Shown here one piece after another: positions 1 through 64,000 of a DNA stretch of 64,000 nt. Numbering within the stretch: position 1 is the stretch's first letter; each line of letters starts with the position of its first letter. The notes beneath the pieces are model-generated. The model saw only the letters and a program-made list of their open reading frames with translations. It was not told the origin of the DNA and ran no database searches. Where the stretch lies: assembly GCA_034231615.1 (NCBI GenBank), contig CM067309.1, forward strand, positions 28,295,661 through 28,359,660, read 5' to 3'. The position numbers were made by a program, and so were the translations under genes. Source of the stretch: Meghimatium bilineatum (Eukaryota; Mollusca; Gastropoda; Stylommatophora; Philomycidae).

Positions 1-115
1 CATTTAACTGCGTCTTCAATTGCGAATTTCGGGATCTATGGTACTAGGCCTTCTTCTATTGTATTTATTGTTGCAATTATTTCTCCTTCTTTTTAAGTTT
101 AACAGTTGATTGAAG
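1..115 (-). mobile_element. LINE fragment (same LINE as 28,000-29,790)
   Basis: The - strand reads RWKKYFNQLLNLK followed by a charged stretch, a typical segment between the endonuclease and reverse-transcriptase domains of LINEs. It is the copy A counterpart of the 5' part of the LINE at 28,000-29,790. The rest lies left of the window. Confidence 0.7.
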
Positions 116-200
116 TACTTCTTCCATCTTACCAATATATATATATATACACATATAAGAAATATACTGTGAAATATGTATATGTATGTATATATATATA
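116..200. repeat. TA-rich microsatellite at Polinton target site
   Basis: AT-rich sequence with (TA)n runs. The last six bases, TATATA, are repeated just after the Polinton right end and serve as its 6-bp target-site duplication. In a TA repeat this duplication cannot be proved exactly. Confidence 0.6.
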
Positions 201-735
201 AGTAGTTATATAGGGATGACTTGATGCATATTGCTCACCATTGCTCACGATTTAGATGGCTTAAAGAAGAAAGTATTGGTGAGCTGCTCACCATTGCTCA
301 CCATTGCTCACCATTTAGATGACTCAAAGAAGAAAGTATTGTTGTGGTGCTCACCATTGCTCACCATTGCTCACCATTTAGATGGCTCAAAGAAGAAAGT
401 ATTGTTGTGTTGCTCACCATTGCTCACCATTTAGATGGCTCAAAGAAGAAAGTATTGGTGTGTTGTTAGCAACACACCAACACACCAGATTGTCAAATCA
501 GCCAATAGGCGGGTCGAAGGCCCGAGGCGCGAGATACCCCACCCGGGCCCGATCGCTACCCCCACCGTTGGTGGGGATCCGGGCGCGCGGATCACGGGGG
601 AGGTGGGGGCGGGACCCACACGCTGGGGTATATTTTCCACTGTGCTATTTTGCTATGGTTCAAACCGGTCGAAGAATTAGCATCGGTACTACCATTATGT
701 GTGAAGTATGTATTAATGTTGAAAATGTATGTGTG
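201..735 (+). repeat. Polinton A left terminal inverted repeat
   Basis: Matches the reverse complement of 19,195-19,823. The outer part is a tandem array of a 65-75 bp unit built on GCTCACCATT, a TTTAGATGG box and AAGAAGAAAGTATTG. The inner part is GC-rich (about 480-640), unlike the AT-rich interior. The number of units differs between the two ends and between copies A and B. Confidence 0.9.
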
Positions 736-820
736 TGTGTGTGTGTGCGGGTGTGGGTGTATGGTGGGTGTCAGCTGTTCATATTTGTCTTGTGGTATTA
801 CAGACCGGGGTGTTGTGTTT

Positions 821-821
<1 letters not shown>

Positions 822-890
<69 letters not shown>
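822..890. repeat. (TA)n microsatellite
   Basis: An uninterrupted TA run of about 70 bp, 30 bp upstream of the ATPase start. Copy B has a longer run at 30,484-30,564. A shorter (GT)n tract lies at about 727-748. Confidence 0.95.
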
Positions 891-895
<5 letters not shown>

Positions 896-920
896 CAACA
901 AAAAGAGCTCATTAATAGAA

Positions 921-1535
921 ATGGATACAAGCTGGAAACATCCTTTTACAGCTATGATTGCTGGTCCGACCGGGTGTGGAAAAACTGTTTTTGTGCAAAA
1001 TTTCTTAAAATATGTGCACGAGCTGGTGGATCCGATACCAGAGGAAATTATCTGGTGTTATGGTGCGTGGCAGGTTGCGTATGAAACCATGCCTGGTGTT
1101 AAATTTATTGAAGGACTACCAGACGTGGAGCAATGGAATGGTGATAAACCAGGACTGTTGGTTATTGATGATTTGATGAGTGAAACAGATGCTCGAGTTA
1201 CTAAATTATTCACTAAAGGAAGTCATCATCGGAGTCTGAGCGTGTTGTATATTGTGCAGAATTTGTTTGGTAAAAACAAAGAACACAGAACCATTAGTCT
1301 GAACTCACACTACATTGTACTTTTCAAGAATCCTCGTGATGGGTCACAGATTATACATTTGGCCAAGCAAATGTACCCCGGTCAGAGTAGTTATGTGCAA
1401 GATAGTTTTAAAGACGCAACAGCGGCCCCACATGGTTATTTGTTGATAGATCTCAGACAGGCAACACCAGATCATTTGAGATTGCGGAGTCATATATTTC
1501 CTGGAGAAAACCAAGTCGTATACGTTCCAAAATAA
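921..1535 (+). CDS. Polinton packaging ATPase (FtsK/HerA type), fossil part
   Basis: A 204-residue P-loop ATPase of the kind that Polintons and related viruses use to package DNA into capsids. Walker A is GPTGCGKT (residues 15-22), Walker B is LLVIDDL, and the QNLFGKNKEHRTISLN and NPRDGSQI segments are characteristic of the Polinton family. It starts at MDTSWKH just after the TA tract and is followed by the basic protein two bases after its stop. The frame looks open in both copies. Confidence 0.9.
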   Translation: MDTSWKHPFTAMIAGPTGCGKTVFVQNFLKYVHELVDPIPEEIIWCYGAWQVAYETMPGVKFIEGLPDVEQWNGDKPGLLVIDDLMSETDARVTKLFTKGSHHRSLSVLYIVQNLFGKNKEHRTISLNSHYIVLFKNPRDGSQIIHLAKQMYPGQSSYVQDSFKDATAAPHGYLLIDLRQATPDHLRLRSHIFPGENQVVYVPK

Positions 1536-1537
1536 AA

Positions 1538-1861
1538 ATGACTGACGCTTTGAGACGTCACGGCCCAATGTTAAAAACCCTGTGTCGTGCAAAACCAGCT
1601 GTCGTGAAGAGTATAATAAAAACAGCATCACCGGCTCTCATACGTACCCTGTGTGAATGTTCCCACAATATCTTAAAAGGGCATGTTCGACTCACCAAGC
1701 ATCAGAAGACCCGACTGCAACGGCACAAGACTAATCTCAGACTGCTCACTCGCAAAAAGACTACCGTGAAAAGAAGGAAACATATTCTTCAACAAGGTGG
1801 TTTCATAGGCGCGTTACTGAAACCTGTCCTGAGTGTGTTGGGTAGTCTCTTGGGTGTATAA
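1538..1861 (+). CDS. Polinton small basic core-like protein, fossil part
   Basis: A 107-residue, very Lys/Arg-rich protein ending in a hydrophobic GGFIGALLKPVLSVLGSLLG-type tail. Short basic proteins of this form follow the ATPase in many animal Polintons and resemble adenovirus core/pX-type proteins, so binding of packaged DNA is the likely role. It sits between the ATPase and the next small gene with almost no spacing. The family placement comes from composition, position and the tail motif. Confidence 0.65.
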   Translation: MTDALRRHGPMLKTLCRAKPAVVKSIIKTASPALIRTLCECSHNILKGHVRLTKHQKTRLQRHKTNLRLLTRKKTTVKRRKHILQQGGFIGALLKPVLSVLGSLLGV

Positions 1862-2304
1862 TGGCCAAGAAAATGTTGCTGGTCGATCCACGGGTACTAG
1901 AAACTTTACAGCAAAAATCTACGTACTTTAAAACCTGATAGTTTAACGGATAACATGATCAACAGATGCGCGATGTTTTAGATCGTTCTGATTTATCTAA
2001 CGCTGATAAAGCTAGACTTTACCAACAAACATTACAACAGTATTTGATTCGCCTTGACCAGTACAAAAACAGTCCGTTGGGTTTATTAGACTTCAAACCA
2101 CCTTCTTTGGCACCTGTAGAACCAGCACATAACAAACCAACTCTGACGGTCCCTGTCGAACCACTCCTTAAAACTGATGAACCAGCACCGAAAATTCCAG
2201 ACAAGGTTGAAGTGACTCCCGAACCACCTAAACGTTCGCTCAGGAAGAAAAGGAAAAGTAAAATTCCTACGCCTACCAAAACACCCATGTGGGAATCATG
2301 GTAG
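1861..2304 (+). pseudogene. Polinton small conserved protein region
   Basis: It begins MAKKMLLVDPRVLE and continues into a helical stretch (LSNADKARLYQQTLQQYL), then a Pro/Lys-rich tail with KRSLRKKRKSK. Small proteins with this opening are common beside the core-like gene in Polintons. The function is unknown to me. The region is broken. Confidence 0.55.
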
Positions 2305-3340
2305 ACACAATGTTGTCGCGCCATTACTACAACCCTAAGAAAGCTGGAGCGTATGGTGGTGTTAGTGGTTTACAACGTACCACCAAACTTGAAACAAAAC
2401 AAGTCAAAGACTGGTTATGTCATCAGGATACTTACACTTTACATAAACCTATTCGACGTCGCTTTAAAAGACGTGTAACCATAACAGGTGGTATAGACCA
2501 ACAGTTTCAAGCTGATTTAATTGATCTTACAAAGTTAAGAAAATACAACGATGGATATTCATATTTGGTGACGTGTATAGATGTGTTTAGTAAATTCGCT
2601 TGGGCTGTTCCGATCAAGAACAAAACTGGAAAAGCTTTAGTCGAAGCTGTGCGTAGTATTTTAGAAGAAAGAAAACCAATAAATTTTCAAACCGACAAGG
2701 GTTCGGAATTTACCAATAAAACATTTCTCAAGTTTCTTAAAGACAAGGGTGTTCATTTCTTCACAACTGAAAATGAAGATGTCAAAGCAGCTGTTGTCGA
2801 ACGTTTCAATCGTACATTGAAGGAGAAAATGTGGCGATATTTCACTAAAATCAATAAACCGCGTTATGTAGATGTGATAAACGCCTTGCTTCGAAATTAT
2901 AATTATTCATTTCATACAAGTATTAGGATGGCGCCTGTAGAAGTTAATACGGGTAATCAAGCCCAAGTGTGGAATACGTTATATGGAGAGCGACCAACAG
3001 ACAGAAAAGTATATTTCAATGTTGGTGATAGGGTGAGAATCATGCTAATTAGACACAATTTTAAAAAAGGATATACACCGGCGTGGACAGAAGAACTGTT
3101 TACCGTCAGTCAGATACAACACCTATAACTTATACGATCAAAGATGATGCGGGTGAAGAAGTGAAAGGGTCCTTTTACAAAGAAGAACTTCAAAAAGTTG
3201 GTGACAAAACAACGTTTCGTATCGAAACAGTCCTAGAAGAACGTGGGGCTGGACATCGGAAACAGTATTTAGTCAAGTGGTTCGGCTATAATTCTTCATT
3301 CAATTCATGGGTGTCGGCCAAAGACATTACAAGATACTAA
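2289..3340 (+). pseudogene. Polinton integrase with C-terminal chromodomain
   Basis: A retrovirus-type DDE integrase (rve fold) that inserts the element. The catalytic blocks are visible: QADLIDL, QTDKGSEF and VVERFNRTLKEK, followed by an SH3-like segment. The last third carries a chromodomain (RIETVLEERG, QYLVKWFGYNSSFNSWV), the usual chromatin-targeting tail of Polinton integrases. It overlaps the end of the preceding small gene. Taken as a fossil, the region is broken. Confidence 0.9.
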
Positions 3341-3603
3341 TGGAAATTGAGCAATTTGAAACAGTATTACGGCCAGAAGAAGAAAGAGCAGGGGTACGAA
3401 CATCACTTTGGGTCTTATTCGGTAAACTGGTCCCGCATTTAGAAATTGTTTTCCTTTGTCAAATGATTATTATATATGTGGTGATTGGTGTTTCATTATT
3501 TAATCTGTCTCGAGTCGACCTCGATGCACCGGGCTCCAAGATCTGGATTGCCTTACTGAGTAGCTGTTTGGGATACATGCTACCAAACCCAAAGCTAGGA
3601 TGA
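3340..3603 (+). CDS. Polinton small membrane protein, fossil part
   Basis: About 87 residues with two hydrophobic segments (IVFLCQMIIIYVVIGVSLF and IWIALLSSCLGYML) after a charged N-terminus. It lies between the integrase and the penton-like gene, overlapping the start of the latter. Small membrane proteins at this place are seen in Polintons; the role is unknown. Confidence 0.5.
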   Translation: MEIEQFETVLRPEEERAGVRTSLWVLFGKLVPHLEIVFLCQMIIIYVVIGVSLFNLSRVDLDAPGSKIWIALLSSCLGYMLPNPKLG

Positions 3604-4355
3604 GTTTCTACGTTACCTTACCCAGCAATTCTTCAATGAACATTTATCCGGACAATAACCCCAGTCATTATTTGGTCAAACTTCCACAAACTATAGAGAT
3701 GAATTCCCAATAGGAAGTCGGTCTAGCTGAAATTCAATTTCCAAACACATATTTCAACGTTCTTGATGGTGAGGTGTGGTTGACATATGTCCACCCACCA
3801 TCTAATAACCTGAACGGTGTAATAACTATGCAGGCCGGTCTATACGACTCACCAGAGGGTTTTATCTACGAACTTAATTCTAAGCTGACCAATGCTGGTC
3901 GTATTGCGAAAATTTAGTACAATAAAGCTACAAAGAGAGCCACAATTAAGATTATCGATGAAGGTACTGAACTTGCACTGAGTGAGACGCTGAAAAATAT
4001 TTTAGCACTACCAAAAACACGTCTGACCTATGACGACGCAGATCGAACCAGTCAAGATATGGTCGATATGGATCGCGATATGAAAAATGTCTACGTGTAT
4101 TCAGACATTGTATCTGCGCGTTCAGTGGGTGATGCGATGGTCCCACTATTACGCTCTGTACCCATATTGGACAAGACAGCTACCTCAGTGTTTCGAATCT
4201 ATAATAAACCCCATTATGCACCTCTGAGTCGCTTCTCGTTTGATACCGTTGAAATCCTTTTAACCACAGACCAAGGCAAGAAGATCGCATTTACAGCTGG
4301 GACGTCAACGGTGACACTTCATTTTCGTTCTCGCAAACGGTTTGACTTGGAGTAA
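3601..4355 (+). pseudogene. Polinton penton-like/minor capsid region
   Basis: The opening MSFYVTLPSNSS, then HYLVKLPQTIEMNSQ and GLAEIQFPNTYF, is the recognisable N-terminal block of the Polinton protein taken as penton or minor capsid. The later part has beta-rich segments such as VTLHFRSRKRFDLE. It is broken in both copies. Confidence 0.65.
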
Positions 4356-4358
4356 ACA

Positions 4359-4825
4359 ATGGTTAGACACGCAACAATCCACAGAAATCCTAAGCTATAT
4401 GAGAAATTTTTCAGTAACCATGCTGGGAATGGGCTACCCGTATTTGTCGGTGGTAGACATAAAAAAGGACACGGGCTAGGTAGTTTCTTTAGCAGTCTGG
4501 TAGAAATGTGAGCGGTAAACCATTGACTATTAATAATGCCAATGATCAGTACATCAGAGCGTTCTTTGGTAGTCTAACAGCCCTCGGTTTTGTCGGTAAA
4601 GATGCTGGAAATGGTATTGACGTTAGAGGTTTTAAGCATGGTTATAATCTCCACGCTTTTGATCTGACCCCTAGCGTGCTCGATGGTGATCAATTTGAGA
4701 TGGCGAAGACTGGGCCACTGGCCATTGAACTGAAATTCGTCATTCAAGTTTTAATTTACTTTGAAGTTGACAGTGTTTTGGAGGTATCCAAGACCAGATC
4801 AATTCTTACAGACTTTTTAGCTTGA
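4359..4825 (+). pseudogene. Polinton capsid cluster: small GLG-rich peptide and major capsid remnant
   Basis: First comes a peptide rich in Gly/His (GGRHKKGHGLGSFF), like the small pVI-type proteins between penton and capsid genes of Polintons. Then comes sequence ending HAFDLTPSVLDGDQFE, IELKFVIQVLIYFEVDSVLEV and RSILTDF, matching the end of the double-jelly-roll major capsid proteins (often annotated F54H12.2-like). Only a fragment of capsid coding is present, so the element cannot make particles on its own. Confidence 0.7.
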
Positions 4826-4829
4826 GAGA

Positions 4830-5315
4830 ATGAACACTAACCAAATCTACGAGCTATTAATACGGGATATCTGGATTCGTCGCCTCGGTTTAGTACGAGT
4901 CGTACCAGTGGATAAGTTACCGAGATACATTGACCCAACTCTGACAGCCGCTTTTGTTGTCAATACAGACCCCAGTTATAGACCGGGATCCCATTGGGTG
5001 GCAATTTATTACGATGGTGTTGGAACATTTACATATTTTGATTCGTTTGGCCTGCCACCCAGACATTCAGAGATTATCAAATTTCTAGAAAGAAATTCAA
5101 ATAGACCTTATGTTTACAACCCGAGAGTACTACAAGATTTGTTGAGTTCTACTTGCGGCTTATACGTTGTGTATTTCTTAATGTTAAAAGCACGCGGTGC
5201 GTCCATGGCATGTATGTTGCGACCTTTCACGGTCAAACAGTGGAAAAATGATAAGCTTGTATACGCCCTAGTCTGGAACCAGTTCAAACAAAAGTCACGA
5301 GTACAACATCTGTGA
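4830..5315 (+). CDS. Polinton adenain-type cysteine protease, fossil part
   Basis: A 161-residue Ulp1/adenovirus protease fold that would mature capsid proteins. The active-site context is visible: GSHWVAIYYD with the His, YFDSFGLPP after it, and LQDLLSSTCGLYVVYF with the Gln and Cys. It starts five bases after the capsid remnant ends. The frame looks open in both copies. Confidence 0.9.
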   Translation: MNTNQIYELLIRDIWIRRLGLVRVVPVDKLPRYIDPTLTAAFVVNTDPSYRPGSHWVAIYYDGVGTFTYFDSFGLPPRHSEIIKFLERNSNRPYVYNPRVLQDLLSSTCGLYVVYFLMLKARGASMACMLRPFTVKQWKNDKLVYALVWNQFKQKSRVQHL

Positions 5316-5481
5316 CCTAGATACCACAGCGTACCCACGCATTGAGTCATTAATCAAATCTGGCAGCACCTGTGACCTAGAAACGCCATACTGGCGTGGG
5401 GTCATCCATGAGGCATGGCACAGACGCGACCAATCGGGAGCCCGGCCGTCGGGCGTGAGGTGCTCCGGCCGCCGCTGTGTG

Positions 5482-5489
5482 TATAAATA
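5482..5489 (+). promoter_or_regulatory. TATA box upstream of PC4-like gene
   Basis: TATAAATA, 79 bp before the ATG at 5,568, preceded by a GC-rich stretch. The only roughly 250-bp intergenic space of the + strand cluster is here, so a separate promoter is likely. Two copies of GTGACCTAGA lie just upstream (about 5,313 and 5,371). Confidence 0.55.
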
Positions 5490-5567
5490 AGAAGTTCACT
5501 TGATCTAAACCTCACATCGCACTACCAGTCTAGAAGTGATATTGCCAAGTCCTGTTGTATTAAGAAG

Positions 5568-6098
5568 ATGGCTTCACCAGTTACGTACTTTTCCAGAACC
5601 AACGATATGATTAAACCATTAGGTAATGGTGTTAATGCAGTGGGTGTATCATCCTTCAAGAAACCTCTTATCCAGATTCGCAGATACTATGGTGATACAA
5701 ACATAATGTATCCTACTAAAACAGGCATCACGATGAGTCGACAAGACTTTGTCGATCTAGTAGAACTACGAGATGTTATTCTGAATGAATTTGATAGAAT
5801 TTCCAGTGTTTTTCCTACAAAGCAATCTTCAAATGCTCCAGTTTCAAATACATATGACGATTCATCGGTTGCAGTTTCAAACACGTACATTGATTCATCG
5901 GCTTCAGTTTCAAACACCTATGACGATTCATTCCCATATGGTTGTGGTAACCTAGAGATGTATCTCACACCTGATTACGAACCTGTCTATGTACCTGAAC
6001 CATCGGTATCAGCCCCAGAAAAGAAAAATAACAACAAACCCAAACCAACCAAGAGACAAAGAACACAACCTGTTTTGGTACCGCTTTATCAACAGTGA
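5568..6098 (+). CDS. PC4-like DNA-binding protein in Polinton, fossil part
   Basis: A 176-residue protein. Residues 30-65 (PLIQIRRYYG, MYPTKTGITMSRQDF, LVELRDVI) fit the PC4/p15 single-strand-binding fold, in which a beta sheet with the pattern 'I.IR.Y', 'G.tl....' is followed by a helix. Residues about 88-125 hold three repeats of VSNTYDDSS type, and the tail is basic (KKNNNKPKPTKRQR). A single-strand DNA or transcription role is inferred. It has its own TATA box and a polyadenylation signal. It also resembles no other Polinton core gene that I know by heart, so the PC4 call is moderate. Confidence 0.5.
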   Translation: MASPVTYFSRTNDMIKPLGNGVNAVGVSSFKKPLIQIRRYYGDTNIMYPTKTGITMSRQDFVDLVELRDVILNEFDRISSVFPTKQSSNAPVSNTYDDSSVAVSNTYIDSSASVSNTYDDSFPYGCGNLEMYLTPDYEPVYVPEPSVSAPEKKNNNKPKPTKRQRTQPVLVPLYQQ

Positions 6099-6155
6099 AT
6101 TATACAGTGAACATTCTTTTTTCTTATTTATTTTGAAAAATGTACGCACTTCATA

Positions 6156-6161
6156 AATAAA
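6156..6161 (+). terminator. AATAAA polyadenylation signal
   Basis: AATAAA 58 bp after the stop of the PC4-like gene, in an AT-rich stretch. It fits 3' end formation of that transcript. Confidence 0.5.
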
Positions 6162-6286
6162 TATTTTTTTATATCTCTGAAACAATTTGTTGTCAAGTAT
6201 TTTCAAGTTCTCGTTTTACGTGCTGTCTGTACTGTGTGTTTCATTGTCTTGCTACAAAGAATCATCTGTCAAACAAGAGGGCCAAG

Positions 6287-6369
6287 GTTATTCACAGGTC
6301 AAGAACTCAGACGTTATCCACAGGACAAGAACATCAGCTAAACACCAGAAGTTATCCACAGATCAAGAA
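6287..6369 (+). repeat. Three direct repeats GTTATYCACAGNWCAAGAA
   Basis: Near-identical 19-mers start at 6,287, 6,313 and 6,351. Two of them contain TTATCCACA. The stretch has no convincing gene and lies between the PC4-like gene and the polymerase tail. It may be a protein-binding site or chance decay of a tandem repeat. Confidence 0.6.
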
Positions 6370-6840
6370 ATTCAGATAAAACCAGATCCACTTGACCAGC
6401 GGTGGGTTACACTAGGGGTCAGATACAGGGCAGGATGGGAAGCGTGGTTTAGGGGTCAGACAACAGACAAGAAGTCCTTAAGTGGTGGGTGTTAGACTCG
6501 GGAGCCATATACATTTAAAATACACAAATATAAAACAAACAAAAAGGGTTAAACATAGGAAATACTTTTATTTACGTACTTTTTATATTTTGGGACGTAC
6601 CAAGTTATACAATTATGAAAAATGGATATGTATTTTCATAAAACATTTCGAGTGTGTATCATTTATACAGCATAAATTTATCAAATAGAAAATGTACAAT
6701 TGCATAAAGACCATAAATACATAAACATTTCTAAAGATCACAAAACTATGAAAAGAGCGTACACATTTTTACAGATATAACCAATACATTATGATATTAT
6801 ACACACAAAAACCCGACACCAAGTACGAGTTAAAGGATAG
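6370..6840. other. Non-coding stretch inside Polinton
   Basis: AT-rich with no supported gene. It lies between the + strand cluster and the 3' end of the - strand polymerase, so it probably holds the polymerase 3' untranslated region. Confidence 0.5.
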
Positions 6841-7044
6841 TTATATAGAGAGGGGTGTAGTTGAGACATTATCTGCTTGCACCTGTCGTTTTATGTAAAA
6901 GTATGAAAGTGATGCCCTATGTTGTTCGTATGTGTACACAGCTGTCCCTGTCGTCTTAAAACCCAGATTTTTACCCCCACTACTTTGTCTGGTTGTCAGG
7001 ACGTCGGAAAATGTCTTTGCGTCAAATTTGTTTTGGATCTTACT
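6841..7044 (-). pseudogene. Polinton DNA polymerase B, C-terminal tail (cut off by nested transposon)
   Basis: The - strand reads SKIQNKFDAKTFSDVL, TGTAVYTYEQHRASLSYFY and a VSTTPLSI end, the usual C-terminal tail of Polinton PolB. It is separated from the rest of the gene (12,603-16,134) by the 5.55-kb transposon inserted at the TACT at 7,041-7,044. Confidence 0.8.
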
Positions 7045-7084
7045 CACACCTGTTTTTCCTTTCTAAAAATGTTAACTTTTAGTT
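7045..7084 (+). repeat. Left transposon end, 23-spacer RSS-like
   Basis: CACACCT (7,045-7,051), 23 bases, then ACTTTTAGTT (7,075-7,084). The same two blocks occur at the right end in inverted orientation with a 12-base spacer. The heptamer begins CACA like the V(D)J heptamer CACAGTG. The 10-mer does not match the canonical nonamer ACAAAAACC. Confidence 0.7.
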
Positions 7085-7357
7085 CGGCCACACACGAGGC
7101 ATTTCAGCTATTGTAGTCCTGAAGGGGTGTAACAGACCTGACATATTTATTACCCAGCGCTGAATGAAATAATTCGCGTGGAGGTTGGATTTCGCTTCTG
7201 GTTCAAAGATACCGTTTCTCAATTTTGCGAATTTTATACAGCAGCCAGAGTGTGTGCATTTGCAAGCACAACTCAACATTTTCCATCCTCATATTTTTGT
7301 ACAAGTCCTATTAGGTTGTCATTGTTTTTGACCAGTGCACATTCAATATTTATACAG
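7085..7357 (+). other. Transposon 5' region, possible untranslated exon
   Basis: No clear coding. It ends in ATACAG|GTAAAA, a good splice donor at 7,357/7,358, and the next strong acceptor lies just before the transposase ATG. I infer a 5' untranslated first exon here. Confidence 0.4.
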
Positions 7358-8387
7358 GTAAAAAAATTTCGTTATTCTTCATGTTAATTTAGTAGGCCTA
7401 ATATCATTACTTTACATACAGTGTCAAATTTGTTAGATCATCGTTTACCATAAGAATGTACAAATTAAACCTAATATGCCACGATCAAACACTAGTTTAG
7501 CATGTATATCTAGTTAGATCTCATTTTACTTGTGCAACTATGATCGAAATTAGTTAAATTGCGCAATTAGATCATGTAAAAGATTCATTCTTTGTGTAGC
7601 ATTAACGCTACGAACTTGTCTTCATGATAATTTTTCAATTCGTGGTCGGCAAATATAAATCCAAAATAAACCTATAATGCCACGATCAAACACTAGTTTA
7701 GCATGTATATCTAGTTAGATCTCATTTTACTTGTGCAAATATGATCGAAATTAGTTAAATTGCGCAATTAGATCATGTAAAAGATTCATTCTTTGTGTAG
7801 CATTAACGTTACGAACTTGTCTTCATGATAATTTTTCAATTCGTGGTCGGCAAATATAAGTCCAAAATAAACCTAATATGCCACGATCAAACACTAGTTT
7901 AGCATGTATATCTAGTTAGATCTCATTTTACTTGTGCAAATATGATCGAAATTAGTTAAATTGCGCAATTAGATCATGTAAAAGATTCATTCTTTGTGTA
8001 GCATTAACGCTACGAACTTGTCTTCATGATAATTTTTCAATTCGTGGTCGGCAAATATAAGTCCAAAATAAACCTATTATGCCACGATCAAACACTAGTT
8101 TAGCATGTATATCTAGTTAGATCTCATTTTACTTGTGCAAATATGATCAAAATTAGTTAAATTGCGCAATTAGATCATGTAAAAGATTCATTCTTTGTGT
8201 AGCATTAACGCTACGAACTTGTTCTGTGTGATAGTTATCAATCGCGGTTGGATCCCCATAACGTTTGAATAAGTTCGTTGCATGCTACACATACACAGAA
8301 AAGTAATTTACTATTGTAATAAGTATATGTTATACGTTTCTTTTGTGAAAATATGTTAATAATATTTTTAAATTTATTTCAAAACAG
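7358..8387 (+). other. Probable intron of the transposase gene
   Basis: Donor CAG|GTAAAA at 7,357/7,358 and acceptor TTTATTTCAAAACAG|G at 8,387/8,388, directly before the ATG at 8,389. The interior is largely a tandem repeat array. This is sequence-only inference, with no transcript evidence. Confidence 0.5.
7470..8220 (+). repeat. 201-bp tandem repeat, about 3.75 units
   Basis: Units start near 7,470, 7,671, 7,872 and 8,073 with CCTAWTATGCCACGATC and are nearly identical. The last is cut after about 148 bp. Each unit holds the palindrome AATTGCGCAATT and a small stem GTAGCATTAACGCTAC. Copy B has only about 1.75 units. Confidence 0.95.
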
Positions 8388-8388
8388 G

Positions 8389-11043
8389 ATGGATCACTGC
8401 AGTTCACTACACATGCGATTTTTGAATGATTTGTGCAGAATTTGTGTAGGAAGAACATTATCTAAGAAAGATAAAAGGATGCAGAAGAAACCACGGTCCT
8501 GTAGCTTATATCAAAGTGACCTGGCTAGTATTTATGGGATACATATCATGGACGATAGTGAAACAAAACATTCAACCACATTGTGTGTCAAGTGTGTAAT
8601 GCGAAATCATAAACTCAAAATCAACAAGGATAGTAAATCTCTAGCTCGAGCCAAATTGATAGCTACTAACAGTGCCCACATCTGGATGGATTTTAATCCT
8701 AACCTAACTGTTTTAGAATGTTCCGTGTGTAGTCATCATCAAAGTATGAACTGTGGCAGCATAAAGAGAAAGAGAGTTTTTGATAATTCTGATAATGATC
8801 ATGATGTATCTGTGCCTGTGTTATTTCCTGCTACAGAAACAGAGGAAGATATTCTAATGCCAGTGACAGCAAGATTGTCTCCACAACTCACCAATAGTAA
8901 TAACAATCCAACAAATTTAACAGTACCCACAGCTCGCCGTTGTCTTCAATATAATAATGGAATATTTTCCACATTTGCAACAACTGCATATCCACAATGT
9001 AGCTATACCAGCACACCTTCCATATTTACACCTGCATTTGCACATCTTCACTATAACAGCACACCTTCCACATTTACAACACCTGCATATCCACAATGTA
9101 GTTATACCAGCACACCCTCCACATATTTTAGACCTTCAACGCCCAATAACATACACGATTCTGCTACATCTAGCATATATCCTGCAGTTACAACATGTAC
9201 AGTTTCTGAATTCAGAAAGTTAACATCAGACAGCGCCACTTCTCCCATGATGAAACATGACTTTAGTTTTAAAAAATCTATCAGCAAACCTATATCAGAA
9301 CCATTGACAAATAAGGAGGAATTATTACTCACACATCTAATTAGAAGGAAGCTTTACAACAACCCTAATAAACTTTTACGGTGCAAAACAGGAGGACAAC
9401 CTTTAGTGTTTCAAAGAATAATAGTTCCACGAAAACAAACAAATCTAATTGGCACACCAACAAAAAGAAGAAGAACTAATTTGCTATGCAGTGTACGGAA
9501 ACATATTGCAGGTCAGGCCAAAGATTCTTTAGAGAAGCAACACGTTGCTGAACTAAAGAAAATTCCTGCTAGACAACGATATGAAATTTGTGAGAGAGCA
9601 GGAATAAATGTAAAAATAGACATGGACGAGAAAAATGCACTGACCATGAAGGAAGCCACGGGGCTAACATGGAGCCAACTGAGAATCCAGAGGAAGTTCT
9701 TGAAGGAGGCTGGTTTGCATCTACCCCTTGAAAGATGTAAACGAAGTCTGGCAAAGAGTCTCGTGTCTGAACATGTTCAAGTAGAAACAAAAGAACTTAG
9801 AGTAGATAACATGCAAGTTGTATTTCCTTATGTATCAATTGTAGATATTCAGAAGTATGTAGTTAGTATATTAGACAAGCACGACAATTTAGGACAGTTG
9901 ACATGGCACGATAGACACATACCAGACAATGAAATTTGGGTGAAATTTGGAGGAGATCACGGTAAGAGCAGTTTAAAAACATTTTTACAAATAGGTAATA
10001 TAGACATACCTAATTCCAAATTCAATACCACTATGATAGGAATGGCAAAAATTAAAGACACTTATGACAACTTAACAGTTATGATAGCGGATCTTAGGGA
10101 AAACATTAAACAAGTAGAGGGAATAGAGTGGAAAGGGAAAAAGATAGTGACATTTCTGTTTGGGGATTATGACTTCTTATGTAAAGTATATGGATTGTCT
10201 GGAGCTCAAGGCACATTTCCTTGTTTGTGGTGCTTGCAAGAAAAACCAGACATACAGAAACCTCAAACAGTTATTCATGAACGAACACTTGCTATGCTGT
10301 ACACAGATAATCGTAGATTTAGAAAATATGGACTTGAGAGAAAGGAGTACGCAAAGTTGTATCACAATAGTATACATTCCCCATTGTTAGATATTGACAT
10401 TGATAGAGTCTGTCCACCATACTTACACATTCTTCTTGGTATAGTTCACAAACACCATACACTCTTAGAGATTGAAGCAGACACTATAGATGCAGCAATA
10501 GAACAGGATACCAGTGAAAACAGAAATAAAAAAGCAGAAACACTGTCCAGATATGGTAATAACTGGAAACTCTTTGAATGCAAGACTTCCGAAATGGAGC
10601 TCTTGCAAGGATGTGTTGTGTTTGAAACCGATCCTGTTCAAAAGGAAGTGTTCCAGACAAAACTGTCAGCATGTGAGGACACTTTGCATAACTTGCTTTA
10701 TGTTCCACTTACTACCAGGTCTGGTCCAGTGTGTTATAAACTAGACGAAATACTACACAAACATCATATTAACATACAATCATTTCACAGTAGATCTTTC
10801 AATGGCAACCACTGCAACAAATATCTCACAACACCAGTATACACTGACTTAACCAAGACAATTGTAGCAACAACAACCGAATATACATCCACATATTCAA
10901 TTATTGAGAAAGCATTCAAAGTTCGTAACCTGTTTGATGCTCTGAACAATGCATACAGTGATATACACAATTTAGTATCTCATTCACATCCCCTTACACA
11001 CAGTCTATCTCAGATATACAAGCATGCATTAAGACATACATGA
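8389..11043 (+). CDS. Transposase with RAG1-like N-terminal zinc region
   Basis: I chose the ATG at 8,389 because a splice acceptor lies right before it; upstream in-frame codons look intronic. The protein is 884 residues to the stop. Residues 16-19 CRIC, 66-69 CVKC and 111-114 CSVC followed by a KRKR cluster have the same order, spacing and context as the N-terminal zinc region of RAG1 (FCRIC, FCHNC, C..C, GLKRKS). Residues 190-250 are Pro/Thr/Ser-rich with a duplicated AYPQCSYTSTPS. The core has GGDHGKSS (D523), FGDYDF (D593/D595), SGAQGTFPCLWC (CxxC 612-615) and PPYLHILLG with later His, the layout of RAG1-like DDE transposases. The third acidic residue lies in the next frame (11,040-11,327). 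The role is cut-and-paste transposition in the nucleus. Confidence 0.8.
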   Translation: MDHCSSLHMRFLNDLCRICVGRTLSKKDKRMQKKPRSCSLYQSDLASIYGIHIMDDSETKHSTTLCVKCVMRNHKLKINKDSKSLARAKLIATNSAHIWMDFNPNLTVLECSVCSHHQSMNCGSIKRKRVFDNSDNDHDVSVPVLFPATETEEDILMPVTARLSPQLTNSNNNPTNLTVPTARRCLQYNNGIFSTFATTAYPQCSYTSTPSIFTPAFAHLHYNSTPSTFTTPAYPQCSYTSTPSTYFRPSTPNNIHDSATSSIYPAVTTCTVSEFRKLTSDSATSPMMKHDFSFKKSISKPISEPLTNKEELLLTHLIRRKLYNNPNKLLRCKTGGQPLVFQRIIVPRKQTNLIGTPTKRRRTNLLCSVRKHIAGQAKDSLEKQHVAELKKIPARQRYEICERAGINVKIDMDEKNALTMKEATGLTWSQLRIQRKFLKEAGLHLPLERCKRSLAKSLVSEHVQVETKELRVDNMQVVFPYVSIVDIQKYVVSILDKHDNLGQLTWHDRHIPDNEIWVKFGGDHGKSSLKTFLQIGNIDIPNSKFNTTMIGMAKIKDTYDNLTVMIADLRENIKQVEGIEWKGKKIVTFLFGDYDFLCKVYGLSGAQGTFPCLWCLQEKPDIQKPQTVIHERTLAMLYTDNRRFRKYGLERKEYAKLYHNSIHSPLLDIDIDRVCPPYLHILLGIVHKHHTLLEIEADTIDAAIEQDTSENRNKKAETLSRYGNNWKLFECKTSEMELLQGCVVFETDPVQKEVFQTKLSACEDTLHNLLYVPLTTRSGPVCYKLDEILHKHHINIQSFHSRSFNGNHCNKYLTTPVYTDLTKTIVATTTEYTSTYSIIEKAFKVRNLFDALNNAYSDIHNLVSHSHPLTHSLSQIYKHALRHT

Positions 11044-11327
11044 CACTGTACAGAAGATTCTTTCCTCAAAAAGTTATACCCAAACAGCACATTTTAGAAT
11101 TTCATTGTGTGCCATGGCTAGGCAGATACAGATTTGGTCTAGGATTTCATGGAGAGCAGGGCGGAGAGCTAATGCACTCTACAATAGGTAAAATAGAGCA
11201 AAGAGCATGGGCTATAAGGAATGAAACAAAACAAATGAAGTTTATAATGGAGACACATCTTCTTCAATTATCTCCTGATATGCAGGCCTCTCCAGCTTCT
11301 GGTCCCAAGAAGTCCAAGTCAAATTAG
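11040..11327 (+). pseudogene. Transposase C-terminal segment with catalytic Glu candidate
   Basis: It overlaps the stop of the main frame by ATGA and lies in the -1 frame. It reads MTLYRRFFPQKVIPKQHIL, then GLGFHGEQGGELMHSTIG, where the Glu of GGELMHS fits the last catalytic residue (compare the EGNESGNK block of RAG1). The frame is already transposase-like before its ATG (SDIQACIKTYM), so a frameshift, not a separate gene, is the simplest reading. Programmed -1 frameshifting cannot be excluded, since copy B has the same arrangement. Confidence 0.6.
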
Positions 11328-11529
11328 TTATAGTGGAATTAGGTTTGAATCATATTATACACAGATCACATGGCATATTATATGCATTTACAGTACGACA
11401 CATACACATCCCACACAATGACATCTACACATCCTACAGGAGGACGTTTACACAACTCACTGAATGACATCACACATTAGCTAATTAGTGGTTACTAAAT
11501 GTTCTAGTTCCGTTTTTTCATCAAAACTG
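11328..11529. other. Transposon 3' untranslated stretch
   Basis: I see no gene. AT-rich, with short repeats of ACACATCC and ATGACATC. Confidence 0.4.
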
Positions 11530-11790
11530 TTTTTCCAAAACAATTGTTTTTCAACCCTAAAAATCTTGATTTTCTGATTTTAATTTTTGCTATAAGTTGT
11601 CCTTTTCTACTCTTCCTGCATGATTGAAAACTTGTACATTACTTTTCTTGGCTGTCCATGCCTGGAAAAATGTTCATCATTCTTCTTAAAAACCGCATAT
11701 CAGATGACTCCACCTTATCCTGCACACTTAATTTTGTTTACTGTCCATGTTTCTCTTCCACAAAGAAGGATAGGCTGAATATTATATATT
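11530..11790 (-). mobile_element. LINE fragment nested in the transposon
   Basis: The - strand shows decayed LINE C-terminal sequence: ETWTVNK, then WTAKKSNVQVFNHAGR, a segment that follows the reverse transcriptase in many invertebrate LINEs. Several frame changes are visible, so it is old or was mutated before capture. Confidence 0.5.
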
Positions 11791-11873
11791 ATATTATATA
11801 TATTTACTATATATAATCATATATGATCATGTATCTCGATCTCCAGTATTATGTATCCAGATCGTTGTTACAT

Positions 11874-11883
11874 AATAAATAAA
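11874..11883 (+). terminator. Overlapping AATAAATAAA polyadenylation signals
   Basis: Two overlapping AATAAA hexamers in the 3' third of the transposon, about 550 bp after the transposase C-terminal segment. A plausible poly(A) signal only. Confidence 0.3.
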
Positions 11884-12118
11884 GATTGAGTTATACTCAT
11901 CTTTAAGATATTGGATGCAAGAAATGACAATTTACGGAATTTAATTTTGTTTTAAATAAAAATCATAAAGCAAAATATTCTGCAATCATTGTGTTCAGTT
12001 TGAAAGTGAAATATATTTTGTTGGTTGAGTGAAATGCTATTGCGAAACTGTGTGTGCATTTAACGTTATTATACTATACACTGTATTCGTTGCCACAAGA
12101 GAAGGAACTAAACAAAGT

Positions 12119-12420
12119 TAAGAGGTTCTAAAAACACTTAATATGAAGAAAGAATTACTAAGAGAAATCAAGATTAGACAAATAAAATATTTTGGACACA
12201 TTAAAGAAATGACACCTTATTGAAGACCTTACTTGAAGGTAAAGTCAAAGGGAAACGAGCACGAGGTAGACAGAGATACGCGATACGTGTGGGAGAATAA
12301 CATCACAAGATGGACAGGGTACAGTCTAGCAGAGTGCATCACCAAAACAAGAGGCAGGGGATGTTGAGATCTGTTGCAGCCAACCTTTGTTGCAGAAATG
12401 GTACTAGATGATGTCTACCT
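12119..12420 (+). mobile_element. LINE 3' tail, same family as 20,433-21,650
   Basis: Shares AAGAAAGAATTACTAAGAG, the TTATTGAAGACCTTACTTGA block and a terminal AGATGATG-type tail with the LINE at 20,433-21,650, the LINE at 58,245-58,890 and the copy B counterparts. This is a 5'-truncated insertion of the last 300 bp of that family inside the RAG1-like transposon. Confidence 0.7.
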
Positions 12421-12440
12421 GCCAAGTTTCTGGCTTGCCT

Positions 12441-12543
12441 CCCCTGATTTCACCAGGGGACAATTGAAGGGTTTCTCTTATTTCCCTTGAATTATCTAAT
12501 TGCAATTGAATTGACAGTGGGCGTGAACAGTGAACACGCCCAC
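12441..12543. repeat. Subterminal hairpins of the transposon
   Basis: CCCCTG/CAGGGG (12,441-12,446 with 12,454-12,459) and a perfect 9-bp stem GTGGGCGTG/CACGCCCAC (12,517-12,525 with 12,535-12,543) lie within 160 bp of the right end. They may be transposase-binding or structural sites. Confidence 0.6.
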
Positions 12544-12569
12544 CTCTGGTTTATTGATATCTCCTTAAA

Positions 12570-12598
12570 AACTAAAAGTCCATCCAGTCTCAGGTGTG
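12570..12598 (-). repeat. Right transposon end, 12-spacer RSS-like
   Basis: Read inward on the - strand: CACACCT (12,592-12,598), 12 bases, then ACTTTTAGTT (12,570-12,579). It is followed outside by TACT, matching the left flank. Confidence 0.7.
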
Positions 12599-12602
12599 TA
12601 CT

Positions 12603-15600
12603 TAGACCCTTTGTCGATGTCTTGTCGTAGGGCCCAAAACAGTGATATGTCTTTGCTGCATAGTGAGATCATCCCTATACCAGTATATTCGAGCTTGAAT
12701 AGACCTGGCTTTCGCTTATCGAATAGCCTAGCCTCGATGCATTGGGGACAGTCTTTAGGTGGGTCGAGTAAGAGGTCTATATGAGGCTGACAGGTTTCTC
12801 TAGGGAACCACTGATCGTAGACTCGTCGATATTCGGCCCTCATGCTAGGCTTAATGACGTCATGTAGACTGTCCGCAGATAGGGCTAAATAGAGAGAGAC
12901 CGTATCCATCTCTGTCACCTCAAAATCACTCCTGTCCACGAATCTATCGAGGAAGTCATAGTAAAACTCAAGCATCCTAAGCTTGGCATATTGGTACACG
13001 AAAAAACCAATCTGGATGGGTAAATCCCACTTCGTGTGCTGATACCGTGACTCAACCTCGTATAGATCAGGTCCAACCTCGACCATCTTCCTAAAGTAGG
13101 GGGTATTGACCAACTTGTCGGTCGCTGTAGGGGCCACATACACCACTTTAACATGTTTAGCTTTATAGGTGAGTGTTTTTCCATAAGCCGCATTCCCAAG
13201 TAATTTCATAGTATCACTTGTAATAGAAGCGGCTGGGGAGAGATCACCCTTACGACGAGCTCTAGTAACAGTATCACCAAACTGGCTGAACCATGCTACA
13301 GGTTCATACTCTATAACCTGATAGATGTATGTAACCACTAGACCGTGAGCCAGATACCAATTTATCAAGGGTGTGGCCAACAGGATTTTGTTACCAATAT
13401 AGCTCACAATAAGTCTTCGACGAGGTGTGGTCAATAGCTTGTTATCATTTGCGTATTTCTCAATCAGTGGGCCAATATCTGCCCGACTGACCTCAATATT
13501 TTTAAAGATGGGTGTCATCTCTGAAAAATACGCTTTCAAAGCCTCTGGGACATGAATATCACATTCAACAAGCCCAAAACACGAACCATCAACAACAGCT
13601 GCAATAATTTGGGTTTGTGTGGGTTTCGTGTATTTAGCGTAGGATGGTTTTTGCCTCGTAAATGCTGTTGCTAGAAAGTCTCTGACACGTTTCTCCGTCT
13701 TTTTTAATGCCTGCCACTCACACTCCCAACACTCGACAATACCGCCACCACACGTGTTAGCTATCGTTTGGCTGGTTCTACATGTAGCCAAATACAAATC
13801 AGCAAGCGGTTTTTTGTTGACTGGGTTGATGATATGGTCTTTGGTGATTGGACAGTTGGGGTGCCCGTGAAACATACAACCATGAAATTGGAAGGCCGTG
13901 CGTGTCATAGTACAATAGCCATCCACTGGAATATGAGCATCACCAACCCGGTGTTCCTTACCGTTGAATTGGGTGATAAGATCTGTGTTTCTCGTGTGAG
14001 CCATCCAAGCTAACCACTCCCTACATTGAATGGTGTACAGATTTCGCCTGTGCTGTTTAAAGCCATCGTCGTGTGTTCGGGTGATTGTAAAATCTGTGGG
14101 CATCTTCTGCATTAATGCCCACAAATAAAGAGCATTGGCGTCATACCCCTTAATGCTCTTAACCACCTTACCACCGCGTATGTATGTTTTATTCACCTCA
14201 TGGTGTCGATGAAAAATAATAGATGGCCCACCGGTGATGTTGTGACGTATGATGTTGTGTAGGTCTTTTTCATATGGGGCGCATAACGTAAAGACTATAC
14301 CGCGTGGTAGGGTTTTGAAAAGGTACCTTAGGGTGATACCCGGAACAGAGATGGCGTCCTTAAACATATCAATCCCAAGCGCAGCATAGAATTTAACCTG
14401 GCTGGAAAGGGCCTTCAACATAGGAGCGACATCTTTGTTGTTGTACCACTCGAGAAAATCCTGCAATTTCGTCATTTTATGTTCCCGACAGATTTTTTGG
14501 CAGTACGCATATTCTTCAACAGAAATGTTGGAATTTTTAAGTTTTAAGTAGAACGCCGAGTGTGGAGGTAAACAGGGTTCATTCAACTGCGCCATGTCTG
14601 TTACATACTCGTAACAGAAAAAACCTTTCTGTTCGACTACCTTGTAAGCTGCTAGATACTTACTGTAACTAAAACCTGGTGCAAGGTAATTGACAATATC
14701 CAAAAACTTTAATTCTTTCGTGGATATGCACATAAAATTATTATTTCGCTTGACAGCGAAGTCGAAGGCGCCATCTTCGCCGGGGTTTTTAAAAATACCG
14801 AGCGAAATATGGTTTAATCAAATTAACATCATACTTCCCTGAGTTAAACCCAATCACAGGCAGTTGCGCAAGATAGCCCTCTAGTCTACACAACTCTAAA
14901 AAATGCTCACCATCACGCAAGACCTTGAGATGATCGGCAAAACGTTCTTTTATGAGCTTTCCAGCGGCATCAGCGATTTCCACTAAATACTTCAGCACAC
15001 TATTGATCAGTTTCTGAGGGTCTCCTGTGCTGACGAAACAGACTGGGTCTTTCTTATCAGGGACATTGGATGCTACAGAACACGACATGGGGATGTGTTT
15101 TGCTATGTAGGTCGTGTTACTCGTTGACTTTGTAGCACAATCAGACGAGTCAAAATAGCATTCAAAGTCAAATGTAGCCCTGTAAGGATATATATAACCC
15201 GTATCTACCAACTCAAGTGGTAGAATTTTTGCCAGCTCATCAAAGACAGTGTCGTATGGGATGTAGACTCCACCTGGGTAGACCCCCGTGCTGATACCAC
15301 CCTTGCACGTTTTCTCGTGGCGGGTGAGCTTAAAGTTATCTTTCTAGACTTTCCCACATTTGGGACACCCAAAGGAGTGGCTAACTTGATCAATACTAGT
15401 AATGTACATAAAGTGCTCTTTATGTTGTAGGAGGTACATAATATTAGGAAATGTGCTACCGCTGCGGACTATTGGCACCAGGACATAAAATGCGTATACG
15501 TCAATATTAAGCTGGTAACAGTTCTCTAAGCTTGGAAGGATATCAAGCGTTACACCAGAAAAGGCAGTTTGTGGTTCTGTGTCTTGGTATGTGTACCAGT

Positions 15601-16134
15601 CACTTAATAAACTCTGTGTTGGTATGTTGAGTGCTCTAATGTTGTGTTTGTGATGGAGAGCTAAACAACGAAAAAAACAGAGATTGTCGTGATCAGGTGT
15701 GCCTGATGGTATGTTGTTCTGTAATATATTAATAGCCCTATTATTTTTATATGTGGGGGCAGTGTATCTAAAGAACAGCCTAGAGTATGGTTAGATAGAA
15801 AATAAAGATAAAATTCGGTGGCGCAAATATTTTCTAATTCATACTTGGTGTCGGGTCGCACACTAAGACCGACTTTAGTAGAGTTAGTTCATTTACAGTG
15901 CTAATAAAACGATCCATATCAGCGCTATTGTTTATCATCACCGGACTCGCCAACACAGAGGCGAGACCCGTGAAAAAAGCGCGGTTCTAGGGTCTCCTTA
16001 TGGCGGAGAATAATATGCTTTGTTAAACTAATCTTGTAACGTGTAGTTTGAGCGTTGTGTATTGTTATTAGTGTATCGTGCCAGTTGTTTATGTGTGGTT
16101 CTGTGGGTGAATGAAAAATTGTATGGTGCGCCAT
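12603..16134 (-). pseudogene. Polinton family B DNA polymerase, main part
   Basis: A protein-primed type PolB that replicates the element. Read from the N-terminus at the right, it shows YKISLTKHIILRHKE, a Cys-rich zinc segment, the exonuclease motif FDFECYF, GFNSGKYDVNLIKPYF, then polymerase blocks GYDANALYLWALMQKMP and LLGNAAYGKTL and a final CSK region. With the tail at 6,841-7,044, the span is about what a 1,200-residue Polinton polymerase needs. The gene is split by the nested transposon and is broken in several further places. Confidence 0.9.
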
Positions 16135-16204
16135 CTTTGTAAGTATGCGTGAATGGGTTTTAATTGTGTCCCAGTTGTCTATGTAAAGTTGTTAAATATC
16201 AGTC

Positions 16205-16251
16205 GGTAGCCCGACGAGCTCATCCAATTTATGTTTTTTAGCCGGGCTACC
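16205..16251. repeat. Inverted repeat GGTAGCCCG/CGGGCTACC
   Basis: A perfect 9-bp stem (16,205-16,213 with 16,243-16,251) with a 29-base loop between the polymerase start and the C2H2 gene end. Both genes are on the - strand, so it could mark the 3' end of the C2H2 transcript. It is kept in copy B. Confidence 0.6.
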
Positions 16252-16269
16252 CTCTGTTTCTACAGATCG

Positions 16270-16626
16270 TTATCTGGAAATCACATCAGGTGTTGTCTCT
16301 GTCGTTTTCAGCAGTCCTGCTGTTGGTGTAGCCATCGCCGTATCAACCATCGCTTGTGTTATTGTAGTGGTTTCCGGGATATCAGGCACAAGGGCCCGGT
16401 GTTCACCATTCATTTGTGTGGCCCCAGGCGTGACAATAACTTCACTGATGTGGGCGTGTTTAATATGGCGTGTTACAGCTGACGGGTACGCGTACATTTG
16501 GTTGCACCTTGTACATGGATAGCGTTTTCCACTGTGTGCACTAGCTTCATGGCGTTTAAGATTGGAGTTTCGTGTGAAAACGTTATTGCAAACACCACAA
16601 ACAAAGCTAGCTGGAATGATGGTGGC
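16270..16626 (-). CDS. Polinton C2H2 zinc-finger protein, fossil part
   Basis: The - strand encodes two classical fingers: FVCGVCNNVFTRNSNLKRH and YPCTRCNQMYAYPSAVTRH, then a Thr/Pro-rich tail to the stop at 16,270. The coding block starts right after TTCTTCCACAG, a good splice acceptor at 16,627, and no in-frame ATG precedes the fingers, so an upstream exon is inferred. DNA binding is the likely role. The gene lies upstream of the polymerase on the same strand. Confidence 0.65.
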   Translation of the reverse strand, partial: ATIIPASFVCGVCNNVFTRNSNLKRHEASAHSGKRYPCTRCNQMYAYPSAVTRHIKHAHISEVIVTPGATQMNGEHRALVPDIPETTTITQAMVDTAMATPTAGLLKTTETTPDVISR

Positions 16627-16782
16627 CTGTGGAAGAATATAATTTATATTGTCAGAAACCCATACCGACTATACACCATAGATATAAAACATATAAATAA
16701 AGAGCATAGATTATAGCTTGTATAACATTGTAATTAGTGGTTACATAATATTTAAAAAAAATAATTATAGTGCATATATTTA

Positions 16783-17114
16783 CATACATACGTACATACA
16801 TACGTACATACATACGTACATACATACATACATACATACATACATACATACATACATACATACATACATACATACATTCATACATACATACATACATACA
16901 TACATACATACATACATACATACATACATACATACATACATACATACATACATACATACATACATACATACATACATACATACATACATACATACATACA
17001 TACATACATACATACATACATACATACATACATACATACATACATACATACATACATACATACATACATACATACATACATACATACATACATACATACA
17101 TACATACATACATA
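16783..17114. repeat. (CATA)n microsatellite
   Basis: About 330 bp of nearly pure CATA/TACA with a few CGTA variants at the left edge. Long open frames here on both strands (repeating IHTY or MYVC) are artefacts of the repeat. Copy B has about 450 bp. Confidence 0.98.
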
Positions 17115-19194
17115 ACTTAATAACTACGTGTTTCATAATTTAATGAATACTAATGAATATTTTGTCTATTATATTATTTATATAAGATATTATATTAATT
17201 TAAATTATTTAAACAAATAAATAAATTAATAAATGCATATTTATTAATTCTTTATAGTACTTAATTATAGCAACTATGCTATGTATACGCTAGGCATACC
17301 GATTGTACATAATGATACACAGCGAGAAACACCATAGACCTAAGCCAAGCGTATAGCATATATTACACACACACACACATACACACACACACAGGGGGCC
17401 AATATATAGGCTATACAATATTAAAGTCGATGGCATAAAGATCAAAAGGAGTTCGACCTAATACATACTTAAACCAATAACTCACCATTTCTTGGAGTAT
17501 AATCGAAGTTTATCTGGTCTAGAAAAGTCTGACACGTTGCTGTGTTATCAGTCGGAGAAAAGTTTTTAGAGTGCGGATACTTTCAGAATCACTGGTATTT
17601 ATAGTGCGTTGACTGCTGAATCAGCGAAAAAAATAAATTCTTAGTCTTGTCTATTTCGGAAATAACAAGATAAAATCAGTTTTAACTAGGTGCAACTAGC
17701 TTTTGTGATATGTTAGATTGTACGCACCATAACCAGGGGAGGGCAACAATTTCTGGTGAGTATGCCTGCACGGACGTTGCTGACGCGTCTGCCCCGATCA
17801 TGACACGAGCAAGCTACTGCTGATTAAGCGTGGACGTATGTTGATGATTAAACTGCTCGGATCATGACACGGGCAAGATAACAAATTCTGCTGATTCAGC
17901 TGCTTTTCACTTGCCACGAATAGAAGTTTAATCGCTTTGGGTGGTTCAGTGCATTTACAGGTCAGTTGGTACACTCTTCTTAGCCATGTCTCATATTATG
18001 AGTATTATCAATTGTCGTTGTTAAACAAATAACACAACTTAATAGATATAGAACATTAAAAGGCTCCTTCATGTTTTACAATATGAGATCAACTTGCATA
18101 TAAGGATAGGATAATGATAACCATTGGTTAAAGACACAGATTTTTGTGTGAATAATAGCTTTTGTGATGTCTATGTGGCCCCCGTTTTACATTGTCATGG
18201 TCCGGCTTTACAATGTGAGAACCACTTGAATATAAGCATAAAAGAAGTGTATGTAAGGCCCCTTCATAGCTAGGTTAGCGACTTCTAATATATATGTACA
18301 TGATTCGTTGCTCATAGCACAGAAGGCTGCTAGGTTATGGTATCACAGCACAGGAACACCCTCTATTTTTACATTGTAAGAACCACTTGAATATAACCAC
18401 ACAAGTGTATAACCTTTGATTACACCATCAGAAGAAGAATATTTTGTTTCCTAGGTTCAAATATCTCAAAATACACGTGATTATACGAATAATTATTTGT
18501 ATATAATAATAATTTATAATATTACTAATAATATGCTTTTTTTAAAAAAAAGCTGTCTAAGTACCAGAAAACTTTCCCTGCTTATAAAGTACCACATATG
18601 TAAAGAGAGAGAGAGAGAGAGAGATAGAGAGAGAGAGAGAAAATAGTCTTAACGGTCGTTTTAAAGAAACACGCGCACACTAGTTTCAATGTGAGCGTGG
18701 TTATCTGGTTAATTGCCACCCGCTGTGGTACCATTTACTGACCACACACTAAATTGAGATACCACTGAATTTAATGGTTTGCAGCTGTTCCTATTACCTG
18801 TACTAGTCTTTCGTTATGTTTCCGGCTTTAGTTAAATAGAATTGTTAGTTTTATTTTCAATGTGTATTTATATAAAGATTGCTACATACGCATATAAGTA
18901 GAAACAGGTTTTTCATATATTTCGTTGACCGTGTTGAATTGTTTGTTTCTTGGTTTAATATATATAGAAACCCCATTTCACGCCCATTCATTAGACCCCA
19001 TAGACTCATGTTTTATAAATAAACCAATACAACGCCTGGTTTGAAGGTGGGGTGCGATAGTCCACTAATCTGAATGAGACAAAATGTCTAGTGTGGAAAA
19101 GTTTCATAATTAGAATGTTGAGGTCGACACAAGTTCAGCTGATGTATGTGTCATTTTCTTTATCTTGAATTATCACTCTAAAGGTGAATCACAG
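17115..19194. other. Non-coding right arm of Polinton
   Basis: No supported gene. It holds a short CA-repeat (about 17,365-17,392) and a degenerate pair containing ATCATGACACGRGCAAG (17,794-17,813 and 17,857-17,877). There are also three spaced copies of a GARCCACTTGAATATAA-like motif (about 18,075, 18,215 and 18,380). Confidence 0.6.
18604..18642. repeat. (GA)n microsatellite
   Basis: AGAG repeat of about 39 bp with one T interruption. It is longer in copy B (48,003-48,046). Confidence 0.9.
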
Positions 19195-19823
19195 GACACA
19201 CATTTTAATTCTCTAACACATACTTCACACATAATGGTAGTACCGATGCTAATTCTTCGACCGGTTTGAACCATAGCTAAATAGCACAGTGGAAAATTTT
19301 CAGCGGAAAAATACCCCAGCGTGTGGGTCCCGCCCCCACCTCCCCCGTGATCCGCGCGCCCGGACCCTACCAACGGTGGGGGTACCGATCGGGCCCGGGT
19401 GGGGTATCTCGCGCCTCGGGGCCTTCGACCCGCCTATTGGCTGATTCGACAATCTGGTGTGTTGGTGTGTTGCTAACAACACACCAATACGTTCTTCTTT
19501 GAGCCATCTAAATGGTGAGCAATGGTGAGCAATGGTGAGCAACACAACAATACTTTCTTCTTTGAGCCATCTAAATGGTGAGCAATGGTGAGCAATGGTG
19601 AGCAACACAACAATACTTTCTTCTTTGAGTCATCTAAATGGTGAGCAATGGTGAGCAATGGTGAGCAGCTCACCAATACTTTCTTTTTTGAGTCATCTAA
19701 ATGGTGTGCAATGTGAGCAATGGTGAGTAATGGTGAGCAGCTCACCAATACTTTCTTCTTTAAGCCATCTAAATGGTGAGCAATGGTGAGCAATATGCAT
19801 CAAGTCATCCCTATATAACTACT
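19195..19823 (-). repeat. Polinton A right terminal inverted repeat
   Basis: The reverse complement of the left end, including the GC-rich inner part and the tandem GCTCACCATT units. It ends in ACTACT at 19,823, followed by TATATA. Confidence 0.9.
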
Positions 19824-19857
<34 letters not shown>

Positions 19858-20159
19858 TTTCAGTTATATATTATAAGTGAAAAATAACGTGTTTATATAT
19901 GTTATATGCTAATTGCATGCCATTGAATTTTTATGCTGCGCTTCCTCTTTTGTCTCCCTTTTTAAGGCCAGAGTAAGCCAAAATATCCCATTTTGGGTCC
20001 AGGAAATGTGGTCACCCTATTCTATCATTTAGCTTCCACATAGGGATAGACACTAGTCAATCTACAGCCGTGGATATATACTTGAAGATGTCTTGATATA
20101 TGTTTACATAGCTCTAGCATAGCAACATAGTGCCATAGATTATGGGAAACATAGCATAA
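19824..20159. other. Flank without gene
   Basis: TA-rich at first, then unique-looking sequence. I see no gene or repeat family. Confidence 0.5.
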
Positions 20160-20432
20160 ATAGTTTAGTGAGCCAAGTGACAACAATTGTTACGATCATT
20201 GTAATGAGAAGAATACGACGTAAAATAAAACCAGAAATTGGAGATGAACACCTTGGATTTGCAGAAGACAGACGAACAAAGAACGCCATAAATACCTTGA
20301 GAATATTTAAAACAGTGACAGAAGCAAATAGATATCTCTATGTGTTGTATTGACTATACTATGACAATTGGTACGGTGAAACTTGCAAACATATTTAGAA
20401 TGTTGGAGAATTTAATCATTTATTATACATCA
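20160..20432 (+). mobile_element. LINE X, 5' piece of reverse transcriptase
   Basis: Reads VMRRIRRKIKPEIGDEHLGF, RRTKNAINTLRIFK, then a decayed YxDYT block and FRMLENL, the first RT motifs of a LINE. It is interrupted at 20,433 by LINE Y in the opposite direction, and the same RT resumes near 21,780. Confidence 0.7.
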
Positions 20433-21650
20433 TCATCATTAAGTGCCGTCTCCGCAACGAAGGTTGTCTGCAAAGTATCTCCATCATCTCCTGTCTCTTG
20501 TCTTGGTGGTGCACTGTGCTAGACTGTAACATGTCTATCATATGATGTTACTCTCCCACTTGTATCTCTGCCTACCTCTTGCTCGCTTCCCTTTCACTTT
20601 ACCCTCAAGTAAGGTCTTCAATAAGGTGTCCTGTCTTTTAATATGTCCAAAGTATTTGATTTGCCTGATCTTTATTTCTCTTAGTAGTTCTTTCTTCATT
20701 ATTAAGTGTCTTTAGCACCTCTTTATTTGTTTTCTTCTCTTTCCATGAAGTTCTCCGTATTCTTCTATATACCCACATCTCAAAGGCATCAATTTTGTCT
20801 TCTAATTGTTTTTTTAGTGTCCATGTTTCTGAGCCATACATTAATATGGAATAGATGTAGCATTTTATAATTCTCATTTTTAACTTGTTTGTAATTTGTT
20901 TAGATATTAATAATTTCCTCATGTCATTGAAGGTACTTTTAGTCATTCCTATTCTCCTTTTAACTTCTGTTTCACATCTGCTATCATTTTTGACTATGTG
21001 TCCAAGTATTTGATACTGTTTTACTTTTTGTAGTTTCTCTACCTGTATGTTTATGTTTACCTGTTCTTCTGTGTCTTTGCTGATTATCATGGTTTTTGTT
21101 CATATTCAATACTTGATTTATTGACTTGATCTTTATTGATATTTATTGACTTTGAGTCTTTGTAGTTCATGTTCACTTTCTGCCAAAATAACAGTGCTAT
21201 CTGCATATCTAAGGGTGTTTATTATTTTCCCATTGATCTTGAGTCCTGGTATTTCTTCTATATTTTAAAAGATATTCTCTGTGTAGATATTAAATAGGCT
21301 TGGTGATAAAATGCATCCTTGTCTTACCCCTATTCTTATTTCTATGTATGGAGAGTAGCTGTTTTCACACCTTATTGATGCAGTTTGTTCCCTGTATATA
21401 TTTCTAATCAGTCTGATGTCTTTTCCATCTATGCCTATTTCTTGAAGACATGTGATTAATTTTTCATGTTGGACTCTGTCAACGGCCTTGCTGTAGTCTA
21501 TTAAGCAAATATAGATACTTTTTTGGACTTCTATATATTTATCTATCACTAGCCGGATACTCAGTATAGCTTCTCTGGTTCTTGTTTCTCCTAAAACCGA
21601 ATTGTTCTTCACCGACCTCCATGTCTATCTTTGTTCTTAATTCTTTCATG
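20433..21650 (-). mobile_element. LINE Y, 5'-truncated, inserted into LINE X
   Basis: The - strand encodes RT blocks NNSVLGETRTREAIL, ICLIDYSKAVDRVQHEKL, GVRQGCILSPSLFNIYTENIF, then ILMYGSETWTLKKQ and RRIRRTSWKEKKTNKEVLK. Its 3' end is the AATGATGATGATG-type tail at 20,433. There are a few frame breaks, among them around 21,090-21,265. The same family occurs at 12,119-12,420 and 58,245-58,890. Confidence 0.8.
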
Positions 21651-21779
21651 TATTATCTTAAGTAATATTTAATAAGTAATATTATAATAAGTAAAATTAA
21701 GTTAGATGGCTCATTATACTTATTGTTCTATTTTCGGTACAGTATACAGCCCTGGGCAATATACATATATGAGATTAAA

Positions 21780-22599
21780 AACTATTATACACTGGCAACA
21801 AAGATCAATCAAGAATCAATAATTAAACTGAAGCATTTCAACACATAACACAGTAGATTAGACAACGTTGCGTGTCGTCACCCCCATCTGTGAAATCTAT
21901 ACAGTGAAATAATAATGACATCCATATAAGATAGGTCAGGAATATCTGTTGGAGGGAATATTATACACAAATGTCGATCCACTGATGATACAATTTTGAT
22001 AGCTGAAAATGAAACACAGTTACAAAAATGATGAATATCATTTCAAAAGAAAGTCAAAACAAAGGGTTTATTTTGATAAGCAGAAGCAGCAAAGATAATA
22101 TAAAAGAATAAATATCCTCCAGAATGCAACATCAAAGTATATGGGATAAGTCTAAATATGGGATAAGTCCTGAATATGGGATAAAGTCTCAATATAGGAT
22201 TAAGTCATATTAGATAAATTTAATGTGTTAATAATATCAGATGGAATGCTAAAAGAAGTCAAATGTAAAATTGGCCAGTCAAAGTAAACCTTTCTCAAGA
22301 CGAAGACCATCCTATTTAATACACCGTTGTTATTTGAGGAGAAAGAGAGTTTTTATAAGTTTTATAGAACCGATTCTGATGTGTGTAACTGAATCTTGAA
22401 CATTCAGCAGAAGAGTGGAAAAGTATATAGAGGAAGCAGAAATGTAGTTTTATAAATGAATGATAAGAACACCATTAACATATATAAAGCATAATAAATA
22501 TATCTTGAAAGAAGTTAATTTAAAAAAAGCTTTTACCAGCATCTAAAAGAGACAGTGCACATTTTCTCCATACAATCATGAAAAGAAGAATGATGGGAA
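21780..22599 (+). mobile_element. LINE X, 3' piece
   Basis: Decayed RT continues: NLYWQQ, then NLYSEIIM, a DDTILIAENET block, and later PILMC, ESWTFSRRVEKYIEEAEMWF and MIRTPLTYIKHNK. It ends at the assembly gap; copy B shows the rest to about 52,150. Many breaks are present. Confidence 0.65.
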
Positions 22600-22699
22600 N
22601 NNNNNNNNNNNNNNNNNNNNNNNNNNNNNNNNNNNNNNNNNNNNNNNNNNNNNNNNNNNNNNNNNNNNNNNNNNNNNNNNNNNNNNNNNNNNNNNNNNN
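22600..22699. other. Assembly gap, exactly 100 N
   Basis: A run of 100 N, a common placeholder for a scaffold gap of unknown size. It lies exactly where copy A of the large duplication ends. Confidence 1.
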
Positions 22700-23189
22700 T
22701 ATTTGTACACAATTGGAGATTATCCTCTATCTTATATAAACGGAATATGTGCCGACAGTTTTCATTCTTTACAGGATGTCTGAATAAAACTCTTCTTAAG
22801 TCAAGAAAGTTTTAGGCGCAATGATACCCAAAAGAAAGTGCAGTTTCAGTAGAAACATCAAAGAGGAATATCACTTCTTGAAGAAGACACCACACTAGGC
22901 AAGGTGCTGACTCAAAAGTAAGATGGAAGACAGAGACACTGGACCGAAAGGTACAAAATAGTCCAGCCAGGACATGACTGCCAAAGCTGAAAACCACAGT
23001 GTCACGCAATAGCTTCACATGTCAAATAAAAGGTTACAGATGATTCGTGTTGGTGCTTCATCTGTGGAATCCTGACAGGCGGATGATGTGCCGGGCTCTA
23101 AGCCTCGAAGGAGCTCACCCTCAGCGTGTTGGTACCTCTGTCTCCATTTGTGGAGCCAGGAAACTAGATCAGAGGAAAAATACTACCGG
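22700..23189. other. Unassigned stretch after the gap
   Basis: Weak coding-like sequence at 23,040-23,190 (a CFICGI-like Cys pair) could be the decayed first ORF of the following LINE. Nothing else is recognised. Confidence 0.4.
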
Positions 23190-25900
23190 TTCAAAAACAA
23201 AAACCAAAAAAACAACCACATATAGTTCATGATGTAAACAAAGACAAAAATAAGCACTTACAAATATTGCAGTGGAATGCAGAGGTGTATACAATAAAAG
23301 AACTGCACTTGCAAAGCGATTACACACAGATGAAATTGATATAGCATGTATACAGGAAACACGCCTCACAAACAACAATAGATCCAGCATCCGAGGATAC
23401 CAAACAATTCGGAATGTTAGAGAAAAGAGACACAAAGGAGGAGTACTTATACTGGTCAAAAACAATATCGTTGCATCAGAAATCCGAGTTAACACCGAAG
23501 AACAGGCTGAAATAATTGGAACCTGTTTAACCCTTCCAACTAAAAAAGGTCACAGTATATAACTATTATATGTCCACAAGCCTATCTCTACACACAATTA
23601 ACACAGAAAAAGATAACTGTCTTGTGATTGGTGATTTCAATAGCCACTCACAGAGTTGGGGATATACAGAACAAGATACTAGAGGAGAAGAAGTGGAAGA
23701 CTGGCAGTGCGAGGAAAAACTTCAACTGCTTAATGAACCTGAAGACCACCCAACTTTCTACTCTAGAAGATGGCACACCACCTCAACCCCTGACCTAGCC
23801 TTTGCAACAGACACTTTAGCTAAAATAACGTACAGGGAAGTGCTGGAGCAGCTTGGTGGAAGTGACCATCGCTCCATCAAACTCACCATTAACATTAACC
23901 ATACCCCTGCAGGCCCCACAACCACAGCTAGATGGAACTTCAAGAAAGCAAACTGGAGTAAGTATGCTGACCTAGCAGACAAATTCACAAAAACCCTAAA
24001 TCTAAAGATTAAAAATGTGAACAAAACTGCACAATTTCTGGCTTCTGCACTTCTTCAAGCAGTCAAGCAAACCATACCAAGAGGTGCTAGGAAAAATTAC
24101 AAACCGTACTGGTCTGACGAACTCGATGAGTTGGAGAAAGAAGTGCCAAAGGCCAGAGGCACAGCAGAACAAAGCCCATCCACAGAAAACAACATATCAC
24201 TAAAAGCTGCTGTAGCCAAACTAATAAAAACGACAATTACAAACACAAGGAAAAGCTGGTATGAAAAAACAGGAAATTTTAACTTCGACAAAGAGGGAAG
24301 ACAACTATGGAAAATAACAAAAATGCTCATCAACGAAGATAACAAAACAGCACCAGCGGCTATATAGAATGCGGCTCACAGGAAAGAAGGCTGCAAAGTA
24401 CTTTATACAACATTACCAAAGTAATGTCTACCACAAAGTCGATGAAAATATTAGAAGAGTAGTAAGAAAAGAACTACGGCAGATCGAAAAAGAAATCAGC
24501 AAAGATAAACAAGATGTTATGAATATTTCATTCACGATCAATGAACTAAATGAAGAACTAGCAGTATTAAAGCTTAAGAAATCACCTGGCCCAGACGACA
24601 TACCAAATGAACTACTAATTCACATCGGACCATCTGCAAATAGAAACTAATAACATTTTCAACAACTCTTGGAATAGAGGTCTAGTGCCACAGGTGTGGA
24701 AAACCGCCATAATAATATCCATCCACAAGAAAGGCAAACCACAAAAAAAGGACAGCTATCGCCCAGTAAGTCTGACTAGCTGTGTTTGCAAACTAATGGA
24801 GCGTCTGGTAAACAAAAGAATGATGTGGTTCCTAGAAAAAAATAAAATCCTGCTAAATCAGCAAGCTGGCTTCAGAAAGTGTAGATCAACCGAAGACCAG
24901 ATTACACTAATTGCCCAGGAAGTAGAGGATGCTTTCCAGGGGAAAAAAACAGACATCAGTGGTGTGGGTAGATATGGAAAAAGCCTTTGATTGTGTGTGG
25001 AAAGAAGGACTCCTCCTTAAACTACAACAAAACAAAGTGACCGGGCGCATGTATTACTGGATAAAACACTACCTGCACAACCGAAAAGCAGTAGTGAAGA
25101 TGGAAATGAAGAACAGCAGAAAGTAACTCTTCAAGTATGGAGTACCACAGGGAGGAGTTCTATCCATCACTCTATTCCTTATATTCATGAACGGCATTGA
25201 CCAAATCCTCTCGCGTAACGTAAATGCTGCAATGTATGCAGACAATCTGGCGATATGGTCCAGTGAAGAGAGCGTAGACAGAAGAAAAATAAGGTTACAA
25301 GAAATTATGGACAATTTGGCCAAGTGGACAGACCTATGGGCCATCTCTATCAACGCCCAAAAAAACTACCTATACCACCTTCAGCATGTCCACCACATCG
25401 CAGAAAATCCTACTAACCATAAAAGGTCAAACATTGTCTAAAGACGAGGCATCCACATACCTTGGAGTCACTTTTGATCGAAGATTTACATGGAAATAGC
25501 ACATAGACAAGTGCCAAAAAAAGGTACAATGAGGACGGCATTCCATAAAAATTTGGCTGGAACAGATTGGGGTGAAAATGGGAAAATTATAAGTAGAGAT
25601 TATACAGGCTACGAAAGACCAACTTTGGAATATGGAATGTCAGCTTGGGGGACTGTAGCCAAGAGTAACACTCAAAAGATCTCAAGGATACAAAACCGCA
25701 ATCTGAGAATTATAACAGGAAGATTGAATACTGCCACAGTCACAGAAATGGATTCTTGAGACTAACGGGAATTGAACCAGTCCGTTCAACGGCACCAAAT
25801 CGCCTAGCAACTATTGAACACGCGTTTTTCCCGTACTTGACTAACTTTAGATGCTTCCAGACTTGAGGCGTTCCATGGATGACCTGAAGCGAATCACACA
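23190..25900 (+). mobile_element. LINE with EEP endonuclease and reverse transcriptase
   Basis: An endonuclease of the APE/EEP type: NIAVECRGVYNKR, IACIQETRL, LVIGDFNSHSQSWGY, SDHRSIKL (23,265-23,900). The RT follows with KKSPGPDDIPNELL, YRPVSLTSCVCKLMERLVNK, VDMEKAFDCVWK, GVPQGG and MYADNLAIWSS (where YADD is usual), then ISRIQNRNLRIITG. It is of the Jockey/I-like kind. The frame is interrupted around 23,560, 24,366, 24,650, 24,960, 25,125 and 25,440, so it is a dead copy, fairly complete in length. Confidence 0.85.
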
Positions 25901-25929
25901 ATTCATTGAAGCTATTTGTGCTCTAATCT

Positions 25930-26690
25930 GATATCTGACTGAAGAACGATGAAGAATAAGAAGGCAAGGTGCAATATACTGTGTGTCTTTACATGCTTTG
26001 CATTGACAATGGAAGTCGTTATAATGTAAAAGAACACGTGAAGATGCAGGAACACAAAATGTCAGTCTCTGCTAGCATTTCATACCAAGGTGTTGCATCA
26101 TTTTTTTAACCAGAGATGAGACAGAGCAGTTAACTGATGAAAGTAAGCGTCTAGCAGCCCAAGAAGCAATGTTTGCATTGCATGCAGTGAAACATAACCT
26201 TTCCATGAGATCAATGGATTGTACGTCTGCAATAGTTAAAAGATTTATTTGAACAGAAATTGACAAATGGGCGAACGAAGTGCGAACGAAGAGGAAACAA
26301 ATTCTAGTAAATGTCCAAGCACCTTTTGCAATGCAAGAAATAGACATATAATTGAAAGAAGCTAAATACATTTCAGTTACAGTGTACACTGCAAATCATA
26401 TGGGTTTAAAGTTGATATTTAGGTATTTTATTCCGGATAAAAGCATTCGAATCAATGTGATTGAGTTTCAGAACATAACTGAGGAAACAGCAGAACTGAG
26501 GAAACAGCAGAACTGAGGAAACAGCAGAACTGCTCACAGATCACATCTTGAACATTGTGCAGGAAACATCTCAGATTATTGCATTTTCTTGTGCTAATTG
26601 TAACACCAACTTCAGTGGATACAAAAGAGCGGGTTCCAACAATGTACTTGCAATACTTAATAAAGTATTAAAAAACAACATTCATGATAT
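25930..26690 (+). mobile_element. hAT-like transposase remnant
   Basis: Broken + strand coding with YNVKEHVKMQEHK, LAAQEAMFALHAVKH-like and IIAFSCANCNTNFSGYKR, a pattern of hAT-derived zinc-finger transposases (usual form 'ADNTNTNFGG'). Many stops and shifts are present. A 17-bp direct repeat CTGAGGAAACAGCAGAA occurs three times at about 26,478-26,531. Confidence 0.55.
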
Positions 26691-26739
26691 TTGTTGCCCT
26701 CCTTAAATTGTCCACAATGGTGTTCAGACAAATGATATC

Positions 26740-27540
26740 TCGAGCCCTGTATAAAGATAAATGGTGTAGCACTGAAAGTTGTGAATAGATTCACATATCT
26801 AGGCAGTACGTTATCACAAAATGCCAACGTTGATGATGAATTGTATACAAGGATCGCCAAAGCAAGCAGTACTTTCGGCGATTGTACGCAAATGTTTGGC
26901 GTAGAAATGGCATTAACCTACAGACTAAGCTGAAAGTTTACAGAGCAGTGGTACTTCCAGTGCTGCTATACGCTAGTGAAACATAGACTGTGTATAGAAG
27001 TCATGAGAAAAAACTCAATCATTTTCATACAAATTCTCTCAGAAAAGTTATGCACATCAGATGGCAAGACAAGATTCCAGATACCACTGTCCTTGATAGA
27101 GCTGGTATCCCAAGCATTGACACGATCCTGATGCAGACACAGATTCGTTTGGCAGGTCATTTGGTGCGTATGCCAGACCATCGTCTGCCAAAGATACTTC
27201 TCTATGGCGAGCTAGAGAAGGGTATACGATCTCAAGGTGGCCAAAGGAAGCGCTACAAGGACTCGTTAAAGGACTCACTGAAAGCCTTTGAAATAGACCA
27301 CGATACATGGAAAGAACTTGCACCAAATAGATCTACATGGCGTTCTAAAATAAAAAAGAGCGCATCATCTTGTGAAAAGAAGAGAAATGCAGCAGCTCAA
27401 CAGCGGAGAGCAGCTAGAAAATCACGGATAGACCAAAATCCGTCTACAGTCGTCATTCCATGTCCAAACTGTCCAAGGAAATTTACAGCTTGAATAGGGC
27501 TCATTAGCCATCTACGAACTCATAATCAAGGACATTACTA
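26740..27540 (+). mobile_element. LINE 3' part with C-terminal zinc finger
   Basis: It starts in decayed NRFTYLGSTLSQNANVDDE-type sequence, then LRKVMHIRWQDKIPDT, RLAGHLVRMPDHRLPK and CPNCPRKFTA followed by SHLRTH (a C2H2-like finger). The frame 26,990-27,493 is open. The same family occurs inverted at 60,725-61,740. Confidence 0.75.
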
Positions 27541-27606
27541 AAATTGAATTTTCAAAAGTGGATGTAACAAATGGTCATCATCACTTGTGATGGACGAACA
27601 ACACGT

Positions 27607-27885
<279 letters not shown>

Positions 27886-27999
27886 ATTCTGGTTAAGCAA
27901 GCCATTTCAGCTTTCACAAGTTTATGTTTGTCTTATGCTATAGTTGTCCATGTGTGGTATTGGTAGCACATCGTGGTATACTAATCGTTTTAAATAGTG

Positions 28000-29790
28000 T
28001 TATTTTGGTGTTTAAATCTACATTTTCCTCTGTTGTCTTTGCTACTTTGGTGATGATGTATACATGTTATGAACAATAGGGAGGGGGGATGAATAATACA
28101 TAACCCTATCTCCCTCCAGAGTGAATTTTGAAATATTGGATGTAACTGTGCTCGTTCTTATTGCGCATTGATTATTGGCGTATATGCTCTGACATAGACT
28201 TATCAGATTTTGAAGAACTCCATATGTGTAGTGTTATCCATAGTTGTTCTCTTTCTTGATTCTTGATTAGGAACAAGCGTCACAGCAATGGGTGCATTCC
28301 CAAATATGCTCTGCTTGCCGTTCCGTCAGCCATCTCTATTTACTCTGTAAAAAGCTTTCTCTTGACCCACAAAAGCCAGATATAAGTCTTGGTTATGTTC
28401 TGTCACGCATTCTGAAAGTTGTTTGAGGGCGAATTTTGCATCTGTAAAGCTTTAATTTTTGTCCGAAAGCCTAATTGTGTGTTGTTGAGATGTGGTTCTA
28501 CGAGGCGTGTTCAAATGAAAACGGGACTTGTTACACCACGCGTGATAGAGCGCACTGATATTGATGACATTTTGCACTAGTAATGAGTATCCAATAATTT
28601 ACATACGGTCACGTGTTCATCTTCCCAGCATGCATATGTGCTGCAGAAGACTGTTAACAATATGGCGGGTGTGATTCCGAACCCGTCCAAAGTGAATCAG
28701 CGTGCTGTGATCCAGTTTCTTTCATTTGAAGGATGTCAAGCAGTAGACATTCATCGGAGAATGAAGGCAGCATATGGTGACAAATGTTTGTCGAGGACCA
28801 GAGTGATGGAGTGGGTGCGTATGTTTAAAGACGGACGTGAGTTAACGGCAGATCTTGCACGGCCAGGTCAGGCGCATATTGTTGCAACAGAAGAAGCCAT
28901 AGCCGTGCTTGATAAAGCAGTACTGACTGACCATCAAGGCTAAGCGACCAGGCAGACTTTCTCAAGGTGTGATTCTTCTCCACGACAACGCTCGTCCGCA
29001 CGTCGCAAAAATTGTGCAGGAAACATTGGCAAAGAAGAATTGGGAAGTTCTTCATCACCCAGCCTATAGTCCCGATTTATCCCCGTGTGATTTCCATTTG
29101 TTCGGACCGTTGAAGAAAGCACTAAAGGGACAGCGATTCAACAGCGACGCAGACGTGAAGACAGCGGTGACCACATGGTTCAGAGAACAGCCACGCAACT
29201 TTTTCTCGGACGGCATTCGACGTCTACCTAAACAGTGGGATGCTTGCCTAAATGCATACGGAGATTTTTTCTGATGAACCCAGGTGCATTCTTATTCACA
29301 AGTGGTTGCTTTGTTCAATTCCGTTGAAAATATTAAATTGCGTATGATACTTTTTAAATAAATCCACAAGTCCCGTTTTCATTTGAACACGCCTCGTATA
29401 TATACGCGCATCCTTCACTCTAGTATCTTGCTAAAGATTGTTCCTATGTGACTCAAGAGTGATATGCCTCTATACCTTGTACAGGCTCTCTTAATCCCTT
29501 TTTTCCCCCAGATGGAAAACAATCACCACTGTGTTCCACTCCTGTGGTGTCTTTTGCGTCTTCCATATCACATTGAACAGTTGTGTAACCACTTTATACC
29601 TGTCCCTGTTAGCATTTTTATTAGTTCTACAGGTATGTCGTCTATTCCTGGTGCTTTGTTATTTGGTGCATATTTAACTGCGTCTTCAATTGCGAATTTC
29701 GGGATCTATGGTACTAGGCCTTCTTCTATTGTATTTATTGTTGCAATTATTTCTCCTTCTTTTTAAGTTTAACAGTTGATTGAAGTACTT
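28000..29790 (-). mobile_element. LINE Z reverse transcriptase, split by mariner
   Basis: The - strand reads from RWKKYFNQLLN (about 29,790) through a PGIDDIPVELIK block to about 29,400. It then resumes below 28,500 with HNQDLYLAFVGQEKAF and CAIRTSTVTS. The mariner at 28,501-29,396 sits inside it. The bases right of about 29,671 belong to duplicated copy B. Confidence 0.7.
28501..29396 (+). mobile_element. mariner deletion derivative
   Basis: Perfect 30-bp inverted ends (28,501-28,530 and 29,367-29,396) starting CGAGGCGTGTTC, with TA on both sides. At 896 bp it is shorter than a usual 1.3-kb mariner. The N-terminal frame (ATG 28,662 to stop 28,943) has the HTH domain, and a second frame to 29,274 has ILLHDNARPHVA and HPAYSPDLSPCDFHLF, holding the second and third catalytic Asp. 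The middle with the first catalytic Asp is deleted, so it is non-autonomous. Perfect ends suggest recent mobilisation in trans. Confidence 0.9.
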
Positions 29791-29874
29791 CTTCCATCTT
29801 ACCAATATATATATATATATATACACATATAAGAAATATACTGTGAAATATGTATATGTATGTATATATATATA

Positions 29875-30395
29875 AGTAGTTATATAGGGATGACTTGATG
29901 CATATTGCTCACCATTGCTCACGATTTAGATGGCTTAAAGAAGAAAGTATTGGTGAGCTGCTCACCATTGCTCACCATTTAGATGACTCAAAGAAGAAAG
30001 TATTGTTGTGGTGCTCACCATTGCTCACCATTTAGATGGCCCAAAGAAGAAAGTATTGTTGTGTTGCTCACCATTGCTCACCATTGCTCACCATTTAGAT
30101 GGCTCAAAGAAGAAAGTATTGGTGTGTTGTTAGCAACACACCAACACACCAGATTGTCAAATCAGCCAATAGGCGGGTCGAAGGCCCGAGGCGCGAGATA
30201 CCCCACCCGGGCCCGATCGCTACCCCCACCGTTGGTGGGGATCCGGGCGCGCGGATCACGGGGGAGGTGGGGGCGGGACCCACACGCTGGGGTATATTTT
30301 CCACTGTGCTATTTTGCTATGGTTCAAACCAGTCGAAGAATTAGCATCGGTACTACCATTATGTGTGAAGTATGTATTAATGTTGAAAATGTATG
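29875..30395 (+). repeat. Polinton B left terminal inverted repeat
   Basis: As in copy A, with the tandem GCTCACCATT units rearranged in number. Its partner is 48,604-49,194. Confidence 0.9.
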
Positions 30396-30480
30396 TGTGT
30401 GTGTGTGCGGGTGTGGGTGTATGGTGGGTGTCAGCTGTTCATATTTGTCTTGTGGTATTACAGACCGGGGTGTTGTGTTT

Positions 30481-30483
<3 letters not shown>

Positions 30484-30564
<81 letters not shown>
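30484..30564. repeat. (TA)n microsatellite
   Basis: The longer allele of the tract at 822-890, just upstream of the ATPase. Confidence 0.95.
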
Positions 30565-30569
<5 letters not shown>

Positions 30570-30594
30570 CAACAAAAAGAGCTCATTAATAGAA

Positions 30595-31209
30595 ATGGAT
30601 ACAAGCTGGAAACATCCTTTTACAGCTATGATTGCTGGTCCGACCGGGTGTGGAAAAACTGTTTTTGTGCAAAATTTCTTAAAATATGTGCACGAGCTGG
30701 TGGATCCGATACCAGAGGAAATTATCTGGTGTTATGGTGCGTGGCAGGTTGCGTATGAAACCATGCCTGGTGTTAAATTTATTGAAGGACTACCAGACGT
30801 GGAGCAATGGAATGGTGATAAACCAGGACTGTTGGTTATTGATGATTTGATGAGTGCAACAGATGCTCGAGTTACTAAATTATTCACTAAAGGAAGTCAT
30901 CATCGGAGTCTGAGCGTGTTGTATATTGTGCAGAATTTGTTTGGTAAAAACAAAGAACACAGAACCATTAGTCTGAACTCACACTACATTGTACTTTTCA
31001 AGAATCCTCGTGATGGGTCACAGATTATACATTTGGCCAAGCAAATGTACCCCGGTCAGAGTAGTTATGTGCAAGATAGTTTTAAAGACGCAACAGCGGC
31101 CCCACATGGTTATTTGTTGATAGATCTCAGACAGGCAACACCAGATCATTTGAGATTGCGGAGTCATATATTTCCTGGAGAAAACCAAGTCGTATACGTT
31201 CCAAAATAA
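30595..31209 (+). CDS. Polinton packaging ATPase, copy B, fossil part
   Basis: Same protein as 921-1,535, with a single residue difference noticed. Walker A and B are present. In-frame sequence upstream of MDTSWKH is repeat-derived and not part of the gene. Confidence 0.9.
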   Translation: MDTSWKHPFTAMIAGPTGCGKTVFVQNFLKYVHELVDPIPEEIIWCYGAWQVAYETMPGVKFIEGLPDVEQWNGDKPGLLVIDDLMSATDARVTKLFTKGSHHRSLSVLYIVQNLFGKNKEHRTISLNSHYIVLFKNPRDGSQIIHLAKQMYPGQSSYVQDSFKDATAAPHGYLLIDLRQATPDHLRLRSHIFPGENQVVYVPK

Positions 31210-31211
31210 AA

Positions 31212-31535
31212 ATGACTGACGCTTTGAGACGTCACGGCCCAATGTTAAAAACCCTGTGTCGTGCAAAACCAGCTGTCGTGAAGAGTATAATAAAAACAGC
31301 ATCACCGGCTCTCATACGTACCCTGTGTGAATGTTCCCACAATATCTTAAAAGGGCATGTTCGACTCACCAAGCATCAGAAGACCCGACTGCAACGGCAC
31401 AAGACTAATCTCAGACTGCTCACTCGCAAAAAGACTACCGTGAAAAGAAGGAAACATATTCTTCAACAAGGTGGTTTCATAGGCGCGTTACTGAAACCTG
31501 TCCTGAGTGTGTTGGGTAGTCTCTTGGGTGTATAA
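31212..31535 (+). CDS. Polinton small basic core-like protein, copy B
   Basis: Identical in sequence to the copy A protein at 1,538-1,861 as far as I can see. Confidence 0.65.
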   Translation: MTDALRRHGPMLKTLCRAKPAVVKSIIKTASPALIRTLCECSHNILKGHVRLTKHQKTRLQRHKTNLRLLTRKKTTVKRRKHILQQGGFIGALLKPVLSVLGSLLGV

Positions 31536-31978
31536 TGGCCAAGAAAATGTTGCTGGTCGATCCACGGGTACTAGAAACTTTACAGCAAAAATCTACGTAC
31601 TTTAAAACCTGATAGTTTAACGGATAACATGATCAACAGATGCGCGATGTTTTAGATCGTTCTGATTTATCTAACGCTGATAAAGCTAGACTTTACCAAC
31701 AAACATTACAACAGTATTTGATTCGCCTTGACCAGTACAAAAACAGTCCGTTGGGTTTATTAGACTTCAAACCACCTTCTTTGGCACCTGTAGAACCAGC
31801 ACATAACAAACCAACTCTGACGGTCCCTGTCGAACCACTCCTTAAAACTGATGAACCAGCACCGAAAATTCCAGACAAGGTTGAAGTGACTCCCGAACCA
31901 CCTAAACGTTCGCTCAGGAAGAAAAGGAAAAGTAAAATTCCTACGCCTACCAAAACACCCATGTGGGAATCATGGTAG
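31535..31978 (+). pseudogene. Polinton small conserved protein region, copy B
   Basis: Counterpart of 1,861-2,304. Broken. Confidence 0.55.
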
Positions 31979-33014
31979 ACACAATGTTGTCGCGCCATTA
32001 CTACAACCCTAAGAAAGCTGGAGCGTATGGTGGTGTTAGTGGTTTACAACGTACCACCAAACTTGAAACAAAACAAGTCAAAGACTGGTTATGTCATCAG
32101 GATACTTACACTTTACATAAACCTATTCGACGTCGCTTTAAAAGACGTGTAACCATAACAGGTGGTATAGACCAACAGTTTCAAGCTGATTTAATTGATC
32201 TTACAAAGTTAAGAAAATACAACGATGGATATTCATATTTGGTGACGTGTATAGATGTGTTTAGTAAATTCGCTTGGGCTGTTCCGATCAAGAACAAAAC
32301 TGGAAAAGCTTTAGTCGAAGCTGTGCGTAGTATTTTAGAAGAAAGAAAACCAATAAATTTTCAAACCGACAAGGGTTCGGAATTTACCAATAAAACATTT
32401 CTCAAGTTTCTTAAAGACAAGGGTGTTCATTTCTTCACAACTGAAAATGAAGATGTCAAAGCAGCTGTTGTCGAACGTTTCAATCGTACATTGAAGGAGA
32501 AAATGTGGCGATATTTCACTAAAATCAATAAACCGCGTTATGTAGATGTGATAAACGCCTTGCTTCGAAATTATAATTATTCATTTCATACAAGTATTAG
32601 GATGGCGCCTGTAGAAGTTAATACGGGTAATGAAGCCCAAGTGTGGAATACGTTATATGGAGAGCGACCGACAGACAGAAAAGTATATTTCAATGTTGGT
32701 GATAGGGTGAGAATCATGCTAATTAGACACAATTTTAAAAAAGGATATACACCGGCGTGGACAGAAGAACTGTTTACCGTCAGTCAGATACAACACCTAT
32801 AACTTATACGATCAAAGATGATGCGGGTGAAGAAGTGCAAGGGTCCTTTTACAAAGAAGAACTTCAAAAAGTTGGTGACAAAACAACGTTTCGTATCGAA
32901 ACAGTCCTAGAAGAACGTGGGGCTGGACATCGGAAACAGTATTTAGTCAAGTGGTTCGGCTATAATTCTTCATTCAATTCATGGGTGTCGGCCAAAGACA
33001 TTACAAGATACTAA
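31963..33014 (+). pseudogene. Polinton integrase with chromodomain, copy B
   Basis: Counterpart of 2,289-3,340 with the same DDE blocks and chromodomain. A couple of residue differences. Broken. Confidence 0.9.
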
Positions 33015-33277
33015 TGGAAATTGAGCAATTTGAAACAGTATTACAGCCAGAAGAAGAAAGAGCAGGGGTACGAACATCACTTTGGGTCTTATTCGGTAAA
33101 CTGGTCCCGCATTTAGAAATTGTTTTCCTTTGTCAAATGATTATTATATATGTGGTGATTGGTGTTTCATTATTTAATCTGTCTCGAGTCGACCTCGATG
33201 CACCGGGCTCCAAGATCTGGATTGCCTTACTGAGTAGCTGTTTGGGATACATGCTACCAAACCCAAAGCTAGGATGA
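33014..33277 (+). CDS. Polinton small membrane protein, copy B
   Basis: Counterpart of 3,340-3,603 with two hydrophobic segments. Confidence 0.5.
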   Translation: MEIEQFETVLQPEEERAGVRTSLWVLFGKLVPHLEIVFLCQMIIIYVVIGVSLFNLSRVDLDAPGSKIWIALLSSCLGYMLPNPKLG

Positions 33278-34029
33278 GTTTCTACGTTACCTTACCCAGC
33301 AATTCTTCAATGAACATTTATCCGGACAATAACCCCAGTCATTATTTGGTCAAACTTCCACAAACTATAGAGATGAATTCCCAATATGAAGTCGGTCTAG
33401 CTGAAATTCAATTTCCAAACACATATTTCAACGTTCTTGATGGTGAGGTGTGGTTGACATATGTCCACCCACCATCTAATAACCTGAACGGTGTAATAAC
33501 TATGCCGGCCGGTCTATACGACTCACCAGAGGGTTTTATCTACGAACTTAATTCTAAGCTGACCAATGCTGGTCGTATTACGAAAATTTAGTACAATAAA
33601 GCTACAAAGAGAGCCACAATTAAGATTATCGATGAAGGTACTGAACTTGCACTGAGTGAGACGCTGAAAAATATTTTAGCACTACCAAAAACACGTCTGA
33701 CCTATGACGACGCAGATCGAACCAGTCAAGATATGGTCGATATGGATCGCGATATGAAAAATGTCTACGTGTATTCAGACATTGTATCTGCGCGTTCAGT
33801 GGGTGATGCGATGGTCCCACTATTACGCTCTGTACCCATATTGGACAAGACAGCTACCTCAGTGTTTCGAATCTATAATAAACCCCATTGTGCACCTCTG
33901 AGTCGCTTCTCGTTTGATACCGTTGAAATCCTTTTAACCACAGACCAAGGCAAGAAGATCGCATTTACAGCTGGGACGTCAACGGTGACACTTCATTTTC
34001 GTTCTCGCAAACGGTTTGACTTGGAGTAA
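33274..34029 (+). pseudogene. Polinton penton-like region, copy B
   Basis: Counterpart of 3,601-4,355, opening MSFYVTLPSNSS. Broken. Confidence 0.65.
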
Positions 34030-34033
34030 ACAA

Positions 34034-34499
34034 TGGTTAGACACGCAACAATCCACAGAAATCCTAAGCTATATGAGAAATTTTTCAGTAACCATGCTGG
34101 GAATGGGCTACCCGTATTTGTCGGTGGTAGACATCAAAAAGGACACGGGCTAGGTAGTTTCTTTAGCGGTCTGGTAGAAATGTGAGCGGTAAACCATTGA
34201 CTATTAATAATGCCAATGATCAGTACATCAGAGCGTTCTTTGGTAGTCTAACAGCCCTCGGTTTTGTCGGTAAAGATGCTGGAAATGGTATTGACGTTAG
34301 AGGTTTTAAGCATGGTTATAATCTCTACGCTTTTGATCTGACCCCTAGCGTTCTCGATGGTGATCAATTTGAGATTGCGAAGACTGGGCCACTGGCCATT
34401 GAACTGAAATTCGTCATTCAAGTTTTAATTTACTTTGAAGTTGACAGTGTTTTGGAGGTATCCAAGACCAGATCAATTCTTACAGACTTTTTAGCTTGA
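34034..34499 (+). pseudogene. Polinton capsid cluster remnant, copy B
   Basis: Counterpart of 4,359-4,825: GLG-rich peptide and the end of the major capsid protein. Fragmentary. Confidence 0.7.
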
Positions 34500-34503
34500 G
34501 AGA

Positions 34504-34989
34504 ATGAACACTAACCAAATCTACGAGCTATTAATACGGGATATCTGGATTCGTCGCCTCGGTTTAGTACGAGTCGTACCAGTGGATAAGTTACCGAGAT
34601 ACATTGACCCAACTCTGACAGCCGCTTTTGTTGTCAATACAGACCCCAGTTATAGACCGGGATCCCATTGGGTGGCAATTTATTACGATGGTGTTGGAAC
34701 ATTTACATATTTTGATTCGTTTGGCCTGCCACCCAGACATTCAGAGATTATCAAATTTCTAGAAAGAAATTCAAATAGACCTTATGTTTACAACCCGAGA
34801 GTACTACAAGATTTGTTGAGTTCTACTTGCGGCTTATACGTTGTGTATTTCTTAATGTTAAAAGCACGCGGTGCGTCCATGGCATGTATGTTGCGACCTT
34901 TCACGGTCAAACAGTGGAAAAATGATAAGCTTGTATACGCCCTAGTCTGGAACCAGTTCAAACAAAAGTCACGAGTACAACATCTGTGA
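34504..34989 (+). CDS. Polinton adenain-type protease, copy B
   Basis: Same protein as 4,830-5,315, with the His, Gln and Cys contexts kept. Confidence 0.9.
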   Translation: MNTNQIYELLIRDIWIRRLGLVRVVPVDKLPRYIDPTLTAAFVVNTDPSYRPGSHWVAIYYDGVGTFTYFDSFGLPPRHSEIIKFLERNSNRPYVYNPRVLQDLLSSTCGLYVVYFLMLKARGASMACMLRPFTVKQWKNDKLVYALVWNQFKQKSRVQHL

Positions 34990-35159
34990 CCTAGATACCA
35001 CAGCGTACCCACGCATTGAGTCATTAATCAAATCTGGCAGCACCAGTGACCTAGAAACGCCATACTGGCGTGGGGTCATCCATGAGGCATGGCACAGACG
35101 CGACCAATCGGGAGCCCGGCCGTCGCGCGCGCGTGAGGTGCTCCGGCCGCCGCTGTGTG

Positions 35160-35167
35160 TATAAATA
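35160..35167 (+). promoter_or_regulatory. TATA box, copy B
   Basis: TATAAATA 79 bp before the PC4-like start at 35,246. The upstream GC-rich stretch differs from copy A by a few CG dinucleotides. Confidence 0.5.
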
Positions 35168-35245
35168 AGAAGTTCACTTGATCTAAACCTCACATCGCAC
35201 TACCAGTCTAGAAGTGATATTGCCAAGTCCTGTTGTATTAAGTAG

Positions 35246-35776
35246 ATGGCTTCACCAGTTACGTACTTTTCCAGAACCAACGATATGATTAAACCATTAG
35301 GTAATGGTGTTAATGCAGTGGGTGTATCATCCTTCAAGAAACCTCTTATCCAGATTCGCAGATAATATGGTGATACAAACATAATGTATCCTACTAAAAC
35401 AGGCATCACGATGAGTCGACAAGACTTTGTCGATCTAGTAGAACTACGAGATGTTATTCTGAATGAATTTGATAGAATTTCCAGTGTTTTTCCTACAAAG
35501 CAATCTTCAAATGCTCCAGTTTCAAATACATATGACGATTCATCGGTTGCAGTTTCAAACACGTACATTGATTCATCGGCTTCAGTTTCAAACACCTATG
35601 ACGATTCATTCCCATATGGTTGTGGTAACCTAGAGATGTATCTCACACCTGATTACGAACCTGTCTATGTACCTGAACCATCGGTATCAGCCCCAGAAAA
35701 GAAAAATAACAACAAACCCAAACCAACCAAGAGACAAAGAACACAACCTGTTTTGGTACCGCTTTATCAACAGTGA
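35246..35776 (+). pseudogene. PC4-like protein region, copy B
   Basis: Counterpart of 5,568-6,098 with the same PC4-like block and VSNTYDDSS-type repeats. Broken in this copy. Confidence 0.5.
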
Positions 35777-35964
35777 ATTATACAGTGAACATTCTTTTTT
35801 CTTATTTATTTTGAAAAATGTACGCACTTCATAAATAAATATTTTTTTATATCTCTGAAACAATTTGTTGTCAAGTATTTTCAAGTTCTCGTTTTACGTG
35901 CTGTCTGTACTGTGTGTTTCATTAACTTGCTACAAAGAATCATCTCTCAAACAAGAGGGCCAAG

Positions 35965-36047
35965 GTTATTCACAGGTCAAGAACTCAGACGTTATCCACA
36001 GGACAAGAACATCAGCTAAACACCAGAAGTTATCCACAGATCAAGAA
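35965..36047 (+). repeat. Three direct 19-bp repeats, copy B
   Basis: Counterpart of 6,287-6,369. Confidence 0.6.
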
Positions 36048-36518
36048 ATTCAGATAAAACCAGATCCACTTGACCAGCGGTGGGTTACACTAGGGGTCAG
36101 ATACAGGGCAGGATGGGAAGCGTGGTTTAGGGGTCAGAAAACAGACAAGAAGTCCTTAAGTGGTGGGTGTTAGACTCGGGAGCCATATACATTTAAAATA
36201 CACAAATATAAAACAAACAAAAAGGGTTAAACATAGGAAATACTTTTATTTACGTACTTTTTATATTTTGGGACGTACCAAGTTATACAATTATGAAAAA
36301 TGGATATGTATTTTCATAAAACATTTCGAGTGTGTATCATTTATACAGCATAAATTTATCAAATAGAAAATGTACAATTGCATAAAGACCATAAATACAT
36401 AAACATTTCTAAAGATCACAAAACTATGAAAAGAGCGTACACATTTTTACAGATATAACCAATACATTATGATATTATACACACAAAAACCCGACACCAA
36501 GTACGAGTTAAAGGATAG

Positions 36519-36722
36519 TTATATAGAGAGGGGTGTAGTTGAGACATTATCTGCTTGCACCTGTCGTTTTATGTAAAAGTATGAAAGTGATACCCTATGT
36601 TGTTCGTATGTGTACACAGCTGTCCCTGTCGTCTTAAAACCCAGATTTTTACCCCCACTACTTTGTCTGGTTGTCAGGACGTCGGAAAATGTCTTTGCGT
36701 CAAATTTGTTTTGGATCTTACT
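36519..36722 (-). pseudogene. Polinton DNA polymerase B tail, copy B
   Basis: Counterpart of 6,841-7,044, cut from the rest by the nested transposon. Confidence 0.8.
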
Positions 36723-37147
36723 CACACCTGTTTTTCCTTTCTAAAAATGTTAACTTTTAGTTCGGCCACACACGAGGCATTTCAGCTATTGTAGTCCTGA
36801 AGGGGTGTAACAGACCTGACATATTTATTACCCAGCGCTGAATGAAATAATTCGCGTGGAGGCTTGGATTTCGCTTCTGGTTCAAAGATACCGTTTCTCA
36901 ATTTTGCGAATTTTATACAGCAGCCAGAGTGTGTGCATTTGCAAGCACAACTCAACATTTTCCATCCTCATATTTTTGTACAAGTCCTATTAGGTTGTCA
37001 TTGTTTTTGACCAGTGCACATTCAATATTTATACAGGTAAAAAAAATTCGTTATTCTTCATGTTAATTTAGTAGGTCTAATATCATTACTTTACATACAG
37101 TGTCAAATTTGTTAGATCATCGTTTACCATAAGAATGTACAAATTAA

Positions 37148-37498
37148 ACCTAATATGCCACGATCAAACACTAGTTTAGCATGTATATCTAGTTAGATCT
37201 CATTTTACTTGTGCAAATATGATCGAAATTAGTTAAATTGCGCAATTAGATCATGTAAAAGATTCATTCTTTGTGTAGCATTAACGCTACGAACTTGTCT
37301 TCATGATAATTTTTCAATTCGTGGTCGGCAAATATAAGTCCAAAATAAACCTATTATGCCACGATCAAACACTAGTTTAGCATGTATATCTAGTTAGATC
37401 TCATTTTACTTGTGCAAATATGATCAAAATTAGTTAAATTGCGCAATTAGATCATGTAAAAGATTCATTCTTTGTGTAGCATTAACGCTACGAACTTG
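37148..37498 (+). repeat. 201-bp tandem repeat, about 1.75 units
   Basis: Short allele of the array at 7,470-8,220. It lies in the probable intron 37,037-37,664. Confidence 0.95.
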
Positions 37499-37665
37499 TT
37501 CTGTGTGATAGTTATCAATCGCGGTTGGATCCCCATAACGTTTGAATAAGTTCGTTGCATGCTACACATACACAGAAAAGTAATTTACTATTGTAATAAG
37601 TATATGTTATACGTTTCTTTTGTGAAAATATGTTAATAATATTTTTAAATTTATTTCAAAACAGG

Positions 37666-40320
37666 ATGGATCACTGCAGTTCACTACACATGCGATTTTT
37701 GAATGATTTGTGCAGAATTTGTGTAGGAAGAACATTATCTAAGAAAGATAAAAGGATGCAGAAGAAACCACGGTCCTGTAGCTTATATCAAAGTGACCTG
37801 GCTAGTATTTATGGGATACATATCATGGACGATAGTGAAACAAAACATTCAACCACATTGTGTGTCAAGTGTGTAATGCGAAATCATAAACTCAAAATCA
37901 ACAAGGATAGTAAATCTCTAGCTCGAGCCAAATTGATAGCTACTAACAGTGCCCACATCTGGATGGATTTTAATCCTAACCTAACTGTTTTAGAATGTTC
38001 CGTGTGTAGTCATCATCAAAGTATGAACTGTGGCAGCATAAAGAGAAAGAGAGTTTTTGATAATTCTGATAATGATCATGATGTATCTGTGCCTGTGTTA
38101 TTTCCTGCTACAGAAACAGAGGAAGATATTCTAATGCCAGTGACAGCAAGATTGTCTCCACAACTCACCAATAGTAATAACAATCCAACAAATTTAACAG
38201 TACCCACAGCTCGCCGTTGTCTTCAATATAATAATGGAATATTTTCCACATTTGCAACAACTGCATATCCACAATGTAGCTATACCAGCACACCTTCCAT
38301 ATTTACACCTGCATTTGCACATCTTCACTATAACAGCACACCTTCCACATTTACAACACCTGCATATCCACAATGTAGTTATACCAGCACACCCTCCACA
38401 TATTTTAGACCTTCAACGCCCAATAACATACACGATTCTGCTACATCTAGCATATATCCTGCAGTTACAACATGTACAGTTTCTGAATTCAGAAAGTTAA
38501 CATCAGAAAGCGCCACTTCTCCCATGATGAAACATGACTTTAGTTTTAAAAAATCTATCAGCAAACCTATATCAGAACCATTGACAAATAAGGAGGAATT
38601 ATTACTCACACATCTAATTAGAAGGAAGCTTTACAACAACCCTAATAAACTTTTACGGTGCAAAACAGGAGGACAACCTTTAGTGTTTCAAAGAATAATA
38701 GTTCCACGAAAACAAACAAATCTAATTGGCACACCAACAAAAAGAAGAAGAACTAATTTGCTATGCAGTGTACGGAAACATATTGCAGGTCAGGCCAAAG
38801 ATTCTTTAGAGAAGCAACACGTTGCTGAACTAAAGAAAATTCCTGCTAGACAACGATATGAAATTTGTGAGAGAGCAGGAATAAATGTAAAAATAGACAT
38901 GGACGAGAAAAATGCACTGACCATGAAGGAAGCCACGGGGCTAACATGGAGCCAACTGAGAATCCAGAGGAAGTTCTTGAAGGAGGCTGGTTTGCATCTA
39001 CCCCTTGAAAGATGTAAACGAAGTCTGGCAAAGAGTCTCGTGTCTGAACATGTTCAAGTAGAAACAAAAGAACTTAGAGTAGATAACATGCAAGTTGTAT
39101 TTCCTTATGTATCAATTGTAGATATTCAGAAGTATGTAGTTAGTATATTAGACAAGCACGACAATTTAGGACAGTTGACATGGCACGATAGACACATACC
39201 AGACAATGAAATTTGGGTGAAATTTGGAGGAGATCACGGTAAGAGCAGTTTAAAAACATTTTTACAAATAGGTAATATAGACAGACCTAATTCCAAATTC
39301 AATACCACTATGATAGGAATGGCAAAAATTAAAGACACTTATGACAACTTAACAGTTATGATAGCGGATCTTAGGGAAAACATTAAACAAGTAGAGGGAA
39401 TAGAGTGGAAAGGGAAAAAGATAGTGACATTTCTGTTTGGGGATTATGACTTCTTATGTAAAGTATATGGATTGTCTGGAGCTCAAGGCACATTTCCTTG
39501 TTTGTGGTGCTTGCAAGAAAAACCAGACATACAGAAACCTCAAACAGTTATTCATGAACGAACACTTGCTATGCTGTACACAGATAATCGTAGATTTAGA
39601 AAATATGGACTTGAGAGAAAGGAGTACGCAAAGTTTTATCACAATAGTATACATTCCCCATTGTTAGATATTGACATTGATAGAGTCTGTCCACCATACT
39701 TACACATTCTTCTTGGTATAGTTCACAAACACCATACACTCTTAGAGATTGAAGCAGACACTATAGATGCAGCAATAGAACAGGATACCAGTGAAAACAG
39801 AAATAAAAAAGCAGAAACACTGTCCAGATATGGTAATAACTGGAAACTCTTTGAATGCAAGACTTCCGAAATGGAGCTCTTGCAAGGATGTGTTGTGTTT
39901 GAAACCGATCCTGTTCAAAAGGAAGTGTTCCAGACAAAACTGTCAGCATGTGAGGACACTTTGCATAACTTGCTTTATGTTCCACTTACTACCAGGTCTG
40001 GTCCAGTGTGTTATAAACTAGACGAAATACTACACAAACATCATATTAACATACAATCATTTCACAGTAGATCTTTCAATGGCAACCACTGCAACAAATA
40101 TCTCACAACACCAGTATACACTGACTTAACCAAGACAATTGTAGCAACAACAACCGAATATACATCCACATATTCAATTATTGAGAAAGCATTCAAAGTT
40201 CGTAACCTGTTTGATGCTCTGAACAATGCATACAGTGATATACACAATTTAGTATCTCATTCACATCCCCTTACACACAGTCTATCTCAGATATACAAGC
40301 ATGCATTAAGACATACATGA
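37666..40320 (+). CDS. Transposase with RAG1-like N-terminus, copy B
   Basis: Same 884-residue protein as 8,389-11,043 with three substitutions noticed (D281E, I540R and L657F, counted from the ATG). All Cys pairs and acidic motifs are kept. The splice acceptor before the ATG is kept too. Confidence 0.8.
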   Translation: MDHCSSLHMRFLNDLCRICVGRTLSKKDKRMQKKPRSCSLYQSDLASIYGIHIMDDSETKHSTTLCVKCVMRNHKLKINKDSKSLARAKLIATNSAHIWMDFNPNLTVLECSVCSHHQSMNCGSIKRKRVFDNSDNDHDVSVPVLFPATETEEDILMPVTARLSPQLTNSNNNPTNLTVPTARRCLQYNNGIFSTFATTAYPQCSYTSTPSIFTPAFAHLHYNSTPSTFTTPAYPQCSYTSTPSTYFRPSTPNNIHDSATSSIYPAVTTCTVSEFRKLTSESATSPMMKHDFSFKKSISKPISEPLTNKEELLLTHLIRRKLYNNPNKLLRCKTGGQPLVFQRIIVPRKQTNLIGTPTKRRRTNLLCSVRKHIAGQAKDSLEKQHVAELKKIPARQRYEICERAGINVKIDMDEKNALTMKEATGLTWSQLRIQRKFLKEAGLHLPLERCKRSLAKSLVSEHVQVETKELRVDNMQVVFPYVSIVDIQKYVVSILDKHDNLGQLTWHDRHIPDNEIWVKFGGDHGKSSLKTFLQIGNIDRPNSKFNTTMIGMAKIKDTYDNLTVMIADLRENIKQVEGIEWKGKKIVTFLFGDYDFLCKVYGLSGAQGTFPCLWCLQEKPDIQKPQTVIHERTLAMLYTDNRRFRKYGLERKEYAKFYHNSIHSPLLDIDIDRVCPPYLHILLGIVHKHHTLLEIEADTIDAAIEQDTSENRNKKAETLSRYGNNWKLFECKTSEMELLQGCVVFETDPVQKEVFQTKLSACEDTLHNLLYVPLTTRSGPVCYKLDEILHKHHINIQSFHSRSFNGNHCNKYLTTPVYTDLTKTIVATTTEYTSTYSIIEKAFKVRNLFDALNNAYSDIHNLVSHSHPLTHSLSQIYKHALRHT

Positions 40321-40604
40321 CACTGTACAGAAGATTCTTTCCTCAAAAAGTTATACCCAAACAGCACATTTTAGAATTTCATTGTGTGCCATGGCTAGAC
40401 AGATACAGATTTGGTCTAGGATTTCATGGAGAGCAGGGCGGAGAGTTAATGCACTCTACAATAGGTAAAATAGAGCAAAGAGCATGGGCTATAAGGAATG
40501 AAACAAAACAAATGAAGTTTATAATGGAGACACATCTTCTTCAATTATCTCCTGATATGCAGGCCTCTCCAGCTTCTGGTCCCAAGAAGTCCAAGTCAAA
40601 TTAG
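40317..40604 (+). pseudogene. Transposase C-terminal segment, copy B
   Basis: Same -1 frame arrangement with ATGA overlap as in copy A, with one residue change (G to D in VPWLxRYRF). The Glu of GGELMHS is kept. Confidence 0.6.
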
Positions 40605-40806
40605 TTATAGTGGAATTAGGTTTGAATCATATTATACACAGATCACATGGCATATTATATGCATTTACAGTACGACACATACACATCCCACACAATGACA
40701 TCTACACATTCTACAGGAGGACGTTTACACAACTCACTGAATGACATCACACATTAGCTAATTAGTGGTTACTAAATGTTCTAGTTCCGTTTTTTCATCA
40801 AAACTG

Positions 40807-41067
40807 TTTTTCCAAAACAATTGTTTTTCAACCCTAAAAATCTTGATTTTCTGATTTTAATTTTTGCTATAAGTTGTCCTTTTCTACTCTTCCTGCATGA
40901 TTGAAAACTTGTACATTACTTTTCTTGGCTGTCCATGCCTGGAAAAATGTTCATCATTCTTCTTAAAAACCGCATATCAGATGACTCCACCTTATCCTGC
41001 ACACTTAATTTTGTTTACTGTCCATGTTTCTCTTCCACAAAGAAGGATAGGCTGAATATTATATATT
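40807..41067 (-). mobile_element. LINE fragment, copy B
   Basis: Counterpart of 11,530-11,790. Confidence 0.5.
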
Positions 41068-41395
41068 ATATTATATATATTTACTATATATAATCATATA
41101 TGATCATGTATCTCGATCTCCAGTATTATGTATCCAGATCGTTGTTACATAATAAATAAAGATTGAGTTATACTCATCTTTAAGATATTGGATGCAAGAA
41201 ATGACAATTTACGGAATTTAATTTTGTTTTAAAAAAAAATCATAAAGCAAAATATTCTGCAATCATTGTGTTCAGTTTGAAAGTGAAATATATTTTGTTG
41301 GTTGAGTGAAATGCTATTGCGAAACTGTGTGTGCATTTAACGTTATTATACTATACACTGTATTCGTTGCCACAAGAGAAGGAACTAAACAAAGT

Positions 41396-41697
41396 TAAGA
41401 GGTTCTAAAAACACTTAATATGAAGAAAGAATTACTAAGAGAAATCAAGATTAGACAAATAAAATATTTTGGACACATTAAAGAAATGACACCTTATTGA
41501 AGACCTTACTTGAAGGTAAAGTCAAAGGGAAACGAGCACGAGGTAGACAGAGATACGCGATACGTGTGGGAGAATAACATCACAAGATGGACAGGGTACA
41601 GTCTAGCAGAGTGCATCACCAAAACAAGAGGCAGGGGATGTTGAGATCTGTTGCAGCCAACCTTTGTTGCAGAAATGGTACTAGATGATGTCTACCT
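41396..41697 (+). mobile_element. LINE Y-family 3' tail, copy B
   Basis: Counterpart of 12,119-12,420. Confidence 0.7.
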
Positions 41698-41717
41698 GCC
41701 AAGTTTCTGGCTTGCCT

Positions 41718-41820
41718 CCCCTGATTTCACCAGGGGACAATTGAAGGGTTTCTCTTATTTCCCTTGAATTATCTAATTGCAATTGAATTGACAGTGGGCG
41801 TGAACAGTGAACACGCCCAC
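41718..41820. repeat. Subterminal hairpins, copy B
   Basis: Counterpart of 12,441-12,543, both stems kept. Confidence 0.6.
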
Positions 41821-41879
41821 CTCTGGTTTATTGATATCTCCTTAAAAACTAAAAGTCCATCCAGTCTCAGGTGTGTACT

Positions 41880-44800
41880 TAGACCCTTTGTCGATGTCTT
41901 GTCGTAGGGCCCAAAACAGTGATATGTCTTTGCTGCATAGTGAGATCATCCCTATACCAGTATATTCGAGCTTGAATAGACCTGGCTTTCGCTTATCGAA
42001 TAGCCTAGCCTCGATGCATTGGGGACAGTCTTTAGGTGGGTCGAGTAAGAGGTCTATATGAGGCTGACAGGTTTCTCTAGGGAACCACTGATCGTAGACT
42101 CGTCGATATTCGGCCCTCATGCTAGGCTTAATGACGTCATGTAGACTGTCCGCAGATAGGGCTAAATAGAGAGAGGCCGTATCCATCTCTGTCACCTCAA
42201 AATCACTCCTGTCCACGAATCTATCGAGGAAGTCATAGTAAAACTCAAGCATCCTAAGCTTGGCATATTGGTACACGAAAAAACCAATCTGGATGGGTAA
42301 ATCCCACTTCGTGTGCTGATACCGTGACTCAACCTCGTATAGATCAGGTCCAACCTCGACCATCTTCCTAAAGTAGGGGGTATTGACCAACTTGTCGGTC
42401 GCTGTAGGGGCCACATACACCACTTTAACATGTTTAGCTTTATAGGTGAGTGTTTTTCCATAAGCCGCATTCCCAAGTAATTTCATAGTATCACTTGTAA
42501 TAGAAGCGGCTGGGGAGAGATCACCCTTACGACGAGCTCTAGTAACAGTATCACCAAACTGGCTGAACCATGCTACAGGTTCATACTCTATAACCTGATA
42601 GATGTATGTAACCACTAGACCGTGAGCCAGATACCAATTTATCAAGGGTGTGGCCAACAGGATTTTGTTACCAATATAGCTCACAATAAGTCTTCGACGA
42701 GGTGTGGTCAATAGCTTGTTATCATTTGCGTATTTCTCAATCAGTGGGCCAATATCTGCCCGACTGACCTCAATATTTTTAAAGATGGGTGTCATCTCTG
42801 AAAAATACGCTTTCAAAGCCTCTGGGACATGAATATCACATTCAACAAGCCCAAAACACGAACCATCAACAACAGCTGCAATAATTTGGGTTTGTGTGGG
42901 TTTCGTGTATTTAGCGTAGGATGGTTTTTGCCTCGTAAATGCTGTTGCTAGAAAGTCTCTGACACGTTTCTCCGTCTTTTTTAATGCCTGCCACTCACAC
43001 TCCCAACACTCGACAATACCGCCACCACACGTGTTAGCTATCGTTTGGCTGCTTCTACATGTAGCCAAATACAAATCAGCAAGCGGTTTTTGTGTTGACT
43101 GGGTTGATGATATGGTCTTTGGTGATTGGACAGTTGGGGTGCCCGTGAAACATACAACCATGAAATTGGAAGGCCGTGCGTGTCATAGTACAATAGCCAT
43201 CCACTGGAATATGAGCATCACCAACCCGGTGTTCCTTACCGTTGAATTGGGCGATAAGATCTGTGTTTCTCGTGTGAGCCATCCAAGCTAACCACTCCCT
43301 ACATTGAATGGTGTACAGATTTCGCCTGTGCTGTTTAAAGCCATCGTCGTGTGTTCGGGTGATTGTAAAATCTGTGGGCATCTTCTGCATTAATGCCCAC
43401 AAATAAAGAGCATTGGCGTCATACCCCTTAATGCTCTTAACCACCTTACCACCGCGTATGTATGTTTTATTCACCTCATGGTGTCGATGAAAAATAATAG
43501 ATGGCCCACCGGTGATGTTGTGACGTATGATGTTGTGTAGGTCTTTTTCATATGGGGCGCATAACGTAAAGACTATACCGCGTGGTAGGGTTTTGAAAAG
43601 GTACCTTAGGGTGATACCCGGAACAGAGATGGCGTCCTTAAACATATCAATCCCAAGCGCAGCATAGAATTTAACCTGGCTGGAAAGGGCCTTCAACATA
43701 GGAGCGACATCTTTGTTGTTGTACCACTCGAGAAAATCCTGCAATTTCGTCATTTTATGTTCCCGACAGATTTTTTGGCAGTACGCATATTCTTCAACAG
43801 AAATGTTGGAATTTTTAAGTTTTAAGTAGAACGCCGAGTGTGGAGGTAAACAGGGTTCATTCAACTGCGCCATGTCTGTTACATACTCGTAACAGAAAAA
43901 ACCTTTCTGTTCGACTACCTTGTAAGCTGCTAGATACTTACTGTAACTAAAACCTGGTGCAAGGTAATTGACAATATCCAAAAACTTTAATTCTTCCGTG
44001 GATATGCACATAAAATTATTATTTCGCTTGACAGCGAAGTCGAAGGCGCCATCTTCGCCGGGGTTTTTAAAAATACCGAGCGAAATATGGTTTAATCAAA
44101 TTAACATCATACTTCCCTGAGTTAAACCCAATCACAGGCAGTTGCGCAAGATAGCCCTCTAGTCTACACAACTCTAAAAAATGCTCACCATCACGCAAGA
44201 CCTTGAGATGATCGGCAAAACGTTCTTTTATGAGCTTTCCAGCGGCATCAGCGATTTCCACTAAATACTTCAGCACACTATTGATCAGTTTCTGAGGGTC
44301 TCCTGTGCTGACGAAACAGACTGGGTATTTCTTATCAGGGACATTGGATGCTACAGAACACGACATGGGGATGTGTTTTGCTATGTAGGTCGTGTTACTC
44401 GTTGACTTTGTAGCACAATCAGACGAGTCAAAATAGCATTCAAAGTCAAATGTAGCCCTGTAAGGATATATATAACCCGTATCTACCAACTCAAGTGGTA
44501 GAATTTTTGCCAGCTCTTCAAAGACAGTGTCGTATGGGATGTAGACTCCACCTGGGTAGACCCCCGTGCTGATACCACCCTTGCACGTTTTCTCGTGGCG
44601 GGTGAGCTTAAAGTTATCTTTCTAGACTTTCCCACATTTGGGACACCCAAAGGAGTGGCTAACTTGATCAATACTAGTAATGTACATAAAGTGCTCTTTA
44701 TGTTGTAGGAGGTACATAATATTAGGAAATGTGCTACCGCTGCGGACTATTGGCACCAGGACATAAAATGCGTATACGTCAATATTAAGCTGGTAACAGT

Positions 44801-45412
44801 TCTCTAAGCTTGGAAGGATATCAAGCGTTACACCAGAAAAGGCAGTTTGTGGTTCTGTGTCTTGGTATGTGTACCAGTCACTTAATAAACTCTGTGTTGG
44901 TATGTTGAGTGCTCTAATGTTGTGTTTGTGATGGAGAGCTAAACAACGAAAAAAACAGAGATTGTCGTGATCAGGTGTGCCTGATGGTATGTTGTTCTGT
45001 AATATATTAATAGCCCTATTATTTTTATATGTGGGGGCAGTGTATCTAAAGAACAGCCTAGAGTATGGTTAGTAGAAAATAAAGATAAAATTCGGTGGCG
45101 CAAATATTTTCTAATTCATACTTGGTGTCGGGTCGCACACTAAGACCGACTTTAGTAGAGTCGAGTTCATTTACAGTGCTAATAAAACGATCCATATCAG
45201 CGCTATTGTTTATCATCACCGGACTCGCCAACACAGAGGCGAGACCCGTGAAAAAAGCGTGGTTCTAGGGTCTCCTTATGGCGGAGAATAATATGCTTTG
45301 TTAAACTAATCTTGTAACGTGTAGTTTGAGCGTTGTGTATTGTTATTAGTGTATCGTGCCAGTTGTTTATGTGTGGTTCTGTGGGTGAATGAAAAATTGT
45401 ATGGTGCGCCAT
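41880..45412 (-). pseudogene. Polinton family B DNA polymerase, copy B
   Basis: Counterpart of 12,603-16,134 with the same exonuclease and polymerase blocks. Broken in several places, some of them not shared with copy A. Confidence 0.9.
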
Positions 45413-45482
45413 CTTTGTAAGTATGCGTGAATGGGTTTTAATTGTGTCCCAGTAGTCTATGTAAAGTTGTTAAATATCAGTC

Positions 45483-45529
45483 GGTAGCCCGAGGAGCTCA
45501 TCCAATTTATGTTTTTTAGCCGGGCTACC
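45483..45529. repeat. Inverted repeat GGTAGCCCG/CGGGCTACC, copy B
   Basis: Stem kept exactly, while the loop has changed by one base. Confidence 0.6.
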
Positions 45530-45547
45530 CTCTGTTTCTACAGATCT

Positions 45548-45904
45548 TTATCTGGAAATCACATCAGGTGTTGTCTCTGTGGTTTTCAGCAGTCCTGCTG
45601 TTGGTGTAGCCATCGCCGTATCAACCATCGCTTGTGTTATTGTAGTGGTTTCCGGGATATCAGGCACAAGGGCCCGGTGTTCACCATTCATTTGTGTGGC
45701 CCCAGGCGTGACAATAACTTCACTGATGTGGGCGTGTTTAATATGGCGTGTTACAGCTGACGGGTACGCGTACATTTGGTTGCACCTTGTACATGGATAG
45801 CGTTTTCCACTGTGTGCACTAGCTTCATGGCGTTTAAGATTGGAGTTTCGTGTGAAAACGTTATTGCAAACACCACAAACAAAGCTAGCTGGAATGATGG
45901 TGGC
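45548..45904 (-). CDS. Polinton C2H2 zinc-finger protein, copy B
   Basis: Counterpart of 16,270-16,626: two fingers and the splice acceptor kept. Confidence 0.65.
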   Translation of the reverse strand, partial: ATIIPASFVCGVCNNVFTRNSNLKRHEASAHSGKRYPCTRCNQMYAYPSAVTRHIKHAHISEVIVTPGATQMNGEHRALVPDIPETTTITQAMVDTAMATPTAGLLKTTETTPDVISR

Positions 45905-46060
45905 CTGTGGAAGAATATAATTTATATTGTCAGAAACCCATACCGACTATACACCATAGATATAAAACATATAAATAAAGAGCATAGATTATAGCTTGTA
46001 TAACATTGTAATTAGTGGTTACATAATATTTTAAAAAAATAATTATAGTGCATATATTTA

Positions 46061-46514
46061 CATACATACGTACATACATACGTACATACATACATACATA
46101 CATACATACATACATACATACATACATTCATACATACATACATACATACATACATACATCATACATACATACATACATACATACATACATACATACATAC
46201 ATACATACATACATACATACATACATACATACATACATACATACATACATACATACATACATACATACATACATACATACATACATACATACATACATAC
46301 ATACATACATACATACATACATACATACATACATACATACATACATACATACATACATACATACATACATACATACATACATACATACATACATACATAC
46401 ATACATACATACATACATACATACATACATACATACATACATACATACATACATACATACATACATACATACATACATACATACATACATACATACATAC
46501 ATACATACATACAT
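46061..46514. repeat. (CATA)n microsatellite, long allele
   Basis: About 450 bp of CATA repeat against about 330 bp in copy A. Confidence 0.98.
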
Positions 46515-46519
46515 AACTT

Positions 46520-48003
46520 AATAACTACGTGTTTCATAATTTAATGAATACTAATGAATATTTTGTCTATTATATTATTTATATAAGATATTATATTAAT
46601 TTAAATTATTTAAACAAATAAATAAATTAATAAATGCATATTTATTAATTCTTTATAGTACTTAATTATAGCAACTATGCTATGTATACGCTAGGCATAC
46701 CGATTGTACATAATGATACACAGCGAGAAACACCATAGACCTAAGCCAAGCGTATAGCATATATTACACATACACACACATACACACACACACACAGGGG
46801 GCCAATATATAGGCTATACAATATTAAAGTCGATGGCATAAAGATCAAAAGGAGTTCGACCTAATACATACTTAAACCAATAACTCACCATTTCTTGGAG
46901 TATAATCGAAGTTTATCTGGTCTAGAAAAGTCTGACACGTTGCTGTGTTATCAGTCGGAGAAAAGTTTTTAGAGTGCGGATACTTTCAGAATCACTGGTA
47001 TTTATAGTGCGTTGACTGCTGAATCAGCGAAAAAAATAAATTCTTAGTCTTGTCTATTTCGGAAATAACAAGATAAAATCAGTTTTAACTAGGTGCAACT
47101 AGCTTTTGTGATATGTTAGATTGTACGCACCATAACCAGGGGAGGGCAACAATTTCTGGTGAGTATGCCTGCACGGACGTTGCTGACGCGTCTGCCCCGA
47201 TCATGACACGAGCAAGCTACTGCTGATTAAGCGTGGACATATGTTGATGATTAAACTGCTCGGATCATGACACGGGCAAGATAACAAATTCTGCTGATTC
47301 AGCTGCTTTTCACTTGCCACGAATAGAAGTTTAATCGCTTCGGGTGGTTCAGTGCATTTACAGGTCAGTTGGTACACTCTTCTTAGCCATGTCTCATATT
47401 ATGAGTATTATCAATTGTCGTTGTTAAACAAATAACACAACTTAATAGATATAGAACATTAAAAGGCTCCTTCATGTTTTACAATATGAGATCAACTTGC
47501 ATATAAGGATAGGATAATGATAACCATTGGTTAAAGACACAGATTTTTGTGTGAATAATAGCTTTTGTGATGTCTATGTGGCCCCCGTTTTACATTGTCA
47601 TGGTCCGGCTTTACAATATGAGAACCACTTGAATATAAGCATAAAAGAAGTGTATGTAAGGCCCCTTCATAGCTAGGTTAGCGACTTCTAATATATATGT
47701 ACATGATTCGTTGCTCATAGCACAGAAGGCTGCTAGGTTATGGTATCACAGCACAGGAACACCCTCTATTTTTACATTGTAAGAACCACTTGAATATAAC
47801 CACACAAGTGTATAACCTTTGATTACACCATCAGAAGAAGAATATTTTGTTTCCTAGGTTCAAATATCTCAAAATACACGTGATTATACGAATAATTATT
47901 TGTATATAATAATAATTTATATTACTAATAATATGCTTTTTTAAAAAAAAAGCTGTATAAGTACCAGAACCCTTTCCCTGCTTATAAAGTACCACATATG
48001 TAA

Positions 48004-48036
<33 letters not shown>

Positions 48037-48603
48037 GAGAGAGAGAAAATAGTCTTAACGGTCGTTTTAAAGAAACACGCGCACACTAGTTTCAGTGTGA
48101 GCGTGGTTATCTGGTTAATTGCCACCCGCTGTGGTACCATTTACTGACCACACACTAAATTGAGATACCACTGAATTTAATGGTTTGCAGCTGTTCCTAT
48201 TACCTGTACTAGTCTTTCGTTATGTTTCCGGCTTTAGTTAAATAGAATTGTTAGTTTTATTTTCAATGTGTATTTATATAAAGATTGCTACATACGCATA
48301 TAAGTAGAAACAGGCTTTTCATATATTTCGTTGACCGTGTTGAATTGTTTGTTTCTTGGTTTAATATATATAGAAACCCCATTTCACGCCCATTCATTAG
48401 ACCCCATAGACTCATGTTTTATAAATAAACCAATACAACGCCTGGTTTGAAGGTGGGGTGCGATAGTCCACTAATCTGAATGAGACAAAATGTCTGGTGT
48501 GGAAAAGTTTCATAATTAGAATGTTGAGGTCGACACAAGTTCAGCTGATGTATGTGTCATTTTCTTTATCTTGAATTATCACTCTAAAGGTGAATCACAG
48601 GAC
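46520..48603. other. Non-coding right arm of Polinton B
   Basis: Counterpart of 17,115-19,194; includes the (GA)n tract at 48,003-48,046. No gene seen. Confidence 0.6.
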
Positions 48604-49194
48604 ACACATTTTAATTCTCTAACACATACTTCACACATAATGGTAGTACCGATGCTAATTCTTCGACCGGTTTGAACCATAGCTAAATAGCACAGTGGAA
48701 AATTTTCAGCGGAAAAATACCCCAGCGTGTGGGTCCCGCCCCCACCTCCCCCGTGATCCGCGCGCCCGGGTGGGGTATCTCGCGCCTCGGGGCCTTCGAC
48801 CCGCCTATTGGCTGATTCGACAATCTGGTGTGTTGGTGTGTTGCTAACAACACACCAATACTTTCTTCTTTGAGCCATCTAAATGGTGAGCAATGGTGAG
48901 CAACACAACAATACTTTCTTCTTTGAGCCATCTAAATGGTGAGCAATGATGAGCAATGGTGAGCAACACAACAATACTTTCTTCTTTGAGTCATCTAAAT
49001 GGTGAGCAATGGTGAGCAATGGTGAGCAATGGTGAGCAGCTCACCAATACTTTCTTCTTTGAGTCATCTAAATGGTGTGCAATGTGAGCAATGGTGAGTA
49101 ATGGTGAGCAGCTCACCAATACTTTCTTCTTTAAGCCATCTAAATGGTGAGCAATGGTGAGCAATATGCATCAAGTCATCCCTATATAACTACT
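48604..49194 (-). repeat. Polinton B right terminal inverted repeat
   Basis: As 19,195-19,823, with a short piece of the GC-rich inner part absent relative to copy A and different unit numbers. Confidence 0.9.
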
Positions 49195-49228
<34 letters not shown>

Positions 49229-49530
49229 TTTCAGTTATATATTATAAGTGAAAAATAACGTGTTTATATATGTTATATGCTAATTGCATGCCATTGAATT
49301 TTTATGCTGCGCTTCCTCTTTTGTCTCCCTTTTTAAGGCCAGAGTAAGCCAAAATATCCCATTTTGGGTCCAGGAAATGTGGTCACCCTATTCTATCATT
49401 TAGCTTCCACATAGGGATAGACACTAGTCAATCTACAGCCGTGGATATATACTTGAAGATGTCTTGATATATGTTTACATAGCTCTAGCAAAGCAACATA
49501 GTGCCATAGATTATGGGAAACATAGCATAA
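49195..49530. other. Flank without gene, copy B
   Basis: Counterpart of 19,824-20,159. Nothing recognised. Confidence 0.5.
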
Positions 49531-49803
49531 ATAGTTTAGTGAGCCAAGTGACAACAATTGTTACGATCATTGTAATGAGAAGAATACGACGTAAAATAAA
49601 ACCAGAAATTGGAGATGAACACCTTGGATTTGCAGAAGACAGACGAACAAAGAACGCCATAAATACCTTGAGAATATTTAAAACAGTGACAGAAGCAAAT
49701 AGATATCTCTATGTGTTGTATTGACTATACTATGACAATTGGTACGGTGAAACTTGCAAACATATTTAGAATGTTGGAGAATTTAATCATTTATTATACA
49801 TCA
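49531..49803 (+). mobile_element. LINE X, 5' piece, copy B
   Basis: Counterpart of 20,160-20,432. Confidence 0.7.
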
Positions 49804-51021
49804 TCATCATTAAGTGCCGTCTCCGCAACGTAGGTTGTCTGCAAAGTATCTCCATCATCTCCTGTCTCTTGTCTTGGTGGTGCACTGTGCTAGACTGTAA
49901 CATGTCTATCATATGATGTTACTCTCCCACTTGTATCTCTGCCTACCTCTTGCTCGCTTCCCTTTCACTTTACCCTCAAGTAAGGTCTTCAATAAGGTGT
50001 CCTGTCTTTTAATATGTCCAAAGTATTTGATTTGCCTGATCTTTATTTCTCTTAGTAGTTCTTTCTTCATTATTAAGTGTCTTTAGCACCTCTTTATTTG
50101 TTTTCTTCTCTTTCCATGAAGTTCTCCGTATTCTTCTATATACCCACATCTCAAAGGCATCAATTTTGTCTTCTAATTGTTTTTTTAGTGTCCATGTTTC
50201 TGAGCCATACATTAATATGGAATAGATGTAGCATTTTATAATTCTCATTTTTAACTTGTTTGTAATTTTTTTAGATATTAATAATTTCCTCATGTCATTG
50301 AAGGTACTTTTAGTCATTCCTATTCTCCTTTTAACTTCTGTTTCACATCTGCTATCATTTTTGACTATGTGTCCAAGTATTTGATACTGTTTTACTTTTT
50401 GTAGTTTCTCTACCTGTATGTTTATGTTTACCTGTTCTTCTGTGTCTTTGCTGATTATCATGGTTTTTGTTCATATTCAATACTTGATTTATTGACTTGA
50501 TCTTTATTGATATTTATTGACTTTGAGTCTTTGTAGTTCATGTTCACTTTCTGCCAAAATAACAGTGCTATCTGCATATCTAAGGGTGTTTATTATTTTC
50601 CCATTGATCTTGAGTCCTGGTATTTCTTCTATATTTTAAAAGATATTCTCTGTGTAGATATTAAATAGGCTTGGTGATAAAATGCATCCTTGTCTTACCC
50701 CTATTCTTATTTCTATGTATGGAGAGTAGCTGTTTTCACACCTTATTGATGCAGTTTGTTCCCTGTATATATTTCTAATCAGTCTGATGTCTTTTCCATC
50801 TATGCCTATTTCTTGAAGACATGTGATCAATTTTTCATGTTGGACTCTGTCAACGGCCTTGCTGTAGTCTATTAAGCAAATATAGATACTTTTTTGGACT
50901 TCTATATATTTATCTATCACTAGCCGGTTACTCAGTATAGCTTCTCTGGTTCTTGTTTTTCCTAAAACCGAATTGTTCTTCACCGACCTCCATGTCTATC
51001 TTTGTTCTTAATTCTTTCATG
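49804..51021 (-). mobile_element. LINE Y inserted in LINE X, copy B
   Basis: Counterpart of 20,433-21,650, with the same RT blocks and a few residue changes. Confidence 0.8.
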
Positions 51022-51150
51022 TATTATCTTAAGTAATATTTAATAAGTAATATTATAATAAGTAAAATTAAGTTAGATGGCTCATTATACTTATTGTTCT
51101 ATTTTCGGTACAGTATACAGCCCTGGGCAATATACATATATGAGATTAAA

Positions 51151-52150
51151 AACTATTATACACTGGCAACAAAGATCAATCAAGAATCAATAATTAAACT
51201 GAAGCATTTCAACACATAACACAGTAGATTAGACAACGTTGCGTGTCGTCACCCCCATCTGTGAAATCTATACAGTGAAATAATAATGACATCCATATAA
51301 GATAGGTCAGGAATATCTGTTGGAGGGAATATTATACACAAATGTCGATCCACTGATGATACAATTTTGATAGCTGAAAATGAAACACAGTTACAAAAAT
51401 GATGAATATCATTTCAAAAGAAAGTCAAAACAAAGGGTTTATTTTGATAAGCAGAAGCAGCAAAGATAATATAAAAGAATAAATATCCTCCAGAATGCAA
51501 CATCAAAGTATATGGGATAAGTCTAAATATGGGATAAGTCTGAATATGGGATAAGTCTCAATATGGGATTAAGTCATATTAGATAAATTTAATGTGTTAA
51601 TAATATCAGATGGAATGCTAAAAGAAGTCAAATGTAAAATTGGCCAGTCAAAGTAAACCTTTCTCAAGACGAAGACCATCCTATTTAATACACCGTTGTT
51701 ATTTGAGGAGAAAGAGAGTTTTTATAAGTTTTATAGAACCGATTCTGATGTGTGTAACTGAATCTTGAACATTCAGCAGAAGAGTGGAAAAGTATATAGA
51801 GGAAGCAGAAATGTAGTTTTATAAATGAATGATAAGAACACCATTAACATATATAAAGCATAATAAATATATCCTGAAAGAAGTTAATTTAAAAAAAGCT
51901 TTTTACCAGCATCTAAAAGAGACAGTGCACATTTTCTCCATACATCATGAAAAGAAGAATGATGGAAGACGCTGCAACAACAGGAAAGTTGAAGAACAAG
52001 AGGGCAAAGAGAGCAAGGACCAAAAAAACGATGCTTGACAACCTACCATTGTAGCATGATAGAGCACCAATATCGGAATTGATTGATAACACACGAATTA
52101 GAAGTTGTGGAAACACATGATAGTCAGCGGCATAAGTCAGGAACCATAAG
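51151..52150 (+). mobile_element. LINE X, 3' piece, with its 3' end
   Basis: Continues past the point where copy A meets the gap: MMEDAATTGKLKNKRAKRARTK, KTMLDNLPL and APISELIDNTRIRSCGNT, matching the end of RTE/CR1-like LINE proteins. The frame is decayed. Confidence 0.65.
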
Positions 52151-52170
52151 AATAAAACTATCTCTAATAT

Positions 52171-52290
52171 GGCAGATAAATATCTCTATTAAGCAGATGA
52201 ATAATCTCTATCGAGCAGATAAACTTCTCGATTGAGCAGACGGATAGCTAGTTACACCGAGCAGACAAATATTACAGTAGAACAAACGAA
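52171..52290. repeat. Degenerate 21-25 bp tandem repeat
   Basis: About five units beginning AGCAGATAAAT or AGCAGACGGAT follow the LINE end. The units are clearly related but vary in length. Confidence 0.6.
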
Positions 52291-52799
52291 CACCGAGCAG
52301 TTATCTCGAACGTTGAGAAATTTGAATATACTGTATTACTACTTGCATTTGTTTACATTTTCCCTACGATACAATTGATCATTGTTTCTCTTGTTATCTG
52401 CCATTCATGATACCCTACAGTGCCATCCACGTTATGAAAATACATTTGTAGACATATGAATATTTAATACATCTGCAAATGAATGCTCCCATACTGCACT
52501 CTGTACACTGTTTACATTTACCTCATATCTCACTTCTCTTTTTATTGTCCAATTATATGTTCCACACTTCATTCATTCAGCATATTCTTCAACAATTGGA
52601 GGAAAAGTTTAATAATGTTGAAATAATGTGTTAATAATGAAATCATATTCTGCTTAACAGTTCTATCGAGAATAGCTCACAAACGACACATTTGTAGGGC
52701 GTGATTCGTCTTCCAGCGAATTGTTTATTCTACTAAGTTGGCTAATGTGATCCTTTCTGTTAACAGCATCACTGTATTATTATTAAAGAAAATCAAATT
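52291..52799. other. Unassigned stretch
   Basis: AT-rich, no gene or known repeat recognised. Confidence 0.4.
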
Positions 52800-52876
52800 G
52801 CCGCACAATGGATTTGAACCAGGTCCGATAAGATAGCATCTACTGGCCTCGCAACTTGAGTCAACATGTTTCCCGT
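52800..52876 (-). repeat. tRNA-like (SINE head or tRNA pseudogene)
   Basis: The - strand has GGTTCAAATCC, a perfect pol III B box, at 52,810-52,820, and a decayed TTGACTCAAGTTG A-box-like block about 50 bp upstream. The size fits a tRNA, but the arms pair poorly. I prefer a SINE head or pseudogene. Confidence 0.35.
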
Positions 52877-53196
52877 CTTCGACAATACATCTTCCTAGAA
52901 AAGATGGAGCTTTAATCTTGACTTTCAATGTGTATATTCTCAAGCTACTATGAACATAGAAAGGTCGAACGAAACACACAGACAACAACACTTAGCCACT
53001 CAATGCCATCAGCTCGTCGAATTTCAGTCAGTTGGTCAGAAACCGGCTGCACGGCGCTGTTCTTGGGGGGGGGGATGACTACTAAACCCTATAGAGGTCA
53101 TGTTCTTACGAACTGGTATTGCTAGAACAATATAAATAACCAAATGGTCAGAGGGTGTCCGACAAAGTGGATGGTGCCGCAGTAACCTAATGAACA
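52877..53196. other. Unassigned stretch
   Basis: No gene; a run of 10 G near 53,066. Confidence 0.4.
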
Positions 53197-54698
53197 AATA
53201 GTCAAGCAAAATGAATTAAACAGGTTACTAAAACACTTACCTTGCCAATTAATAAAAATATATAAAACAGTATATATAAAAATACGTACAATAAAACTAA
53301 ACAGGACAATTCTCCACGTATCGGCTCAAATTGAACCTTTTTCAAGAGACAAACAACAGAAAACTACACACTAAAAAACAAAATAGATGACTTTAGATTT
53401 CATCAAGCCCCGTCTCCATGACGCAGGGATGGTAACGCATCTAGTAAAAGAGAAAATGCGTGCATTCATTATAAACAAACTGGAAAGTGGGAAATTAGAG
53501 GCACTATAGATGTGGTTGGGATGTTTATAATGAGTGCAATAATAATAAAAGAAAAAGATAAGAAAAATACCCCTTTTGTCACTTTATCAGACAAGCAGGT
53601 TTTAAGAACATAGTCACAACAGGCAAGACTGAAGGGAACAGAGACAGATGGGGATGTGAGAAAATATTCGTTTGACAACCTAGCAAGACATGGAAACATT
53701 TATCCTGATAAAAATACTGTGAACAGAGAACCATGGTTCCCTACGCCAACCAGAATGGCATATGATAATGATAGATGAGTAATGATGAGGTTGTTTGGTG
53801 GTGGGGTGAGTGGGTTTGGGGAAGGAAGGATACAAGAAAAATCATCATTTGAAAACGCATGGAATGAATGTGAAACCAAATATAGACATAAACATATATA
53901 TATAACCAAATGTAAACATACATAGAAATGTATACACACACCAAGAGTTAAGAAATAAATATATATCAAAATGGACACAGATGTGTGAAGGATACCCACA
54001 CAAAATTCACAGGCATGTAAATGTATCCACACATATGAAAGGGCTCACACCAGAATAGGCATACATATTGACACAGATTGGAGATAGGTGCATTAACATA
54101 AACAAGCGCCCACATAAATATATATATATATATAAACATAAATATGAACATGCATCCACATAAACACTCTCTCACATAAATAAAAACAATAACATGAACA
54201 TTCGCACACATAGAAACACATACATATATTCATGTAAATATAAACGTTCGTTCACATAAAGATAATGCTATAACAACTGCATATGTATACATACAAATGT
54301 GTAGCCCAAAGTAATTGTGTGGATACATAAAACCATGTAAAACAAAATGCATATACAAATAACTATACATGTGTGGGCACCCATCGAAGAGACAACTGCA
54401 ATAACAACGAGGAAATCAAAATCTAAATACGTAAATGATTTAACAATAACAAAATGGCATTATAATGTACAATTGATGGACTAGAGTACAAAATAATCCC
54501 ATATTGACATACACAAATGAAAGAAGACATAAAGGAAATATATAGAAGTATGGCACACACAAAAAATAATATTTCACGAAAGTGTACAAAGACAAATAAT
54601 TACAAGAATCAGTGCAATACGGGAATAGAGGGTATAAAGAAAAGGTGGGTAACTCAAACAAAACGGTGATTAATGTTCATTCCGTGTGGTTGTAAGAC
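53197..54698 (-). repeat. Inverted copy of the Penelope 3' region (left)
   Basis: Matches 55,861-57,443 in reverse complement, including the reversed codons for the protein end. The main length difference is a TA tract present only on the right (56,424-56,525). Confidence 0.9.
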
Positions 54699-55860
54699 TT
54701 TTGAATTCAATGGACACTTTTTTGATCAAATTAGCGGTGTAGCGATGGGTACTAAAATGGGACCCAGATATGCCTGCCTATTTATGGGTCACCTTGAACA
54801 TATTATCTTTTCCACATTTCAGGGCCTTGTCCCTTCCATATTCCATCGCTTCATAGACGATGGGTTTGGGGTTACTGATATTTCTCTTGATAACCTCAAC
54901 CTTTTCGTTGACTTTGTGAGTGGTTTCCATCCAGCTATTAAATTTACTTCTCTTATTTCCTCCACCTATGTGAACTTCCTTGACATTTATGTTTCCATAG
55001 GATCCACATCCTTTACCACTTCTGTACATTATAAGCCTACGACCTCTCATAGTTTTCTTCTTTATACATCATCTCACCCAAGGTCTTGTCGTCATGCCTT
55101 CCCTTTCTCTCAGCTGCTTCGTCTTCGTCGTCTCTGCTAAGATGATGTAGATTTTCAGGTTCAATCTCTTAAGATGCTGGATTTTTTTCGCCGTCGCTTA
55201 TACCCTGAGGATATCCTGTCATCAGCTTTACAACGTTTTCTTACTATTTCCCGCTCAGTTGCCCTCGTTCCATCTATTAAACATACCTCTGATCGCCCAA
55301 TACTGGCTATCACTTTTCATCCTCATAATATGCCGGCACTACGTATCCTATTACGACATTTCTCTATCCTCCAGTTAGATCCCATCTCCAGTCCTGCATT
55401 TCCCTCTCTTCCACTAGTCGCTTTTCGGAGGGACAGAAACCTTCGTGATCTCTTAGTTCATTCTCGTCTGCGCACTTCTGCAAGTCAACTAGGAACTGTC
55501 CCTTGTCACCGAAATTGTTTTACTTGCCCTTTTGTTATTCTCACTCCCATGTTACAGTTTCCTAAATCACACTTTGATATTCAGGATTCTTTTTCATGTT
55601 TGTCCCGTAATTTAATATACTCTATCATATGTAAGCGTTGTGATATGAAGTATATTGGCGAAACTGGTAGACGTTTGGCAGATAGATTCGCCGAACATTT
55701 GAGAGATATCACGAATCATCGTGACTCCCCAGTGGCTAATCATTTTAACAGCCCGTCACATCATGGTAGCTCTGATGTTTCTGTAACCGGTTTGTTACGT
55801 TGTTATACCGGTGGCCGGCAACGTCAGTCCTTGAAATATCGTCTCATTTGTCATATGGGA

Positions 55861-57443
<1,583 letters not shown>

Positions 57444-57599
57444 GCAAGAACCGACTATAGTGGGAAACCAGTATCGTCAGTTGACCGTCGGGAATGGTTT
57501 AGTGATTAATTATTTTATTGTGCTCCAGCGTCACGATACACGAGAAGAGTTTACCGCAATCAGGAAATGCTACTCCCAGCGTTTATGAGGGCATGATGA

Positions 57600-57850
57600 T
57601 GTAGGTGTGCTGATGTGTGAGGGGATCAACTTTATGAGAAAAATAGATATGGTGCAAATTTAAGGATACTTGAATATCGAACTATACGTCGCTGATATTA
57701 TTCATACTCGCGTTGCTCAGCAGGATAATGCTCGATCTAATGTGGCACAACTCATTATCCAGTTTCTCTCTGACAACAACGTTCATACCATTCCGTGGTC
57801 AGCCATGTCGTCAGGCATGAACCCCATAAAACATGTATGTTTTATAATAA
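57600..57850 (+). mobile_element. Tc1-like transposase remnant
   Basis: AQQDNARSNVAQLIIQFL, then NNVHTIPWSAMSSGMNPIKHV, is the second/third catalytic block of Tc1-like transposases (usual form QQDNARPH and MSPDLNPIEH). The match stops after HV. It is a short and old fragment. Confidence 0.75.
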
Positions 57851-58244
57851 CAATAATAGATCCAACGGTTATTCGGATCCATGTCTCGGAGATGTCGTTC
57901 TCTGACAGAAACCAGACCAGACCGTAAACCTAACTGAAACGGATGCCTCAGTCGCAATGAATAGAAGTTCAAATCAAATTTAATTAACATGATTTCATTA
58001 TTAATGTCTGAAAGGTTCTTCATGCCAAGGCTGAAACATTAATTCCCTAAGATATAATTTAGGTGAACGTATGAAATTTGGTTTCCATTAGTACTGTCCA
58101 TAAATGTTGCGTTTTCTTCTCAGTAAAGTATATAACATCCAATAGTTTAAGCAAAAACTACAGTTATAAGTTTATATATTGACTGACAGGAAGATAATTC
58201 ACACATCAGTAATGAGATTGATAGTTTTTGTTAACTGGTATTAT
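57851..58244. other. Unassigned stretch
   Basis: No gene recognised. Confidence 0.4.
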
Positions 58245-58890
58245 ACTAAGTTCAATCATCATCAACATCAAGTACCGTCTCCGCAAAGAAAGTTGGCTGC
58301 AACGGATCTGCAATATCCCCCAACTCTTATCTTGGTGGTACACTCTGCTAGACTGTAACCTGTCCATCTGTGATGTTACTCTCCCACTTGTATTTCTGCC
58401 TCACTCTTGCTCGCTTCCCTTTGACTTTACCCTCAAGTAAGGTCTTCAATAAGGTTCATGTCTTTTAATGTGTCCAATATATTTTTTTTGTCTGATCTTT
58501 ATTTCTCTTAGTAGTTCTTTCTTCATATTGATGTCTTTAGCACCTCTTTATTTGTTCTCTTTCTATGGCGTTCTCCCTATTCTTCTATATTCCCACATCT
58601 CAAAGGGATCAATTATGTCTTCTAATTGTTTAGTGTCCATGTTTCTGAGCCACACATTAATATAAAATAGATGTAGCATTTTATAATTCTCATTTTTATC
58701 TTGTTTGTAATTTGTTTAGAAGTTAATATTTTCATCATGTCATCGAAGGTACTTTTAGCCATTCCTATTCTCATTTTAACTTCTGTTTCACATCTACCGT
58801 CATTTGTGACTATGTGTCCAAGATATTGATAATGTTTTACTAGTTGTAGTTTCTCTCCATGTATGTTTACGTTTAGCTCTTGTTCTTCTC
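58245..58890 (-). mobile_element. LINE Y-family 3' fragment
   Basis: Collinear with the 3' 650 bp of LINE Y (20,433-21,090), starting at the same ATGATGATG-type tail, with many differences and small deletions. An older insertion of the same family. Confidence 0.75.
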
Positions 58891-60464
58891 AGCTCATGAA
58901 TAATATTAAATAGCAATTAAGTAGTAATTATCTAAAATCACACCCGCAGACTAAATCAATTATATCTTGAAATAAATTATAGCGTTCACAAAGACAAATC
59001 ACTCGAGAGTGGAAGGACCAAGAGGGATGTCGATAAATATCGTCATAATTTAAGGATGTATAATAAAGTTTGACAGCTATTGACAAGTTGGTTGTGAATA
59101 CAGTTGAAGGCGACTTCTTATGCACCAATTAGATTGTGTGCGTTTAAAACTGCTTACAAAAAAAAGGTAACACACAATGTGGTTCGCACTTTTTCTGAGA
59201 ATATTTGTTTGACGCGAAATGTTGGGAAAGGTAAGGGCGGGGGGGGGGGGGGGGGGTGTAAATTTGTTTCTGACATAATTAAGGAAAGGTCATGTTAATA
59301 TAGCAATAATTCGACTTTGTGTTTTATAGTGAACCACTTCAATTGGTGTATACAAACATTAATGCTGAAGACAACTGTTTTGAAATCTCCCCCCCCCCCC
59401 TCCACATCAATAATTGACACACTTTTTCAGATCCCTCCCAGCCTTAATTATTGACGTAATATTTGGACAGGCCCTATGTATGTGTGTAAGCGTGGGTTCA
59501 TGAGTGTGTATTTATAGTTATATATGTATGCGTGAGTACGTGAAACAACACACTCCTTACACAGACACTTTCTAATCTCTCTTTGTATAAATACAGCTGC
59601 TTGTCGTCATCTCTTTAGTTGGTCGATTTGTAATCAACGGCCATGTTGGAAAACAAATATAACATTATATAGCATTGCGCATTTCCAACTCTAGAATCTT
59701 CTAGATTGAGAACAGCAAGGGTAACTCTACTGGCACGTGAAGATCACAAATCGATCTTACTGTTCAAAAAGGAACATTATCTTTCTCACGATCTTTAAGA
59801 ATCGCAATGAAAGATATCAGCCACTCACTCGTGAGTACGAGTGAGAGAAAGTAGACCTAGGACTTCTTTCTATTTCCTAACCAGACGTGGGGCAAACAGT
59901 TGAGAATTGCATAGCTGGTTGTACTATTTTCAGATATGTCCAAGCAAGCTTGACACTTGATTCCCTAGTTGTGATCAAAGAAGTTAAAATCCCCCGGTAC
60001 TCATTACCTCCAGTTTGATCCTTCTTTTCCTTTTATGTATTCTCTATCTAGTTCCGCTTATAACGTGAGTACTTGAAATTACAAAGAATAGCTTGTTCTG
60101 TTCTTCGTTTAATTATGGTAGTGTAAATAAAATAAAATATAAATATGTGCATACAAATCTATAACCCAGGATCGTAGAGATACTGCGGTGGATGCAGCAG
60201 CATATATTTATCCAATAATTGATATCTTGAGGATGAATGTAGAAATATCGTGTCATATTCATTCTTTGATGTCCCCTCACGACCGTCTTCGTCTTCCTCT
60301 TCTCCTACAACCTCCAATTGTTTCCCGCAAAACGGCTGTGATGGGGAATCATGTAAGTTTTCATGTCTAAATAATGTTTAATTTTCTTCGTTTTACTACT
60401 GAAATTATTTTTTTAAAATCATTTTAAATGTATAGACGATTGCCTTCATTGAGCTTGGGGTTTC
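58891..60464. other. Unassigned stretch with G and C homopolymers
   Basis: No gene supported. Holds a run of 18 G near 59,239 and of 10-11 C near 59,391. A short frame at 60,188-60,370 ends beside a GTAAGT, but nothing else supports an exon. Confidence 0.4.
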
Positions 60465-60720
60465 TCATATGTTGTTAGCGTCTCTCAACAAAGCTGCAGG
60501 CCGCCTAAAAAGATCACCACTCATAGCACGTAACTCAACACCTTCAAGCGATAACCCAGAACCCACCACACCCTGTCCCTTCCACCAGGGATCTCCGAAA
60601 CACATGCGCCTCTGTGAACAAGCCGGATTCGAAATCATGACCTCTTTGCAACGGGGTATAAATGTTGTTGATCGTGCATCACAAGCGATGATGACACTGT
60701 GTTGCATCCAATTTTGAAAT
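60465..60720 (-). repeat. Possible SINE
   Basis: The - strand has a B-box-like TTCGAATCC at about 60,628 in a compact GC-richer block that stands out from its AT-rich surroundings. The A box is unclear. Weak call. Confidence 0.25.
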
Positions 60721-60724
60721 TCAG

Positions 60725-61740
60725 TTAAAATTGTCCTTGATTACGAGTTCGTAGATAGCTAAATAAGCAATATTGGGACCGAAATGTCCTCAGAATAGTG
60801 TCAATGCTGGGATGCCAGTTCTGTCAAAGACAGTGGTATCCGGAATCTTGTCTTGCCATCTGATTTTCATAGCTTCTCTGAGACAAGTCGTGTGAAAGTT
60901 ATTGAGATTCATCACATGTCGCCTATAAACAGTTTATGTTTCACCAGCGTATAACTGTCATGGAAGCACCACTGCTCTGCAAACTTTCAGCTTAGTCTAT
61001 AGGTTAATGACATTTCTACGCCAAACATTTACGTACAATCTGCCGAAAGTGCTGCTTGCCTTGTAAATCATTGTATACACCTCATCATCAACGTTGGCAT
61101 TTTGTGATAGTGTACTACCTAGGTATGTGAATCTATTCACAACTTTCAGTGCTACGCCATTTATCTTTATACAGGGTCTGTGATGGCTTTTGCCAGGTGC
61201 TCGTTGTACCATGACATGTTTTCTCTGTCTTTATAGTAAGTCCAAAGATGGCACAGGCTTTGGAAAATCTGCATACAATAATTTGTAGATCGGACTTATG
61301 AGTTGGCGTTTTAGGGCACCTTCATAAGCAAATATGAGATACCTGGTTATCTGTGTTTTAACTTTGGTTTTTGTTCGAAGCCGAGGAATGTCGAACACAT
61401 TTTTATCAATGTGATATAAGATGTATATAGAGCTCCGAAGACATCATTGAACATGCTGAGAACATGATGCTAACATGCTAGATGCCAAAAGACCATGATG
61501 AAATCCATTTGAAACAGGAAAAGGTTTAGATAATTTCCATAGTCTTGATATCTAGCTTGCATTTCATCATGTAATTGCTGTAATTGTGATACATTTCTGT
61601 GGAACAATCATATTTTGCCGTAATCTTCCACAGCCGCTCTCTACTCACTGTGTCAAAAGCATTTGTTAGATCTATGAAAGCCGTGTCCATGTCACAGTGT
61701 TTTTTTTTAAATATTTCTTTTGACATTTAAAAAAAAACAA
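60725..61740 (-). mobile_element. LINE fragment, family of 26,740-27,540
   Basis: The - strand has FIDLTNAFDTVSRERLWK (RT motif A, 61,650), then INGVALKVVNRFTYLGSTLSQNANVDDE (shown here in shortened part: NRFTYLGSTLSQ) and a decayed C-terminal zinc-finger end at about 60,740. Internal deletions and several breaks. Confidence 0.75.
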
Positions 61741-61774
61741 AGACCATATCAGTTATTCCAGGTTCTTTTCTTAA

Positions 61775-64000
61775 GGGGGGAGGTACACCTAGGAGACGGT
61801 AGGGGCACAAAAAAATATCATATCTAAAAAAGCGTTAAAGTTACAAGGCTGCAACTTTCACAGTAGATACCTTAATGAATACCCTATTATGTTAATATAA
61901 AATGGTTCTTTCATTATAAATATAAATAGACATTATTTGGTCTTTAACACAAATGTTAAAATTTTCATGTTCATAATGGTACAGTCAAATCGGTAAAATT
62001 TTTGAGAAAATAGTAAGCACAAATGAGTTAAAATTTAAAATATATGCATAGAAATGGAATAGCTATAGCGCAAACTAAGGATATTAGAATATATTTTCTA
62101 ACTTTTCATACAGGCTTCAAAGTTCACCAATTTTTGGCGTAAATTTTCCAAATTTGAATGGCTGTAAAAATTGTAAATATAGATAGATAGCAAAGTTCTT
62201 ATTTTGCGCTATATGGAATTATGTTAGGAATATGCATGCCAAATTTTATTAATATTGGTTAATATTTGAAAAAGTTATGAGAACGGATTTGTTAATAACA
62301 TCAAAATTTCGCAAACGAACGAAAAGAAAATTTACACATTAAAAATATAATTTCCTACCTTAATAACCCCCTGCAAGGTAAGGATATCCTTCCGCTTCAA
62401 CTTGTGCTTCATCTAGACCCAATCTCCTCCTTCTTCTGGCTCTTCTGACTTCTAGGGTTTCCTCGGTAACCTTATTTTGTGCATTTAATAGTCTCTTAGA
62501 ATCAGTTCTTGCGAAGTAATCCAATGTGAATTTTCCGCAAGTCACTTCCAACAACCTAAGTGGAGCTTGCAGAGCTTGTGACCCATCATTAAAAACTAAG
62601 GTTGCAATGCCAACACCAATATTAACAGCAGTCAAACCATGGTATAAGTGCTTTGGGCAGATCTGCCATATCATACTGTTGAAGGACTCATTTGCATTTT
62701 GAGTGTAGCATTCTAAACATTTTGTCAAGATGCTTGGGTGGCTGAGATCTTTGAACACAGGCTTGATTACATCCAATACTGCCTCTGATATACTGTTTCG
62801 ATGTTTGAATGGCTTATTGGCAGCAACTGCTATCTTGTATGGACACCAACTGTCACCACAAAGGTTATATATCGGCTTCTCGTCAGTTGATAACTTGTGA
62901 AAATAAATGGCCCACACAGCTTCTCTCATTCCTTTCAAATTATTCCTATTTCCTCTAATAGCATTCCCATAATAGTTTTGAATTTTATCTATCAGATTGT
63001 CTGTTAGTCTACCTTTACCACCTATTTTTCTTCCATCTGTTAAATTTCTACCTGACCATGCACATTTTATCTTGCGCAATCGTGTGCCCATTCTCTTCTG
63101 TACATGTCCTACACATTCTATTTTCTCCACTTTCACATCACCATATGGGTTTGAATTGGAAACACTTTTAAAACTGTTGGTATCACCATCTCCTACAAAT
63201 CTTATATATCTCAATCTATACTTTTCTTCGGAGTTAGAAAATAAATTCACGGCTATTGATGCCTCCATAATTCCAGATGACCCTTTATGTGTAGCCGTAC
63301 ATTGAGACTCATGCTTATTTTTTCACAGCTGGTATTCTTGTGATTTTTTGTCCTGCTTTTCCCAATAATCACATGATTTACATGCCTTGGAAAGTACTCC
63401 TGTGTCTAAAACTTTGCCAGTAACACACCCAATCAGTGAAGTGACTCCAATTTGTGATGTGTGACCTCTAGTCATCCAAGTTCCATCAACAGATACATCA
63501 ATATTTCTACACACATCTTCTATATCTGGAACTTCTGCTAATTTATATTCTATCTGTGCTGCTTTCTTCATGCTTTCAAACTGAGCTGATAAAACAGATT
63601 TGGCAATGGATTCCTTGATTAGTTTGTATGAACTCTTTTTAATGGGTGGTGGTAAGCACATCATTCCGCAAAAAGTTTCCAAAGCAGCAAGTCCTCCTCC
63701 GATACAGCGCATAGCAAATACAGATCTACGATTGAATGAATGTATTTGTAGATTATTGCTTATTGATATTTGTTGATTTGAATTGAAAGGTATTTGCCTA
63801 GTGCATTTCTTATTCCTACAACTAAATACAAACTGGCTGCCTAGTCCATGCCTCTCTGTTTCCACAAAATCAACAATGCTAAAGCAGTACTGACATACAA
63901 GATGTGAAGATATTTGTTGTTGTAAGATTTCAAAATCAATGATCCTGTTTTCACACCATGCTTCCTTACAATGGTTTTCACTAGCTAGGTATATGTCTTG
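61775..64000 (-). mobile_element. Mutator/Kolobok-like DNA transposon, 3' part
   Basis: Contains the transposase at 62,360-64,000 and about 590 bp of AT-rich 3' sequence. The likely end is GGGGGGAGGTACACC right after TTAA (61,771-61,774), which would be a TTAA-type target site. The other end lies beyond the window. Confidence 0.5.
62360..64000 (-). pseudogene. Mutator-like transposase, 5' end beyond window
   Basis: One frame runs from the window edge to 62,360, interrupted by a single TGA (63,323-63,325). N-terminal to C-terminal: a Cys-rich block (VCQYC, CRNKKC), RCIGGGLAALETFCGMM, the first catalytic block DVSVDGTWMTRGH, the second with FVGDGDTNSFK, VGHVQKRMGTRLRK, GKGRLTDNLIDKIQNYYG, FHKLSTDEKP, CYTQNANESFNSMIW, and an Arg-rich tail. 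This matches the animal 'Mutator-like' transposase domain family. The context around the TGA (QL*KNKHE) suggests a former Trp codon. The rest of the frame is free of breaks, so the copy is young. Confidence 0.8.

What the first reader, a model, noticed from the sequence alone, without database searches (positions are those of the whole stretch)
7045..12598. Transposon ends with 12- and 23-base spacing, like V(D)J recombination signals
Seen: the left end is CACACCT, 23 bases, ACTTTTAGTT; the right end, read inward, is CACACCT, 12 bases, the same ACTTTTAGTT. Known: RAG1/2 cut at a heptamer (CACAGTG) joined to a nonamer by 12 or 23 bp. Inference: an element whose transposase already has a RAG1-like N-terminus may use an asymmetric 12/23 pair, which would place the 12/23 design in a mollusc-type transposon. 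Caveats: the 10-mer is not the canonical nonamer, copy B is a duplicate and gives no independent support, and a 10-bp chance match in short AT-rich ends is unlikely but possible.
Basis: partly seen in the sequence, partly recalled or inferred. Interest (0 to 1): 0.92.

Follow-up and report, generated by a model that had tools for sequence, protein, structure and literature searches.

The report
Transposon ends with fixed 12/23 spacing
A jumping gene of the Chapaev type has end signals built like antibody-gene recombination signals, a tip motif and an inner motif 12 bases apart at one end and 23 at the other, and hundreds of sites across the genome keep that spacing.

Summary
In detail: CACACCT-23-ACTTTTAGTT at the left end, CACACCT-12-ACTTTTAGTT at the right, with a 4-bp target duplication. 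The element is a Chapaev-superfamily transposon (CAC termini, 4-bp duplications, C2C/LH/H4H motifs, RAG1-like N-terminus by family profile).

In its own genome, 25 of 25 left ends read have spacing 23 and 25 of 25 right ends 12. Genome-wide, CACACCTG-N-ACTTTTAGTT with spacers 11-25 occurs 518 times (reversed control: 1): 386 at 11-12 (all 72 listed are 12), 127 at 22-25 (87 of 100 listed are 23), 5 at 13-21. Spacer sequences vary widely. One left end of a sister family keeps spacing and 10-mer (10/10), while the rest of the spacer keeps 10-12 of 22 bases.

Corrections: most copies of this family have a one-base-changed left 10-mer (ACATTTAGTT); the two 10-mers are identical in 5 of 21. The 23-end also carries an A-rich inverted half-site near position 12, allowing a rival reading. 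A functional 12/23 rule and kinship with V(D)J signals are not shown; the 4-bp duplication and the 10-mer differ from RAG/Transib.

The parts
7045..12598 (+). Chapaev-like DNA transposon, copy A (5,554 bp)
   Evidence: both ends and 4-bp target duplication; 20 further insertions in the genome share both boundaries
7041..7044 (.). target site duplication TACT, left copy
12599..12602 (.). target site duplication TACT, right copy
7045..7052 (+). terminal inverted repeat CACACCTG (heptamer plus G), 23-type end
   Evidence: invariant in 25 of 25 left ends
7052..7074 (+). 23-bp spacer of the left end
   Evidence: 25 of 25 left ends have 23
7063..7070 (-). A-rich inverted half-site CTAAAAAT inside the 23-bp spacer (7 of 8 to CTAAAAGT)
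7075..7084 (+). inner 10-mer ACTTTTAGTT, left end
   Evidence: ACATTTAGTT in 15 of 25 left ends
7124..7143 (+). left subterminal block GGGGTGTAACAGACCTGACA; columns GG.G....A.AGA..TGACA are invariant
   Evidence: alignment of 7 left ends of several families
7458..8222 (+). tandem repeats of 201 bp inside the left part of the element
8389..11043 (+). transposase frame 1 (884 aa); DUF1280 match; N-terminal RAG1-like region by family profile
10962..11327 (+). C-terminal part of the transposase in another frame (H4H motif and candidate catalytic E); the same frame break is in copy B
12110..12413 (.). fragment of another dispersed repeat near the right end (also at 20434-20732, 49805-50103, 58263-58556, 82-83% identical)
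12570..12579 (-). inner 10-mer ACTTTTAGTT, right end
   Evidence: ACTTTTAGTT in 19 of 25 right ends
12580..12591 (-). 12-bp spacer of the right end
   Evidence: 25 of 25 right ends have 12
12591..12598 (-). terminal inverted repeat CACACCTG, 12-type end
36723..41875 (+). copy B of the element, part of a duplication of about 29.6 kb with the same flanks

Best explanation
A cut-and-paste DNA transposon of the Chapaev superfamily whose two ends are bipartite, asymmetric recognition signals: a cleavage-proximal CACACCTG and an inner 10-mer ACTTTTAGTT, 12 bp inward at the 3' end and 23 bp inward at the 5' end. Shown: the anatomy, the fixed spacing, the 4-bp target duplication, and conservation of tip and 10-mer while the spacers vary. 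Inferred: the DDE transposase contacts the tip with its catalytic part and the 10-mer with a second DNA-binding part; the 11-bp (about one helical turn) difference keeps both contacts on the same DNA face while making the two ends different; one 12-end and one 23-end are brought together, cut next to CAC and inserted with a 4-bp stagger. That is how RAG uses 12/23 signals, though the motifs differ.
For: Boundaries: 20 of 21 insertions have perfect 4-bp target duplications. Spacing: 25 of 25 left ends 23 and 25 of 25 right ends 12. Genome-wide: 518 matches with spacers 11-25, control 1; 5 at 13-21, 127 at 22-25, the remaining 386 at 11-12 by subtraction. Listed rows: of the first 100 of 518, 72 are 12, 23 are 23, 3 are 22, one 20, one 25; of the first 100 of the 127, 87 are 23, 12 are 22, one 25. 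In prokaryote and virus collections the same pattern (spacers 11-24) gives 40 hits, 26 of them at 13-21. One left end of a sister family, L076: tip 8/8, 10-mer 10/10, rest of spacer 10-12/22, next 20 bases 6/20. The 30 elements whose two ends I located are 23/12 (28) or 22/12 (2). Chapaev motifs are present.
Against: No binding, cleavage or transposition data. The 20 family-1 loci were found by left-end similarity (98-100%), so their shared left spacing is partly common descent, and the genome-wide counts are of related copies, not independent events. Derivatives made by internal deletion inherit one end of each kind, so the absence of 12/12 or 23/23 elements is weak evidence for a pairing rule. 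The left 10-mer tolerates changes (15 of 25 ACATTTAGTT, 2 of 25 ACTCTTAGTT), and within family 1 the left 10-mer is not clearly less variable than its spacer (2 of 10 against 5 of 22 sites). An A-rich inverted half-site lies near spacer position 12 in 11 of 13 spacer sequences tested. The right end of the sister family was not found, and the more distant family L069-L072 gave no recognisable ends. No structure could be predicted.
Confidence: 0.6

Rival explanations
1. Both ends carry an A/T-tract site at about 12 bp from the tip (ACTTTTAGTT in the right end, its inverted A-rich counterpart in the left spacer), and the left 10-mer at 23 is the second arm of a palindromic double site. The asymmetry is then one site against two, not 12 against 23.
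For: Best match to CTAAAAGT lies at spacer position 12-14 in 11 of the 13 spacer sequences tested (several from the same spacer type); 7 of 8 bases in 9 of 13, shuffle P 0.007-0.029 for those nine; 6 of 8 in b22a and c2. Perfect arms AAAAGT-nn-ACTTTT occur in 5 of 13 (b1, b2, b22b, c1, c3). Spacer positions 13, 16 and 18 are invariant among 14 distinct 23-type spacers.
Against: The inner half-site is poor in L076 (6/8 at position 10, P 0.18) and in the 25-bp type (5/8, P 0.68), whereas the outer 10-mer is exact there. Its distance from the tip shifts by 2 bp between types. One spacer (c1) also holds a direct near-copy (7/8, P 0.011), so A/T-rich near-matches are not rare in these spacers. All 13 were chosen by an exact outer 10-mer, or come from families that have one.
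Confidence: 0.27
2. The 10-mers are ordinary subterminal repeats, and the 12 and 23 spacings are fixed only by common descent from one ancestral element, with no role in synapsis.
For: The families compared are in one genome and related; CACTA-type elements are known for subterminal repeats (recalled). A further conserved block lies about 80-99 bp in from the left tip.
Against: Spacers have diverged to a minimum pairwise identity of 33% (34 distinct 12-type) and 39% (14 distinct 23-type), while length and 10-mer stayed, although the pattern search itself required the exact 10-mer. Among listed ends of spacer 22-25, deviations from 23 are 12 at 22 and one at 25 of 100. No further copy of the 10-mer with up to 2 mismatches lies in the outer 400 bp of either window end, unlike arrays of subterminal repeats.
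Confidence: 0.12
3. The 12/23 design here is homologous to that of V(D)J signals and some Transib elements, inherited from a common ancestor of Chapaev, Transib and RAG.
For: Kapitonov and Koonin place Chapaev as a clade of the Transib superfamily and find the Chapa domain in RAG1-type proteins (PMC4411706, passages and section 6). Some Transib elements have 12/23 ends (PMC8355894, passages). Profile match to the RAG1 N-terminus. The first spacer bases after the tip are the best conserved in 12-type ends, as reported for RSS (PMC8289069, passages).
Against: Only CAC of the tip and the spacing are shared; the 10-mer is not ACAAAAACC; 4-bp not 5-bp target duplication; most Transib ends are symmetric (PMC8289069); RAG-like ends of invertebrates do not follow 12/23 (PMC8355894). 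No distant Chapaev family could be examined here.
Confidence: 0.12
4. Chance match of a 10-mer in AT-rich ends.
For: Before the genome search, P was 0.0033.
Against: 518 genome-wide matches against 1 for the reversed control.
Confidence: 0.001

Closest known systems
Chapaev transposons (CMC group; Kapitonov and Jurka 2007, as described in passages of PMC4079192 and PMC4411706)
   Same: CAC...GTG termini, 3-4 bp target duplication, C2C/LH/H4H motifs, RAG1-like (Chapa) N-terminus by profile
   Different: A bipartite 12/23 end structure; the library search for Chapaev together with nonamer found no paper. Repbase was not available.
N-RAG-TP of Aplysia (Panchin and Moroz 2008; paper not held; known here only as cited in passages of PMC8355894 and PMC2996935)
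   Same: An invertebrate transposon whose protein resembles the N-terminal part of RAG1
   Different: Its ends could not be compared; [quoted passage not shown]
Transib elements with 12/23 ends (Transib5 of Drosophila; Transib2, N1-N3 of Anopheles; as stated in passages of PMC8355894)
   Same: CAC tip and 12/23 asymmetry
   Different: 5-bp target duplication; other inner motif; transposase without the RAG1 N-terminal region
V(D)J recombination signals and RAG1/2
   Same: tip + 12 or 23 bp + inner motif; conserved first spacer bases
   Different: heptamer CACAGTG and nonamer ACAAAAACC not met; no second long frame in this element (no RAG2 search was made); 4-bp versus 5-bp duplication
ProtoRAG of lancelets (PMC8289069, passages)
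   Same: asymmetric bipartite ends with spacers of fixed length; asymmetric pairs preferred in assays
   Different: 27/31 spacing, TR5 motif GCCATCTTG, RAG1L plus RAG2L

Membership tests
Chapaev superfamily | 3-4 bp target site duplication | tested here: met
   perfect 4 bp in 20 of 21 insertions, L065 the exception; also L074, L075, L077 and L079, with L080 3 of 4
Chapaev superfamily | 5'-CAC ... GTG-3' termini | tested here: met
   CACACCTG invariant in 25 left and 25 right ends
Chapaev superfamily | C(2)C, LH and H(4)H motifs of the transposase | tested here: met
   C612/C615, L679-H680, H901/H906 in the L049 copy; C612, C615, L679 and H680 invariant in 5 aligned proteins. In the window copy H(4)H lies beyond a frame break
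Chapaev superfamily | DDE catalytic residues | tested here: inconclusive
   invariant D523 and D593 and a GEQGGE motif are candidates; activity cannot be tested
Chapaev superfamily | Chapa (RAG1-like N-terminal) domain | tested here: met
   family profile against RAG1 N-terminus 21wb_A, E 5.4e-4 and 3.8e-4; homologue P0004, itself in the profile, PF12560 E 2.3e-10. The window protein and L049 do not match alone, nor does Pfam find the domain in the window protein or P0001-P0003
Transib / RAG-like transposons | 5-bp target site duplication | tested here: not met
   4 bp
Transib / RAG-like transposons | RAG1 catalytic core homology | tested here: inconclusive
   profile searches of solved structures up to E 10 matched RAG1 only at its N-terminus; distant homology would need a fold comparison, which was not possible
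Transib / RAG-like transposons | RAG2-like gene (RAGL only) | tested here: inconclusive
   no second long frame in the element; introns not excluded and no RAG2 search made
V(D)J-type recombination signal | 12/23 spacer asymmetry | tested here: met
V(D)J-type recombination signal | heptamer CACAGTG and nonamer ACAAAAACC | tested here: not met
   CACACCT and ACTTTTAGTT
V(D)J-type recombination signal | obligatory pairing of a 12- with a 23-signal | not testable with these tools
   30 of 30 two-ended elements located are 12 with 23 or 22, but inheritance alone could give this

The most novel reading that the evidence does not exclude
The 12/23 rule did not begin with RAG or with a few Transib elements: it is an old property of the wider Chapaev-Transib-RAG group, kept to this day in an active-looking Chapaev lineage with its own inner motif, so that vertebrate signals inherited their 12/23 asymmetry rather than inventing it.
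Probability: 0.12. Interest if true: 0.95.

Novelty: new variant of a known kind. Interest (0 to 1): 0.76.

Why it matters
The origin of the 12/23 rule is an open question: one review names only some Transib elements and V(D)J signals as having it, and RAG-like transposons of invertebrates as lacking it (PMC8355894, passages). A Chapaev lineage with hundreds of 12-type and over a hundred 22/23-type ends, transposase frames that cover query residues 1-993 without a stop (6 of 52 listed matches) and no second long frame gives a system in which to ask whether a transposase alone can enforce 12/23 pairing, and whether the asymmetry is inherited or convergent.

Tried and rejected
Chance: rejected. 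Other copies of the ends inside the window: none besides copy B. Public viral and prokaryotic collections: protein scans found no relative; pattern hits there have scattered spacers and serve as a chance control. Phage records: no match. A more distant family in the same genome (L069-L072, 30-55% amino-acid identity) was fetched to test deeper conservation; its copies end at different places and no CAC ends were recognised, so it was dropped. Right end of the sister family L076: not found; homology stops near an AT repeat. Partner of the old end L084: not found in the 2.6 kb fetched. Papers on N-RAG-TP and on Transib signals (2008, 2005) are not held. PMC5874043 was looked at in passages and did not bear on the question. 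Spacer 11 versus 12 could not be separated genome-wide, because that search did not complete; none of the 100 listed matches has 11. The genome-wide search with the right end was asked twice and not answered. In one search the L074 row was taken 39 bases too far out, so it shows flank first.

Full report
What is there. The element at 7045-12598 starts and ends with CACACCTG and is flanked by TACT on both sides. The left end has ACTTTTAGTT 23 bases after CACACCT, the right end has it 12 bases after CACACCT. Copy B at 36723-41875 shares ends and flanks and belongs to a duplication of about 29.6 kb, so it is not independent.

What kind of element. The long frame (8389-11043) matches DUF1280. Its relatives P0001-P0004 share the same core, and P0004, a lancelet protein, carries the Pfam RAG1 importin-binding domain. 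A profile of five proteins, P0004 among them, matches the N-terminus of RAG1 among solved structures with E 5.4e-4 (A3) and 3.8e-4 (A7); the window protein and L049 alone find nothing up to E 10. The three motifs given for Chapaev transposases in PMC4079192 (passages) are present in a nearly complete genomic copy, L049 (959 aa to its first stop): C612/C615, L679-H680, H901/H906, with D523, D593 and a GEQGGE motif as candidates for the catalytic triad (which residues are catalytic is inference). In the window the last part is in another frame, in both copies. CAC termini and 4-bp duplications complete the Chapaev picture.

Test 1, other copies of the same family. A search with the left 256 bp scored 40 of 461 candidates, all 98-100% identical; 20 of the 38 outside the window were fetched. 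All 20 had a right end. With the window copy, 20 of 21 have perfect 4-bp duplications, L065 being the exception. Lengths of the 20 run from 2,307 to 8,483 bp, and 18 of the 20 lack the last part of the transposase. Five older members found through the protein (L073, L074, L075, L077, L078) add four left and four right ends. All 25 left ends have a spacer of 23 and all 25 right ends one of 12. The two are identical in 5 of 21 copies. Variable sites per segment: left 10-mer 2 of 10, rest of left spacer 5 of 22; right 10-mer 2 of 10, rest of right spacer 6 of 11; the first eight bases never vary. Within this young family alone, then, the 10-mer stands out from the spacer only at the right end.

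Test 2, a sister family. L076 is about 86% identical over most of the coding part but only 69% over part of the 5' region. Its left end is CACACCT-23-ACTTTTAGTT, exact. Compared with family 1 the tip keeps 8/8, the 10-mer 10/10, the rest of the spacer 10 to 12 of 22, and the next 20 bases 6 of 20.

Test 3, the whole genome. The exact pattern CACACCTG-N(10-24)-ACTTTTAGTT, which allows spacers of 11 to 25, has 518 matches; the same pattern read backwards has 1. Spacers 13-21 account for 5 (control 1), four of which begin CACACCTGTGTGG and look like one other repeat; spacers 22-25 account for 127 (control 0), leaving 386 at 11 or 12 by subtraction. In the first 100 listed of 518, 72 are 12, 23 are 23, 3 are 22, one is 20 and one 25; in the first 100 of the 127, 87 are 23, 12 are 22 and one 25. 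The same pattern (spacers 11-24) in virus and prokaryote collections gave 40 hits with spread-out spacers: 5 at 12, 3 at 23, 26 at 13-21. Six convergent pairs within 12 kb appear in the list: four 23/12 and two 22/12, none 12/12; the list has no convergent 23-23 pair. The two 22/12 elements were read: L079 (706 bp) has the duplication CTCT/CTCT, L080 (819 bp) AGTG/AGTA. The 22-bp form looks like a one-base loss from a 23-bp relative (inference from the sequences). The 30 elements with both ends located (21; L074, L075, L077; L079, L080 and four by coordinates only) pair 12 with 23 (28) or 22 (2).

Structure of the signals. Among 34 distinct 12-type spacers positions 1, 5 and 6 are invariant, 2 and 4 strongly biased and 3 mostly A or G (G-A-A/G-A-C-T); of the later positions only 9 exceeds 1 bit. 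PMC8289069 (passages) says of V(D)J signals that the first five spacer positions contact RAG and are the best conserved. Among 14 distinct 23-type spacers, positions 1, 6, 13, 16 and 18 are invariant. The run around 12-21 resembles the 10-mer read backwards (CTAAAAAT, CAAAAAGT, ATAAAAGT), giving in 5 of 13 sequences a perfect dyad AAAAGT-nn-ACTTTT. This half-site is weak in L076 and in the 25-bp form. It is the main reason for caution: the 23-end may be a double site with one half at about 12. A further conserved block (invariant columns GG.G....A.AGA..TGACA) lies about 80-99 bases in from the left tip.

How it probably works. Shown: bipartite ends, fixed spacing, 4-bp duplications, spread of many internally deleted copies. 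From knowledge of the family: a DDE transposase cuts next to CAC and inserts with a staggered cut. Inferred: a second DNA-binding part of the protein holds the inner motif; the 11-bp difference of about one helical turn lets the two ends be told apart and paired, as in RAG. I give this 0.6; the double-site reading 0.27; pure common descent 0.12. Homology with V(D)J signals is a separate question (0.12) and is not required by any of these.

Comparison. PMC4411706 (passages and section 6) treats Chapaev as a clade of the Transib superfamily and infers that the Chapa and RING domains were already fused to the core in their common ancestor. PMC8355894 (passages) states that outside V(D)J the 12/23 asymmetry is known only from some Transib elements, and that RAG-like transposons of invertebrates do not follow it. 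PMC7204232 (passages) proposes that invertebrate RAG-like complexes rely on the terminal 15-17 bp. In the open library no paper holds both Chapaev and nonamer. The listings (20 of 434 papers; 20 of 219; 10 of 32; 8 of 12) showed no title or abstract start on a 12/23 design in Chapaev. Repbase and most subscription papers were not searchable, so 'not described' is provisional.

Limits. All DNA evidence comes from one genome.

Noticed in passing
window 825-3128 and 12565-15343: The transposon sits inside a Maverick/Polinton-like element: packaging-ATPase-like frame (PF02456 E 2.5e-5), integrase (PF00665 E 3.4e-15), and minus-strand frames that look by eye like its DNA polymerase B, interrupted by the insertion (no Pfam match up to 0.01 for them).
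   Followed up: partly
window 2-22483 and 29672-51852: Repeat pairs 29.3-29.7 kb apart, 98-100% identical where listed, show that a stretch of this provirus-like DNA with the transposon is present twice in tandem.
   Followed up: no
window 7458-8222: Four near-identical 201-bp tandem repeats inside the left part of copy A; copy B has fewer.
   Followed up: no
window 7124-7143: Subterminal block (GG.G....A.AGA..TGACA) conserved between families at about 80-99 bases from the left tip, outside the 12/23 signal.
   Followed up: partly
window 62363-63322: Mutator-like transposase fragment (PF20700, E 1.2e-35).
   Followed up: no
window 53197-57443: Large inverted repeats (709 bp, 96%) around a frame with a GIY-YIG match below the curated cut-off.
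   Followed up: no
L069-L072: Four copies, 86-94% alike over shared stretches, of a distant relative of the transposase (30-55% amino-acid identity) without recognisable transposon ends; possibly relics or a duplicated gene family.
   Followed up: partly
L077 4680-6000 and L078 4919-5299 (coordinates after turning to the transposase strand): Some copies carry a large array of 23-bp repeats in the 3' part (spacing read).
   Followed up: no
G000:C3:11262477, C3:58856839, C3:58856927, C11:48078071: Four off-spacing matches begin CACACCTGTGTGG and look like a different repeat that also has ACTTTTAGTT downstream.
   Followed up: no
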